From 'Osedax' symbiont bacterium Rs2_46_30_T18 (GTDB taxonomy: Bacteria; Pseudomonadota; Gammaproteobacteria; Pseudomonadales; Balneatricaceae), in NCBI GenBank assembly GCA_002163025.1, contig MABF01000244.1:1-52400 (forward strand): a DNA stretch of 52,400 bases, written 5' to 3'. Positions 1 to 52,400 of the stretch are shown piece by piece. Made by a program: the position numbers and the translations under genes. The stretch's first letter is position 1; each line of letters starts with the position of its first letter. Below the pieces are notes generated by a model. It worked only from the letters and a program-made list of their open reading frames with translations. It was not told the origin of the DNA and made no database searches.

Positions 1-389
1 TGATGAACCCCATCATAAAGTGTTATTTGATCTATTTTCAATGCGTTAATCCCCTCCAAACAAGCAACATTAAATGCGTACTGGCTAGGATTTGATCTGC
101 GTTGATGGTGAGTATAAATACCGCAGTTGCCGCAAAAGTAATGTTTAGCTGTTTTGGTATTAAATTGATAGAGCTTTAACGATTCTTCACCTTTGATGAT
201 TTCGATATCACAAAGAGGCACAGAAGCTGCAATTGCGCCGCGACGTCGGCACAAGGAGCAGTCACATCTGCGCACATCGACTAAACCTTCGGGCAGTGTA
301 AGTGCAAGCTGCACATTACCACAGTGACAGCTGGCCTTATGCACAGCATGGATTTCTACTCCATCGACCTGGGTTAAATTAATCGGCAT
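1..389 (-). CDS. GFA/CENP-V family zinc-binding protein (3' end outside window)
   Basis: Manual reverse-strand translation from ATG at 389: MPINLTQVDGVEIHAVHKASCHCGNVQLALTLPEGLVDVRRCDCSLCRRRGAI...YFCGNCGIYTHHQRRSNPSQYAFNVACLEG; CHCGNV, CDCSLCRRRG and CGNCGIYTHH are GFA-family Cys motifs. Open to the window edge. Confidence 0.85.
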   Translation of the reverse strand, partial: MPINLTQVDGVEIHAVHKASCHCGNVQLALTLPEGLVDVRRCDCSLCRRRGAIAASVPLCDIEIIKGEESLKLYQFNTKTAKHYFCGNCGIYTHHQRRSNPSQYAFNVACLEGINALKIDQITLYDGVH

Positions 390-706
390 GCGATCTCCTA
401 TTAAGGTTAATTTTGGCTAGGGGTTGTAAGGCACCCGCTAGCTGGAGGGATTGATGATCTATGATTTTGATGGATTAAAGATGTTGAATGTTCAGCGAAC
501 ATAGCCCTGTATTTCGCTGCATTATGTCATTACTGCGAAATATCTTAATCTGCTGAAGGGTATAAGACTAATTAAAAAAATCAATAGGTTGCGGGGTGTG
601 GGTGTTTGATTTGGCTTAGAAAAACGGACTAATCAGTAATAGACTAGTCTGATGTTTGTGTAAAGTCGCTGAGCAGGTAGAAAATTATAGGTGTCTTTTC
701 GCCGGG

Positions 707-1579
707 TTAAACCCGGCTCAGTGTCGTTGCCTTACGTGACATCTTTAAACGAATTAGGGTATGGATAATCAAGGTTGCTATTACTATAGTGCCTCCTTGT
801 AGCGCTGCAGTATTTGGCGCGATTTCCAGAAATATCCAAATCCATAGCGGCCCTATTACTGTCTCGAGCAACATCAACATACCTACTTCAGCGGCGGGAA
901 TACGTTTGGGGCCTAAGGTGATCAAGATAAAAGCGATAGGTACTATCACCAGGCAGAGCATTGCAGTCCAAACCCACTGGGTGCCGTGCAGCATGATAGA
1001 GTCGGAATTAAATACCGCAAACAGCGCCATAATCAGGCCCCCACCAATTAACGAAGGTACCATTGAATGCTTAGTTTCAGCCCGGTCATTGACAAACTTA
1101 CTGGACAGGGCCAAACCACAGGCCAGTGCCAGTAAATCACCTTTTAAGTTGGGGCCATTCCAGGAGTCAATTAATACCCAGGCAATGCCAAACATAGAGA
1201 TGACAATGGCAACCCAAGTGACCATTGGCGATTTCTCACCGAGCAGCGCCCAGGCTAGAAAAGCGGCAAACAGCGGCTGCACGCTGATAATCACTAACAC
1301 ATTGGCGACAGAGGTCGAGTTGATCGCCATGACAAAACAGATAGAGCTAATGCCAAATAAAACGGTTGAGCGAATGTAGCGCCAGTCACTGCGAAAAAGT
1401 GCCTCCCCTGGTGATTTTAGCTTGCAGCCAATAGCGACAATAGCACTCAGCAGCAAGCCGCGCCAAAATAGCAGATCGGCGCTCTCAGCATCAATTAGGC
1501 GGATAAACAGCGCGTCAAAACTGAGAAAAATGACCCCCATAGCGGTCAGGGTAAATCCTTTAAAATATTCAGTGTTCAA
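707..1579 (-). CDS. EamA/DMT family transporter
   Basis: 290 aa, about 10 hydrophobic segments, two EamA-like halves; divergent from the tpa-like gene. Confidence 0.85.
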   Translation of the reverse strand: MNTEYFKGFTLTAMGVIFLSFDALFIRLIDAESADLLFWRGLLLSAIVAIGCKLKSPGEALFRSDWRYIRSTVLFGISSICFVMAINSTSVANVLVIISVQPLFAAFLAWALLGEKSPMVTWVAIVISMFGIAWVLIDSWNGPNLKGDLLALACGLALSSKFVNDRAETKHSMVPSLIGGGLIMALFAVFNSDSIMLHGTQWVWTAMLCLVIVPIAFILITLGPKRIPAAEVGMLMLLETVIGPLWIWIFLEIAPNTAALQGGTIVIATLIIHTLIRLKMSRKATTLSRV

Positions 1580-1702
1580 TGAAAACCTCTAAAAGTCTGA
1601 GTATAAAAATAGTCAATTGTAGCGAATTTAAGAAAAAATCAAGGTCTGTATTTACCAAAAAGTAGACTTAAAACGTAACTTATAGCAACAAACTTGCGAC
1701 TA

Positions 1703-1731
1703 AACCAGATGCTTGAAACCGATAGATCCAG
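1703..1731 (-). promoter_or_regulatory. Putative TauR/MocR direct-repeat box, oriented to the EamA transporter
   Basis: Minus strand CTGGATCTATCGGTTTCAAGCATCTGGTTTAGT: CCAG at 1705-1708 and 1728-1731 on plus, spacing exactly 23 bp. Confidence 0.55.
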
Positions 1732-1753
1732 CCCCAATCGCTGATGAAACCTG

Positions 1754-1786
1754 CTGGCATCAATATCGATAAAGATCTGGTTCTAT
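1754..1786 (+). promoter_or_regulatory. Putative TauR/MocR direct-repeat box upstream of tpa
   Basis: CTGGCATCAATATCGATAAAGATCTGGTTCTAT; CTGG at 1754 and 1777 (23 bp). ATCTGGTTCTAT is repeated identically upstream of xsc. Confidence 0.65.
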
Positions 1787-1950
1787 CTGCTTTTTTCCAT
1801 TCCCGTATAGCTTTAGAGCATGGTATGCGCATAAGTGTGCGACATACTTTCGTGCAGCAAAGTCGTGCGAAGCTGTCGCTCTGTTGAGCGCAGCTACTTT
1901 AAACAATATTCAACGAACAGCGCAATCGATAATGATTGGGGGAGGTAAAT

Positions 1951-3378
1951 ATGACAATTAATCTGAACGAGTACGATGCCAAACAAGTAGTGGCCAATGA
2001 TCGAAAGCACGTATGGCATCACTTATCTCAGCACAAAGTTTATGAAGATGCCGACCCTATGGTTATCGTTAAAGGCGCGGGTATGCGTGTTTGGGATGCC
2101 AAAGGAAATGAGTATTTAGATGCTGTATCAGGGGCAGTTTGGACTGTCAATGTCGGCTATGGTCGCACCGAAATTGCCGATGCAGTACGCGATCAATTAG
2201 TGACTATGAATTACTTTGCGCAAACTGCTGGTAACGTAGTGGCAGCACAGTACGCAGCCAAATTAATCGAGAAAATGCCCGGTCTGTCGCGGGTTTACTA
2301 TTCTAACTCGGGTTCAGAGGCCAACGAGAAAGCGTTTAAGATTGTTCGCCAGATAGCGGCGAAAAAGTACGGCGGTAAAAAGCACAAGATCTTATTTCGC
2401 GAACGCGACTACCACGGAACGACTATCACCGCTTTGAGTGCCACCGGCCAATTTGAGCGAAAAAATCAATATGGTCCCTTTACTCCGGGCTTTGTTGAAG
2501 TACCACACTGCTGTGAATATCGCTCGCAGTGGGGCGAGGTCGACGATTACGGTGTGCGCGCAGCCAACGAAATTGAAAAAGTCATCTTGCGTGAGGGTGC
2601 CGACACTATCGGTGCTCTTTGCCTGGAGCCGATTACTGCAGGCGGGGGGGTGATTGAGCCGCCAGAAGGGTACTGGGAGCGGGTTCAGGAAATCTGCAAA
2701 AAGTACGACATCTTGTTGCACATCGATGAAGTGGTCTGCGGACTAGGTCGCACAGGCACTTGGTTTGGCTATCAGCACTACGGTGTTAAGCCCGACATAG
2801 TGACGATGGCTAAAGGTGTTGCCTCTGGTTACGCTGCGATTTCCTGCACAGTCACAACTGAAGCTGTGTTCGACCACTTCAAAGAAGATGACGACCCGCG
2901 CATGGGGTATTTCCGTGATATCTCAACCTTTGCAGGATGTACAGCAGGTCCGGCTGCAGCGCTGGCGAATATGAAAATTATTGAAGATGAAAATTTATTA
3001 GAAAATGTAAAGGTTCAGGGCGAGTACCTGCTTGGGCGTCTGCATCAGCTGATGGATAAATATCAGGTGATCGGTGATGTGCGTGGCAAGGGGTTGTTTG
3101 TAGGCTTTGAATTGGTCAAAGACAGAGAGACGAAAGAGCCGGTGGATGAGAGCTTAGCAATACAGCTAGGCGCACACTGCATGAAAAATGGGGTGATTAT
3201 AGGCCGCACAAACCGCTCTTTCAAAGACTATAACAATACAGTTTGCCTCAGTCCCGCGCTGATAGCTACCCGTGAAGAAATTGATATTATTGTTGACGCA
3301 CTGGATAACGCGTTGGCGGAATTAGCGCCAAATCAACAGCCTGTGATCGTGGAAGCACCTGAGATGGAGGAGGCATAA
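1951..3378 (+). CDS. tpa: Class III aminotransferase, taurine:pyruvate aminotransferase type
   Basis: MTINLNEYDAKQVVANDRKHVWHHLSQHK...; class III PLP motif LLHIDEVVCGLGRTGTWFGYQHYGVKPDIVTMAKG; adjacent to TauR-like regulator and Xsc. ATG at 1951 preceded by GGGGGAGG; the ORF track extends to 1936. Confidence 0.88.
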   Translation: MTINLNEYDAKQVVANDRKHVWHHLSQHKVYEDADPMVIVKGAGMRVWDAKGNEYLDAVSGAVWTVNVGYGRTEIADAVRDQLVTMNYFAQTAGNVVAAQYAAKLIEKMPGLSRVYYSNSGSEANEKAFKIVRQIAAKKYGGKKHKILFRERDYHGTTITALSATGQFERKNQYGPFTPGFVEVPHCCEYRSQWGEVDDYGVRAANEIEKVILREGADTIGALCLEPITAGGGVIEPPEGYWERVQEICKKYDILLHIDEVVCGLGRTGTWFGYQHYGVKPDIVTMAKGVASGYAAISCTVTTEAVFDHFKEDDDPRMGYFRDISTFAGCTAGPAAALANMKIIEDENLLENVKVQGEYLLGRLHQLMDKYQVIGDVRGKGLFVGFELVKDRETKEPVDESLAIQLGAHCMKNGVIIGRTNRSFKDYNNTVCLSPALIATREEIDIIVDALDNALAELAPNQQPVIVEAPEMEEA

Positions 3379-3422
3379 GTAACAGTGAGTTAGCGGCAAT
3401 CGAGCAATGCTGATCATAAAAG

Positions 3423-3461
3423 AGCCAAACCTGTGTTTTCAGGTTTGGCTTTGTCGTTTTT
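3423..3461 (+). terminator. Rho-independent terminator after tpa
   Basis: Perfect 11-bp stem AGCCAAACCTG (3423-3433) / CAGGTTTGGCT (3440-3450), then TTGTCGTTTTT. Confidence 0.85.
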
Positions 3462-3558
3462 GTCACTTTGCAAAAGTGCTTTTATTACAATTTAGTGGCA
3501 CACTGGATTTGAACTAAAATTATTGTGCTAATGGCCGTTTTGAAAGAAGGTATTTTTA

Positions 3559-5034
3559 ATGTTTCAACTATTTCATTTGAGCCAGGGAAATGGTGCAAGT
3601 TTACAGCAGCAGCTTCGCGAACAGATAGCGGGTGCTATCTTGAACGGCAACATACCACTACAGAAGCCGCTTCCCTCCAGTCGCAAAATGGCACAGCAGT
3701 TAAATGTAGCCCGAAATACTGTAGTGATTGCCTATGAACACCTGTTAGATGACGGTTACATAATAGCTAAAGAGCGCTGTGGCTATTTTGTCAATCCAGA
3801 TATATTAAATGGCAAGGTAAAACTTGAGGTACAAGATCCTAATAGTGATATAAAAATCAACGGTAATGCTCCCGATTGGCAGCAGCGTTTCAAACTAAAC
3901 CCCAGCAGCCAGACTAACGTGATCAAGCCTAAAGACTGGCAAACCTACGATTACCCCTTTATCTATGGGCAGTTCGACAACAGTATGTTTCCTACCGTTA
4001 ACTGGCGTGAGTGTTGTAAAGATGCAGTGAGCGGGCCGGCAATCAACGAGTGGGCAGCCGACAGGTTTGATAAAGATGACCCGCTGTTAATAGAGCAGAT
4101 ACGCACCCGGTTATTGCCGCGTCGAGGTGTCTGGGCGAGTGCCGATGAAATACTCGTCACTGTGGGAGCACAGCAGGCACTGTATATGCTGGTGAAACTG
4201 CTGCTGGACAAAAACAGTACAATTGGATTGGAAGAACCTGGTTATGTGGATATCCGCAATATTGCCAGCTTAAATCCCTCCAAGATAAAATCGATACCTG
4301 TCGATAGCGACGGCATGTTGGTTGGTGATGTGTTGTCGGGCTGTGACTTGGTCTACTCCACACCGAGTCATCAGTGCCCGAGCACGGTAACTATGCCATT
4401 AGAGCGGCGCTACCAGTTATTACAGCAAGCCAGTGATGAAGATTTTATTATCATCGAAGATGATTACGAAAGTGAAACTAACTTTAATTCAAACCCTATC
4501 CCCGCGCTAAAGAGCCTGGATGAAAATGACAGGGTTATCTATGTCGGCAGTTTATCTAAAACTTTGGCCCCAGGGCTGCGATTGGGCTATATCGTCGGCC
4601 CCGCCGAATTTATTAAAGAGGCACGGGCACTGCGGCGTCTAATATTGCGTCACCCGGCAGCTAATAATCAAAGATCAGTGGCCCTGTTTTTGGAGCGCGG
4701 TTATCACGACTCGCTGATTATGAACATTATGCGCAACTACCAGACCCGTTGGCGGGCTATGGATGAAGCCCTGACTAAGTATTTGCCTGAGTCTCACGAC
4801 CAACCTACGTTTGGTGGTTCATGTTACTGGGTTAAAGGGCCGGAAAATTTAGATGCCAGTAAATTACAGCTATTGGCACGCGAGCACAGTATTTTAATCG
4901 AGGCGGGTGAGATTCACTTCTTGCAACAGCCGGCGGCAAAGAACTATTTCCGGCTCGGGTTTTCCTCCATCGCCACTGATAAGATAGAGCCTGGGATTAA
5001 AAAACTTGCCGAGTTAATCCACTCGATAGTTTAA
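3559..5034 (+). CDS. tauR: MocR-family (GntR-HTH + aminotransferase fold) regulator, TauR-like
   Basis: N-terminal wHTH (LQQQLREQIAGAILNGNIPLQKPLPSSRKMAQQLNVARNTVVIAYEHLLDDGYI) and aminotransferase-like region with SLSKTLAPGLRLGYIVGP; located between tpa and xsc. Confidence 0.85.
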   Translation: MFQLFHLSQGNGASLQQQLREQIAGAILNGNIPLQKPLPSSRKMAQQLNVARNTVVIAYEHLLDDGYIIAKERCGYFVNPDILNGKVKLEVQDPNSDIKINGNAPDWQQRFKLNPSSQTNVIKPKDWQTYDYPFIYGQFDNSMFPTVNWRECCKDAVSGPAINEWAADRFDKDDPLLIEQIRTRLLPRRGVWASADEILVTVGAQQALYMLVKLLLDKNSTIGLEEPGYVDIRNIASLNPSKIKSIPVDSDGMLVGDVLSGCDLVYSTPSHQCPSTVTMPLERRYQLLQQASDEDFIIIEDDYESETNFNSNPIPALKSLDENDRVIYVGSLSKTLAPGLRLGYIVGPAEFIKEARALRRLILRHPAANNQRSVALFLERGYHDSLIMNIMRNYQTRWRAMDEALTKYLPESHDQPTFGGSCYWVKGPENLDASKLQLLAREHSILIEAGEIHFLQQPAAKNYFRLGFSSIATDKIEPGIKKLAELIHSIV

Positions 5035-5142
5035 TTTCTAGTTCAAGTTTGAATTCAATTATACCGCTCGATCTGCACAGGGGCTTTATAGCCCCTGATT
5101 AAATATCCTTGTATACCCCCATATTACTTTTCTCATTCTCTT

Positions 5143-5175
5143 CTGGCTCAACTTACACTCTAAATCTGGTTCTAT
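5143..5175 (+). promoter_or_regulatory. Putative TauR/MocR direct-repeat box upstream of xsc
   Basis: CTGGCTCAACTTACACTCTAAATCTGGTTCTAT; CTGG at 5143 and 5166 (23 bp). Confidence 0.65.
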
Positions 5176-5265
5176 TGTCCAGGCGTGGCTGCTACTAATA
5201 TCGACTATAAGATATTCGTACCCAGTTCTGACATAGATTCAGACATTATAAGAAGGAAGGCTAAT

Positions 5266-7029
5266 ATGGCTCGTATGACTCCCAGTGAAGCATTTGTAGA
5301 AACCTTGGTTGCCAACAAAGTAAGCGACTGTTTTGGAATAATGGGTTCAGCATTTATGGATGCTATGGACATTTTTACTCCCGCAGGTATTCGTTTAATT
5401 CCGGTTGTACATGAGCAGGGAGCCGGGCATATGGCCGATGGTTATTCCAGAGTCTCAGGTCGCCACGGAGTGTGTATTGCGCAAAACGGCCCAGGTATTA
5501 CCAACTTTGTTACCGCAATCGCCGCCGCGTACTGGGCTCATTCCCCAGTCGTATGCATCACCCCGGAAACAGGCACTAACAGTCAGGGTCTAGGAGGCTT
5601 TCAGGAGGCGGAACAGCTACCGTTCTTTGAAACCATTACCGCTTATCAAGTGAGTGTGGTCAATAACACGCGCATGGCAGAGCTGACTGCGCGTTGCTTC
5701 GACAGAGCGATGTTAGAAAATGCACCGACTCAGCTGAATATTCCAAGAGATAATTTTTACGGCGATATCGATTGCGAAATCCCTAAGCCAATTCGCATTG
5801 AGCGCTCAGCAGGTGGAGCCCAGGCACTTAAAGATGCAGCGACACTGTTAGCCAGCGCCGAATTCCCGGTGATGGTTTCTGGTGGCGGAGTAGTGATGGG
5901 TGATGCCTTTGAAGAGGCTATCGCTATTGCTGAGGCTTTAGATATGCCGGTAGTGAACAGCTATCTGCACAATGACTCATTCCCGGCATCACACCGTCTA
6001 TCGACTGGACCACTGGGTTATCAGGGTTCCAAAGCGGCGATGAAGTTGATTGCCAAAGCCGACGTGATCTTGGCTCTAGGTACACGTTTAGGGCCTTTCG
6101 GTACTCTGCCACAGCACGGCATGGACTACTGGCCAAAAGATGCAAAAATTATTCAGGTCGACTGCGATCCTAAGATGTTGGGCTTAGTTAAAAATATCGA
6201 TGTGGGCATTAATGGCGATGCTAAAGCGGCTGCACTGGCGCTGTTGGAATTGCTTAAAGGCCATTCTCCTAAGTGTCTGGCTAACCGCGAAGCTCGTTTG
6301 CAAGTTATCAACGAAGAAAAAGATGCCTGGGAAGCTGAGCTCAGTGACTGGACCCACGAAAAAGATGCCTATTCACTAGAGATGATTGAAGAGCAAAAAG
6401 CCGAGCAGGGCAGCTTTATGCATCCACGTCAGGTATTGCGCGAACTGGAAAAAGCCATGCCAGCTGATGTGATGGTCTCTACCGATATCGGTAACATCAA
6501 CTCAGTCGCTAACAGCTACCTGCGTTTTGATCGTCCAAGATCATTTTTTGCCCCTATGTCTTTTGGTAACTGTGGTTATGCACTACCGACTATTATCGGC
6601 GCCAAAGTAGCAGCGCCTGAACGTCCGGCCATCGCCTACGCAGGTGACGGCGCCTGGGGCATGTCTATGGTTGAAATCATGACTTGTGTGCGTGAAAGTA
6701 TCCCGGTCACTGCGGTAGTGTTCCACAACCGTCAGTGGGGAGCTGAGAAGAAAAACCAGGTAGATTTCTATAACCGTCGCTTTGTCGCTGGTGAGCTAGA
6801 AAACCAGAGTTTTGCGGGAATAGCTCAGTCAATGGGCGCTCATGGTGTTGTCGTCGATAAACTCGAAGATGTTGGTCCGGCCCTGAAAGAGGCGGTCAGG
6901 CTACAGATGGAAGAGGGAATCACTACGGTATTAGAAGTTATGTGTACCAGAGAGCTGGGTGATCCGTTCCGTCGCGATGCACTCTCTAAGCCAGTGCGTC
7001 ACTTAGACAAGTACAAAGACTTCGTATAA
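5266..7029 (+). CDS. xsc: Sulfoacetaldehyde acetyltransferase (TPP enzyme)
   Basis: MARMTPSEAFVETLVANKVSDCFGIMGSAFMDAMDIFTPAGIRLIPVVHEQGAGHMADGYSRVSGRHG...; TPP-binding region GDGAWGMSMVEIMT; ATG at 5266 with AGAAGGAAGG upstream (a GTG at 5185 gives a longer ORF). Confidence 0.95.
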   Translation: MARMTPSEAFVETLVANKVSDCFGIMGSAFMDAMDIFTPAGIRLIPVVHEQGAGHMADGYSRVSGRHGVCIAQNGPGITNFVTAIAAAYWAHSPVVCITPETGTNSQGLGGFQEAEQLPFFETITAYQVSVVNNTRMAELTARCFDRAMLENAPTQLNIPRDNFYGDIDCEIPKPIRIERSAGGAQALKDAATLLASAEFPVMVSGGGVVMGDAFEEAIAIAEALDMPVVNSYLHNDSFPASHRLSTGPLGYQGSKAAMKLIAKADVILALGTRLGPFGTLPQHGMDYWPKDAKIIQVDCDPKMLGLVKNIDVGINGDAKAAALALLELLKGHSPKCLANREARLQVINEEKDAWEAELSDWTHEKDAYSLEMIEEQKAEQGSFMHPRQVLRELEKAMPADVMVSTDIGNINSVANSYLRFDRPRSFFAPMSFGNCGYALPTIIGAKVAAPERPAIAYAGDGAWGMSMVEIMTCVRESIPVTAVVFHNRQWGAEKKNQVDFYNRRFVAGELENQSFAGIAQSMGAHGVVVDKLEDVGPALKEAVRLQMEEGITTVLEVMCTRELGDPFRRDALSKPVRHLDKYKDFV

Positions 7030-7043
7030 GCACAGACTAAACC

Positions 7044-7076
7044 AACCTGAGTTGCATTTTGGCAACTCAGGTTTTT
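7044..7076 (+). terminator. Rho-independent terminator between xsc and pta
   Basis: AACCTGAGTTGC (7044-7055) / GCAACTCAGGTT (7062-7073) followed by a T tract. Confidence 0.85.
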
Positions 7077-7160
7077 GTATTTTTGATAAAGAACATGCAA
7101 ATACGCCCGTTATTTTCTGTCCGGACTTATTTCCATGTTCCCTGTTGGAGTCACTAAGGA

Positions 7161-8153
7161 ATGAAAGCACTGAATAATATATTCCGTCGCGCTGCTGCCG
7201 ATGTCAGGCACATTGTCTTAGCGGAAGGGGAAGATCCACGCATAATCGACGCTGCAGTGCAAAGCGTGGCTAAGGGGATAGCGACAATCACCTTATTGGG
7301 CAATGCGCCACGCATTGCCCGCGAGGCGCAACGGCTTAATCTTAGCTTGGCTGGCATCAGTGTTATCGATCCTAAATCTGCGACTAAAAAGACCCAGTAT
7401 AGCGAGGTTCTCTATCAGCTGCGAAAGAACAAAGGCATGACTAGAAATGATGCCAGCGAACTGACTGATCATCCACTGTATTACGCGCAGTTAATGGTGC
7501 ATCTGGGAGACGCCGATGGATCAGTAGCTGGGGCTGTTTACACCACCAGTGACACAGTGCGCACGGCTATTCAAATCATTGGCAAAGCGGAAGGCGCCGC
7601 CATGGTATCGAGTTTCTTCTTGATGATGCTGTGCCAGCCGTTTCATGAGATGCAAGGCGGCGTGATATTCTCTGATTGCGCTTTAATCATTGAGCCCGAC
7701 CAACAGCAATTAGCTGAAATCGCCCTCAGTGCTGCCGCCAGTGCCGAGAAACTGCTGGCAGAACCTGCCCGTGTGTCTATGTTGTCTTTTTCAACCAATG
7801 GCAGTGCTCAGCATCCGGCGGTGGATAAAGTAGTAGCGGCAACAGCGCTGGTCAAAGAGCGTCGACCAGAGCTGATGGTAGATGGTGATGTGCAGCTGGA
7901 TGCGGCCATTATTCCGGATATAGCCGAGCGTAAAGTAGTTAATTCAGAAGTAAAAGGCAGGGCTAATGTGCTAGTTTTTCCGTCACTGGAGGCGGGGAAT
8001 ATCGGCTATAAGTTAGCGGAACGTATCGGTAAGGCAGAGGCCATAGGCCCTATTTTGCAGGGACTGAAAAAGCCGGCAAACGATTTATCCCGCGGCTGCA
8101 GCGCCAATGATGTATTGAACGTGATCGCTATTACTGTGGTGCAGGGGCAGTAA
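7161..8153 (+). CDS. pta: Phosphate acetyltransferase (short form)
   Basis: 330 aa PTA_PTB domain: VLAEGEDPRIIDAAV..., HLGDADGSVAGAVYTTSDTVRTAIQIIG, LVFPSLEAGNIGYKLAERIG. Confidence 0.92.
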   Translation: MKALNNIFRRAAADVRHIVLAEGEDPRIIDAAVQSVAKGIATITLLGNAPRIAREAQRLNLSLAGISVIDPKSATKKTQYSEVLYQLRKNKGMTRNDASELTDHPLYYAQLMVHLGDADGSVAGAVYTTSDTVRTAIQIIGKAEGAAMVSSFFLMMLCQPFHEMQGGVIFSDCALIIEPDQQQLAEIALSAAASAEKLLAEPARVSMLSFSTNGSAQHPAVDKVVAATALVKERRPELMVDGDVQLDAAIIPDIAERKVVNSEVKGRANVLVFPSLEAGNIGYKLAERIGKAEAIGPILQGLKKPANDLSRGCSANDVLNVIAITVVQGQ

Positions 8154-8248
8154 AGTTTCCTCAGCCGCGCTGCTACATACAGTAGAGCGCGGTCTGTTTT
8201 TTCTATAAGCTTTGGGGTCATTGAAATCTGCGGTTATCAGCCTTGGAA

Positions 8249-9655
8249 TTAGATAACTACATCAGTCTGCGCGTTAAGTTGCTCTAGTACTTGTGAAAAA
8301 ATAACAACTCCTCTATCAAAAAGCTGGCGAGAGTCTGGCCCACCTATGGCAATTCTTAGAGCATTACTCTGCAACTGACTATTAGCGGCAGTGAATACGT
8401 CGGCGGTCCGTACTTTGACATTTTTCGCCAGCAATAAGCCGCACAATTGATACATGTTGATATCATCCGGCAGCTCCAGCCACAAATTTAAACCGCCACA
8501 GCAAACACTTAGATTGTAGCGCTCAAACATCTCAATGAAGGCTTGTTGACGGTAGCCAAGCTCAGCTTCTAGTCGCTGTTGGTTTTGCAGGTAACTATCG
8601 CTTTGGATAAAGCGACAGGCGAGCTCGAAATTCATCGTTGACACCATCCAGCATTGAGCGTGGATGTGCTGGTTTAACTTCGCCTGTAACGCTCTTGGCG
8701 CTAACATATAGCCGATGCGTAACCCGCCGGCAAAATATTTAGATAAACTGGATAAATAGATAAATCTGTCAGGCGCCTGTTGTTGAAATGGCGGTCGCCA
8801 GTACTGGCTAAGACAGTAATTTACGTCATCCTCAATAATATAAAATTGATATTTTTTACTTAGGACTAGCAGTTTTTGCAGTAGCTGATGAGAGTATTGA
8901 AAATTGGTCGGGTTTTGCATGTTAGGCGTGATATACAAGACTTTTACCTTGTTTTCGCGACAAATGTCTTCAAGTATAGCTAAGTCCAACCCTTGATTTG
9001 TCAGTGGAACTTCCTGCGTTTGCAGACCGGAAGCCCTCGCCGCTTTGTGAAATCCTGGGTAGCACAACTGTTCGTGTACCACTAAGTCTCCAGGTTGGGT
9101 CAAAACCTGCAGTACAGAATAAATACCCTGCTGCGCTCCCTGGGTGAAAATGAGCTCTTTAGCGTTGTTTTCAATACCTTTAGCACTCAACCATTGAGAA
9201 AAAACTTTTTTATGCCTGCTTATGCCCTCGGCAGAATAGGCCATCATTTGCAACAGTGCCACAGAATCATTGGCCAGTTCGTGCATCGCCTGGGCCAAAA
9301 TATTTTGCTGGCCGAGCATAGGTTGCATGCTGGCGGAAAAGTCGATGCATTGATTGCTCTCCCGAACTAACAACCCTGAATTAACAAAAGTGCCCGCACC
9401 CAATTTTGCTACGACTATGCCCCTTTTCTCAGCCAGCGCATAGGCACGGGTAACTGTGCCGTGTGTCACATTCAGTTGGTCCGCCAGCCAGCGCTGCGCC
9501 GGTAACTTTTGTTGATGCGCCAGTTCTCCTGAGCTTATCGCCGCTTCAATGTAACCCGCCAATACTTTGTATTTTGCTTGAGTTTCGCAGTCTTCGATAA
9601 AAGCTTGTTTATCTATTTCCCAAATTGTACCCATAACAATAAAACCGTTGCTCAT
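8249..9655 (-). CDS. MocR-family PLP-dependent transcriptional regulator
   Basis: GntR-type N-terminus (LPAQRWLADQLNVTHGTVTRAYALAEKRGIV) plus aminotransferase fold (YLSSLSKYFAGGLRIGYMLAP). Confidence 0.88.
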   Translation of the reverse strand: MSNGFIVMGTIWEIDKQAFIEDCETQAKYKVLAGYIEAAISSGELAHQQKLPAQRWLADQLNVTHGTVTRAYALAEKRGIVVAKLGAGTFVNSGLLVRESNQCIDFSASMQPMLGQQNILAQAMHELANDSVALLQMMAYSAEGISRHKKVFSQWLSAKGIENNAKELIFTQGAQQGIYSVLQVLTQPGDLVVHEQLCYPGFHKAARASGLQTQEVPLTNQGLDLAILEDICRENKVKVLYITPNMQNPTNFQYSHQLLQKLLVLSKKYQFYIIEDDVNYCLSQYWRPPFQQQAPDRFIYLSSLSKYFAGGLRIGYMLAPRALQAKLNQHIHAQCWMVSTMNFELACRFIQSDSYLQNQQRLEAELGYRQQAFIEMFERYNLSVCCGGLNLWLELPDDINMYQLCGLLLAKNVKVRTADVFTAANSQLQSNALRIAIGGPDSRQLFDRGVVIFSQVLEQLNAQTDVVI

Positions 9656-9680
9656 TTAAAGGAGTTGTGACAAATTACGC

Positions 9681-9712
9681 ATGCATACACTTGTGTTGAT
9701 TGTATGCATACA
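9681..9712. promoter_or_regulatory. Putative operator between MocR regulator and LysE exporter
   Basis: ATGCATACA (9681-9689) inverted as TGTATGCAT (9701-9709) and repeated directly at 9704-9712 (23-bp register); TGTATGCATACA is itself a palindrome. Confidence 0.55.
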
Positions 9713-9739
9713 ATAATTTAAAATCAAGAGGAAACGAAC

Positions 9740-10345
9740 TTGAACAGCGCACTGATCGAACTGGCTCCCACACTGGCATTGTTTTGCATGGTAACAACTC
9801 TGACTCCCGGGCCAAACAACATTTTACTGGCTCACTCTGGTGCCCATTTTGGCATCAGGAAAACCTTACCGCATGTTTTAGGCATTCGATTTGGTATGAC
9901 CGCGCTGCACTTAACTATTCTGTTTGGATTGGGCGAATTATTTAAAACCTGGCCCAACTTACAGCAACTATTGAGTCTGCTCGCCTGTAGTTACATTATT
10001 TACATTGCCATTAAAATTGCCGGTAACAAAGCGCCAGATGGTCACTCAAAAGGCAACCCTATGAGCTTTCTGCAAGCGGCAAGTTTCCAACTGATCAACC
10101 CAAAATCCTGGGCGATGCTGCTGACTGCCAGCTCAGTATTTACCTTGGAAAATGAATTATTCTGGCCATCGGCGATACTGGGAGTACTGCTATTCAATCT
10201 GGCGACTCTGCCTGGCACTTTCATGTGGATCACTATAGGCAAGTTGGTCTCGAAAAAATTGATCGATCCAACATTTAATCAACGCTTTAACTGGAGCATG
10301 AGCTTTTTACTGTTGCTCACATTACCTATGCTATTTTTGTCTTAA
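9740..10345 (+). CDS. LysE/RhtB family amino acid exporter
   Basis: TLTPGPNNILLAHSGAHFGIRKTLPHVLGIRFGM motif; 5-6 hydrophobic segments; divergent from a MocR regulator. Confidence 0.88.
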   Translation: MNSALIELAPTLALFCMVTTLTPGPNNILLAHSGAHFGIRKTLPHVLGIRFGMTALHLTILFGLGELFKTWPNLQQLLSLLACSYIIYIAIKIAGNKAPDGHSKGNPMSFLQAASFQLINPKSWAMLLTASSVFTLENELFWPSAILGVLLFNLATLPGTFMWITIGKLVSKKLIDPTFNQRFNWSMSFLLLLTLPMLFLS

Positions 10346-10468
10346 GCCTGGAGTGAGATTGCGGGTAAGCAGCCTGTGTCATCCGCAACTGTATTTCTAG
10401 TGTAACTTATATCACCGTTTATTAACGCAGCTGAGGTAACTGACGCTGCTACCAGAGAGGTTGTTAGG

Positions 10469-10972
10469 ATGCTGGACACTTTGAAGATGTTTACCCAATA
10501 TAAAAGCTGGGCAAATGAAACAAGCTACAACGCACTGACACAAGTAGGGGATGAAGAGCTACATAAGCAGCGCCAAACGAACTTTAAAACTATCATCTCC
10601 ACCTTAAATCATATCTACGTTGTTGATGATATTTTTAAAGCCCACCTGACGGGCACTGGACACCCATACCAACAGAGAAATACCGAACAGAGATTCTCTT
10701 TTGAACAGTTATGGGATAAACAGCTGCAGATGGACCTATGGTACATAGATTATGTAGATGCTTTAGCCAGTAATGATAGCGAACAGAGAATCAGTTTTGA
10801 ATATGTCGGTGGCGGTTCCGGGAATATGAGTATCGGCGAAATTATTTTGCATATAGTCAATCACAATACTTACCATCGCGGTTTTGTCAGTGACATGATG
10901 TATCAGATTCCGTTTAAACCAACGGCTAATGACTTGACGGTTTTTTTGCGTGACCACTACAAAGCCAGCTAA
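10469..10972 (+). CDS. DinB family protein
   Basis: MFTQYKSWANETSYNAL..., NHIYVVDDIFKAHL, ILHIVNHNTYHRGFVSDMM: DinB metal-binding His pattern. Confidence 0.85.
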   Translation: MLDTLKMFTQYKSWANETSYNALTQVGDEELHKQRQTNFKTIISTLNHIYVVDDIFKAHLTGTGHPYQQRNTEQRFSFEQLWDKQLQMDLWYIDYVDALASNDSEQRISFEYVGGGSGNMSIGEIILHIVNHNTYHRGFVSDMMYQIPFKPTANDLTVFLRDHYKAS

Positions 10973-11010
10973 CGGATCAATATTTCTCACTGTTGTCTGT
11001 CAATAAATAC

Positions 11011-11038
11011 CGCCAGAATCCACAGTTGTATTCTGGCG
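11011..11038. terminator. Hairpin terminator between convergent dinB-like and HD-GYP genes
   Basis: CGCCAGAAT (11011-11019) / ATTCTGGCG (11030-11038). Confidence 0.6.
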
Positions 11039-11051
11039 ATATTATTAGTTG

Positions 11052-12500
11052 CTAGTCTTTAAATTGTTCCGCTATCTGTATAAATCGCTGTTCTAATTTG
11101 AGAAACACATCGATTATGGCCGGGTCAAAATGACTGCCATTACCCTCAATGATAATAGATTTTGCTTTGTCGTGACTAAAAGCTGGCTTGTAAACCCGTT
11201 TGGTGATCAGTGCATCGTAGACGTCTGCCAGGGCCATTAAGCGCCCTGATAGTGGGATTTGCTCCGCCTTGAGGCCGTTAGGATAGCCACTTCCATCCCA
11301 TTTTTCATGGTGGGTGAGGCTTATATCCCGAGCAACAGACAAAAATGAGCTACCTTGTGAATCTCCCTTGGCTTGCTCTAGTGCGTCGGCACCTATTTGC
11401 GGGTGCTGTTTCATGATTGAAAACTCATCATCAGTCAGCTTGCCGGGTTTGAGCAAAATACTGTCGGGGATACCGACTTTACCAATGTCGTGCAGTGGCG
11501 CTGATTTGTAGAGTAATTCTATGCTGTAGTCATTCAGTTCAGCGCTGTATTTCGGGTTTTTTCTGAGTTCGAGGGCCAGAGCTTTCACATAATTTTGGGT
11601 TCGCATAATGTGCCCGCCAGTCTCGTTGTCGCGGGTCTCTGCCAGTGTTGCTAAGCTGAGTATGCATATATCCCGGGTCAGGTTGATCTCGTGGTTCTGC
11701 TGCGCTAGTGAGGAGATCATCACATTGGTATGTTGGGCGATAAGGCCAAATTCATCGTTGCTTATAACTGCAGCCTGGGTGGATAAATTACCACTAGTGA
11801 CTAGCTCTAAGGCGCTGTTCTGGGTGGTGATAAAAGCTTTTAAATTTCTTGCATAAGACAGAATTATCAGCAGCACATAGCCCATCATTACGCTGATGAC
11901 AAATATTACCTCGGCCAGGATATATACTTTAGCCATGGCTAAGTCGATGCTCGGATCTCGATTTATCAGCCAATGCAAATCTTTGTTGATGACTAATATC
12001 ACCACAAAGACAATTGATAATAAGCAGATGGTCGCGAACCAGCTGAACTTTTTGGTCAGTGGATAGGGATTTTCATCCGGTGCCAGATTTCGGTTTGTTT
12101 TCTTCAGTACTATGCCTATGTTGAGCTCTTTGTGCAGTGATAAATCACAGCTGATAAAAAAACCCAATATGATAATGCCCAGTAGGACTTTCAACTCGCT
12201 CTCCAACGGAAAACTATGGACTAGTTTGTTATAGCCCGCCAGCGCCAAAGCAATGGCGATAAATATACAAAAATCCCATACAAACTGATGTTTTGCTTGT
12301 TTTTTTAACACTACGTTAGTGAGTTTTTGCTCCAGGGCGTACCTGAGTGCCAGCGCCAATGAGAATATAATTAAGATGGGCACGAGCAGGGCAGTTAAGC
12401 TTAATGACTCTATAAACGGACACACATTTATCCCGTATACAGCAAAGATTATTGCGCCAAATGTGTAGTGACCAGTGCTTCTGATTAACGTTGAATTCAT
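11052..12500 (-). CDS. Membrane HD-GYP domain protein (putative c-di-GMP phosphodiesterase)
   Basis: Multiple TM segments, then ETRDNETGGHIMRTQNYV...HDIGKVGIPDSILLKPGKLTDDEFSIMKQHPQIG...HHEKWDGSGYPNGLKAEQIPLSGRLMALADVYDAL. Confidence 0.93.
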   Translation of the reverse strand: MNSTLIRSTGHYTFGAIIFAVYGINVCPFIESLSLTALLVPILIIFSLALALRYALEQKLTNVVLKKQAKHQFVWDFCIFIAIALALAGYNKLVHSFPLESELKVLLGIIILGFFISCDLSLHKELNIGIVLKKTNRNLAPDENPYPLTKKFSWFATICLLSIVFVVILVINKDLHWLINRDPSIDLAMAKVYILAEVIFVISVMMGYVLLIILSYARNLKAFITTQNSALELVTSGNLSTQAAVISNDEFGLIAQHTNVMISSLAQQNHEINLTRDICILSLATLAETRDNETGGHIMRTQNYVKALALELRKNPKYSAELNDYSIELLYKSAPLHDIGKVGIPDSILLKPGKLTDDEFSIMKQHPQIGADALEQAKGDSQGSSFLSVARDISLTHHEKWDGSGYPNGLKAEQIPLSGRLMALADVYDALITKRVYKPAFSHDKAKSIIIEGNGSHFDPAIIDVFLKLEQRFIQIAEQFKD

Positions 12501-12963
12501 GCTGTCTCAGTAGATAAATTAAGGGTGAACAGGGGCTATCAAGCTGTGGAACATGCCTTCTGTATTTTACCTAAATAACAGGGGATAGGCATTAAGAAAA
12601 AATGGGGGAATAGTAGGAGGTAAGCGTGGGGAGTAGTAAGTGGGAAGTGGGAAGTTCGGGGTTTTAGGAATAACTTCGGTTTATGAGAATACTGCTGTTG
12701 TGCTCTGGCTACCCTGTATTTATCAGTAAGATAGCCGCTAAATAAGTTTTATGAACTTAAAATAAATAACTTCCATTTTTGTTGCTTTGCATATACTCTA
12801 TTTTGGTCATGGATGATAAATACAATAGACTTCATAAAAATGAGAATAAAGTAAGTGCAATATTGTTGACGCACTCGTTGTCCCTCAACTGATTGAAATC
12901 ACCCGTAACTCTGAAATGATGTAATTATTTTTTCTTTTATAATAAGGATAGGATGAATTAAAA

Positions 12964-13464
12964 ATGAGAAATTTTACCTGTGTTTCTGTCGCTATGTTGA
13001 TTGCATTACCCAGTATCGCGATGGCCGATGATTATTTGATTAATCAAGATATTGTTATTTTTGATAAAGCCAAAATAGAACAACAGCATGGTGGCAGCAA
13101 CATACAGGCATTTAACAATGCAGAGCTTGACTCTTCTTATGGGGAGATACGGCAAAAAGCGCTACTTTACAGATTTGAAGCTACGCAAAAGCAAGGGGCT
13201 GAAAATATTCAGGCGATCAACAGAATAGTATTAGATGATAACAGATTTAGTACTGATATTATCCAGGAGGTAGAGGCCGACCGGATTAATTTCCAGCAAG
13301 AAGGCGGTGAAAAAAATCAACAAAGTGCTAACTATGTTGAATTTGAAAGTGATCTAAGTTTTACCTCTATTGTTCAGAGTGTCAGTGCTGATGACGTTTC
13401 TATGAGGCAAAGTGGCGGTAATGATAACCTGCAAAGTCTGAATAATATCAAACTACTCAGGTGA
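12964..13464 (+). CDS. Secreted curlin/holdfast-like repeat protein
   Basis: Signal peptide MRNFTCVSVAMLIALPSIAMA; four repeats with core Q-x-G-(G/A)-x-x-N-x-Q-(A/S)-x-N at residue spacing 35, 37, 37 (N46, N81, N118, N155). Confidence 0.75.
   Translation: MRNFTCVSVAMLIALPSIAMADDYLINQDIVIFDKAKIEQQHGGSNIQAFNNAELDSSYGEIRQKALLYRFEATQKQGAENIQAINRIVLDDNRFSTDIIQEVEADRINFQQEGGEKNQQSANYVEFESDLSFTSIVQSVSADDVSMRQSGGNDNLQSLNNIKLLR
13084..13443 (+). repeat. Four protein-level repeats of 35-37 aa within the curlin-like gene
   Basis: QHGGSNIQAFNN / KQGAENIQAINR / QEGGEKNQQSANY / QSGGNDNLQSLNN, with intervening IRQKA, IIQEVEA, IVQSVSA strands. Confidence 0.75.
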
Positions 13465-13793
13465 AGCTATTTGCAATATTGTTTATGTCATTTATAGCAG
13501 TGTTTGCATGGGGGGAGGGGAATTCAACATTCCCCACAATCCCTCTCTCTGATAAATCATACAGCGCCAGAAATATGATATCTGAAGCAAAAGTGATTAG
13601 ATCGGACACTGAAACTGACGGCTACAAAGTAATAGACCCCAATGGAAATGAGTTTTATGTAGACGATATAAAAAATCCTACTAAAGCTTTTTACGGTGTT
13701 TATATCGATTTTGGCAATGACGATATTTTAAAATCACAGATAGATATTGAAATTAATATCGATATTGACAGTATAAATTTCTTTGGATTATAG
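13461..13793 (+). CDS. Small secreted protein of unknown family in curlin-like operon
   Basis: GTG start overlapping the previous stop (GTGA); signal peptide MKLFAILFMSFIAVFAWGEG; mature part ends in an alternating acidic/hydrophobic segment IDIEINIDIDSINFFGL. Confidence 0.65.
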   Translation: MKLFAILFMSFIAVFAWGEGNSTFPTIPLSDKSYSARNMISEAKVIRSDTETDGYKVIDPNGNEFYVDDIKNPTKAFYGVYIDFGNDDILKSQIDIEINIDIDSINFFGL

Positions 13794-13800
13794 GTTTTTT

Positions 13801-14682
13801 ATGAAATTTCCGGGTTTGTTTCTGCTTTTACTCTGTGTTCTTGGTGGTTGTAGTAGTAATCAAGTCGCTTTTCAAAACGTAAGCTCAGTACCGGTCAACA
13901 CAACCACCAGTTTGAGTAATGTTTTAGCTTGTACAAAAGAAAAAATTGCCTCACACAATCAAAACACTGCCTACCTCATTATCGTAAGAGAGGTTGTTGA
14001 TGGCACTGTCAGAGAGAGAAGCACCAGTGATGGACCGCTTGGGGATGCCGGTGTGCATCAGTTACAAGGCGCTTTGGTTAGCTTGTTAAACAGTGAAAAA
14101 GCCATTGTCGTGGATAATCAACCGTCGATGTTCTCTAAGTACAGTAGAGGGTCCACTGGTTTAAATAAATTCGGAGTACCAGAGAGTGAGGCTCAAGTTA
14201 CCTATAAAGAATCGATGTTGAATTATGTTAATGCTATAAGAACAGGAAAGGGAATTCGTGCGGCCGAGTCCATTGTTGTTTTAACGATATCGGGGGCTTT
14301 TACTCGAATCGACTCAGCTAACCTGTCTAATGATGGATACGGTTTGACTCTCGGTGCCAATGGTAGCGGTGGTAAAGGAGAGATTGAATTCGGAAAATCT
14401 GTGTCAAAGAAAGTTATTTCTTTAAGCATAAATTTAATCAGACCTATGCTTAATACCATTATTAAGTCCGAGTCATTCGATCTTGAATTTTATAATTCAT
14501 CCAAAAAGTACAATGTTAAAGGGACTGTCGGCGAGGTTGATTTAGGTCTAGCGCTTTCTAATACAAGGATAGAAAGTATGCACAGTGCGCAGCAGACCTT
14601 AATCGATGCCTCAGCTATCTGGCTGGTTGAAAATCTGTTTTCCGGATCAACTAAATCATGTTTAACAACACAGCATGTATGA
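13801..14682 (+). CDS. CsgG/HfaB-like outer-membrane secretion lipoprotein
   Basis: Lipobox LLLCVLGGC; SIVVLTISGAFTRIDSANLSNDGYGLTLGANGSGGKGEIEFGKSVSKKVISLSINLIRP resembles the CsgG segment AVVVSVEGQYTGFDNR...GIGGSKQDARQVVTVDLRVVN (from memory). ATG at 13801; the ORF track starts at 13783. Confidence 0.7.
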   Translation: MKFPGLFLLLLCVLGGCSSNQVAFQNVSSVPVNTTTSLSNVLACTKEKIASHNQNTAYLIIVREVVDGTVRERSTSDGPLGDAGVHQLQGALVSLLNSEKAIVVDNQPSMFSKYSRGSTGLNKFGVPESEAQVTYKESMLNYVNAIRTGKGIRAAESIVVLTISGAFTRIDSANLSNDGYGLTLGANGSGGKGEIEFGKSVSKKVISLSINLIRPMLNTIIKSESFDLEFYNSSKKYNVKGTVGEVDLGLALSNTRIESMHSAQQTLIDASAIWLVENLFSGSTKSCLTTQHV

Positions 14683-14735
14683 ATGACCCGGTAGAAGATT
14701 AAGCACTAAAACGGTGCGCTGATTGGTGAAAAAGC

Positions 14736-16505
14736 TCATACAGCTCTTCGTTGCAGCATCTGTAAAATCTGAGTAAAGATTGAATTTTCCATCTTTTCCG
14801 GGATCTGCAGGGCTAAGCTGTGCCGATAGTAAGGGCTGAGGTCCAATCCAAAGCCCAATGCATAGAGTTCGATGTCAGGGCTGTTCTCCAGCATAGTGGC
14901 TACCTGACGCAAGTGATTGTCCAGATAGTTGTTGGCATTGGTCTGATGAGTGGCGCTCTCCATTGGGCAGCCATCGGATAAGACGATTAATATGCGCCGC
15001 TGCTCAGGTCTGGTCTGCATACGCTTTGCCGCCCACAGTAATGCTTCACCGTCGACCCCCTCGCGAAACAAATCAGCTTTTAACATTGCCCCTAAACCGC
15101 GCTTGGCCCGCTGTAGTTTTGTGTCGGCATCTTTGTAAATAATATGTCGGGTCTCACATAAGCGCCCGGGGTTTTCTGGACGTAACTGTCGCATCCATTG
15201 TTTGTAGCTTTTGCCCCCCTGCCAGGATTTAGTGGTGAAACCTAAGACTTCAGTGCTGGCTCCGGCCATTTCCAGGGCTTTAGTTAAAATGTAGATCAAG
15301 GTTGAGATTGCGTGAATGTGCTCTTTCATAGAGCCTGAATTATCCATCAGCAATGTGACCAGGCAATTACCACTGGGCAGCTGGCGCTGGCTGCGAAATA
15401 TATTACGGTAGCCCGGCGTTGTGACGATAGTATTTAATTTGCGCCCGTCAATGTAACCCTGTTCACGTGAGAATTGCCAACCGCTTTGTTGCTGGCCCGG
15501 GAGGATTGCTGCAAGCTCACGGGCCAGTCTGGGTATATTTATCGCCTGATTTTTCAGTAACTGCGCTTGTGTTTTAGCAAAATCATCGAGTTGCGAGTCC
15601 AATACCAGTTGTTCGGCTTTAACTATTTGATCATTGCTGCGGGTGAATATTTGATAGTTATTGAGTTGCTCGATAATCTGCCTGACTCTGACGTTATCAG
15701 GCCTTTTACCCGCGACAGAGATTTCACTATTATCATCGCTTTCAGGCTCCAGAAATAAACTAAAGCTGGCACCAGAGCTGTTTTCATTGGCTTGCTCTTT
15801 GTTTGTATCGGCATCACTGTCGTCAATCAGGCTATCCATCACTTCAACAATGACTAACGCGTGCTGGGCAAAGACAGATTGATCGCGGGTGTTTTTACGC
15901 ATACCAAGTAGGGCACCGCCAATGTGCCTGGCGATCATCATGCGCATCGGCTCAATTAAATCTTCGCTCTGGTGGTTCATTGGCAAACTGGTAAGGCGGC
16001 ACCAGACGACCTGGGCGATTGTGAAAACCATTAAGCCCAATTGATTTTCGACTGTGTCCGAGGCGCAAAATTGCTTGCACCACTGACGAAATCGGTGCTC
16101 TAGGTTTTTTCTGGTACCAGGCTGTAAATCGCTGACCAGTGATTCAGTACGAAGTTGTTCTAGCAGCTCAAAAACAAGCTGACCGATATTGCTCTGGGGC
16201 ATTAACTGTTGGTGCAGTTGTGCATCGCTGTATTTTAGTCGCAGGGCGATGGCATCAGCGGCACCGCGAAAAGATTGATAGTTATCAATGGCAAAATCCG
16301 GGCGCAAGTGTGGCGCTCTGATCTGCGCCGACTGGCCGTTAACTTCTGGACGCTGACCGCGAAACTCAAAGCTGGCGCAGCCGCTATTTGCGCGCACAGA
16401 GGCACTGCAGAGCTTTTCTACATGTTGCTGAAGTTTTTCGATGCGCATTTTTGAGTTGTCGGTAGATCCGGCGACAGCACCTTGCAGAATATCAATGACG
16501 GCCAT
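14736..16505 (-). CDS. CobT-like VWA-domain protein (orphan, no CobN in window)
   Basis: C-terminal VWA with MIDAS-like LLMDNSGSMKEHIHA; CobT-like RQLPSGNCLVTLLMDNSGSMK...GFTTKSWQGGKSY; 3' partner overlapping the AAA+ gene. Confidence 0.82.
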   Translation of the reverse strand: MAVIDILQGAVAGSTDNSKMRIEKLQQHVEKLCSASVRANSGCASFEFRGQRPEVNGQSAQIRAPHLRPDFAIDNYQSFRGAADAIALRLKYSDAQLHQQLMPQSNIGQLVFELLEQLRTESLVSDLQPGTRKNLEHRFRQWCKQFCASDTVENQLGLMVFTIAQVVWCRLTSLPMNHQSEDLIEPMRMMIARHIGGALLGMRKNTRDQSVFAQHALVIVEVMDSLIDDSDADTNKEQANENSSGASFSLFLEPESDDNSEISVAGKRPDNVRVRQIIEQLNNYQIFTRSNDQIVKAEQLVLDSQLDDFAKTQAQLLKNQAINIPRLARELAAILPGQQQSGWQFSREQGYIDGRKLNTIVTTPGYRNIFRSQRQLPSGNCLVTLLMDNSGSMKEHIHAISTLIYILTKALEMAGASTEVLGFTTKSWQGGKSYKQWMRQLRPENPGRLCETRHIIYKDADTKLQRAKRGLGAMLKADLFREGVDGEALLWAAKRMQTRPEQRRILIVLSDGCPMESATHQTNANNYLDNHLRQVATMLENSPDIELYALGFGLDLSPYYRHSLALQIPEKMENSIFTQILQMLQRRAV

Positions 16506-17490
16506 CTGCCATTAACTCGTTAGCTCTGCTAGCCCAGGATTCGCTAAGCTCCATATCAAAGCATCGCTGGAAAAACTCGGCGATAATACCTTGCTCAGCT
16601 TCATCGCACTTGTTTAAAAAAGAGAGTCGAAATGCTACAGCCGGGTCATCAAATATATCGATGTTCTCGGCCCAGGAAATCACCGTGCGCGGTGACATTA
16701 AGGTTGATATATCACCGGCGGCAAAACTGTTGCGGGTCATCTTAGCCACTTCCAGCATCGACATAATCAGTGCGTCAGAGATTTCCCTGGAGAAGTTTGT
16801 GCACTTACCACGGATTATCTGCAGCTCATCTTCAGCGGGCAGGTAACTTAAATTAGTCACTATGTCCCAGCGATCCATCTGCGCCTGGTTGACCATCTGG
16901 GTACCGTGGTAGAGCCCAGAGCTGTTACCTAAGCCCACAGTGTTGGCTGTTGCGAAAAGCCTGAATTGTGAGTGCGGAGTGATGACCTCATTTTGATCCA
17001 GTAACGTGAACTTACCATCGCGTTCTAACAATCTTTGAATAACGAACATCACTTCCGGGCGCCCGGCATCAAACTCATCAAATATCAACGCGGTGGGGCG
17101 GCGCAGTGCCCAAGGTAAGATCCCCTCCTGGAACTCGGTGATTTGCTTGCCCTCGCGGATCACGATCGTGTCTTTGCCGACTAAATCCAAACGGCTGATA
17201 TGTCCGTCTAAATTAATGCGCACACAGGGCCAGTTGAGACGCGCCGCTATTTGTTCTATATGGGTCGACTTACCGGTGCCGTGCAGCCCCTGCACCATTA
17301 CCCGTCGATTGCGACTGAACCCTGCCAGTAGCGCTAATGTCACCTCTGGGTTAAAGACGTAATTGGGGTCAATTTCTGGCACATGTTCATCGACATAACT
17401 GTATGCCGGTACTTTCAGCTGTGAGTTAATCCCAAAAATGTCACGGACCGATAACATTGTGTCTGGCTGATCTATTTGAATATCTGACAT
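16492..17490 (-). CDS. CobS-like AAA+ ATPase
   Basis: Walker A GLHGTGKST, Walker B ALIFDEFDAG, RINLDGHISRLDLVGKDTIVIREGKQITEFQEGILPWAL typical of CobS. Start taken at MSDIQIDQPD (17490); the ORF track extends to 17526. Confidence 0.87.
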   Translation of the reverse strand: MSDIQIDQPDTMLSVRDIFGINSQLKVPAYSYVDEHVPEIDPNYVFNPEVTLALLAGFSRNRRVMVQGLHGTGKSTHIEQIAARLNWPCVRINLDGHISRLDLVGKDTIVIREGKQITEFQEGILPWALRRPTALIFDEFDAGRPEVMFVIQRLLERDGKFTLLDQNEVITPHSQFRLFATANTVGLGNSSGLYHGTQMVNQAQMDRWDIVTNLSYLPAEDELQIIRGKCTNFSREISDALIMSMLEVAKMTRNSFAAGDISTLMSPRTVISWAENIDIFDDPAVAFRLSFLNKCDEAEQGIIAEFFQRCFDMELSESWASRANELMADGRH

Positions 17491-17553
17491 GCAAGCTTCC
17501 ATGGTGAAAATTACTAACTTAAACAATTATATAGCGAGATTCTAAGAGTAACA

Positions 17554-17582
17554 GAACCAGTCGCCAGGAATGAGTGCGGCCA
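17554..17582 (-). promoter_or_regulatory. Putative TauR/MocR direct-repeat box, oriented to the CobST-like genes
   Basis: Minus strand CTGGCCGCACTCATTCCTGGCGACTGGTTCTGT; CCAG at 17556 and 17579 (23 bp); second half-site CTGGTTCTGT is one mismatch from CTGGTTCTAT. Confidence 0.5.
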
Positions 17583-17595
17583 GGGAGGGCTATGG

Positions 17596-17630
17596 ATCTG
17601 GATCTACACTTTCCTAAAAACTGGCCTTTG
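17596..17630 (+). promoter_or_regulatory. Putative TauR/MocR direct-repeat box, oriented to soeABC
   Basis: ATCTGGATCTACACTTTCCTAAAAACTGGCCTTTG; CTGG at 17598 and 17621 (23 bp). Confidence 0.5.
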
Positions 17631-17859
17631 CCCATAGACCAGAGAATTCCTAAGCTATAGCTGCACAGAAGTGGCGTTGAATAGACACGCCCAGCTAGAT
17701 ACTTCATTTAATATTCTAATGTGGTATAAACTTATAACCAAAATAATAATGATAATAAAAATGTACTATTGGCAACTAAGCTAAAGGAGTAATAATCTAC
17801 TTAGATTATTGTCTTCCTCAGGCTAAGGTTAGCGATAGACACAGCTTGGACCGACAAAA

Positions 17860-20800
17860 ATGACAAGCCAAGAAAAGATCATAGCAATAGATTCAGGTCT
17901 TCCTGAGTTTGAAGATAGAGATAAGCAGCAAACCAAATTCACCACTTGTTACATGTGTGCCTGTCGCTGCGGCATTAAAGTGACAGTCGAAGATAACAAA
18001 GTGCGCTTTATCCAGGGCAACCCCAATCATCCAGTTAATAAAGGGGTGCTCTGTGCTAAAGGCAACTCCGGGATAATGAAACAATATTCTCCGGCCAAGT
18101 TGAGCTCGCCATTGTTACGTAAACCAGGCACTGAGCGTGGAGCGGGGGAGTTTGAAGAGATTTCCTGGGACCGAGCACTGGGTATCCTGGAAAAACGGTT
18201 GGCGAATATTCGCGCCACCGATCCCAAAAAATTAGCTTACTTTACTGGCCGTGATCAAATGCAGGCGCTTACCGGAATGTGGGCCAGCCAATTCGGTACA
18301 ATTAACTGGGCGGCGCACGGAGGTTTTTGCTCGGTGAATATGGCCGCTGGCGGCCTCTATACTATGGGTCACGCCTTTTGGGAATTTGGTGATCCGGACT
18401 GGGAAAATACTAAGTACTTCATGATGTGGGGGGTGGCTGAAGATCACAGCTCCAATCCGCTTAAATTAGGGCTTAAACGCTTAAAAGAGCGCGGCGCCAA
18501 ATTTGTCTCAGTCAATCCGGTGCGCACTGGCTACCAGGCAATTGCCGATGAGTGGATAGCGATCCGCCCAGGTACTGACGGCATATTTGCCCTGTCGATG
18601 ATCCATGTGCTGTTAAAAAACCAGCTGGTCGATGAAGAGTTTTTAATCCGCTACACCAATGCGCCGCAGTTAGTGGTTAATACTCCCGGGAAAGTGGGAG
18701 ACGGCTTGTTTTATCGCGGCGCAGCTAATGGCGATGGCGCTGAAGGCAAGCCTCAGGTTTGGGATCAGCAGAGTCAAACTTGTGTCGATGGTACCAGTGC
18801 CGATTGTAGCCCGGCCCTGTTTGCAGAGTTTACCGCTGATGATGGCACGCCAGTGCGCACTGCCATGAGCATACTGCTGGAAAAATATCTGGACGATCAA
18901 TACTCTCCTGAAATCGCCGCTAAAGAGTGTGGAGTCAGCGCTGCAGATATTGAGCGTATTGCACTGGAAATGGCCCATGTAGCGTTTAAAGAAACAATTA
19001 CCTTAGATATTGAGTGGACCGACTGGGCTGGACGCAAGCAGAGCCAGTTTATCGGCCGTCCGGTTTCTATGCATGCGATGCGTGGCATCTCTGCACACTC
19101 CAACGGTTTTCAAACTTGTCGAGCACTGCATTTATTGCAGATAGTACTTGGGACTATCGATTGCCCAGGCGGGCATTTGGCCAAGCCACCTTTTCCCAAG
19201 CATATACCACCGGGGATTAAGCCCGCTAAAACCAATATTCCCAATACACCGCTAAAATCACCGCCGCTGGGATTTCCCACTTGCCCTGAAGACTTAGTGA
19301 TTGACGATGCTGGTCAGCCATTGCGCATTGACAAAGCTTACAGTTGGGATGCACCTATTTCTTGCCATGGCTTGATGCACATGGTGATCAGCAATGCGGT
19401 CAAAGGTGATCCGTATAAAATAGATACGCTGATGTTATTTATGGCCAATATGGCTTGGAACTCAAGCATGAATACTGCGCAGACCCTGGAAATGCTCTGT
19501 GCCAAAGAAGAGGATGGCGAGTATAAGATTCCCTTCATCGTCTGTTCCGATGCCTTTAATTCAGAAATGGTGGCTTACTCTGATTTGGTGTTGCCGGATA
19601 CCACCTATCTGGAGCGCTACGATACTATTTCAATGCTCGATCGGCCTATTTCTGAACCTCACGCCGCCTGCGACTCAGTGCGCACCCCGGTGATTGAAGC
19701 AGACCGGGATGTACTGTCGTGGCAGGAAGTAATGGTCGAGATGGCCGGACGCTTGAAGTTCCCGGCGTTCACTACCGCTACAGGTGACAGACGCTACAAA
19801 GATTACAAAGATTTTATCATTAATTTTGAAAAAGAGCCGGGCATTGGCTTTCTGGCAGGTTATCGCGGTGTCGATGGCACTAAATCTCTGCGCGGCGAGC
19901 CCAACCCCAGGCAGTGGGAGGCCTATGAGGAAAACCAGGGGTTCTTTGAATTTCCCCTGGAACCGAAACAACGCTACATGCGCCACGCCAATAAAGACTA
20001 TCTCGAGTTAGCCAAAGAGGCCGGTTGGGTGGGCTCGACAGAGCAAATTCTGATTGAAATTTACTCGGAAAAGCTGCAGAAATTCCGCCTCGCAGGCCAG
20101 GGCTTGTACGATGGACCTATGCCTACACAGGAGCATCACAAAGAGCGACTGGTTAAGTACTTTGATCCTCTGCCTATCTACTATATGCCCTTGGAAGAGC
20201 AGCGCATCGATAGAGATGAATACCCCTTTCATGCAGTAAATCAACGGCCGATGTTTATGTACCACAGCTGGGACAGCCAAAACGCTTGGTTGCGGCAAAT
20301 AATGAATCAAAATTATTTGTACATGAACAGAGTTGCCGGCGAAAAACTGGGCATTGAAGATCTTTCCTGGGTTTGGGTCGAATCGCACAACGGTAAGATT
20401 CGCGCGCAAATTAAGCTGATGGAGGGCACCAACGAAAACACTGTCTGGACCTGGAATGCAATCGCCAAGCGCGGTGGTGCCTGGGGTTTGTCGGAAGACG
20501 CCAACGAGGCCAGTGACGCCTTTTTGATGAACCATTTGATCTCTGAATTACTGCCGGCAAAGGGTGATTCCAAAGATAAAATAACTAACTCAGACCCGGT
20601 CACCGGACAGGCTGCCTGGTACGATTTACGGGTAAAAATAACGCCGGTTACCGATGGTGAGACTGGATCCTGGCCACAGTTTAGTGCGCTTAAACCCCAG
20701 CCAAATGCACCAAAATCACCGAAAATGCTCAGTTATGCGACCCACAAGAATGTCAATATCATCAGGCGTTGGGCGGATACTCTGTTCACCGGTGAAAAAC

Positions 20801-20877
20801 ACAGCAGTAACAAAGTAAAGACTGAGAAAGTGACCAATAAATCAATAATCAATGGCCAGACACCGGGAGATAAATAA
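17860..20877 (+). CDS. soeA: Molybdopterin oxidoreductase catalytic subunit, SoeA-like (cytoplasmic sulfite dehydrogenase)
   Basis: N-terminal Fe-S motif CYMCACRCGIKVTVEDNKVRFIQGNPNHPVNKGVLCAKG; no twin-arginine signal; order with a four-cluster ferredoxin subunit and NrfD/DmsC-type anchor matches SoeABC. Confidence 0.82.
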   Translation: MTSQEKIIAIDSGLPEFEDRDKQQTKFTTCYMCACRCGIKVTVEDNKVRFIQGNPNHPVNKGVLCAKGNSGIMKQYSPAKLSSPLLRKPGTERGAGEFEEISWDRALGILEKRLANIRATDPKKLAYFTGRDQMQALTGMWASQFGTINWAAHGGFCSVNMAAGGLYTMGHAFWEFGDPDWENTKYFMMWGVAEDHSSNPLKLGLKRLKERGAKFVSVNPVRTGYQAIADEWIAIRPGTDGIFALSMIHVLLKNQLVDEEFLIRYTNAPQLVVNTPGKVGDGLFYRGAANGDGAEGKPQVWDQQSQTCVDGTSADCSPALFAEFTADDGTPVRTAMSILLEKYLDDQYSPEIAAKECGVSAADIERIALEMAHVAFKETITLDIEWTDWAGRKQSQFIGRPVSMHAMRGISAHSNGFQTCRALHLLQIVLGTIDCPGGHLAKPPFPKHIPPGIKPAKTNIPNTPLKSPPLGFPTCPEDLVIDDAGQPLRIDKAYSWDAPISCHGLMHMVISNAVKGDPYKIDTLMLFMANMAWNSSMNTAQTLEMLCAKEEDGEYKIPFIVCSDAFNSEMVAYSDLVLPDTTYLERYDTISMLDRPISEPHAACDSVRTPVIEADRDVLSWQEVMVEMAGRLKFPAFTTATGDRRYKDYKDFIINFEKEPGIGFLAGYRGVDGTKSLRGEPNPRQWEAYEENQGFFEFPLEPKQRYMRHANKDYLELAKEAGWVGSTEQILIEIYSEKLQKFRLAGQGLYDGPMPTQEHHKERLVKYFDPLPIYYMPLEEQRIDRDEYPFHAVNQRPMFMYHSWDSQNAWLRQIMNQNYLYMNRVAGEKLGIEDLSWVWVESHNGKIRAQIKLMEGTNENTVWTWNAIAKRGGAWGLSEDANEASDAFLMNHLISELLPAKGDSKDKITNSDPVTGQAAWYDLRVKITPVTDGETGSWPQFSALKPQPNAPKSPKMLSYATHKNVNIIRRWADTLFTGEKHSSNKVKTEKVTNKSIINGQTPGDK

Positions 20878-21566
20878 TGAAACTTGGATTAGTTGTCGAC
20901 CTGGATACTTGTGTCGGTTGTCACGGTTGTGCGACCGCCTGTAAGCAGTGGAATACCTCGGGCACTATTGGTCCGCTGTCGGATAAAGACCCCTATGGCA
21001 AAGACCCCAACGGCGCTTGGTTAAACCGTATTCGCACTTATGAAGTGGGTGATACCCCGAACAGTAAAACAGTGCATATGCCGATGTCGTGCATGCACTG
21101 CGAAGAGGCAGCTTGTGTCACTGTCTGCCCCACGGGTGCCTCCTATAAACGCGCCGAAGATGGCATAGTGCTCGTTGACCAGGATAAGTGCATGGGCTGT
21201 AATTTGTGTGCCTGGGCCTGCCCTTATGGTGCCCGCGAATTAGACCCTGCCGAGGGCACTATGAAAAAGTGTACTTTGTGTGTCGATCGCATTTACGATC
21301 AAAAGTTACCGGAAGACGAGCGCCAACCGGCCTGTGTCTTAACCTGTCCGACTAAGTCACGTGTGTTCGGCGATTTCGATGATCCGACCTCTGAAGTCAG
21401 TCAGCTAGTGCGAGATCGCGGCGGCAAGCAATTGATGCCGGAGTTAGGTTACAACCCGGTTAACACTTACCTGCCACCGCGTAACAAACCGGCCGTTGAA
21501 GTTCATGAAGTGAGTTCAATAAAGCAGAGTGTAAAAACCTGGGTCAACAAAATGATTGCGCGCTAG
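20877..21566 (+). CDS. soeB: 4Fe-4S ferredoxin subunit, SoeB-like
   Basis: Cys clusters CVGCHGCATAC, CMHCEEAACVTVCP, CMGCNLCAWACP, CTLCVDRI...CVLTCP; overlaps soeA stop (TAATGA). Confidence 0.85.
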   Translation: MKLGLVVDLDTCVGCHGCATACKQWNTSGTIGPLSDKDPYGKDPNGAWLNRIRTYEVGDTPNSKTVHMPMSCMHCEEAACVTVCPTGASYKRAEDGIVLVDQDKCMGCNLCAWACPYGARELDPAEGTMKKCTLCVDRIYDQKLPEDERQPACVLTCPTKSRVFGDFDDPTSEVSQLVRDRGGKQLMPELGYNPVNTYLPPRNKPAVEVHEVSSIKQSVKTWVNKMIAR

Positions 21567-21638
21567 TGACATACTGTGCGTTTAACAACAAGAAAATTTA
21601 CAGCTGGCGCTGCTTTTGCCAGCGTATTGGAGAATAAT

Positions 21639-22568
21639 ATGCATCCTGCTTTTTCGGTGCTAGTTTTTACCGTGCTCTCTGGGGCCGGTTACGGGTTAAT
21701 TCTGTTAATGGTATTAGGGCATTTAATCGGCCTAGGTGAACTGCAAGATCGCAACCTTTTACTCAGCGGCGGTGTACTATCGCTGGTGCTGATATCAACG
21801 GGATTAATGGCATCCACTTTGCATTTGGCCAACCCGAAAAATGCCTGGCGTGCCTTTAGCCGCTTTAAGACATCCTGGCTGTCAAGAGAGGCGGTTTTTG
21901 CCATCCTATTCTATCCTTTTGTTATCCTTTATCTGGCCGGGATTTGGTCCATGGGTGCGCAGCTCAGTGCTATTTTTGCCACGGCGGGAATAATCAGTGC
22001 GGCGCTGGCGCTAGTGACATTATTTTGTACCAGTATGATCTACGCCAGTTTAAAAACCATTCGCCAGTGGAACAATGCTCTGACGCCGGTAAATTATTTA
22101 GTGCTGGGGATTATGTCCGGCTCACTGTTGCTGTTGGCGGTACAATCTCTAGTGGCAGGCAGTGTTTCGCAGCAACTTCAACAGTCAGCTATGGCGCTTT
22201 TGGTACTGGGAGTTGCGGTTAAAGCCATCTATTTTTTTTGGATTGGCAAACCCTCGGGCAGCACCATAAAAACCGCAACCGGTTTTACGCAGGCCAGTGT
22301 GCGATTGTTAGATCAAGGTCACAGCTCCAATGGCTTCTTAAACAATGAATTCGGCTACAGCGTGGCAGCTAATAAACTGTTGCGTATCCGCTTAATAATG
22401 TTAGCTGTGGCCTTTGTCTTGCCCCTGCTGTTACTGCTAACCGCAAACAGCCTGTTGTTATTGATAGCCGCGTTGATAACATTAGCAGGCTTGCTGGCTG
22501 AGCGCTGGCTCTTCTTCGCCGAAGCCAGGCATGTGGTGAGGTTATTTCATGGCGACCAGAGAGTCTGA
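21639..22568 (+). CDS. soeC: DmsC/NrfD-type membrane anchor, SoeC-like
   Basis: MHPAFSVLVFTVLSGAGYGLILLMV... about 8 TM; ATG at 21639 after GGAGAATAAT; the ORF track starts at 21576. Confidence 0.83.
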   Translation: MHPAFSVLVFTVLSGAGYGLILLMVLGHLIGLGELQDRNLLLSGGVLSLVLISTGLMASTLHLANPKNAWRAFSRFKTSWLSREAVFAILFYPFVILYLAGIWSMGAQLSAIFATAGIISAALALVTLFCTSMIYASLKTIRQWNNALTPVNYLVLGIMSGSLLLLAVQSLVAGSVSQQLQQSAMALLVLGVAVKAIYFFWIGKPSGSTIKTATGFTQASVRLLDQGHSSNGFLNNEFGYSVAANKLLRIRLIMLAVAFVLPLLLLLTANSLLLLIAALITLAGLLAERWLFFAEARHVVRLFHGDQRV

Positions 22569-22724
22569 GTTATGATTTAAACCCTTAAGCTAAGGAGCAG
22601 CCACTGAGCTGTACCTTAACCGGTTGTGTTAAGTTTCAGCCGCTGTGTGTAAAGTTAGGTTAAGTGCTTGTGTATGGGAGGTTTAGTATCTATATTTTAG
22701 AAAAACCACCTCGAGAATATAACC

Positions 22725-23099
22725 ATGCACAAGCATACCAAGAGCCCATCAAAGCCCTTTTCAATCCGTAAACTGTCAGGCAGTTTACTGATTGGCTGCG
22801 TTTTTGTAACTAGCGCATTGGCCAATCCCGTCACGTTAAAAAACGATCCAAAGCGCCCCGTTGGCAAAATAAGCCAAGACTTGAATATTAGCACCGATCA
22901 ATTTGTCAGCTGTTTCTCCCATGTTAACCCCACCCCGGGTGGTGATCGTCCAGAGTCAGGGGAGAGAGTGCACGCCAACAAAAAAGTCTTGCTCAGCTGT
23001 CTACAGCAACATAACTCAAACATTACTAATGATTCTCTGGATAGAGTGATGGATAAATATCGCCCTGGCGGTCGCGCCGCACAAGTGCCGAGAAGCTAG
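22725..23099 (+). CDS. Small secreted protein of unknown function
   Basis: Signal peptide; CFSHVNPTPGGDRPESGERVHANKKVLLSCLQQHNSNITNDSLDRVMDKYRPGG; first gene of an overlapping three-gene operon with a YHYH protein. Confidence 0.7.
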   Translation: MHKHTKSPSKPFSIRKLSGSLLIGCVFVTSALANPVTLKNDPKRPVGKISQDLNISTDQFVSCFSHVNPTPGGDRPESGERVHANKKVLLSCLQQHNSNITNDSLDRVMDKYRPGGRAAQVPRS

Positions 23100-23401
23100 T
23101 GAGTGACATGAGAGATCGGCTATACAATATTGCACTCAAGAGACCCTGGATAGTACTGCTTTTGGCCATAGTACTGGTTTTTGCCACTGCCTATGCAGTC
23201 AAAAATCTGGTCATTAAAGAGAAATACAAAATCGTCTTTTCAAGTGCCGAGCATCCAGAAATGAGCGCGGAAAAAACTATGCAAGGTATCTACAGTAACA
23301 CCACAAAATCTTCGCAACCTGACCACACTAGCCGATTAGTTTCTGTTACACCTAGGTCGGAATTAGCCTCTAAAGTACCTGTAATCAGAGAAAAATTATG
23401 A
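23099..23401 (+). CDS. Small single-TM protein of unknown function
   Basis: WIVLLLAIVLVFATAYAVKNLVI TM segment; start overlaps the upstream stop and its stop overlaps the ATG of the YHYH gene. Confidence 0.65.
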   Translation: MSDMRDRLYNIALKRPWIVLLLAIVLVFATAYAVKNLVIKEKYKIVFSSAEHPEMSAEKTMQGIYSNTTKSSQPDHTSRLVSVTPRSELASKVPVIREKL

Positions 23402-24543
23402 GTCATAAACAAAACATGCAAACTTACTCCTTTAGTCGTGCAGCTAAGCTACGGTCAACGTCCAAAAATATGCTGATAGTAGCAACACTCTTGTCACTGT
23501 CATCCGCTAACCTAAGCGCCCATAGCAAAGACACTAATACATTGCATGAATGGCAACCGGACAGCTCGGTACTGACTCAGCTGATCAACGCCATTATCAG
23601 CCCGGTTAACGCCAGTGCTCTGATCTCGATTCAAGGGGACTACCGTGTGATCGCCTCGGATGCTCTGCCCGGTCACGAGACCGGAGCTTTTCCCAATCGC
23701 AACAATCCCAACACTATCAAAAGCAAAAACTTAAACTACAAAGTGCCTGCCAAACCCAAGCTGACAGGAAAAACCGCCAAGCTGGGCATGTCCCCATTTG
23801 GCGTGGCGCTCAATGGAGTGCCCTTTGATCCCAATGCCGCAGAGTTCTGGCAAAATAATCGTCGCTCTGGATGGCAGTATGAAGCGCTCGGCGGTGGGGT
23901 GAATTTAGGTCTGGATAAGAGCAGTGCCCATGTCCAACCTGACGGTACATATCACTATCACGGCATTCCCTATTTGCTATTAGTTGATCGCTCAACGCAG
24001 CAGTTATTGGGCTACGCTGCCGATGGTTTTCCCATTTACTCTCCCTGGGGATATTCAGATGCAATGGATAACAGCTCGGCGGTGGTTGAACTGAAGAGCT
24101 CTTATAATATTAAAAGCGGCGCTCGCTCCTCAGGCCCTAAAGGCAGGTACGACGGAACATTTGTTGAGGATTATCAATATCAGCAAGGATTGGGGCAACT
24201 GGACAGTTGTAATGGACGCAGCGGGGTCACGGCAGAATATCCCCAGGGGACGTACTACTATGTGATCAGTGCACAATTTCCTTTTATTCCGCGCTGCTTT
24301 AAGGGCACTCCAGACAGTAGTTTTGAGCGCAAACGCGGCCCTAACAATGGCAATCAACAGCGCGTAGGGCAAGGAAACAGGCAACCGCCGGGGCAGGGAA
24401 ACAGACAGCCGCCGGCACAGGCAATCGCCGCTTGCAAAGGCAAGTCAGAGGGGGCAAAAGTGAGTTTTAATGTCAACAACCGACAGCTTAGTGGCACTTG
24501 TCGCAGTCGCAACGGCCAGATGTTTGCTGTACCGCAGCGTTAA
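23398..24543 (+). CDS. YHYH domain-containing secreted protein
   Basis: VQPDGTYHYHGIPYLLLVD...LLGYAADGFPIYSPWGYSD...GRYDGTFVEDYQY...GQLDSCNGRSGVT...GTYYYVISAQFPFIPRCFKG. Confidence 0.88.
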   Translation: MSHKQNMQTYSFSRAAKLRSTSKNMLIVATLLSLSSANLSAHSKDTNTLHEWQPDSSVLTQLINAIISPVNASALISIQGDYRVIASDALPGHETGAFPNRNNPNTIKSKNLNYKVPAKPKLTGKTAKLGMSPFGVALNGVPFDPNAAEFWQNNRRSGWQYEALGGGVNLGLDKSSAHVQPDGTYHYHGIPYLLLVDRSTQQLLGYAADGFPIYSPWGYSDAMDNSSAVVELKSSYNIKSGARSSGPKGRYDGTFVEDYQYQQGLGQLDSCNGRSGVTAEYPQGTYYYVISAQFPFIPRCFKGTPDSSFERKRGPNNGNQQRVGQGNRQPPGQGNRQPPAQAIAACKGKSEGAKVSFNVNNRQLSGTCRSRNGQMFAVPQR

Positions 24544-24556
24544 CTTAGCGCAATTT

Positions 24557-24600
24557 ACAATCACTCATTAACAGCTCTACGGCCGTTAATGAGTGATTGT
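24557..24600. terminator. Long perfect inverted repeat between convergent YHYH and DUF411 genes
   Basis: ACAATCACTCATTAAC (24557-24572) / GTTAATGAGTGATTGT (24585-24600): 16-bp arms, 12-nt loop, flanked by TTT and AAA. Confidence 0.7.
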
Positions 24601-24619
24601 GTAAACCTCTTCCTAGTAT

Positions 24620-25165
24620 TTATCCTTCGACAACCTTTCCTGTGGCATAAGCATAAACACTGTCGGATGAGCCGTCTTTGTTTAAAAGGTAGATAGGGTA
24701 GCGCATGGTTTTATTGCCCACTTCCATTCCCGGGCTGCCGATCGGCATACCGGGGACAGCTAGTCCCAGGGATCCCTGAGGCGGGTTAGCTAAGAAAGAC
24801 TTAATCGCCGCATTGGGAATATGCCCTTCAAAGACATAGCCATCATCAGTGACTGCGGTGTGACATGAGCGGTGCGATAAAGAGAGGTTGTATTTATCTT
24901 TGATCGCGGCCAAATCACTGGTGTTGTTAACACTCGCTTCGAAAGAGGGTGACAGCTGTTCGACCCAACCTTTGCAGCAGCCACAATTAGGGTCCTTATG
25001 TACCAACATATGGGTTTTCCCAGAAACGGCTGTCACTTTAGTAAGCGGGTTACTCTGCGTTGATTCTGTACTGTTTTGCGAATAGCTGGTACCGGCAATA
25101 GCGATCGTTAAGACGGCTGCAGAGGCGATAGCGAGAGTCGTTTTCTTAAATTTGATCATAGTCAT
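24620..25165 (-). CDS. DUF411 family periplasmic protein
   Basis: Signal peptide; LVHKDPNCGCCKGWVEQL...SHRSCHTAVTDDGYVFEGHIPNAAIKSFLA...GLAVPGMPIGSPGMEVG. Confidence 0.88.
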   Translation of the reverse strand: MTMIKFKKTTLAIASAAVLTIAIAGTSYSQNSTESTQSNPLTKVTAVSGKTHMLVHKDPNCGCCKGWVEQLSPSFEASVNNTSDLAAIKDKYNLSLSHRSCHTAVTDDGYVFEGHIPNAAIKSFLANPPQGSLGLAVPGMPIGSPGMEVGNKTMRYPIYLLNKDGSSDSVYAYATGKVVEG

Positions 25166-25253
25166 AGTTCCATGTTCGACACAGCGGTTTGTGGCACTGC
25201 GCCTAAAGCTTCAATAAAAAGTGATTTAAAGTAGTATGAATTATGAAAAAATT

Positions 25254-25643
25254 CTAATTCAGCCAAGTGCAATATGTTAAATGCAGCCTGGGAAAATTGT
25301 ATAAATGTAGGAAGGGGAGTTCAGTGCGAAAAGCATAGCGGCTGATTGCCAAGGTAATGCCGTCTTTTAGACGCGAGAGCGCAAACAGTAATATAAAGCA
25401 GACCAGGGCTAACAAGCTCAAACTCATGCCTAAAGTTGCTTCCAACAGGCAGCCACTAAGGCTATTGCAGTGTGGTGCAGCAAGCATAGGTGAGTTTATA
25501 CGGGCATCAATATGCACAGAGTCAGTGACGTTTAGTGCAAAGCTTTTTGGCATATAACAATTGAACAGCGCACAGCCGAGCACGACTAACACTAATAATA
25601 GTGCCAGTTGACTGCGATAAAATCTGAGCTGTTGCATAACCAT
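25254..25643 (-). CDS. Small membrane protein, possibly DUF2946-like
   Basis: Two hydrophobic segments separated by HCNSLSGCLLEATLG; same strand and directly upstream of the DUF411 gene. Confidence 0.5.
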   Translation of the reverse strand: MVMQQLRFYRSQLALLLVLVVLGCALFNCYMPKSFALNVTDSVHIDARINSPMLAAPHCNSLSGCLLEATLGMSLSLLALVCFILLFALSRLKDGITLAISRYAFRTELPFLHLYNFPRLHLTYCTWLN

Positions 25644-25833
25644 TAAAGAGTATTAACCTTTTAGACAATTATTATTGTCACAGTGACTGTAGAGTACCTT
25701 TGAGCTTCGCTGATGATAATAGTTCAGCAGTTTATTGCAACAATTTAAAGGCCTGTCGCCTATCTAAAGAAGCTCAGGTATTAGTACACCTCTTGACAAT
25801 CCGCAGTAAAAGTTTACCCTGTCGCACGAAATA

Positions 25834-25865
25834 CTGGGTTCCCTCACCCCATCTAATAAAGGAAA
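25834..25865 (+). promoter_or_regulatory. Putative preQ1-I riboswitch upstream of yhhQ
   Basis: CTGGGTTCCCTCACCCCATCTAATAAAGGAA: P1 TGGG/CCCA, C-rich loop UUCCCUCA, A-rich tail ending AAAGGA able to form the CCU:AGG pseudoknot; next gene is a queuosine-precursor transporter. Confidence 0.75.
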
Positions 25866-25915
25866 TGTGATCGACAGCACTTCGGCTGTTGGGCATTCCA
25901 TAAAAAGGATAGACA

Positions 25916-26581
25916 ATGAATCTCTCTACTAATCAGGCCTCGCGTCTGATGCTAATTGTTGCCGCCTTTCATATTATAGTGATAGCGACAAGTAACTACT
26001 TAGTACAACTCCCTTTTGAACTCTTTGGTTTTCATACCACTTGGGGCGCTTTTAGCTTTCCCTTTATCTTTTTAGCCACAGACCTTACCGTGCGTTTGTT
26101 TGGTGCCAAGATGGCCAGACAGATAATCTTAGGGGTAATGTTTCCGGCGCTGCTGATCTCTTACATTGCCTCAGTGGTTTTGGTCAAAGGCAGCTATGTG
26201 GGCATGGAAGGTTTTAACGAGTTTAATACTTTTGTTGCACGTATCGCCCTGGCCAGTTTTGTCGCCTATATGTTTGGACAATTTTTAGATATTCAAGTGT
26301 TCAGCAGATTACGCAAGATGAAAAGCTGGTGGGTGGCACCTGCCGCATCCACTGTGGTAGGTAATTTAGTGGATACGCTGTTGTTTTTCTCGATTGCTTT
26401 TTATGCCAGCGTCGACCCCTTTATGGCCGCCAACTGGTTGGAAATCGCCTGGGTCGATTACGCCTTTAAACTAGTGATCAGCTTAGCTGTATTTCTGCCT
26501 CTATACGGCCTGCTACTGAAGTTCCTAGAAGCAAAGCTACTCAATCTGACCGGTGACAAACTGCACCGTCAGAGTATTTAA
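25916..26581 (+). CDS. yhhQ: Queuosine precursor transporter, YhhQ family
   Basis: VIATSNYLVQLPFELFGFHTTWGAFSFPFIFLATDLTVRLFGAKMARQII...; about 6 TM. Confidence 0.92.
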   Translation: MNLSTNQASRLMLIVAAFHIIVIATSNYLVQLPFELFGFHTTWGAFSFPFIFLATDLTVRLFGAKMARQIILGVMFPALLISYIASVVLVKGSYVGMEGFNEFNTFVARIALASFVAYMFGQFLDIQVFSRLRKMKSWWVAPAASTVVGNLVDTLLFFSIAFYASVDPFMAANWLEIAWVDYAFKLVISLAVFLPLYGLLLKFLEAKLLNLTGDKLHRQSI

Positions 26582-26609
26582 GCGCCAGCTCAATGCTGAA
26601 CCTTTGGTC

Positions 26610-27728
26610 TCAACCGAGGTTCAGCAGTTTCAGGCACACCGGTGTCGGTGCTGTAATTACATCGACACAAGTTAAACTGCCATCTTCGCTATCTCTCTTA
26701 AAGCTCACTATGTTGTCACTGTTCTGATTGGCTACTAATAAGTACTGTCCGCTTTCCTCTATGGTAAAGCCTCTGGGAAACTTTCCTCTGCTATGTTCAT
26801 AGCCGACGACAGTCAATTGCTGACGCTGTTGGTCAAAAGCATAAATGACAATACTGTCGTGACCGCGATTGGATCCGTACAAGAATTTGCCGTCAGGGGA
26901 CAAGTGTAGATCACCTGGATAATTCAGGCCTTTAGCATCCTCTGGCAGCGTGCTGATCGTTTGCAGTACCCTCAATTCGCCGCTAGTTGCATCGTACGAG
27001 AGCAAGGTCACTTGTGAAATCAGTTCGCTGATCAAAAAGGCAAAATTTTGCGTTGGATGAAACACTAAATGCCTGGGACCAGATCCTGCTTGTAGTTGCA
27101 AAGCCGCCAGTGGCAGTAACTGCCCCGTATCGCTGTGCAATTGATAACTGATAATCTGATCGCTGCCTAAATCGGCTGCAAAGGCGAATTTATTGTCCGG
27201 GCTTAGCACTATGCTGTGGGCGTGCGCAGCCTCCTGGCGCTCACTGTTGGGTCCGCTGCCCTGGTGTTGATGAATGGCGCTGGCGACCGATAATTCACCG
27301 TTATCTGCAATAGGGTAGGAACAGACATTACCCGTGCCATAATTGGCCAGTAGTGCAGTGCTGCCGGTATCATTAATACTGACATAACAGGCGGCACTAC
27401 CGTTGGCCTGTTGCGAGTTGATGTATGTCAAAGCGCCACTGTCAGGGTCGATAGCATAGGCACTGATCCCGCCCTCTTCATGTTGTTCTATCTCGCTGAC
27501 CGAAAACAGTCTGTTGCCGATATTATCAATTGACAGATATGAAGGGTTATCAATCACAATGGGCTCACTGTTACAACGCAGTGCTCCCGTGTCTAAATCT
27601 AAAGCGTACAGGTGAATACCCGAACCATTAGCTGCTTCAAGGTGTGGTGCCAGACGGGTATAAGTTCCCACATACAGATATTGGCTATTGCTCATAGTGA
27701 CTCTTTTTGATGACGGTTTAAAGCCCAA
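26610..27728 (-). CDS. Lactonase-family seven-bladed beta-propeller protein (6-phosphogluconolactonase-like)
   Basis: YLYVGTYTR..., NYGTGNVCSYPI, HAHSIVLSPDNKFAFAADLGSDQI, GPRHLVFHPT, NYPGDLHLSPDGKFLYGSNRGHDSI, GKFPRGFTIEESGQYLLVANQNSDNI. Confidence 0.9.
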   Translation of the reverse strand: MGFKPSSKRVTMSNSQYLYVGTYTRLAPHLEAANGSGIHLYALDLDTGALRCNSEPIVIDNPSYLSIDNIGNRLFSVSEIEQHEEGGISAYAIDPDSGALTYINSQQANGSAACYVSINDTGSTALLANYGTGNVCSYPIADNGELSVASAIHQHQGSGPNSERQEAAHAHSIVLSPDNKFAFAADLGSDQIISYQLHSDTGQLLPLAALQLQAGSGPRHLVFHPTQNFAFLISELISQVTLLSYDATSGELRVLQTISTLPEDAKGLNYPGDLHLSPDGKFLYGSNRGHDSIVIYAFDQQRQQLTVVGYEHSRGKFPRGFTIEESGQYLLVANQNSDNIVSFKRDSEDGSLTCVDVITAPTPVCLKLLNLG

Positions 27729-27826
27729 AGTTCAGTAGTAATGTCTCTGGCTTATTGAATTTATTGTGTTTATATTGTGCTGCTGTAATTAATTATATCT
27801 TTGTTGCAGCAAATATAGGGAATTAG

Positions 27827-29821
27827 ATGAAGCAACTTAAACTTGAAATAGCACTTTTCGAAAAGCACGTGCAAGAGCAGCACCACACTAGTGAAGCATC
27901 CATTGCCACGCAATTAGACTTTAGTTTAACCAATAGCTCTGCTGAGCCGATCAGTATCGAAAAACTCGCCACAACCTTTATCTACCCGATTGACCAGAGC
28001 AGCTTTGTCAATGCTAAAGTTCTGACTCACAGTGGCACTTATCTGGAGTTTGGCGGGCAATCTGCGCAGCCGATACTGTTGCAAAGCGGACAGAGTTGGA
28101 AATTTAGCGGCAATGCCAGCGCGGTACTTAATCAGTATTCCGATATGCCAGCTGGCTTTTTTGCCTTGTCAGGAGATAAGGTCATTGACGTTGAATACAC
28201 AAAAGAGGACAAACTGGCGACCAGTATTAGCAAGGTTGAAATTAGCGCGGCTGTCGAAGAAGTGGCAGCAGTTGCGACGAAAAATATTGATACCGGGGTC
28301 GAGAGCAGAGCGATTAACTGTTTCCCACTACCAAAGTCGATTGTTATGGGCCAGGGCACAGCAGACTTAACAGTTGGATTTGTCTTAAAGGCACATAGCC
28401 AGCTGCAGTCGCAATTTTTTTGTATGCAAGAAATAGAATCGCAGTTGGCCTGTGCAGACAAGCTATTTGTTTTGGCCGAGAAGGGGCTGACGCTGGATAT
28501 ACAGCTGGATGCTGTCTTGGAAACTGAGGCTTATCAGCTGAATATCAGCGCCGCTGGCATCCTGATAAAAGCCTCTGATCGCGCTGGAGTACATAATGCG
28601 CTGGTCAGTTTGTGGCAAATTGCCAGCCTCAATGTGCACAGTGTTGCCTGTATGCAAATTGATGATGGGCCGCGCTTTGAGTGGCGTGGCCAGCATTTGG
28701 ATACCGCCAGGGTCTTTTATACAGTGGCTGAAATCAAAACTTTCATTAATCATATGTCTTTGTATAAATTGAATAAATTTCACTGGCACTTGGTCGATGA
28801 CGAAGCCTGGCGGATGCAGGTAAATGCCTATCCGCAATTGTGCGAAAAGATATCCAGTCGCGGTCACGGCCAATTAGTTGAACCTCAGTATGGCAGTGGT
28901 GCCCAGGCCAGTGGTGGCTTTTATACCCAACAGCAGATGCGTGAAATAGTCGATTATGCAGCGCAGCGCAATATAGAAGTGATTCCAGAAATTGATATTC
29001 CAGGGCACTGCTATGCCTTGCTTAAATTGCTCCCTGAGCTGTCAGAGGCCGAAGATCAATCGGACTACCAATCAGTGCAAGGCTATCGCAACAATTGTTT
29101 AAATCCGGCACTGCCAGCCACTTACCAGTTTTTAGAGAGAGTGTTTAAAGAAGTAGCAGAGATCTTCCCGAGCCAATACGTGCACATAGGTGCTGATGAA
29201 CGCCCAGAGGGCAGTTGGCAGAAGTCACCAAAAATAGCAGCGCTGATGGCAGAACAGGGATTTAGCAGTACCGAACAAGTACAGAGCTATTTTTTAAACA
29301 AAGTGCAGCAAATGCTGGCCCGATTGGGAAAAAAGACCGCGGCATGGGAGGAGGCCACCGAGCAGGGGGAATTGGCTAAAGATGGCTATATTGTCAGCTG
29401 GAAAGGCACCGTGGCGGGTATCAATGCCCTCAAACGTGGCTATCAGGTAGTGATGGCACCGGCACAGCACTGCTACTTTGATGTGGCGCAATCAAGGCAC
29501 TGGGACGAGCCTGGTCTGACCTGGACAGGTGGCAGGGTAGGGTTGCAACAAGTCTACGATTACAATCCGCTGGGCGAAGAAATTTCGGCGAACTTAGTGG
29601 CCAACTTAAAAGGCATTCAGGGCTGTCTCTGGTCGGAAAATCTCTATGATAAAAGCATTGTGGAGCATCAACTGTTTCCGCGGATCATAGCGTTGGCAGA
29701 AATCTGCTGGGGCGAGCCCAGCAGACAAAATTTCAGCAGCTTTCAGGCTGATTTAAAAAACTATCATCAACCGCTGTTAGACGCTTTGCAAATAAACTAT
29801 CGACGCCGTGATTTCGCTTAA
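27827..29821 (+). CDS. GH20 beta-N-acetylhexosaminidase
   Basis: DTARVFYTVAEIKTFINHMSLYKLNKFHWHLVDDEAWRMQ; EIDIPGHCYA; YVHIGADERPEGSW (GH20 D-E pair); AAWEEATEQG. Confidence 0.93.
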   Translation: MKQLKLEIALFEKHVQEQHHTSEASIATQLDFSLTNSSAEPISIEKLATTFIYPIDQSSFVNAKVLTHSGTYLEFGGQSAQPILLQSGQSWKFSGNASAVLNQYSDMPAGFFALSGDKVIDVEYTKEDKLATSISKVEISAAVEEVAAVATKNIDTGVESRAINCFPLPKSIVMGQGTADLTVGFVLKAHSQLQSQFFCMQEIESQLACADKLFVLAEKGLTLDIQLDAVLETEAYQLNISAAGILIKASDRAGVHNALVSLWQIASLNVHSVACMQIDDGPRFEWRGQHLDTARVFYTVAEIKTFINHMSLYKLNKFHWHLVDDEAWRMQVNAYPQLCEKISSRGHGQLVEPQYGSGAQASGGFYTQQQMREIVDYAAQRNIEVIPEIDIPGHCYALLKLLPELSEAEDQSDYQSVQGYRNNCLNPALPATYQFLERVFKEVAEIFPSQYVHIGADERPEGSWQKSPKIAALMAEQGFSSTEQVQSYFLNKVQQMLARLGKKTAAWEEATEQGELAKDGYIVSWKGTVAGINALKRGYQVVMAPAQHCYFDVAQSRHWDEPGLTWTGGRVGLQQVYDYNPLGEEISANLVANLKGIQGCLWSENLYDKSIVEHQLFPRIIALAEICWGEPSRQNFSSFQADLKNYHQPLLDALQINYRRRDFA

Positions 29822-29829
29822 ATCACAGA

Positions 29830-32800
29830 TCATTTTCCCAAGTGGTTTTTCAGGCTGACTAAGTTTTGTTTTAAACGCAGGTATTGCGGGTGGCTGCTCA
29901 ATTGACTGCTGCGCTGATCATCTTGCAGAGTATCGATATATTTGAGCACGTAATTACCTGTTCTCAATACATCGCGCCAGCGCGGTTTAACAGGCAAAGT
30001 TTCCTCTAGGAAATACTTGTCTAAAGTGCGGGTCTGCAGAGAAGATCTGTCCATATAGACCCGCCACAGCTTGCTCTGCTCGGCCAGGTCGATTTTCCCC
30101 AGTCCGGAAGCTAGCTCCCACAGCGCAAGAGAATCGTTCATGCTATCGACCAGTAAGTAGCGGTACTGTTGGCGTAACTGTGCATGGCTGTGCACTAAAC
30201 TGATGTTATCGGCGGCGCCAGAATCTAGACTTTGTTGCTCTTGCCCCTGGGCACCGACACCTTCAGTTTCGATGATTGTTTGCGCCGCCAGCAATGCTTG
30301 CTCGATCGCCGGAAGGTTGGAATGTTTGTCGTGTTCATCCAGCTGGCGCAAAATGATAGCGATATCGTCAGAGCGAAATCCGCCGACTCGAGCGACAAAG
30401 GCGTGGCGCGAAATACTGCTGCCATCATTCTTGCAAATAGATAAATCGATGTTGTCGCGGTCAATCTTGAGTAATTTCGTACGTATCTGGGTCAACTGTT
30501 TGAGATCGACTAATTGTAGAATGCTTTTGCCGATCATCTCATCACTACTGTAGCCCAGCTGCAGATAAGCAGCTTGATTGTAATAGGCGATGTGATCAAA
30601 ACTGTTAAAAGTGATGATAGTGTCTTCAATGCTGTCCAACATTTGCAACATAGAGCGCTGCGAGGTGCGCAGCTGCTCTTCAGTTTCCAGACGTCTGGAA
30701 ACTTCTTCTTTAAGGCGAATGTTTTCTTGTAAGCGCTGTACCGCCTGACGTGCCTGCAGTAAAGTCGCTACCCGCGACAGCAGTTCATCTTTCAAAAAAG
30801 GTTTCACTACGTAGTCATTGGCGCCGCTGTTAAAACCTTCCACTAAGTCGCTGCTCTGGGTTCGGGCGGTGAGCATCAAGATGGGCAGCGCATACAGATC
30901 GTATTGTTTGCGTACACGCCGTGCTATCTCAAAACCACTGACATCGGGCAGCATTACATCCAAAATAATCAGCGCTGGATTTTGCTCTGCCAGTAGTGTA
31001 AATGCCTGCTCAGCATCTTGGGCCAGCAGCACCTGATAACCACTCAGGGTTAAGTGATTGTGTAGTATTTGCAGATTAATCTGCTCGTCGTCAACTACTA
31101 GAATGGTTTCACCTGATGGGTTTACATTCTGCTCTATGACCAGTGGCATCTGCGCTTCAAGATGACTCAAATTTGCGAGGCGCTCCGGTTCAATATAATT
31201 GATAATCTCGGTATCTGGCGTTTTTCCCTGCTGCCGGGTTTCGCTTGTGTGATTTTCATCTGCAGGCGCCAGCGGTAAATTGAAATGGAATGTCGAGCCA
31301 CAGTCCACTTCAGATTCGACGTCCATCGTGCCCTGCATTAACTCGACCAATTTCTTGCTGATAGACAAGCCTAAACCACTGCCACCGATTTTTCGGGTGA
31401 TACCACCATCGGCTTGCTCGAAAGGTTTAAAGATATGATCGAGTTCAGCCCCATTCATACCGATGCCAGTGTCACATACTGTAAACTGAACTTGCTCATG
31501 CACGACTGCGGCGCTGATGATGATCTGCCCGCTCTGGGTATATTTAATGGCATTGCCGACCAAGTTGTAGAGAATTTGCTCAAAACGCACCGGGTCTGCC
31601 AGTACTTTGGGCAGATTGTCTGGCAGTTGTTGCACTAAAGTGAGGTCTTTTTCAGCGATCAACACTTTAGTGAGCTCCACTATGTGCTTCACTAACTTAG
31701 GAGTGTGGGTAGCAACAATATTGACGCGCAATTGATTGTGACGAATTTTATGAAAATCCAGAAGATCATCCACTAACAATGACAAGCGGTTAGCCGATGA
31801 TGCAACCATATTCAACTGTAACTGCTGGGTGCGAGTCAGCTCTCCGGCCGCACCGTCAGAGAGTGATTCAATGATGCCGATAATGCCGTGCAATGGGGTA
31901 CGCAGTTCATGTGAGGTATTGGCAAGAAACTCGTCCTTAAGTTTATCCGCTGCCTGTAGCTCGGTGTTTTGTATTTCAATAGTTGCAACTTTGTCTTCCA
32001 ATTGGGCGTTAACATCATGAATTTGCGAAATTTGTTGGCGGATCGAATGCTGCATTTTGACAAAACTTCGCGCTAAGCTACCGAGCTCATCCCGCCGCGA
32101 AGAGCCTCTGATCGACAGCTCCAGGTTCCCTTTAGAGACTCTTTCAGTGGCACGCATTAAAGCGTATAGCGGTTTGGTCATAGAGGCGGATAAGTAGTAG
32201 ACAATGACACTGATCAGCGCTGTGATTATTACGCCTATGGCGATGATTAAATTGGTAAAGTAGACACTTTTTTGCAGCGCTTCAGCAGCGCTGATATCAA
32301 CGATCAGTGCCCAATTATTATTCAGAAACTGAATGTTGTCGTAGGCGGCTAAGGTGGCTGTATCAACATAGTTAAAATCTTTAAAATATCCGGTTTTCCC
32401 GGCCAGTGCCGCGCGCGCTGCTACGGATTTTAAAGGCCTGTTCTCCACTGTTAAACTTTTTAAGCTATAGTCAGCGGCGTTATGTTGTTGTGCGCTCAGT
32501 TCTGACCTGGGCAGTAGGTCTGTCCCCAGCAGATAAGCTTCGCCGGTTTTACCTAAACCATCACGCCTGCCGGTGATTGCGGTGATTGATTGTAACGGCA
32601 GGGCGAATACTATGACCCCGCTAAAACGATTGTGTTGAATGATAGGAAATGCCAGATAGGCAACTTCTTGCTGTACTTGTCGATCCCAGGAAAAGTCCAC
32701 CAACTCGACAATGTTCTTTAAATTATCTCCCGCCTGGTGGCGCTGTGCAATGCGCGAAAAGATACGCCCTACTGGAGAGTCCGTCAATTGTTGATCGGTG

Positions 32801-33333
32801 ACTTTGGCAGCAAAATACTGCTCTTTCTGGCTTGTGTAAACAATCTGTCCATCAGGGGTGATCAGTAAAAGATTGCTAAAGTCGGATGACTTAACGAAAT
32901 CTTGGTAGCCACCATCAAAACGAAAATGAACCCCGGCGTAACCATCACTCTGGTTTTGAAATTCAGGTGACAAACTGTAAAAACCTTTATCCAGTAATTT
33001 GGCCGCAGCCAGTTTTTGCGCGGCTATCCTGGGGTCTTTGTCAATAACATTGAAGGCGTAGGCAAAACCAAAATAGCGACTGATACTGTATCTGACATGG
33101 CTGGAGGTAGAGAATATTTTGGCTTGTGATTGGATACTTTGTAAGTGCTGTTCAATTTCGCTTTTTTTACTGTCTCTGATGGAGACTAATTTATCAAAAA
33201 CGTGTTCTTCAATATTTTGCGAGAATGATATTTGCAGAAAACTGCCAATGGTTGCCAGCGGGATAATAGAGAGGAGCAGGAAAGCTAAACTCAACTTTGC
33301 CCGATAGCGCATATTCGCCAAAAAATTAAACAT
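29830..33333 (-). CDS. chiS: ChiS-like hybrid sensor kinase/response regulator
   Basis: TM + sensor + HAMP-like; HisKA FLANTSHELRTPLHGIIG; HATPase; REC ILVVDDEQINLQILHNHL...LIILDVMLPDVSG; PAS; C-terminal ...LAEQSKLWRVYMDRSSLQTRTLDKYFLEETLPVKPRWRDVLRTGNYVL resembling the Vibrio ChiS C-terminal DNA-binding domain; adjacent to GH20 and an Opp-type ABC operon. Confidence 0.83.
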   Translation of the reverse strand: MFNFLANMRYRAKLSLAFLLLSIIPLATIGSFLQISFSQNIEEHVFDKLVSIRDSKKSEIEQHLQSIQSQAKIFSTSSHVRYSISRYFGFAYAFNVIDKDPRIAAQKLAAAKLLDKGFYSLSPEFQNQSDGYAGVHFRFDGGYQDFVKSSDFSNLLLITPDGQIVYTSQKEQYFAAKVTDQQLTDSPVGRIFSRIAQRHQAGDNLKNIVELVDFSWDRQVQQEVAYLAFPIIQHNRFSGVIVFALPLQSITAITGRRDGLGKTGEAYLLGTDLLPRSELSAQQHNAADYSLKSLTVENRPLKSVAARAALAGKTGYFKDFNYVDTATLAAYDNIQFLNNNWALIVDISAAEALQKSVYFTNLIIAIGVIITALISVIVYYLSASMTKPLYALMRATERVSKGNLELSIRGSSRRDELGSLARSFVKMQHSIRQQISQIHDVNAQLEDKVATIEIQNTELQAADKLKDEFLANTSHELRTPLHGIIGIIESLSDGAAGELTRTQQLQLNMVASSANRLSLLVDDLLDFHKIRHNQLRVNIVATHTPKLVKHIVELTKVLIAEKDLTLVQQLPDNLPKVLADPVRFEQILYNLVGNAIKYTQSGQIIISAAVVHEQVQFTVCDTGIGMNGAELDHIFKPFEQADGGITRKIGGSGLGLSISKKLVELMQGTMDVESEVDCGSTFHFNLPLAPADENHTSETRQQGKTPDTEIINYIEPERLANLSHLEAQMPLVIEQNVNPSGETILVVDDEQINLQILHNHLTLSGYQVLLAQDAEQAFTLLAEQNPALIILDVMLPDVSGFEIARRVRKQYDLYALPILMLTARTQSSDLVEGFNSGANDYVVKPFLKDELLSRVATLLQARQAVQRLQENIRLKEEVSRRLETEEQLRTSQRSMLQMLDSIEDTIITFNSFDHIAYYNQAAYLQLGYSSDEMIGKSILQLVDLKQLTQIRTKLLKIDRDNIDLSICKNDGSSISRHAFVARVGGFRSDDIAIILRQLDEHDKHSNLPAIEQALLAAQTIIETEGVGAQGQEQQSLDSGAADNISLVHSHAQLRQQYRYLLVDSMNDSLALWELASGLGKIDLAEQSKLWRVYMDRSSLQTRTLDKYFLEETLPVKPRWRDVLRTGNYVLKYIDTLQDDQRSSQLSSHPQYLRLKQNLVSLKNHLGK

Positions 33334-33686
33334 AAGTACCTAGTCTCGTTAACCGAATTCAATACAGAATTGTCTTCACTTGAATTGGTATGCTAATTGG
33401 TCTGCATATTTAAGTCCAATTAAGTTACTGTTATTGCTTGTCAGATAAATGCAAATTAACGTCTAGAGCGCCTATATGGGCTGCTGTTAAGGCTGATAGA
33501 TAATTATTAAATTGACGAGATTGACGGTTGTTTTGCAGATTTTGCAGTTTTATTAACTTGACCCTTAAAGTGATTTTTTGTCTAGATAGTAGCCATTGCT
33601 AAAGCGCGCAGTTTTAGCTCTGCACAGAGCCTGCAAGGGTAATGCGCTGCAAATAATAAAAATTTACTTAAGAAAGGATCATCGTA

Positions 33687-34709
33687 GTGAGTGTTATTTC
33701 ACCCTTAGTTTTAGGTTTTCAGGGAACCGAGTTTAGCCCTGCCCAGTTACAGGCATTTAAAGAGATTAACCCTTATGCTTTGATGGTAATGCGCCGCAAT
33801 GTCAGCTCCCGTGCGCAAATAGCCAGACTCAATGCGCAGTTTCGCGAGGCGGTTGGCAGAGCAGATGCTGTGATAACCACCGATCAGGAAGGAGGACGGA
33901 TCCAACATTTAGAGGGTCCGGATTGGCCTGTTTACCCAATCTATGCGCAGTTTAATGCACTGATAAAACGCGATTTTGCACTGGCCAAAAAGACCATGCG
34001 CCGAGCATCCCGAGCGTTGGCATCAGATATGGCAAATGCAGGCTTTACTGCAAACTGCGGCCCTGTGTTGGATTTGGCGTTTTCAGGAGCTTCAGAGGTT
34101 ATCTCAGATCGAAGCTTTGGCGAAGATGCTGATGTGGTTGCGCAGATGGGCGAACAAATAATCGCAGGATTTATGGAATCAGGGGTAATACCTATGATGA
34201 AGCATATTCCCGGTCACGGTCGTGCTATGGAGGACAGCCATAAAAGCCGACCGATCGTAGATACTGATTTAACTGAGTTAGATAAAACCGACTTCGCCCC
34301 GTTTCAAAAATTAAAGCACTGCCCCTGGGCGATGGTCTCCCATGTTGTCTACTCGGATTGTGATGCACTGCCCGCCACCATTTCACAGCCGCTGATTAGC
34401 GAAGTCATTCGCAAGCGCATCGGTTACGCCGGGGTGTTGATTTCTGATTGTGTGTATATGGAGAGCTTACAGGGCCCGATTGAAGATCGCTGTCAGCAGG
34501 TGCAGCAGGCGGGTGTTGACTTAGTGCTCTCTTGTCACGGTGAAGCCCACGAGTGGTATCAGTGGAATGATAAGTTGCAGCCACTGGCCCCTGACGCTCT
34601 GCAAAGATTAGCGCGTGCTGAGCAGCAAATGTCTGAGGTAAAGCGCAATATTGATCCCGATCCAGCGGCCACAATGAGCGATGTTTGGGCACTGCTTAAA
34701 GACACTTAA
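33687..34709 (+). CDS. GH3 beta-N-acetylhexosaminidase (NagZ-like)
   Basis: TTDQEGGRIQHL, SDRSFGEDADVVAQMGE, MMKHIPGHGRAMEDSHKSRP, LISDCVYMESL. Confidence 0.88.
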   Translation: MSVISPLVLGFQGTEFSPAQLQAFKEINPYALMVMRRNVSSRAQIARLNAQFREAVGRADAVITTDQEGGRIQHLEGPDWPVYPIYAQFNALIKRDFALAKKTMRRASRALASDMANAGFTANCGPVLDLAFSGASEVISDRSFGEDADVVAQMGEQIIAGFMESGVIPMMKHIPGHGRAMEDSHKSRPIVDTDLTELDKTDFAPFQKLKHCPWAMVSHVVYSDCDALPATISQPLISEVIRKRIGYAGVLISDCVYMESLQGPIEDRCQQVQQAGVDLVLSCHGEAHEWYQWNDKLQPLAPDALQRLARAEQQMSEVKRNIDPDPAATMSDVWALLKDT

Positions 34710-34937
34710 GTGTATTGTTGAAAATTCAACCTAAAATATAACTAATTGATTATAAATGTATTAAAAATGAAATTAACGTTAGTGGATTGTTTTATTAACG
34801 AAATCAACAGATTTAAGGGGTTAATTTATAGACGTTAAAGCTGTTAGTTTAAGAGTTCGAAAACAGTTGTTGAGAAGCACTGGTTAAACGTTAAGTTGAA
34901 TATAAAAATTAAAAGAATTGAAACTAGGGAGTTTAAA

Positions 34938-36608
34938 ATGAAAAAATATTTATTAGCGGCTGCTGTTAGCAGCGCAGTAGCAGCGACCGCACTGGCGCCT
35001 TCCATGGCTATGGCGGCAGCGGATAGTGAGCTAGTGGTTGTACCGCGCCAGGTCACTGCATGGGTACAGAACTTTAACCCGTTTAACCAGACAACTAAAC
35101 TACCGACGACACTTGAATTTGTCTATGAGCCGCTAGTGATCTTTAATGCTATGCAGGGCGGTAAGCCCTATTATCGTCTGGCTGAATCACACGCTTTTTC
35201 CGATGACCTTAAGACGTTAACTTTCAACTTGCGAAAAGGGGTGAAGTGGTCGGATGGCGAAGCTTTTGATGCCAATGATGTCGCCTACTCCATGGAAATT
35301 GCAAAACAGCATAAAGCACTGGATATTCGCGCCGTTTGGGGATTGATTGAAAGCTATGAAGTGGTTGATAGCCACCAGATTAAATTTACCTTAACGAAGC
35401 CGAACGCCGCTGCGGCGTTTAAAATTGTTAAAGCGCCTATAGTACCAGAACACATCTGGAAGAACGTGTCTGACCCGATCACCTTTAAAAATGAAAACCC
35501 TGTCGGCACCGGGCCTATGACTCAAGTGAAGCGTTTCACTCAGCAAGTCTATGTGCAGTGTCGTAACCCTAACTATTGGGATAATGATAACCTCGCGGTA
35601 GATTGCCTGAAGTTGCCACAATTAGGCAATAATGATCAAGTGCTGGCGGCGGCGCAAAAAGGTGAATTAGATTGGTTTGGATCATTCCTTCCGGACATTG
35701 AAAAAACCTATGTCTCCAAGGATTCCGACAACCATAAATATTGGTTCCCGGGTGGATCAATGGTGGCGTTCAATTTTAACCTTGAATCTAAGAATGTCGG
35801 CAACAAGCAAGCATTTAACAACCTTGGGTTTCGTCGCGCGATGTCGATGGCGATGGACAGAGATGCGATGGTTAATGTGGCAGGATACGGATACCCAACC
35901 ATTAATGACTATGCATCTGCTCTGGGACGCGGTTATCACGACTGGAACAACGAGAAGGCTCAGGCTGAATTTGGTAAGTACAGCAAGCTGAATATCGATG
36001 CGGCCAAAGCACTATTGGCCGAAAATGGTTTTAAAGATTTAAGCGGTGACGGCAAGCTGCAAAATGCTGATGGCAGTGCGATTAAGTTCGACATCATAGT
36101 TCCCAACGGTTGGACTGACTGGGTGAATACTGTGCAGATTGCAGTCGAGGGACTACAAGAGGTTGGTATAAACGCTAAAGTTTCTACACCGGAAGCGTCC
36201 GCCTGGACCCAAGCTCTGCTCGATGGCAGTTACGATGCCGGTATCAACTCTAACTTTGTCGGCGTTACGCCGCACCGTCAGTACGAGAGCGCATTGCACT
36301 CAAGACATAAGAATCTGACCCGATTTTCTGCGACCCGTTTCTCCACGCCAAAACTTGATGTTGCTCTGGACTCTTTCTACGCGACCAATGACAAGTCAGA
36401 GCAGAAACAGATCATGAACGAAATCCAGTACATTATCGCGGCCAATACGCCGTATATCCCAGTCTTTAATAACCCTAAATGGTATCAGTACAATACTGCC
36501 AGATTTACCGGCTTCTTCAGCGCCGATAATGCTGGCGGCAACCCGGTTATCCACCCGGATAACCCAGAACGTTTGCTAAACCTTCTGTCTATCAAGCCTA
36601 AAAAGTAA
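34938..36608 (+). CDS. ABC transporter substrate-binding protein (SBP_bac_5), probable chitooligosaccharide-binding
   Basis: Signal peptide MKKYLLAAAVSSAVAATALAPSMAMA; LTFNLRKGVKWSDGEAFDANDVAYSME; first gene of an Opp/Dpp-type operon. Confidence 0.88.
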   Translation: MKKYLLAAAVSSAVAATALAPSMAMAAADSELVVVPRQVTAWVQNFNPFNQTTKLPTTLEFVYEPLVIFNAMQGGKPYYRLAESHAFSDDLKTLTFNLRKGVKWSDGEAFDANDVAYSMEIAKQHKALDIRAVWGLIESYEVVDSHQIKFTLTKPNAAAAFKIVKAPIVPEHIWKNVSDPITFKNENPVGTGPMTQVKRFTQQVYVQCRNPNYWDNDNLAVDCLKLPQLGNNDQVLAAAQKGELDWFGSFLPDIEKTYVSKDSDNHKYWFPGGSMVAFNFNLESKNVGNKQAFNNLGFRRAMSMAMDRDAMVNVAGYGYPTINDYASALGRGYHDWNNEKAQAEFGKYSKLNIDAAKALLAENGFKDLSGDGKLQNADGSAIKFDIIVPNGWTDWVNTVQIAVEGLQEVGINAKVSTPEASAWTQALLDGSYDAGINSNFVGVTPHRQYESALHSRHKNLTRFSATRFSTPKLDVALDSFYATNDKSEQKQIMNEIQYIIAANTPYIPVFNNPKWYQYNTARFTGFFSADNAGGNPVIHPDNPERLLNLLSIKPKK

Positions 36609-36623
36609 TAGTCAGTGGTTCTT

Positions 36624-36655
36624 GCCCTGGGGCACCATGTTCCCAGGGCCTTTTT
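36624..36655 (+). terminator. Intra-operon hairpin/attenuator after the SBP gene
   Basis: GCCCTGGG (36624-36631) / CCCAGGGC (36642-36649) followed by CTTTTT. Confidence 0.75.
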
Positions 36656-36771
36656 AAAATTCCTCGCAGCATTTTTTGCATTAAATATACAACACAGTTT
36701 TGCCCGATACATCGCCTGCATTTTAGGCTATGACAAGAAGCTGGTCCTAAAATATAATAAAAGAGGCCGTT

Positions 36772-37749
36772 ATGCGTTTCGTCACCCGACGCTTTTTTTT
36801 CTACCTGGTAGCTTTTTTTGCCGCTGCCACTTTTAATTTCATCTTGCCGCGGATGATGCCCGGCGATCCTATTACTGCGATGTTCTCTTCTCAGGGAACA
36901 CCGCTGCCACTTGAGAGCTTGGAAGCTTTAAAAGAGACTTTTGGCTTTATTGATGGGCCGTTACATCTACAGTATTTTGCCTACATAAAAAGTGTCTTTA
37001 CCTGGGACTTGGGCTATTCGGTACAGTATTACCCGCAATCCGTTAACGATGTATTAAACCGCTCTATTTTATGGACGCTATTTTTGGTTGGTGTCTCATC
37101 GCTAATTAGTTTTAGCATTGGCTCAATCGCGGGTATTTACGCTGCATGGAATCGAGGTGGGGTCTTTGATACTTTGTTTTCACCACTATCACTGGTAATG
37201 CAATCGATGCCAGCGGTCATTATATCGCTGTTGTTCCTGTTTACTTTTGGGGTGGCTCTGGATTGGTTACCGACAGGTTATGCCTACAACATAGACCTGG
37301 ACCCGGGTTTTACATACGCCTACCTGAGCAGTGTTTTTGAGCATTCACTGATGCCGATTATTACCTTGGTGATAGTACAAGTGGGTGGTTATCTGATCAC
37401 TATTCGCAACAACATGATCAACCTACTCGGTGAAGACTACATAGTAATGGCCAGGGCAAAAGGTCTTAGTGAGCTACGTGTGATGCTTAACTACGGCGCC
37501 CGCAACGCCATTTTGCCATCAGTGACTACTTTTGCCATGACCATAGGGGTAGTGCTAGGTGGCTCGCTGATCACTGAATATGTGTTTAATTATCCGGGGC
37601 TTGGCAATACTTTGTATCAGGCAATAGTCAATCGTGACTACCCGGTAATTCAAGGGCAATTATTAATGATGACCCTGGCGATGCTGAGCATGAATTTTTT
37701 GGCTGATATGGCCTATGTATTTCTGGATCCGCGGTTGCGAAATGCCTGA
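36772..37749 (+). CDS. ABC transporter permease (DppB/OppB type)
   Basis: FILPRMMPGDPI; GEDYIVMARAKGLSELRVMLNYGARNAILPSVT EAA-like loop. Confidence 0.93.
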   Translation: MRFVTRRFFFYLVAFFAAATFNFILPRMMPGDPITAMFSSQGTPLPLESLEALKETFGFIDGPLHLQYFAYIKSVFTWDLGYSVQYYPQSVNDVLNRSILWTLFLVGVSSLISFSIGSIAGIYAAWNRGGVFDTLFSPLSLVMQSMPAVIISLLFLFTFGVALDWLPTGYAYNIDLDPGFTYAYLSSVFEHSLMPIITLVIVQVGGYLITIRNNMINLLGEDYIVMARAKGLSELRVMLNYGARNAILPSVTTFAMTIGVVLGGSLITEYVFNYPGLGNTLYQAIVNRDYPVIQGQLLMMTLAMLSMNFLADMAYVFLDPRLRNA

Positions 37750-37794
37750 GAAAAACCATTTTAATAATAAAAACCACCCTAATGAAGGCTCCAG

Positions 37795-38721
37795 ATGATA
37801 AGTATTTCAGCAGTAACAAAACTTGCCAGTCGCAATAAAAAGGCCTCTGTTGGTCTGAGTATTCTACTGGTGTACGTGATGATAGCGCTATTCGCCAACC
37901 TCATTACCGATCACAAGCCGAGCAAAAGAGTTGCGCGACCCCATCAGGAACCAAGTATGGAGCATGTGATGGGTACCACCCGAATGGGACGGGATGTCTA
38001 TACTCAGTTTGTGCATGGCACCCGCACTTCACTGGCGGTGGGTTTTAGTGCCGGTTTTATCATCATGGCATTGGGCACTATTCTGGGAATATCAGCGGGT
38101 TACTTTGGTGGAAAAGTCGATGAAGTGATTAACTTTTTTACTAATATTGCCTTGGTAATACCACAACTGCCACTGCTATTAGTACTGGCGGCATTTATCG
38201 GCCAGTCATCGCCAACCACCATCGCGCTGATCATAGGTTTCACCAGCTGGGCCTGGGGGGCCCGAGTCACACGGGCGCAGACGATGGCGCTGTGCAAAAA
38301 AGAGTATATTCAATCGGCAGAGCTAATGGGCGAGAGTAAGCTGCGCATTATAATGATTGAGTTGATGCCAAATCTCGCCTCTATCATTGGCGCTAACTTT
38401 ATCGGCTCGATTTTATATACCGTTATCACTCAGGCGACTATCGAGTTTTTGGGTCTGGGAGATCCACTGTCTGTGAGTTGGGGCACTATGTTGTACAACG
38501 CGCAGACCACTAGCGCCATGCACGTAGGTGCCTGGTGGGAGTTAGCCGTTCCCGCGACCGCTATCGCTATCTTAGGTATGGCTCTGGCACTGATGAATTT
38601 TGCTATCGATGAGATTTCCAATCCTAAATTACGTACCTTCTCCGGGCTGCGGATCTTTAATAAGCGTATCGCCATACTTGAGTATGAAAAGTCTTTAGCG
38701 CTGCAGGAGGCCAGAGCATGA
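37795..38721 (+). CDS. ABC transporter permease (DppC/OppC type)
   Basis: VMGTTRMGRDVYTQFVHGTRTSLAVGFSAGFI; EYIQSAELMGESKLRIIMIELMPNL. Confidence 0.93.
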   Translation: MISISAVTKLASRNKKASVGLSILLVYVMIALFANLITDHKPSKRVARPHQEPSMEHVMGTTRMGRDVYTQFVHGTRTSLAVGFSAGFIIMALGTILGISAGYFGGKVDEVINFFTNIALVIPQLPLLLVLAAFIGQSSPTTIALIIGFTSWAWGARVTRAQTMALCKKEYIQSAELMGESKLRIIMIELMPNLASIIGANFIGSILYTVITQATIEFLGLGDPLSVSWGTMLYNAQTTSAMHVGAWWELAVPATAIAILGMALALMNFAIDEISNPKLRTFSGLRIFNKRIAILEYEKSLALQEARA

Positions 38722-39572
38722 GTTATAGCCCAAACCCTTACAATATCTTGGAAGTGCGGGATCTGTGTGTGGACTTTATCTTAGACAGTGGCGAGTTTAG
38801 TGCCGTTAAGCATGTCAATTTTAACATCCGCAAAGGTGAAATTTTTGGCCTGGCCGGGGAGAGTGGCTGCGGTAAGTCTACTATTGCTTTTGCTATCAAC
38901 CGACTGTTACAACCGCCCGCTTATGTATCATCTGGAGAGATTTATGTAGATGGCGAAAATGTTCTGCAGATGCAGCAGGATGCGTTACAAAATATGCGCT
39001 GGCGGAAAGTCTCTATGGTGTTTCAGAGCGCCATGAACAGCCTCAATCCGGTTATAACAGTGGCAGAGCAGTTTCGCGATATGCTGCATCGTCATCAGGG
39101 GATGAACTCCCAGCAGGCGGCGCAAAGGGCTAAAGAGTTGTTATCGCTGGTGGGCTTGGATCCGCAGAGGCTCAACGATTATCCGCATCAATTTTCTGGC
39201 GGTATGCGCCAGCGCATTGTCATCGCCATAGGCTTGGCACTGAATCCTGATTTGGTGGTCATGGATGAGCCCACTACCGCGTTAGATGTCGTGGTACAGC
39301 GTGAAATTTTGCAACAGATCTATAAGCTGCGTGAGCAATTTGGCTTTTCAATTTTGTTTATCACGCACGATCTGAGTTTGATGACGCAGTTCTGTGATCG
39401 CATCGGGGTGATGCTAAAAGGCGAGCTGGTGGAAGTCGCCAGCGCCAAACAAATTTTACAGCAACCGCAACATCCTTATACACAAAAACTCTGGGATGCC
39501 ATTCCTACGCCGTTTGGTGATAGTGTAATGGGTCAGTTCTCCAGGGGTAAGGCAGTAGGGGGAAGAGCATGA
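38718..39572 (+). CDS. ABC transporter ATP-binding protein (DppD/OppD type)
   Basis: Walker [10 protein letters not shown]; signature [12 protein letters not shown]; Walker [13 protein letters not shown]. Confidence 0.94.
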
Positions 39573-40549
39573 ATAACAGTAGCGTAAGTGGGCAGTCAGT
39601 ATCAGCTGAGCAACCACCAGTGTTAGAGGTGAAAAATTTATCCAAGACTTTTGAAATGGGCCGGGGGTTTAAACGCACTAAAGTCCAGGCACTGCGAGAT
39701 GTCAGTTTTAATCTGCATCGGGGCCGCGCTCTGGCGCTTGTCGGGGAGTCCGGTTCAGGGAAATCAACAGTGGCCAGGTTGATTATGAAAATGTACGAGG
39801 CGACTTCAGGAGAGATCAATTACGCCGGCGACAGCATTCTTGGAGAGAAGACTAGCACTGAAGCATTGGCTTATCGACGGGCTGTGCAAATGGTCTTTCA
39901 GGACCCTTTTGGCTCGCTCAATCCCGCGCATAGAATATTCCACCATATCGCCCGGCCGCTACTGCGCCACGGCCATATCAGCGACCAAAATAGTCTAAAA
40001 GATAAGGTATTCGCTATTCTACGCCAGGTTGAACTGGATCCAGAAATCAGTGCCTTTAAATTCCCCCACGAGCTCTCCGGCGGCCAGCGTCAGCGAGTGG
40101 CGCTGGCACGTACTTTGGCGGTTGCGGCAAAAGTGGTATTGGCGGATGAGCCCACCTCAATGTTAGACGTCTCTATTCGCATCGATGTACTAAATTTGCT
40201 GAAGCGGATGAAGGATGAGCAGGGAATCGCCTTCTTGTATATTACTCACGATATCGCAACCGCTCGCTACTTCGCCGAAGATATAGCAGTGCTCTACCAA
40301 GGGCAGATTGTCGAGTGGGGAGCCTGTGCTAAAGTGATAGATAACCCGCAACATTTTTATACCAAATTGTTACTCTCTGCTGTACCTGATGCCCATGTGC
40401 GCTTTGATGAAGTCAGTGCCGAGCAGGCCTTTTATTTGCACAACGCCGAAAAGATACGACAGATCAGTGCGCAGACCAGTAGTGAAATCAAGGAAGTAGC
40501 GGCACAACATTTTATCAGGGTGCATGACTTTTCCAGTCTTAACCAATAA
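39569..40549 (+). CDS. ABC transporter ATP-binding protein (DppF/OppF type)
   Basis: Walker [10 protein letters not shown]; signature [12 protein letters not shown]; Walker [13 protein letters not shown]. Confidence 0.94.
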
Positions 40550-40579
40550 GGCGCAAAAACGAGTAAAGTGAGAAAAACT

Positions 40580-41047
40580 ATGTCAGACATGTTAGTTAAA
40601 TTGTATCAGTTGCCCGAGACACAAGTGTTTGGCAAACTTGCTGCAGCGGCCGTGGAGATACGCCCGGCAATGGCACCGGAAAAGCGTTTAGTCTGCTCCT
40701 GGATAGCTGAAAAATTTGGTGAGCAATGGGCCAGTGAAGCAGAAGTTGCATTCGCCCGTCAGCCCTGTTCAATCGTTTTGGCCATTGCTAATCAGCAACT
40801 ATTAGGTTTTGGCTGTTACGACGCTACATGCAAGGGGTTTTTTGGCCCAACAGGAGTCGATGAAAAAAGTCGAGGGCAGGGCATTGGTGAAGGCTTGCTG
40901 TTTATGTGTCTGCAAACTATGCGCGCTCAAGGTTACGGATACGCTGTGATAGGTGGGGCCGGCCCAAAAGAGTTTTACCGGGCTAAGGTCGGTGCTGTGG
41001 AAATTGCAGGCTCTGTGCCGGGCATTTATCAGGGAATGCTCAGCTAA
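40580..41047 (+). CDS. GNAT family N-acetyltransferase
   Basis: GPTGVDEKSRGQGIGEGLLFMCLQTMRAQGYGYAVIGGAGPKEFYRAKVGA; ATG at 40580; the ORF track starts at 40568. Confidence 0.83.
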   Translation: MSDMLVKLYQLPETQVFGKLAAAAVEIRPAMAPEKRLVCSWIAEKFGEQWASEAEVAFARQPCSIVLAIANQQLLGFGCYDATCKGFFGPTGVDEKSRGQGIGEGLLFMCLQTMRAQGYGYAVIGGAGPKEFYRAKVGAVEIAGSVPGIYQGMLS

Positions 41048-41090
41048 TAATAGCGACTTACAATGGGGCTATGTTCGCTTAATAATTCAC

Positions 41091-41753
41091 TTAAAAATTC
41101 GCTTGTGCTCGCAGTAATTGCAGATGTTTTTGGCAGTGCATCAAGCCCCCTTCATACTTAATCCAGGTTATCTTGCCGTCGCCGTTGCTGTCGGTGCCCA
41201 AGAGTAAAATATCTGCAAAATCTTGCAGTTGTGATGCCAGTGAGGCGGCTGTTGCCAGAGAAGTGGTAGCACCAATCTGCCTGCTGATTTTGAGCATAGT
41301 CACAGCCAGTGCCACTGTGTTTGTTGCACTAGTGGCAATGTGCATGGAGTGGACTTTTACCGCGGGTCCGGCATCGGTGGCAGCTGCGGCCAGTTTAACT
41401 TGTCTGATAATTCCCCTGCTCGCTTTTATCAAGCCGATATTCGGCTCTGCACTCATTCCTCGACCCTCCAGAGCAGCGGCGATATAGCGGCTGTGAGTTT
41501 TAATCAAGGACAAATTTTCAGTTTGTTGAACTGCCAGTGATGCATGCTGCTGTATGAATTTCGCCTCTTTAATGGCGGCACCTAAAAAGCCAATTGTATC
41601 AGCCCCAGCTGTCTGGTTGCCCACTTCTTGTAGGTAGGTCAGCGCCGAGGTACTGGCGATTAACGGGGCACAACAAAGCAGCATAATAGCGATAAGTGTT
41701 GTGCGGATAATAGTCACTTTCAACTCCTGATTGAATAGCCTATTATCAGACAT
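41091..41753 (-). CDS. Secreted protein of unknown function with an EF-hand-like motif
   Basis: Hydrophobic N-terminus TTLIAIMLLCCAPLIAS; C-terminal LLGTDSNGDGKITWIKYEGG resembling a degenerate calcium-binding loop. Confidence 0.6.
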   Translation of the reverse strand: MSDNRLFNQELKVTIIRTTLIAIMLLCCAPLIASTSALTYLQEVGNQTAGADTIGFLGAAIKEAKFIQQHASLAVQQTENLSLIKTHSRYIAAALEGRGMSAEPNIGLIKASRGIIRQVKLAAAATDAGPAVKVHSMHIATSATNTVALAVTMLKISRQIGATTSLATAASLASQLQDFADILLLGTDSNGDGKITWIKYEGGLMHCQKHLQLLRAQANF

Positions 41754-41973
41754 TGTAGCCTATTGTAAATCGGACTTCTTCTAGCTTTGCAGATGGAAAT
41801 ACTGATTTGATTGAGGTTGTTACAAAAAACATCTGCATAACTGTAAATGGATGTTAAAAAATTGAACCCTCCCTAACAACTCCAGTCAATACTAGCTACA
41901 ATAACGGCTTTATAGTGATTTGATTTTAAAGCTATAGTACAAAAAGCAACTAAATATTTGGGAAACAATAATT

Positions 41974-42636
41974 ATGTATCTAAAAGGGATTAAAACCTTG
42001 GTCGCTGGTGTTGCCATTTTAGGCTCAATCAATGCTTTCGCCGCCGGTGATGTGCAAAGTATGGCATTGGATAATATCGATGGCTTTATCGCTGAGCAGA
42101 ATGTTGATAAATCAGCCAGTAACTGGAAGCTAAAGCTCAGTAAACCGCCTAAACAAGTCTTTACTCAAGGCCGTCAATACATCTGGAAACTGCAGACCAA
42201 TGTCGGTGAAATTGAGATTGAATTAAAACCAAAAACAGCGCCAATGCATGTATCCAGTACACTGTATTTAACCCGCTTAGGTTTCTATGACAACATTGTA
42301 TTTCATCGAGTGATTGATGGATTTATGGCTCAAGGTGGAGATCCAACAGGCACCGGTCGCAGCGGTCCAGGTTACAATTACAATGGAGAATTCAGCCCAG
42401 CAGTTAAGCATAACAAGCCCGGTTTGTTATCAATGGCCAACGCTGGCCCCGGCACAGATGGTAGCCAGTTCTTTTTAACTTTTATCCCAACTAACTGGTT
42501 AGACGGAAAACACACCATCTTTGGCGAAGTAGTCAAAGGTATGGATGTCGTGAAAACCCTAGAGAAGCATGGCAGCAAGTCGGGCAAAACTTCGAAAAAA
42601 CTAGAGATAGTGACTGCGACTATTGAAGTAAGATAA
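41974..42636 (+). CDS. Periplasmic cyclophilin-type peptidyl-prolyl cis-trans isomerase
   Basis: Signal peptide; YDNIVFHRVIDGFMAQGGDPTGTGRSGPGYNYNGEF...GLLSMANAGPGTDGSQFFLTFIPTNWLDGKHTIFGEVVKGMDVV. Confidence 0.94.
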   Translation: MYLKGIKTLVAGVAILGSINAFAAGDVQSMALDNIDGFIAEQNVDKSASNWKLKLSKPPKQVFTQGRQYIWKLQTNVGEIEIELKPKTAPMHVSSTLYLTRLGFYDNIVFHRVIDGFMAQGGDPTGTGRSGPGYNYNGEFSPAVKHNKPGLLSMANAGPGTDGSQFFLTFIPTNWLDGKHTIFGEVVKGMDVVKTLEKHGSKSGKTSKKLEIVTATIEVR

Positions 42637-42648
42637 GCCGCTTTTGGA

Positions 42649-42680
42649 TTATGACTGCAGTTAAGCTGTAGTCATAATTT
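42649..42680 (+). terminator. Hairpin terminator after the cyclophilin gene
   Basis: TTATGACTGCAG (42649-42660) / CTGTAGTCATAA (42666-42677), one G-T pair, then TTT. Confidence 0.7.
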
Positions 42681-42860
42681 GCTAGGTAATTACCTGTTAA
42701 GTAATTACCTGTTAAGTAATTACCTGCTAGGTAATTACCTGTTAAGTAATTACCTGTTAAGTAATTACCTGTTAAGTAATTACCTGTTAAGTAATTACCT
42801 GCTAAGTAATTACCTGTTAAGTAATTACCTGCTAAGTAATAAGCTCTTAAGCAATCACCC
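42681..42860. repeat. Tandem array of a 15-bp unit (G(T/C)TA(A/G)GTAATTACCT)
   Basis: Ten near-identical copies at 42681-42830 plus two degenerate copies (GCTAAGTAATAAGCT, CTTAAGCAATCACCC); every intact copy holds the palindrome GTAATTAC. Confidence 0.95.
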
Positions 42861-42971
42861 TATATGCGAGCAGTGTACTGAGTGAAGCGCTTATAGAGGG
42901 TGCTACAGTATAAAATCCATTAGGATATTCCCAGCATAGATTAATCAGTCTGATGCCCCTGCCATAAATCT

Positions 42972-43637
42972 TCAGAGTATTTCCTGTAGCTCACAGGGCA
43001 GCCCAGCCGCTTTCCATTCCGGGAACCCCTGTTCCAGTCTCAGCGCCTGTATGCCGTTGTCCCTAAGGGAGTTGACCATCTGATAAGAATACAGACAGTA
43101 AGGGCCGCGACAGTACGCAACGACTGTTTTATTAGCGGGCAAATGTTTGATTTTTTCAGGAATTTCTTGAGGTTGTATGTTAACAGCGCCGCGAATATGC
43201 CCCTGCAAAAACTCTTTGTTAGGCCTTACATCAAGAATTAATAAATCCTGATCGTTAAATTTATCCGCCAGCTGTTCGCTGCTTATAGTGTTTTCATGCA
43301 GTGTATTAGAGCTTATTTTTGTCAGCAGACGGTCTACTTCAGCCAGATGGGTTTGTGCTGTTATACGCAAACTGGCGATCAACAGCACCACATCGTCTCC
43401 GGCGATTTTATACAATCGCTGTTTTCCCGCTTTTCTTACTACCACTAGTCCATTATTTTTCAGAATCAACAAATGCCTGGAAGTATTAGCGACTGTTAGA
43501 CCGACTAACTTGCTTAGTTCATCAACCCCGCACTCAGCCTGAGCCAGATAGTCAAGCATTTCAACGCGCTGGGGCGATCCCAAAGAGTGCGCAATAATGG
43601 CAAGTTGTTCAAATAGTTGCTTTTTAATCAGGCTCAT
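42972..43637 (-). CDS. ArsR-family HTH regulator fused to a rhodanese domain
   Basis: ArsR HTH (SLGSPQRVEMLDYLAQAECGVDELSKLVGLTVANTSRHLLILKNNGLVVVRKAGKQRLYKI) plus rhodanese (LLILDVRPNKEFLQGHIRGAVNIQPQEI...VVAYCRGPYCLYS). Confidence 0.92.
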   Translation of the reverse strand: MSLIKKQLFEQLAIIAHSLGSPQRVEMLDYLAQAECGVDELSKLVGLTVANTSRHLLILKNNGLVVVRKAGKQRLYKIAGDDVVLLIASLRITAQTHLAEVDRLLTKISSNTLHENTISSEQLADKFNDQDLLILDVRPNKEFLQGHIRGAVNIQPQEIPEKIKHLPANKTVVAYCRGPYCLYSYQMVNSLRDNGIQALRLEQGFPEWKAAGLPCELQEIL

Positions 43638-43653
43638 AACTCAATAGTACCAA

Positions 43654-43673
43654 ATTCAATCAAGTGATTGAAT
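43654..43673. promoter_or_regulatory. Putative ArsR operator at the regulator promoter
   Basis: ATTCAATCAAGTGATTGAAT: perfect 9-bp arms. Confidence 0.7.
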
Positions 43674-43846
43674 GTTAGCTGGAACCTCTAACAGTTACAA
43701 TTCAATTATCTGTTTTGCCCGTTAAAAGCGGCAAGATAAGTCTGTTTGAAAGCGTGTTAGCAAAGGCGCTCAATCAATGTAGAGAGCCCAGAGAGTGCTT
43801 GGTTTCTTAGTACGTAGGGTTAAAAAACGCTGTGCAAAATACATAC

Positions 43847-43866
43847 ATTCAATCAATCAATTGAAT
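43847..43866. promoter_or_regulatory. Putative ArsR operator at the MFS promoter
   Basis: ATTCAATCAATCAATTGAAT: same ATTCAAT-N6-ATTGAAT layout as 43654-43673. Confidence 0.7.
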
Positions 43867-43919
43867 GATTAAATTTAATTTGCTACTCTTTAATCAACTT
43901 GTTTTATTAGGAGCAGCTA

Positions 43920-45221
43920 ATGGCGCATAGCCTTGTTAACACTAGAGCCAAAAATGAGTCATTAAATCCTCAAACATCGGGGATTGAACATGGCATACAA
44001 AAAAATCTTGGCCAATTCAGTCTTCAGCTGCTGCAGATATTTCTGGTGGGGTTAACCATCGGCATGACTCGGATTGTAGTTCCCGCATTGGCAGAATCTG
44101 AATTCGCTCTGGCCGATCGGGCATTCTTTTTACTGGCTTCGTTTGTGGTGGTATTCGGCATAGTTAAAGCGCTGATGAATTTGTTTGCCGGAAAGCTCAG
44201 TGAGCGCCATGGTCGCAAGAATATTCTGATTCTTGGGTGGATTGTTGCACTGCCGATACCTTTTGTTTTTTTATACGCACCCAATTGGAACTGGATTATC
44301 TTTAGTACTGTTTTGTTGGGGATTAACCAAGGTTTATGTTGGTCGATGGCGCTGAACAGCAAATTGGATCTGGCCAGAAGCGGTCAAAAAGGCCTGGTAA
44401 ACGGTGTTAATGAGTTCGCCGGTTACGCAGCAGTAGGTATAGCCGGGTTAATCACGGCTTATATAGTGACTCAGTTTGCGGTTAGAGAGGGGCTGTTTTA
44501 TTTCAGTTTAACTGTGATTTTATTGGGGTTGCTGTTGGCTAAAATCAGCATAGTAGAAACTTTGCCCTGGGCGAATTTGCACTACCAGCAGTCAAAAGGT
44601 CACAATACAGTACACAGTAGTGAGCAAAAATCATTGTCGCAATTGTTCAAATTAGCTTCGCTGCAAAGTAAACCATTAATGGCGCTGAATCAGGCGGGGC
44701 TGGTGGAAAAATTTACCGATGCCATCGTCTGGATTTTTCTGCCGGTATATTTTGTTTCTCAGGGCCTATCACTGCTTGAATCCGGTGCTATTATCGCCAT
44801 CTACGGTGTTGTATGGGGCGCCAGCCAATTGATTACAGGGCCCCTGTCAGACAAAATTGGTCGAAAAGCTTTGATAGTCTGGGGTATGTGGCTGTGCGGG
44901 GCTGGTATTATAGCCATCCCACTGACTCAATCCATTGGACTGTGGAGCCTGGAAGCGGCGCTGATAGGGGTGGGCATGGCGATGCTCTATCCGAACTTAG
45001 GGGCAGCCGTAGGTGATTTTTCGGCTGCTCAGTATCGAGCCAGTTTAATTGGCGTGTATCGTTTTTGGCGAGATTCCGGTTACGCCATTGGCGCATTGAT
45101 CATGGGTCTGATGGCGCAGTGGTCACAAGATTTAATAACGCCGTTTTGGTTTGTCGGTATAGCGATGTTTATATCCGGGTGGGTAGTGCAGTTGTGCTTG
45201 CCTGAGAAAATGAGTGAATGA
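43920..45221 (+). CDS. MFS transporter
   Basis: 12-TM profile; AGKLSERHGRKNILILG and GPLSDKIGRKALIVWG loop 2-3/8-9 motifs; divergent from ArsR-rhodanese. Confidence 0.9.
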   Translation: MAHSLVNTRAKNESLNPQTSGIEHGIQKNLGQFSLQLLQIFLVGLTIGMTRIVVPALAESEFALADRAFFLLASFVVVFGIVKALMNLFAGKLSERHGRKNILILGWIVALPIPFVFLYAPNWNWIIFSTVLLGINQGLCWSMALNSKLDLARSGQKGLVNGVNEFAGYAAVGIAGLITAYIVTQFAVREGLFYFSLTVILLGLLLAKISIVETLPWANLHYQQSKGHNTVHSSEQKSLSQLFKLASLQSKPLMALNQAGLVEKFTDAIVWIFLPVYFVSQGLSLLESGAIIAIYGVVWGASQLITGPLSDKIGRKALIVWGMWLCGAGIIAIPLTQSIGLWSLEAALIGVGMAMLYPNLGAAVGDFSAAQYRASLIGVYRFWRDSGYAIGALIMGLMAQWSQDLITPFWFVGIAMFISGWVVQLCLPEKMSE

Positions 45222-45235
45222 CAAAGGCTAAAGAA

Positions 45236-45264
45236 AAAAGCAGCCAGGCGGCTGCTTTTGTTTA
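45236..45264. terminator. Bidirectional terminator between MFS and bkd genes
   Basis: AAAAGCAGCC (45236-45245) / GGCTGCTTTT (45250-45259), A tract upstream and T-rich downstream. Confidence 0.85.
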
Positions 45265-45325
45265 TCTTTGATCATCAACGCGAAAAACAACTATTATCCA
45301 TCGATTCAACTTTTCAAAGGGTAAA

Positions 45326-46594
45326 TTAAACGAAGATCGCCCCTGGGTTCTCCAGCAGAGACTTGAGTGCCTGAATCATTAAGGCGCCATCGTAGCCATC
45401 CACTATCCGGTGATCAAAAGAAGATGACAAGTTCATCATCTTGCGGATAACGATCTGTCCATCAATTACCACCGGGCGCTGCTGCATTTTGTTAATGCCG
45501 ACAATCGTGGTTTCAGGAGCATTGATAATCGGCGTCGTGGCGATGCCACCAATAACACCTAAACTAGTGATAGTGATGGTTGAACCACCCAGTTGTGCAC
45601 TGTTGGCTTTACCTGCGCGGGTCAGCTCAGTGACTTGTGCCATCTGTGCGGCAGTACCCCAGATATCCAGCGATTGAGTATCTTTGACGACCGGAACCAT
45701 CAATCCCTGTTGTGTCATAGTGGCAATACCCACGTGCACAGCACTGTGCTGAGTGAGTATTTCGCGCTCTGCATTGTAGTGCGCATTGCAGTGTGGGAAA
45801 TCTGCTACGACTTTGACTAGCGCCTGCATGATAAAAGGCAGCAGTGTCAGTTTTTGCTGTTCAGGTTTGCGGTTGTCGTTGAGGTGTTTACGCAGCGCTT
45901 CAAGTGCGGTTAAATCAACTTCTTCAATATAGGCATAATGAGGAATGTTGTTAGTTGCCTGCAGCATCTTTTGCGCGATGATACGACGCAGGCCGCTGAT
46001 TTTGACCTCGGTAGTGGTATTAGTAGAAGAGAGTTTAGTAGCAGCAAGGCTTACTTGCGCACCGCCTGCGGCGATAAAGGCCTCCAGATCAGAATTATTA
46101 ATTCTACCTGATGCACCAGAGCCTGCGACGATACTTAAATCAATGTTTTCAGTGCGAGCGCGCTTGCGCACTGAAGGTGAGGTAAGTACCAGGCGGTTTG
46201 TCACTGGTGTAGTCAAGACGTTGTCAGGCGATTGTGACGCTGTGTTAACAGCAGCGACGTCCGCTGCTGGTTTATCAACAGTTGTCGGTTTAGTAAAAGG
46301 GGTGGTTGGCTCAGTATCATCAGCTGCTGAGCTATCATTAGCAGCGCTGTTATTTGCTGCAGTGGCAAACAAGATCAACTCACTGCCTACGGGAATTTCA
46401 ATACCCGCATCACAGGCCAGTTTTTCTACAGTGCCGGTAACCGGCGAGGTCACCTCCACTACCGCTTTATCGGTCATAACATCACAGATGTGTTGGTCTT
46501 CATCCACCTGATCGCCAACAGCAACATGCCATTCGACCACTTCCGAGACCACGATACCTTCACCTAAGTCGGGCAATTTAAAACTGTAATGACT
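45326..46594 (-). CDS. bkdB: 2-oxoacid dehydrogenase E2, branched-chain type
   Basis: Lipoyl domain (FKLPDLGEGIVVSEVVEWHVAVGDQVDEDQHICDVMTDKAVVEVTSP), peripheral-subunit-binding domain, catalytic C-terminus SSSFDHRIVDGYDGA. Start at MSHYSFKLPDLGEG (46594). Confidence 0.92.
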   Translation of the reverse strand, partial: SHYSFKLPDLGEGIVVSEVVEWHVAVGDQVDEDQHICDVMTDKAVVEVTSPVTGTVEKLACDAGIEIPVGSELILFATAANNSAANDSSAADDTEPTTPFTKPTTVDKPAADVAAVNTASQSPDNVLTTPVTNRLVLTSPSVRKRARTENIDLSIVAGSGASGRINNSDLEAFIAAGGAQVSLAATKLSSTNTTTEVKISGLRRIIAQKMLQATNNIPHYAYIEEVDLTALEALRKHLNDNRKPEQQKLTLLPFIMQALVKVVADFPHCNAHYNAEREILTQHSAVHVGIATMTQQGLMVPVVKDTQSLDIWGTAAQMAQVTELTRAGKANSAQLGGSTITITSLGVIGGIATTPIINAPETTIVGINKMQQRPVVIDGQIVIRKMMNLSSSFDHRIVDGYDGALMIQALKSLLENPGAIFV

Positions 46595-46596
46595 CA

Positions 46597-47613
46597 TTAG
46601 TTGCTCTCCAAAGTGCGTAACATCGCCTGAGTAATGCGCTCCTGACTGGGGAAGTATTCCCATTCAAAGGCGTGCGGGTAAGGGGTGTCCCAGCCGGTAA
46701 CCCGCTCAATCGGCGCTTTTAAATGCCAGAAGCACTCCTCTTGTACTTGCGATAAAATCTCGGCACCAAAGCCACTGGTTAAGGTTGCCTCGTGCACCAC
46801 AACACAACGGCCAGTCTTTTGCACTGAGGCTTTAATAGTGTCGATATCTAAGGGGATTAAAGTACGCAGATCAATCAGTTCAGCGTCGATACCACTGTTC
46901 TTGATAGCCGCTTGTGCGACATGCACCATGTTGCCATAAGTGATGACGGTTACAGCAGAGCCAGGCTCTAAAACGTTGGCTTTGCCAATTTCAATCTTGT
47001 AGTGCTCTTGGGGTACATCACCGAGTGGGTGCGCACTCCAGGGCGAGGCGGCCTTGTTGTGATCGCCATCAAAAGGGCCATTGTAGATACGTTTTGGCTC
47101 AAAAAATATCACCGGATCGTCGTCTTCAATGGCGGCGATCAGTAGACCTTTTGCTTCGTAGGGGTTAGAGGGCATCACCGTTTTTAAACCACAGGCGTGA
47201 GTAAAGATGCCCTCGGGGCTCTGGGAATGAGTTTGTCCGCCGCGAATACCGCCACCACAAGGGGCGCGTATAACCACTGGGGCAAAATATTCACCGCCAC
47301 TGCGATGGCGCAAGCGTGCGAGTTCTGAGACTATTTGGTCGATAGCGGGGTAGATGTAATCGGAGAACTGTATCTCTACTATTGGGCGCAAGCCGTTAAC
47401 ACCCATGCCGATTGCGACGCCCATAATACCGCCCTCGGCGATTGGCATATCAAGAGCGCGATGTGAGCCGTATTTTTTATACAAGCCGTCGGTGCAGCGA
47501 AAAACACCGCCAAAATAGCCCACGTCTTCTCCCATCACCAATACGTTTGGGTCGCGGTCCATGGCAATATCCATGGCGGAGTTAAGTGCCTGAATCATAT
47601 TCATTTTAGCCAT
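46597..47613 (-). CDS. bkdA2: 2-oxoacid dehydrogenase E1 beta subunit
   Basis: MNMIQALNSAMDIAMDRDPNVLVMGEDVGYFGGVFRCTDGLYKKYG...; RSGGEYFAPVVIRAPCGGGIRGGQTHSQSPEG. Confidence 0.93.
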   Translation of the reverse strand: MAKMNMIQALNSAMDIAMDRDPNVLVMGEDVGYFGGVFRCTDGLYKKYGSHRALDMPIAEGGIMGVAIGMGVNGLRPIVEIQFSDYIYPAIDQIVSELARLRHRSGGEYFAPVVIRAPCGGGIRGGQTHSQSPEGIFTHACGLKTVMPSNPYEAKGLLIAAIEDDDPVIFFEPKRIYNGPFDGDHNKAASPWSAHPLGDVPQEHYKIEIGKANVLEPGSAVTVITYGNMVHVAQAAIKNSGIDAELIDLRTLIPLDIDTIKASVQKTGRCVVVHEATLTSGFGAEILSQVQEECFWHLKAPIERVTGWDTPYPHAFEWEYFPSQERITQAMLRTLESN

Positions 47614-47616
47614 GTC

Positions 47617-48870
47617 TTAAACTCCTATCTGCTTGCTTTGTTTTACTAAGTGCGGCGGCATCTCTTTGAACACATCCTCAAACATGCTAGTGACCGGCCA
47701 GTGTGGGCCATTATCGAGTGAGCCGTGCGACAGAGCTTCTTTCCAATCTTTGGTGATTTCGTCGGTCAGCTCGCTTTGCAGTGCCTGGTGTTGCTCTTCA
47801 CTCCATTGCTCTATAGCAATTAAATGCTCTTTCAAACGCTCGATAGGATCGCCCAGTGGCCAGAAGCTGGCTTCGTTTTTGCCGCGATAGGCATCGGGAT
47901 TATCGCTGGTAGAGTGACCTTCAGTGCGATAGGTATAAAGTTCGATAAAGGTGGGGCCGCCGCCTTTACGTGCCCGCTCAGCTGCCCATTGTGTAACAGC
48001 GTAAACAGCCAGGAAGTCATTGCCGTCGACTCTGATGCCGGGGATGCTAAGGCCGATACTGCGCGCCGCAAAAGTACTGCCGGTGCTGGCAAAAGACTGG
48101 GGTGTCGAGATAGCCCACTGGTTGTTAACCACGTTGAGAATAACTGGCGCTTTATAGGTGGAGCCAAATACCAGTGCGTGATAGACATCGGCAGCAGCAG
48201 TTGTACCATCGCCAACCCAAGAGACGGCGACGTTGTCTTCGCCTTTGTAAGCAGAGGCCATGCCCCAGCCAACCGCTTGGGAGTATTGGGTGGCTAAATT
48301 TCCGGACAGGGAAAAGAAATTGTGCTTTTTCGAACTGTAAAAAATCGGCATCTGCCGACCTTTTATATTGTCTTTGGCATTGGACAGACACTGGCACATC
48401 ATATCGACAATCGAGTGGTCTCGAACAAACAACAATCCCTGCTGGCGGTAACTGGGAAATAACATATCTGAAGGCTTTAAAGCCATCCCCTGAGCGACTG
48501 CTACGGCTTCCTCACCGGTGCATTTCATATAAAAAGACAGCTTGCCCTGACGCTGCATCTTAAACATGCGGTTATCGAAAGCACGCACGTGCATCATATG
48601 TTTAAGACCTTGCAGTAATTTATCTGGCGATAGATCCGGTGCCCAGGGGCCTGCCACTAAATTGTCATCCCCGAGTACTCGCACCAAACCATAGGCCAAA
48701 TCCTGGATGTCGATAGCTTCGCTCAACACATCCGGGCGATGGCTGGCTATAGGACTGGGAATTTCGATATGCGAAAAATCCGGGGTGGTTTCAGGACGCG
48801 ATGACGCCTGGGGAACAAAAAGTTTCGACTGATACTGGATCGCAGTGTCAACGGGTTGTTTGTCGGTCAT
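47617..48870 (-). CDS. bkdA1: 2-oxoacid dehydrogenase E1 alpha subunit
   Basis: FYMKCTGEEAVAVAQGMAL, SWVGDGTTAAADVYHAL, ELYTYRTEGHSTSDNPDAYR. Start taken at MTDKQPVDTA (48870); the ORF track extends to 48894. Confidence 0.92.
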   Translation of the reverse strand: MTDKQPVDTAIQYQSKLFVPQASSRPETTPDFSHIEIPSPIASHRPDVLSEAIDIQDLAYGLVRVLGDDNLVAGPWAPDLSPDKLLQGLKHMMHVRAFDNRMFKMQRQGKLSFYMKCTGEEAVAVAQGMALKPSDMLFPSYRQQGLLFVRDHSIVDMMCQCLSNAKDNIKGRQMPIFYSSKKHNFFSLSGNLATQYSQAVGWGMASAYKGEDNVAVSWVGDGTTAAADVYHALVFGSTYKAPVILNVVNNQWAISTPQSFASTGSTFAARSIGLSIPGIRVDGNDFLAVYAVTQWAAERARKGGGPTFIELYTYRTEGHSTSDNPDAYRGKNEASFWPLGDPIERLKEHLIAIEQWSEEQHQALQSELTDEITKDWKEALSHGSLDNGPHWPVTSMFEDVFKEMPPHLVKQSKQIGV

Positions 48871-48994
48871 TAAATCTTCCTCTCTTTCGCGCACTTGGGA
48901 TCTCCAAATGTCTGAATGATCAGTTATTTTTTATTGTTATTCTCAATAACGGCAGGCCACTATTGAGAGACTAAGTATTGCTAATAGTTAAACT

Positions 48995-50029
48995 TTACTT
49001 AAAACGCTCTTCGGCAATGCGATTAGCCACCACTTCTGTCGGCAGCTGCTCAAGCTCTGCCCGATTGAAGATGCTGGTTAAAGTGTCGGCAATAGATTCG
49101 ATATGCGCTTTAAGGGCTTCGGCGCTTTCGCCGCTGCGTTGATAGGCAATATCGATGATACCGCCGGCGTTGATTACATAATCAGGGGCGTACAGTATGC
49201 CTTTACTTTCCAGTTGCGCAGAGATTTCCGGTCGCGACAGCTGATTATTAGCGGCCCCGGCAATCACTTTTGCCTGTAGCACTTCTAACGTTTGTGAGTT
49301 GATAATGCCACCCATAGCGCAGGGGGCGAAAATATCGGCTTGTACTGCGTATATTTGATCCGGATCAACGGCCGTTGCGCCGAGCTGATCCACAGCGCGC
49401 TGTACGTTCGCGGCAAAAACATCAGCGACAATCAACTGGGCACCGGCCTCTTTCAAGTATTTGCACAAGTGCAAACCGACGTTGCCAACCCCTTGTACGG
49501 CAACGGTTAAACCGGTTAAGTCCTGGCGTTGTAGCTTGTGAGCGACAGCGGCCTTGAGGCCGACAAAAACACCGTAGGCAGTTGAGGGGGAGGGATCGCC
49601 ACCGTGTTCGCCGCTCTCAGAAACTCCAGCGACAAATTCTGTAGTAGTGCCGATCACCTTCATATCGGCAACGCTAGTACCTGAATCTTCGGCAGTTATA
49701 TAGGCACCGGATAACCCTTGTAAATACTTGCCCAGTGCCTTAAGTAGCGCGTCGCTCTTATGTTTGCGATGATCGCCAATAATCACACACTTACCACCGC
49801 CCAGAGGCAAACCGGATATCGCCGATTTATAGGTCATGCCACGAGATAGGCGCAATACATCAGTCAATGCCTCTGCATCACTGGCATAAGGCCACATTCT
49901 GCAACCGCCGAGTGAGGGGCCGAGTTTGGTATTGTGGATGGCAACAATTGCCTTTAGTCCACTTTGCTCATCGGTGAAATAGGCAACTTGTTCGTGATTA
50001 TCAAACTCGATATGTGAAAAAACTGACAT
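48995..50029 (-). CDS. Leucine/valine dehydrogenase (Glu/Leu/Phe/Val dehydrogenase family)
   Basis: HNTKLGPSLGGCRMWPYASDAEALTDVLRLSRGMTYKSAISGLPLGGGKCVI; LTVAVQGVGNVGLHLCKYLKEAGAQLIVADV; PCAMGGIINSQT. Confidence 0.92.
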   Translation of the reverse strand: MSVFSHIEFDNHEQVAYFTDEQSGLKAIVAIHNTKLGPSLGGCRMWPYASDAEALTDVLRLSRGMTYKSAISGLPLGGGKCVIIGDHRKHKSDALLKALGKYLQGLSGAYITAEDSGTSVADMKVIGTTTEFVAGVSESGEHGGDPSPSTAYGVFVGLKAAVAHKLQRQDLTGLTVAVQGVGNVGLHLCKYLKEAGAQLIVADVFAANVQRAVDQLGATAVDPDQIYAVQADIFAPCAMGGIINSQTLEVLQAKVIAGAANNQLSRPEISAQLESKGILYAPDYVINAGGIIDIAYQRSGESAEALKAHIESIADTLTSIFNRAELEQLPTEVVANRIAEERFK

Positions 50030-50158
50030 GATTTACCCTTAATGCCCAAGGCATCGATTCTTGTGTAAGGTTGATGTTTTATTATTAGCTAAAAATATAC
50101 CTGTTTTAGTCGGTAGAAATTATTTAAGTTTTTTGCTGTAATAGGGGTGTTCGATATA

Positions 50159-50192
50159 AAATATACTCATAATTATAGGTATGGGTATATTT
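50159..50192. promoter_or_regulatory. Putative Lrp-type operator
   Basis: AAATATAC (50159-50166) / GTATATTT (50185-50192) with inner CAT/ATG symmetry, between divergent dehydrogenase and lrp-like genes. Confidence 0.45.
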
Positions 50193-50269
50193 ATTACCTT
50201 TTGTGATAAAACCTAAGTTAAAATCTATTTTAAGAATAGTAAAGCTTTGTGTGTATGTGAGTAAAAATA

Positions 50270-50734
50270 ATGAAAATAGACAAGATAGATCAGCAGATTT
50301 TGCAGTTATTACAAGCGGATTCTAGTATCTCCGTCTCTGAAGTTGCCGAGCGGGTTAACCTGTCCCAACCCCCCTGTTGGCGGAGAATAAAACGCCTTGA
50401 AGATGAAGGCTATATTTTACAGCGCACCGCTATTTTAAACCCGGCAAAACTGGGCCTAAACCTTGTCATTTATGCCGAGGTGAAATTAATCGCCAACGGG
50501 GAACTGGCGAATTTTGAGCGCGAAGTTAAAACAATCAGCGAGATCACTGAGTGTTATGTAATGCTCGGCAATGTCGATTTTCTATTGCGAATCGTCACAA
50601 CTGACATAGCCGGCTATGAGCGCTTGTACAGAGAACAGTTGTCTAAGTTGCCCGGAGTGCAGGCGTTTAATACCAGTGTGGCGATGAGTGAGGTGAAGCG
50701 CAGTACCCAATTACCGGTAACTATGCAGGGGTGA
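50270..50734 (+). CDS. Lrp/AsnC family regulator (BkdR-like)
   Basis: MKIDKIDQQILQLLQADSSISVSEVAERVNLSQPPCWRRIKRLEDEGYI; divergent from the BCAA dehydrogenase cluster. Confidence 0.92.
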   Translation: MKIDKIDQQILQLLQADSSISVSEVAERVNLSQPPCWRRIKRLEDEGYILQRTAILNPAKLGLNLVIYAEVKLIANGELANFEREVKTISEITECYVMLGNVDFLLRIVTTDIAGYERLYREQLSKLPGVQAFNTSVAMSEVKRSTQLPVTMQG

Positions 50735-50916
50735 TTTTCTGCTTGTGACTGATGTTTAGGCTAATTAATGGGGGTTTTAAGGCTTAGTCACGCAAAATTA
50801 ACATAATTTGTTCACGGTCTTAAATTTCACTATTTCAGTAGAAACGCCCTGTACGGATACCCCCTGCGTTACGCGACAGAGGGCTCGGCTTCTCGATTAC
50901 GCGATTAATTGATAGT

Positions 50917-51414
50917 TCATTGAACTGAAATTCCCTTGGCTTGCTGTGTTGTTCTTATTCTGGGTTGAATTTTAACAACCGCCAAAATAGAGGTGATTAA
51001 TGCTGCAAGGGCGAAAAATATTCTGTGCCAGTGAAAACCTAACCAGGTTGATAGCTCTGTACTAACATCATTAATTGCGATTGTTTGCTCGGCAAAAGAG
51101 GCGTTAGTAGGTAAAAAATAGATCGGAAAATACAACACATTTGCCAATAAGAACCCAATGGTCAACCCCCATAACTTTTTGTTTGTTCCATCTATGAAAA
51201 AGACAATGACAGTCAACATTAAAACGCCTGGGCCAAAGGGTATCATCAGTTTTCCTATAGTTGGGCTGTAAAGGGAGAACCAATCCAGAAAATCGCTGGC
51301 TTGTGTCGTTTGCCAAAAAGGCACAATTACTAATGCAATTATAAGCATAGCCCCAATGAATGCGCTGTTTAAGGCTATGATTAAACATTGAATAACTTTA
51401 TTAATTTGTTGCAT
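50917..51414 (-). CDS. DUF1772-like four-TM membrane protein
   Basis: 165 aa, four hydrophobic segments, divergent from a MarR gene. Confidence 0.6.
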   Translation of the reverse strand: MQQINKVIQCLIIALNSAFIGAMLIIALVIVPFWQTTQASDFLDWFSLYSPTIGKLMIPFGPGVLMLTVIVFFIDGTNKKLWGLTIGFLLANVLYFPIYFLPTNASFAEQTIAINDVSTELSTWLGFHWHRIFFALAALITSILAVVKIQPRIRTTQQAKGISVQ

Positions 51415-51543
51415 ATTATCTCCTGACGAATTGCTGATTAATTCCCTATTGGATGTAAATGAAGTCGCTAACTACAAAGTAGATAAAGTACAGCCTATAA
51501 GCTGGATTATTTGCTTCTGTGATCTAGCTTCGCTATTATGCTC

Positions 51544-51585
51544 GACAACATGTTGTCATATTAAATATATGACAAGGTGTTGTCA
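51544..51585. promoter_or_regulatory. Two MarR-type operator palindromes
   Basis: GACAACATGTTGTC (51544-51557) and TGACAAGGTGTTGTCA (51570-51585), centres 27 bp apart. Confidence 0.7.
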
Positions 51586-51603
51586 AATGTTTAAGGACAC
51601 CCT

Positions 51604-52047
51604 ATGAAACTCACGCGACAAGGCCATGCATTCACCGAAATAGTTTTAGAAACATTTAAATTTAGTGGATTACTAACCACTGAAGGGGACAGAATTACTC
51701 AGATATACGGGCTGAGCAGTGCCAGGTGGAAAATCATTGGGGCACTTGAAAGGTCGGACACTGCTCTGACTGTCCCGCAAATCGCACGTGTAATGGGGCA
51801 AAGCCGTCAGGCAGTGCAGAGGTTAGTGGATAGCATGCATAAAGAGGGGTTACTGGTATTTATCGATAATCCAAAGCATAAACGCGCAAAATTAATCTCT
51901 TTAGCCATTGATGGAAAAAAAGTATATACAACATTGCAGCAGCAGCAGGTTCCATGGGCGAATAAACATTCAAGTGAGATAGATGAAAAGGAATTAGAAA
52001 TCACCCTGGCAACACTTAAGAAGCTTTCGGAAAAGTTTGCACTTTAG
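51604..52047 (+). CDS. MarR family regulator
   Basis: LSSARWKIIGALERSDTALTVPQIARVMGQSRQAVQRLVDSMHKEGLLVFIDNPKHKRAKLISL. Confidence 0.9.
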   Translation: MKLTRQGHAFTEIVLETFKFSGLLTTEGDRITQIYGLSSARWKIIGALERSDTALTVPQIARVMGQSRQAVQRLVDSMHKEGLLVFIDNPKHKRAKLISLAIDGKKVYTTLQQQQVPWANKHSSEIDEKELEITLATLKKLSEKFAL

Positions 52048-52279
52048 GGTATTTTCACCTTAGGTTTCGTGAAGTGTTAAAGAGGGTAGCAGTGCTTGAA
52101 TTGTATTGGGAAAGCTCAGTTCTCTATTCAATGTCCCGGGGCTGCGTTACATCAAAATATCGATGTGTAAGCTATATGCGCTTATTTGAATGACTGCTGT
52201 CTTATATACAAGTAATCCAATTATCGTCATAAAATAATTGAGGGTAATTAAAGGCTGAAATTAATTACCCTCCTTTTGA

Positions 52280-52400
52280 TTATTCTATTTCATCTTCTTG
52301 AGGCATTAGCAGGTTTAAGGCAATAGCTATTACAGCAGCGGGTAATAAGCCTGTAGACATTAATGCCTTAGCAGTGCCTGGTAAATGTTGCAGTGCGGAT
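52280..52400 (-). CDS. C-terminal end of a probable NCS2 nucleobase permease (5' end outside window)
   Basis: Manual reverse translation ...SALQHLPGTAKALMSTGLLPAAVIAIALNLLMPQEDEIE*; resembles the NCS2 last-TM segment and C-terminus. Confidence 0.5.
   Translation of the reverse strand, partial: SALQHLPGTAKALMSTGLLPAAVIAIALNLLMPQEDEIE

Follow-up and report, generated by a model that had tools for sequence, protein, structure and literature searches.

The stretch of DNA analysed here, 52,400 nucleotides long and referred to in its entirety as the window, raises the question of whether several genes of taurine metabolism, a transporter gene and a gene pair named after cobalamin synthesis are controlled together, and, if so, by which protein. 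Five CTGG-N19-CTGG direct repeats precede these genes, and the first-pass annotation had read them as marking one regulon over tpa, xsc, soeABC, an EamA-type transporter gene and a CobST-like pair. Comparison with related genomes largely supports this claim, with the EamA part less certain. Very probably, a single regulator activates transcription from all five sites, and the most likely candidate is TauR, a MocR-family protein whose gene lies between tpa and xsc. The genes and repeats concerned are as follows.

707..1579, minus strand: EamA/DMT-family transporter gene, divergent from tpa (PF00892, 65.8 bits)
1705..1731, minus strand: TauR-type direct repeat of EamA, CTGGATCTAT..CTGGTTTAGT, with a 23-bp period (4/4 congeners)
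1754..1780, plus strand: TauR-type direct repeat of tpa, CTGGCATCAA..CTGGTTCTAT (33/34 orthologous promoters)
1951..3378, plus strand: tpa, class III aminotransferase (PF00202), taurine:pyruvate aminotransferase by context, adjoining tauR/xsc in relatives
3559..5034, plus strand: tauR, MocR-type GntR/aminotransferase regulator (PF00392 and PF00155), adjoining tpa/xsc in relatives
5143..5169, plus strand: TauR-type direct repeat of xsc, CTGGCTCAAC..CTGGTTCTAT (22-bp form in Leucothrix)
5266..7029, plus strand: xsc, sulfoacetaldehyde acetyltransferase (TIGR03457, 996 bits against a cut-off of 676)
7161..8153, plus strand: pta, phosphate acetyltransferase (TIGR00651)
14736..16505, minus strand: cobT-like, VWA protein (TIGR01651, 338.6 against 759 bits, below cut-off; PF11775)
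16492..17526, minus strand: cobS-like, MoxR/dynein-type AAA+ ATPase of an xsc-linked clade (TIGR01650, 510 against 558 bits; tree)
17557..17583, minus strand: TauR-type direct repeat of cobST, CTGGCCGCAC..CTGGTTCTGT (29/32 orthologous promoters)
17598..17624, plus strand: TauR-type direct repeat of soeABC, CTGGATCTAC..CTGGCCTTTG (23/30; box 2 often TTGG)
17860..20877, plus strand: soeA-like molybdopterin oxidoreductase (PF00384, PF04879, PF01568)
20877..21566, plus strand: soeB-like 4Fe-4S protein (PF13247)
21576..22568, plus strand: soeC-like DmsC-type membrane anchor (PF04976)

The identity of Xsc is certain from its sequence, and its nearest matches are in Osedax symbiont Rs2 (98% identical) and in a Nitrincolaceae MAG (98%). 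Gene context is the basis for the names Tpa, SoeABC and TauR. By their Pfam domains, the three soe products form a molybdopterin subunit, a 4Fe-4S subunit and a DmsC-type anchor in the SoeABC order, and we call the triplet SoeABC-like, with cytoplasmic sulfite oxidation as its putative function. The listed TTG start of the cobS-like gene falls inside the predicted promoter, and the real start is probably an ATG near 17502 or 17491. Two other parts of the window are recorded here in passing. Positions 12964-14682 hold a gene for a curlin-repeat-like protein, for which no Pfam match was found, followed by small proteins that by eye resemble a curli (Csg-type) assembly cluster. At 8249-10345, a second MocR-type regulator gene stands divergent from one for a 201-aa LysE/RhtB-type exporter-like protein (named by eye).

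All five repeats were found again in the window. The positions given previously hold for four of them, and the cobS pair, placed at 17579/17556 on the minus strand, had been set one base low (its true span is 17557-17583); the flank identities quoted for the sites were correct, and each repeat is indeed oriented toward the gene it precedes. Eight matches to the bare CTGG-N19-CTGG pattern occur in the window against 1.24 expected; besides the five sites, two of them lie within cobT, at 15749 and 15988, and one, at 44879, within the ORF at 43920-45221. Since pattern searches return 210 such pairs in the 4.02-Mb genome, the five window pairs alone would be weak evidence and could be taken for chance matches of a common tetranucleotide. 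A refined pattern, CTGGNNNNA-N14-CTGGY, in which box 1 must have an A at position 9 and box 2 must be followed by a pyrimidine, matches the window exactly five times against 0.14 expected, and no shuffle out of 100 reaches five. Because these two letters were picked post hoc, from the sites and their orthologues, the comparative evidence carries more weight. Intergenic and genic matches in the genome were also compared, a scan proposed in the first-pass annotation, and the intergenic refined-pattern matches proved to be nearly restricted to these loci. The variant CTGGNNNNA-N13-WCTGGYY has 21 genome matches, 14 in ORFs, one inside a short truncated coding sequence (L223, read by eye) and six intergenic, the last being the five window sites and L222. 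This additional site, located before an OppA-like gene, was attractive at first because Opp genes are present in some TauR regulons; it was rejected as a target, the site having no conservation in the two closest relatives. With position, spacing, letters and -10 distance conserved across genera, and intergenic matches concentrated at these genes, chance is already contradicted as an explanation by the comparative data, and we consider it next to impossible.

For that comparison, 195 related genomes and 80 xsc loci (among the matches listed) supplied the upstream regions of orthologues. A position weight matrix trained on the sites of tpa and xsc was too closely tied to lineage, scoring EamA low and missing cobS and soe, so conservation was assessed gene by gene. 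Pairs were required to have the A at position 9 and the pyrimidine, with at most one mismatch over the eight CTGG letters, and spacings from 9 to 60 were scanned. At 23 bp, a pair precedes 33 of 34 tpa, 29 of 32 cobS, 23 of 30 soeA and all four EamA orthologues, against mean counts at other spacings of 3.5, 1.6, 1.8 and 0.04, respectively; across targets, including the 15 xsc promoters with a 23-bp pair, these other-spacing means are about 0-5 and represent background. Exact boxes at 23 bp were found for tpa in 33/34, xsc in 15/105, cobS in 16/32 and soeA in 9/30 promoters. Four more exact xsc pairs, the Leucothrix form among this type, are spaced at 22 bp; the xsc promoters without a site are mostly those of betaproteobacteria and actinomycetes, and the xsc spacing is conserved in gammaproteobacteria. 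In soeA orthologues, box 2 is frequently TTGG, followed by CCTTTG or similar. Control upstream regions have no excess of exact 23-bp pairs (tauR 1/37, pta 0/19). The pta gene, which lacks a site of its own in these 19 relatives, is probably co-transcribed with xsc. Pairs of CTGG at 21 bp upstream of tauR were discounted, as they fall within the 3' end of tpa. The 23-bp spacing is thus kept upstream of orthologues of all five targets, as the initial reading had implied, and the cobS sites are retained even where cobST does not adjoin soe. The reading thereby withstands the two refuting outcomes named in the first-pass annotation, an equal motif frequency in unrelated intergenic regions and a loss of the spacing before orthologues. 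Within the window's family, G031 alone in the set lacks a cobS site; it has cobS and no xsc by the search used.

A third element accompanies the two boxes. Counted from where box 2 starts, TAnnnT comes 30 or 31 bp further downstream in 66 of 72 distinct sites (mostly 31 at tpa, mostly 30 at xsc, soeA and cobS), and the same offset carries it in 18 of 347 (5%) unpaired CTGGY controls. All five window sites have TAnnnT at 29-31.

1672-1677: -10-like TACGTT, EamA, found in the window only
1808..1813, plus strand: -10-like TAGCTT, tpa, 31 bp from the box 2 start
5196..5201, plus strand: -10-like TAATAT, xsc, 30 bp from the box 2 start
17526..17531, minus strand: -10-like TATAAT, cobST, 29 bp from the box 2 start
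17651..17656, plus strand: -10-like TAAGCT, soeA, 30 bp from the box 2 start

Given this fixed third element, each site resembles a complete activator-type promoter, and the geometry would fit an activator whose downstream half-site lies beside the -35 region.

The EamA site is the least secure of the five, its conservation being known from four congeners and TAnnnT at +30/31 being present in 1/4. An alternative is that promoter function is limited to the sites of tpa, xsc, soeA and cobS, the EamA pair being a remnant or part of a four-box tpa operator (<- <- -> ->), a type found among MocR regulators, so that EamA would stand outside the regulon. The lack of a conserved -10 element favours that arrangement, but all four congeners keep the EamA boxes although the surrounding sequence has diverged: in G001, most of the EamA-tpa intergenic region has diverged, yet both sites are retained. 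Moreover, tpa is often accompanied in other genera by a divergent ThiG-like gene, which can bear its own minus-strand 23-bp site (L204, L209, L212, L213, L216); EamA occupies this place in the window's genus. We regard an EamA gene outside the regulon as rather unlikely, while granting it real weight, and retain EamA as a probable fifth target.

The composite promoter, that is, both boxes with the -10 element, was searched for in the 195 genomes, with reversed patterns as a control (mean 0.4-0.5). It occurs on average 5.5 times in the 36 genomes with a TauR orthologue versus 0.85 times in 66 genomes of the same family without one (Mann-Whitney P about 1e-15, uncorrected for phylogeny). The product of 3559-5034 has a GntR winged helix-turn-helix domain (PF00392) at residues 16-78 and an aminotransferase-like domain (PF00155) at 195-481, and it shares about 50% identity with the regulator found at xsc loci of Burkholderia. 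Its gene adjoins tpa/xsc here, as it does in many relatives, and the target promoters carry CTGGACYTAA-like direct repeats. Related sites occur at TauR-bearing loci of Burkholderia and S. meliloti and at actinomycete tpa-like genes; at loci with related regulators (betaproteobacteria, S. meliloti and actinomycetes), the repeat has 22-24-bp versions. From this co-occurrence, the synteny and the published consensus, we infer that TauR is the binder. The protein also passes the PdxR model NF052282 of NCBIfam (345 bits, cut-off 320); no pdx genes were found at the sites, and we consider PdxR a generic label, the neighbours and sites arguing for TauR.

The CTGG pairs could instead be real sites of some other protein, such as the second MocR regulator (8249-9655), encoded 3 kb away in the window, or an unlinked activator. 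Genus g2 lends this some substance: its members (G007, G022, G034 and others) have a TauR 63-66% identical as well as tpa and soe, and a motif mean of 0.93; they have only a distant Xsc homologue (45-46%) and no CobST-like pair, and no clear alternative motif was found in them. Either the motif differs in this genus or TauR is not the binder there, and g2 is the main unexplained exception. Against another binder, however, the second MocR was assigned at relatives' xsc loci only in L055 and L056, those of the two closest relatives, it is TauR that adjoins tpa/xsc and the motif, motif number tracks TauR presence, and the motif agrees with the TauR consensus. We therefore think a different protein quite improbable and proceed with TauR.

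The mode of action that we infer for TauR would be as follows. A head-to-tail dimer would bind the two CTGG half-sites, 23 bp or about two helical turns apart, with box 2 just upstream of the -35 region and the -10 TAnnnT at its fixed 30/31 bp. Taurine, or a product derived from it, would act on the aminotransferase-like domain with PLP and so turn on the transcription of tpa, xsc(-pta), soeABC, cobST-like and, probably, EamA as a putative transporter gene. Tpa would then convert taurine to sulfoacetaldehyde, Xsc would cleave this to acetyl phosphate and sulfite, Pta would make acetyl-CoA and SoeABC would oxidise the sulfite. Unbiased pattern matches in relatives place the same motif before genes for a TauE/SafE sulfite exporter (tauE), a TRAP solute-binding protein (dctP) and DUF3461 proteins, and, in G013, before a DUF6506 gene that belongs to a short series of genes closed by one for a hydroxyethylthiazole kinase. 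Xsc is thiamine-dependent, and sulfite export, sulfonate uptake and thiamine supply for Xsc would suit a taurine regulon. The DUF3461 genes with a 23-bp TauR-type site (L343, L346, L347) are a separate observation and may encode a sulfonate-related protein.

The CobST-like pair has the AAA+ CobS plus VWA CobT make-up of cobaltochelatase, and the window CobS is about 60% identical to canonical CobS, but three lines of evidence make a role as cobaltochelatase motor unlikely. Both proteins miss the NCBIfam equivalog cut-offs (CobS 510/558 bits, CobT 339/759). In a maximum-likelihood tree, 47 xsc-linked CobS proteins, a set that includes the one from G031 and in which some long branches join, are separated, with support 95/93, from 11 that are canonical or unlinked. 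Finally, CobN is absent from eight genomes with the CobST-like pair and is present without this CobS in congeners G002-G004 and G010; the genome of the window itself does have CobN, so that an association of the pair with CobN could still hold there.

The distribution of the pair follows a different gene. Among the matches listed, a CobS-like gene lies within the flank at 57 of 80 xsc loci of beta- and gammaproteobacteria and actinomycetes (L055-L134). Across the 195 relatives, by hand counts from tables of genomes that are related and hence not independent, CobS-like is present in 30 of 33 genomes with an Xsc of at least 70% identity versus 5 of 162 without, and four of these five exceptions (G146, G155, G171, G191) group with canonical CobS. 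It is found in none of 15 relatives with soeA and no xsc, although 13 of these belong to one genus. A function as SoeABC helper is accordingly ranked lower, given that these 15 all lack the pair and 30 of 33 xsc-bearing genomes have it. The CobS distribution tracks xsc rather than soe or cobN, which suggests that the pair may serve Xsc.

CbbQO and NorQD are MoxR-VWA pairs that activate the enzymes encoded alongside them. The CobST-like pair resembles them in joining an AAA+ ATPase to a VWA partner beside the enzyme putatively served, whereas it has no sequence-level membership of either group (the window CobS has weak PDB matches to CbbQ and NorQ), and Xsc is a proposed client. Tentatively, we suggest that CobST-like may be a MoxR-AAA+/VWA machine dedicated to maturing or reactivating Xsc, spread with xsc over proteobacteria and actinomycetes and switched with xsc by TauR in the window's family; an even chance would slightly overstate our confidence in this proposal. 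No paper linking xsc or sulfoacetaldehyde to CobS, CobT, MoxR or cobaltochelatase was found in open-access full text.

Compared with known systems, this one is a TauR regulon with extended gene content. It shares with the reconstructed TauR regulons, including the Rhodobacter capsulatus tpa promoter, a MocR regulator and direct CTGG-type repeats, with a CTGGACYTAA direct repeat as the published consensus (Suvorova and Rodionov 2016, PMC5320631). The main text of that study describes regulons with tpa, xsc, pta, thiG (in some lineages) and bisC/dmsC/hybA; the last three are the soe-type triplet, which the study interprets as electron acceptor for TauXY, and soe-type genes had thus been predicted in TauR regulons by 2016. 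The gammaproteobacterial regulons that it lists are limited to tauABC, tpa and an amino-acid ABC transporter (PMC5320631). The window differs by its Nitrincolaceae-like gammaproteobacterial host, by the fixed -10 distance described for promoters of its type and by two components absent from the main text of PMC5320631: relative to that text, the apparent novelty is CobST-like in a TauR-type regulon and, less securely, EamA.

Most likely, then, one taurine-responsive switch joins taurine breakdown and sulfite disposal in a marine, symbiont-related lineage. Its promoter module, two CTGG boxes and a -10 element at fixed distances, is searchable and can find new sulfonate genes in unannotated genomes. 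For CobST-like, a widespread pair named after cobalamin synthesis, following xsc in regulation, synteny and phylogeny is the first concrete functional lead, and the CobST-Xsc association is the part of these findings most deserving of experiment. If Xsc does need a dedicated chaperone, both reconstructions of taurine degradation and heterologous expression of Xsc should include CobST-like.
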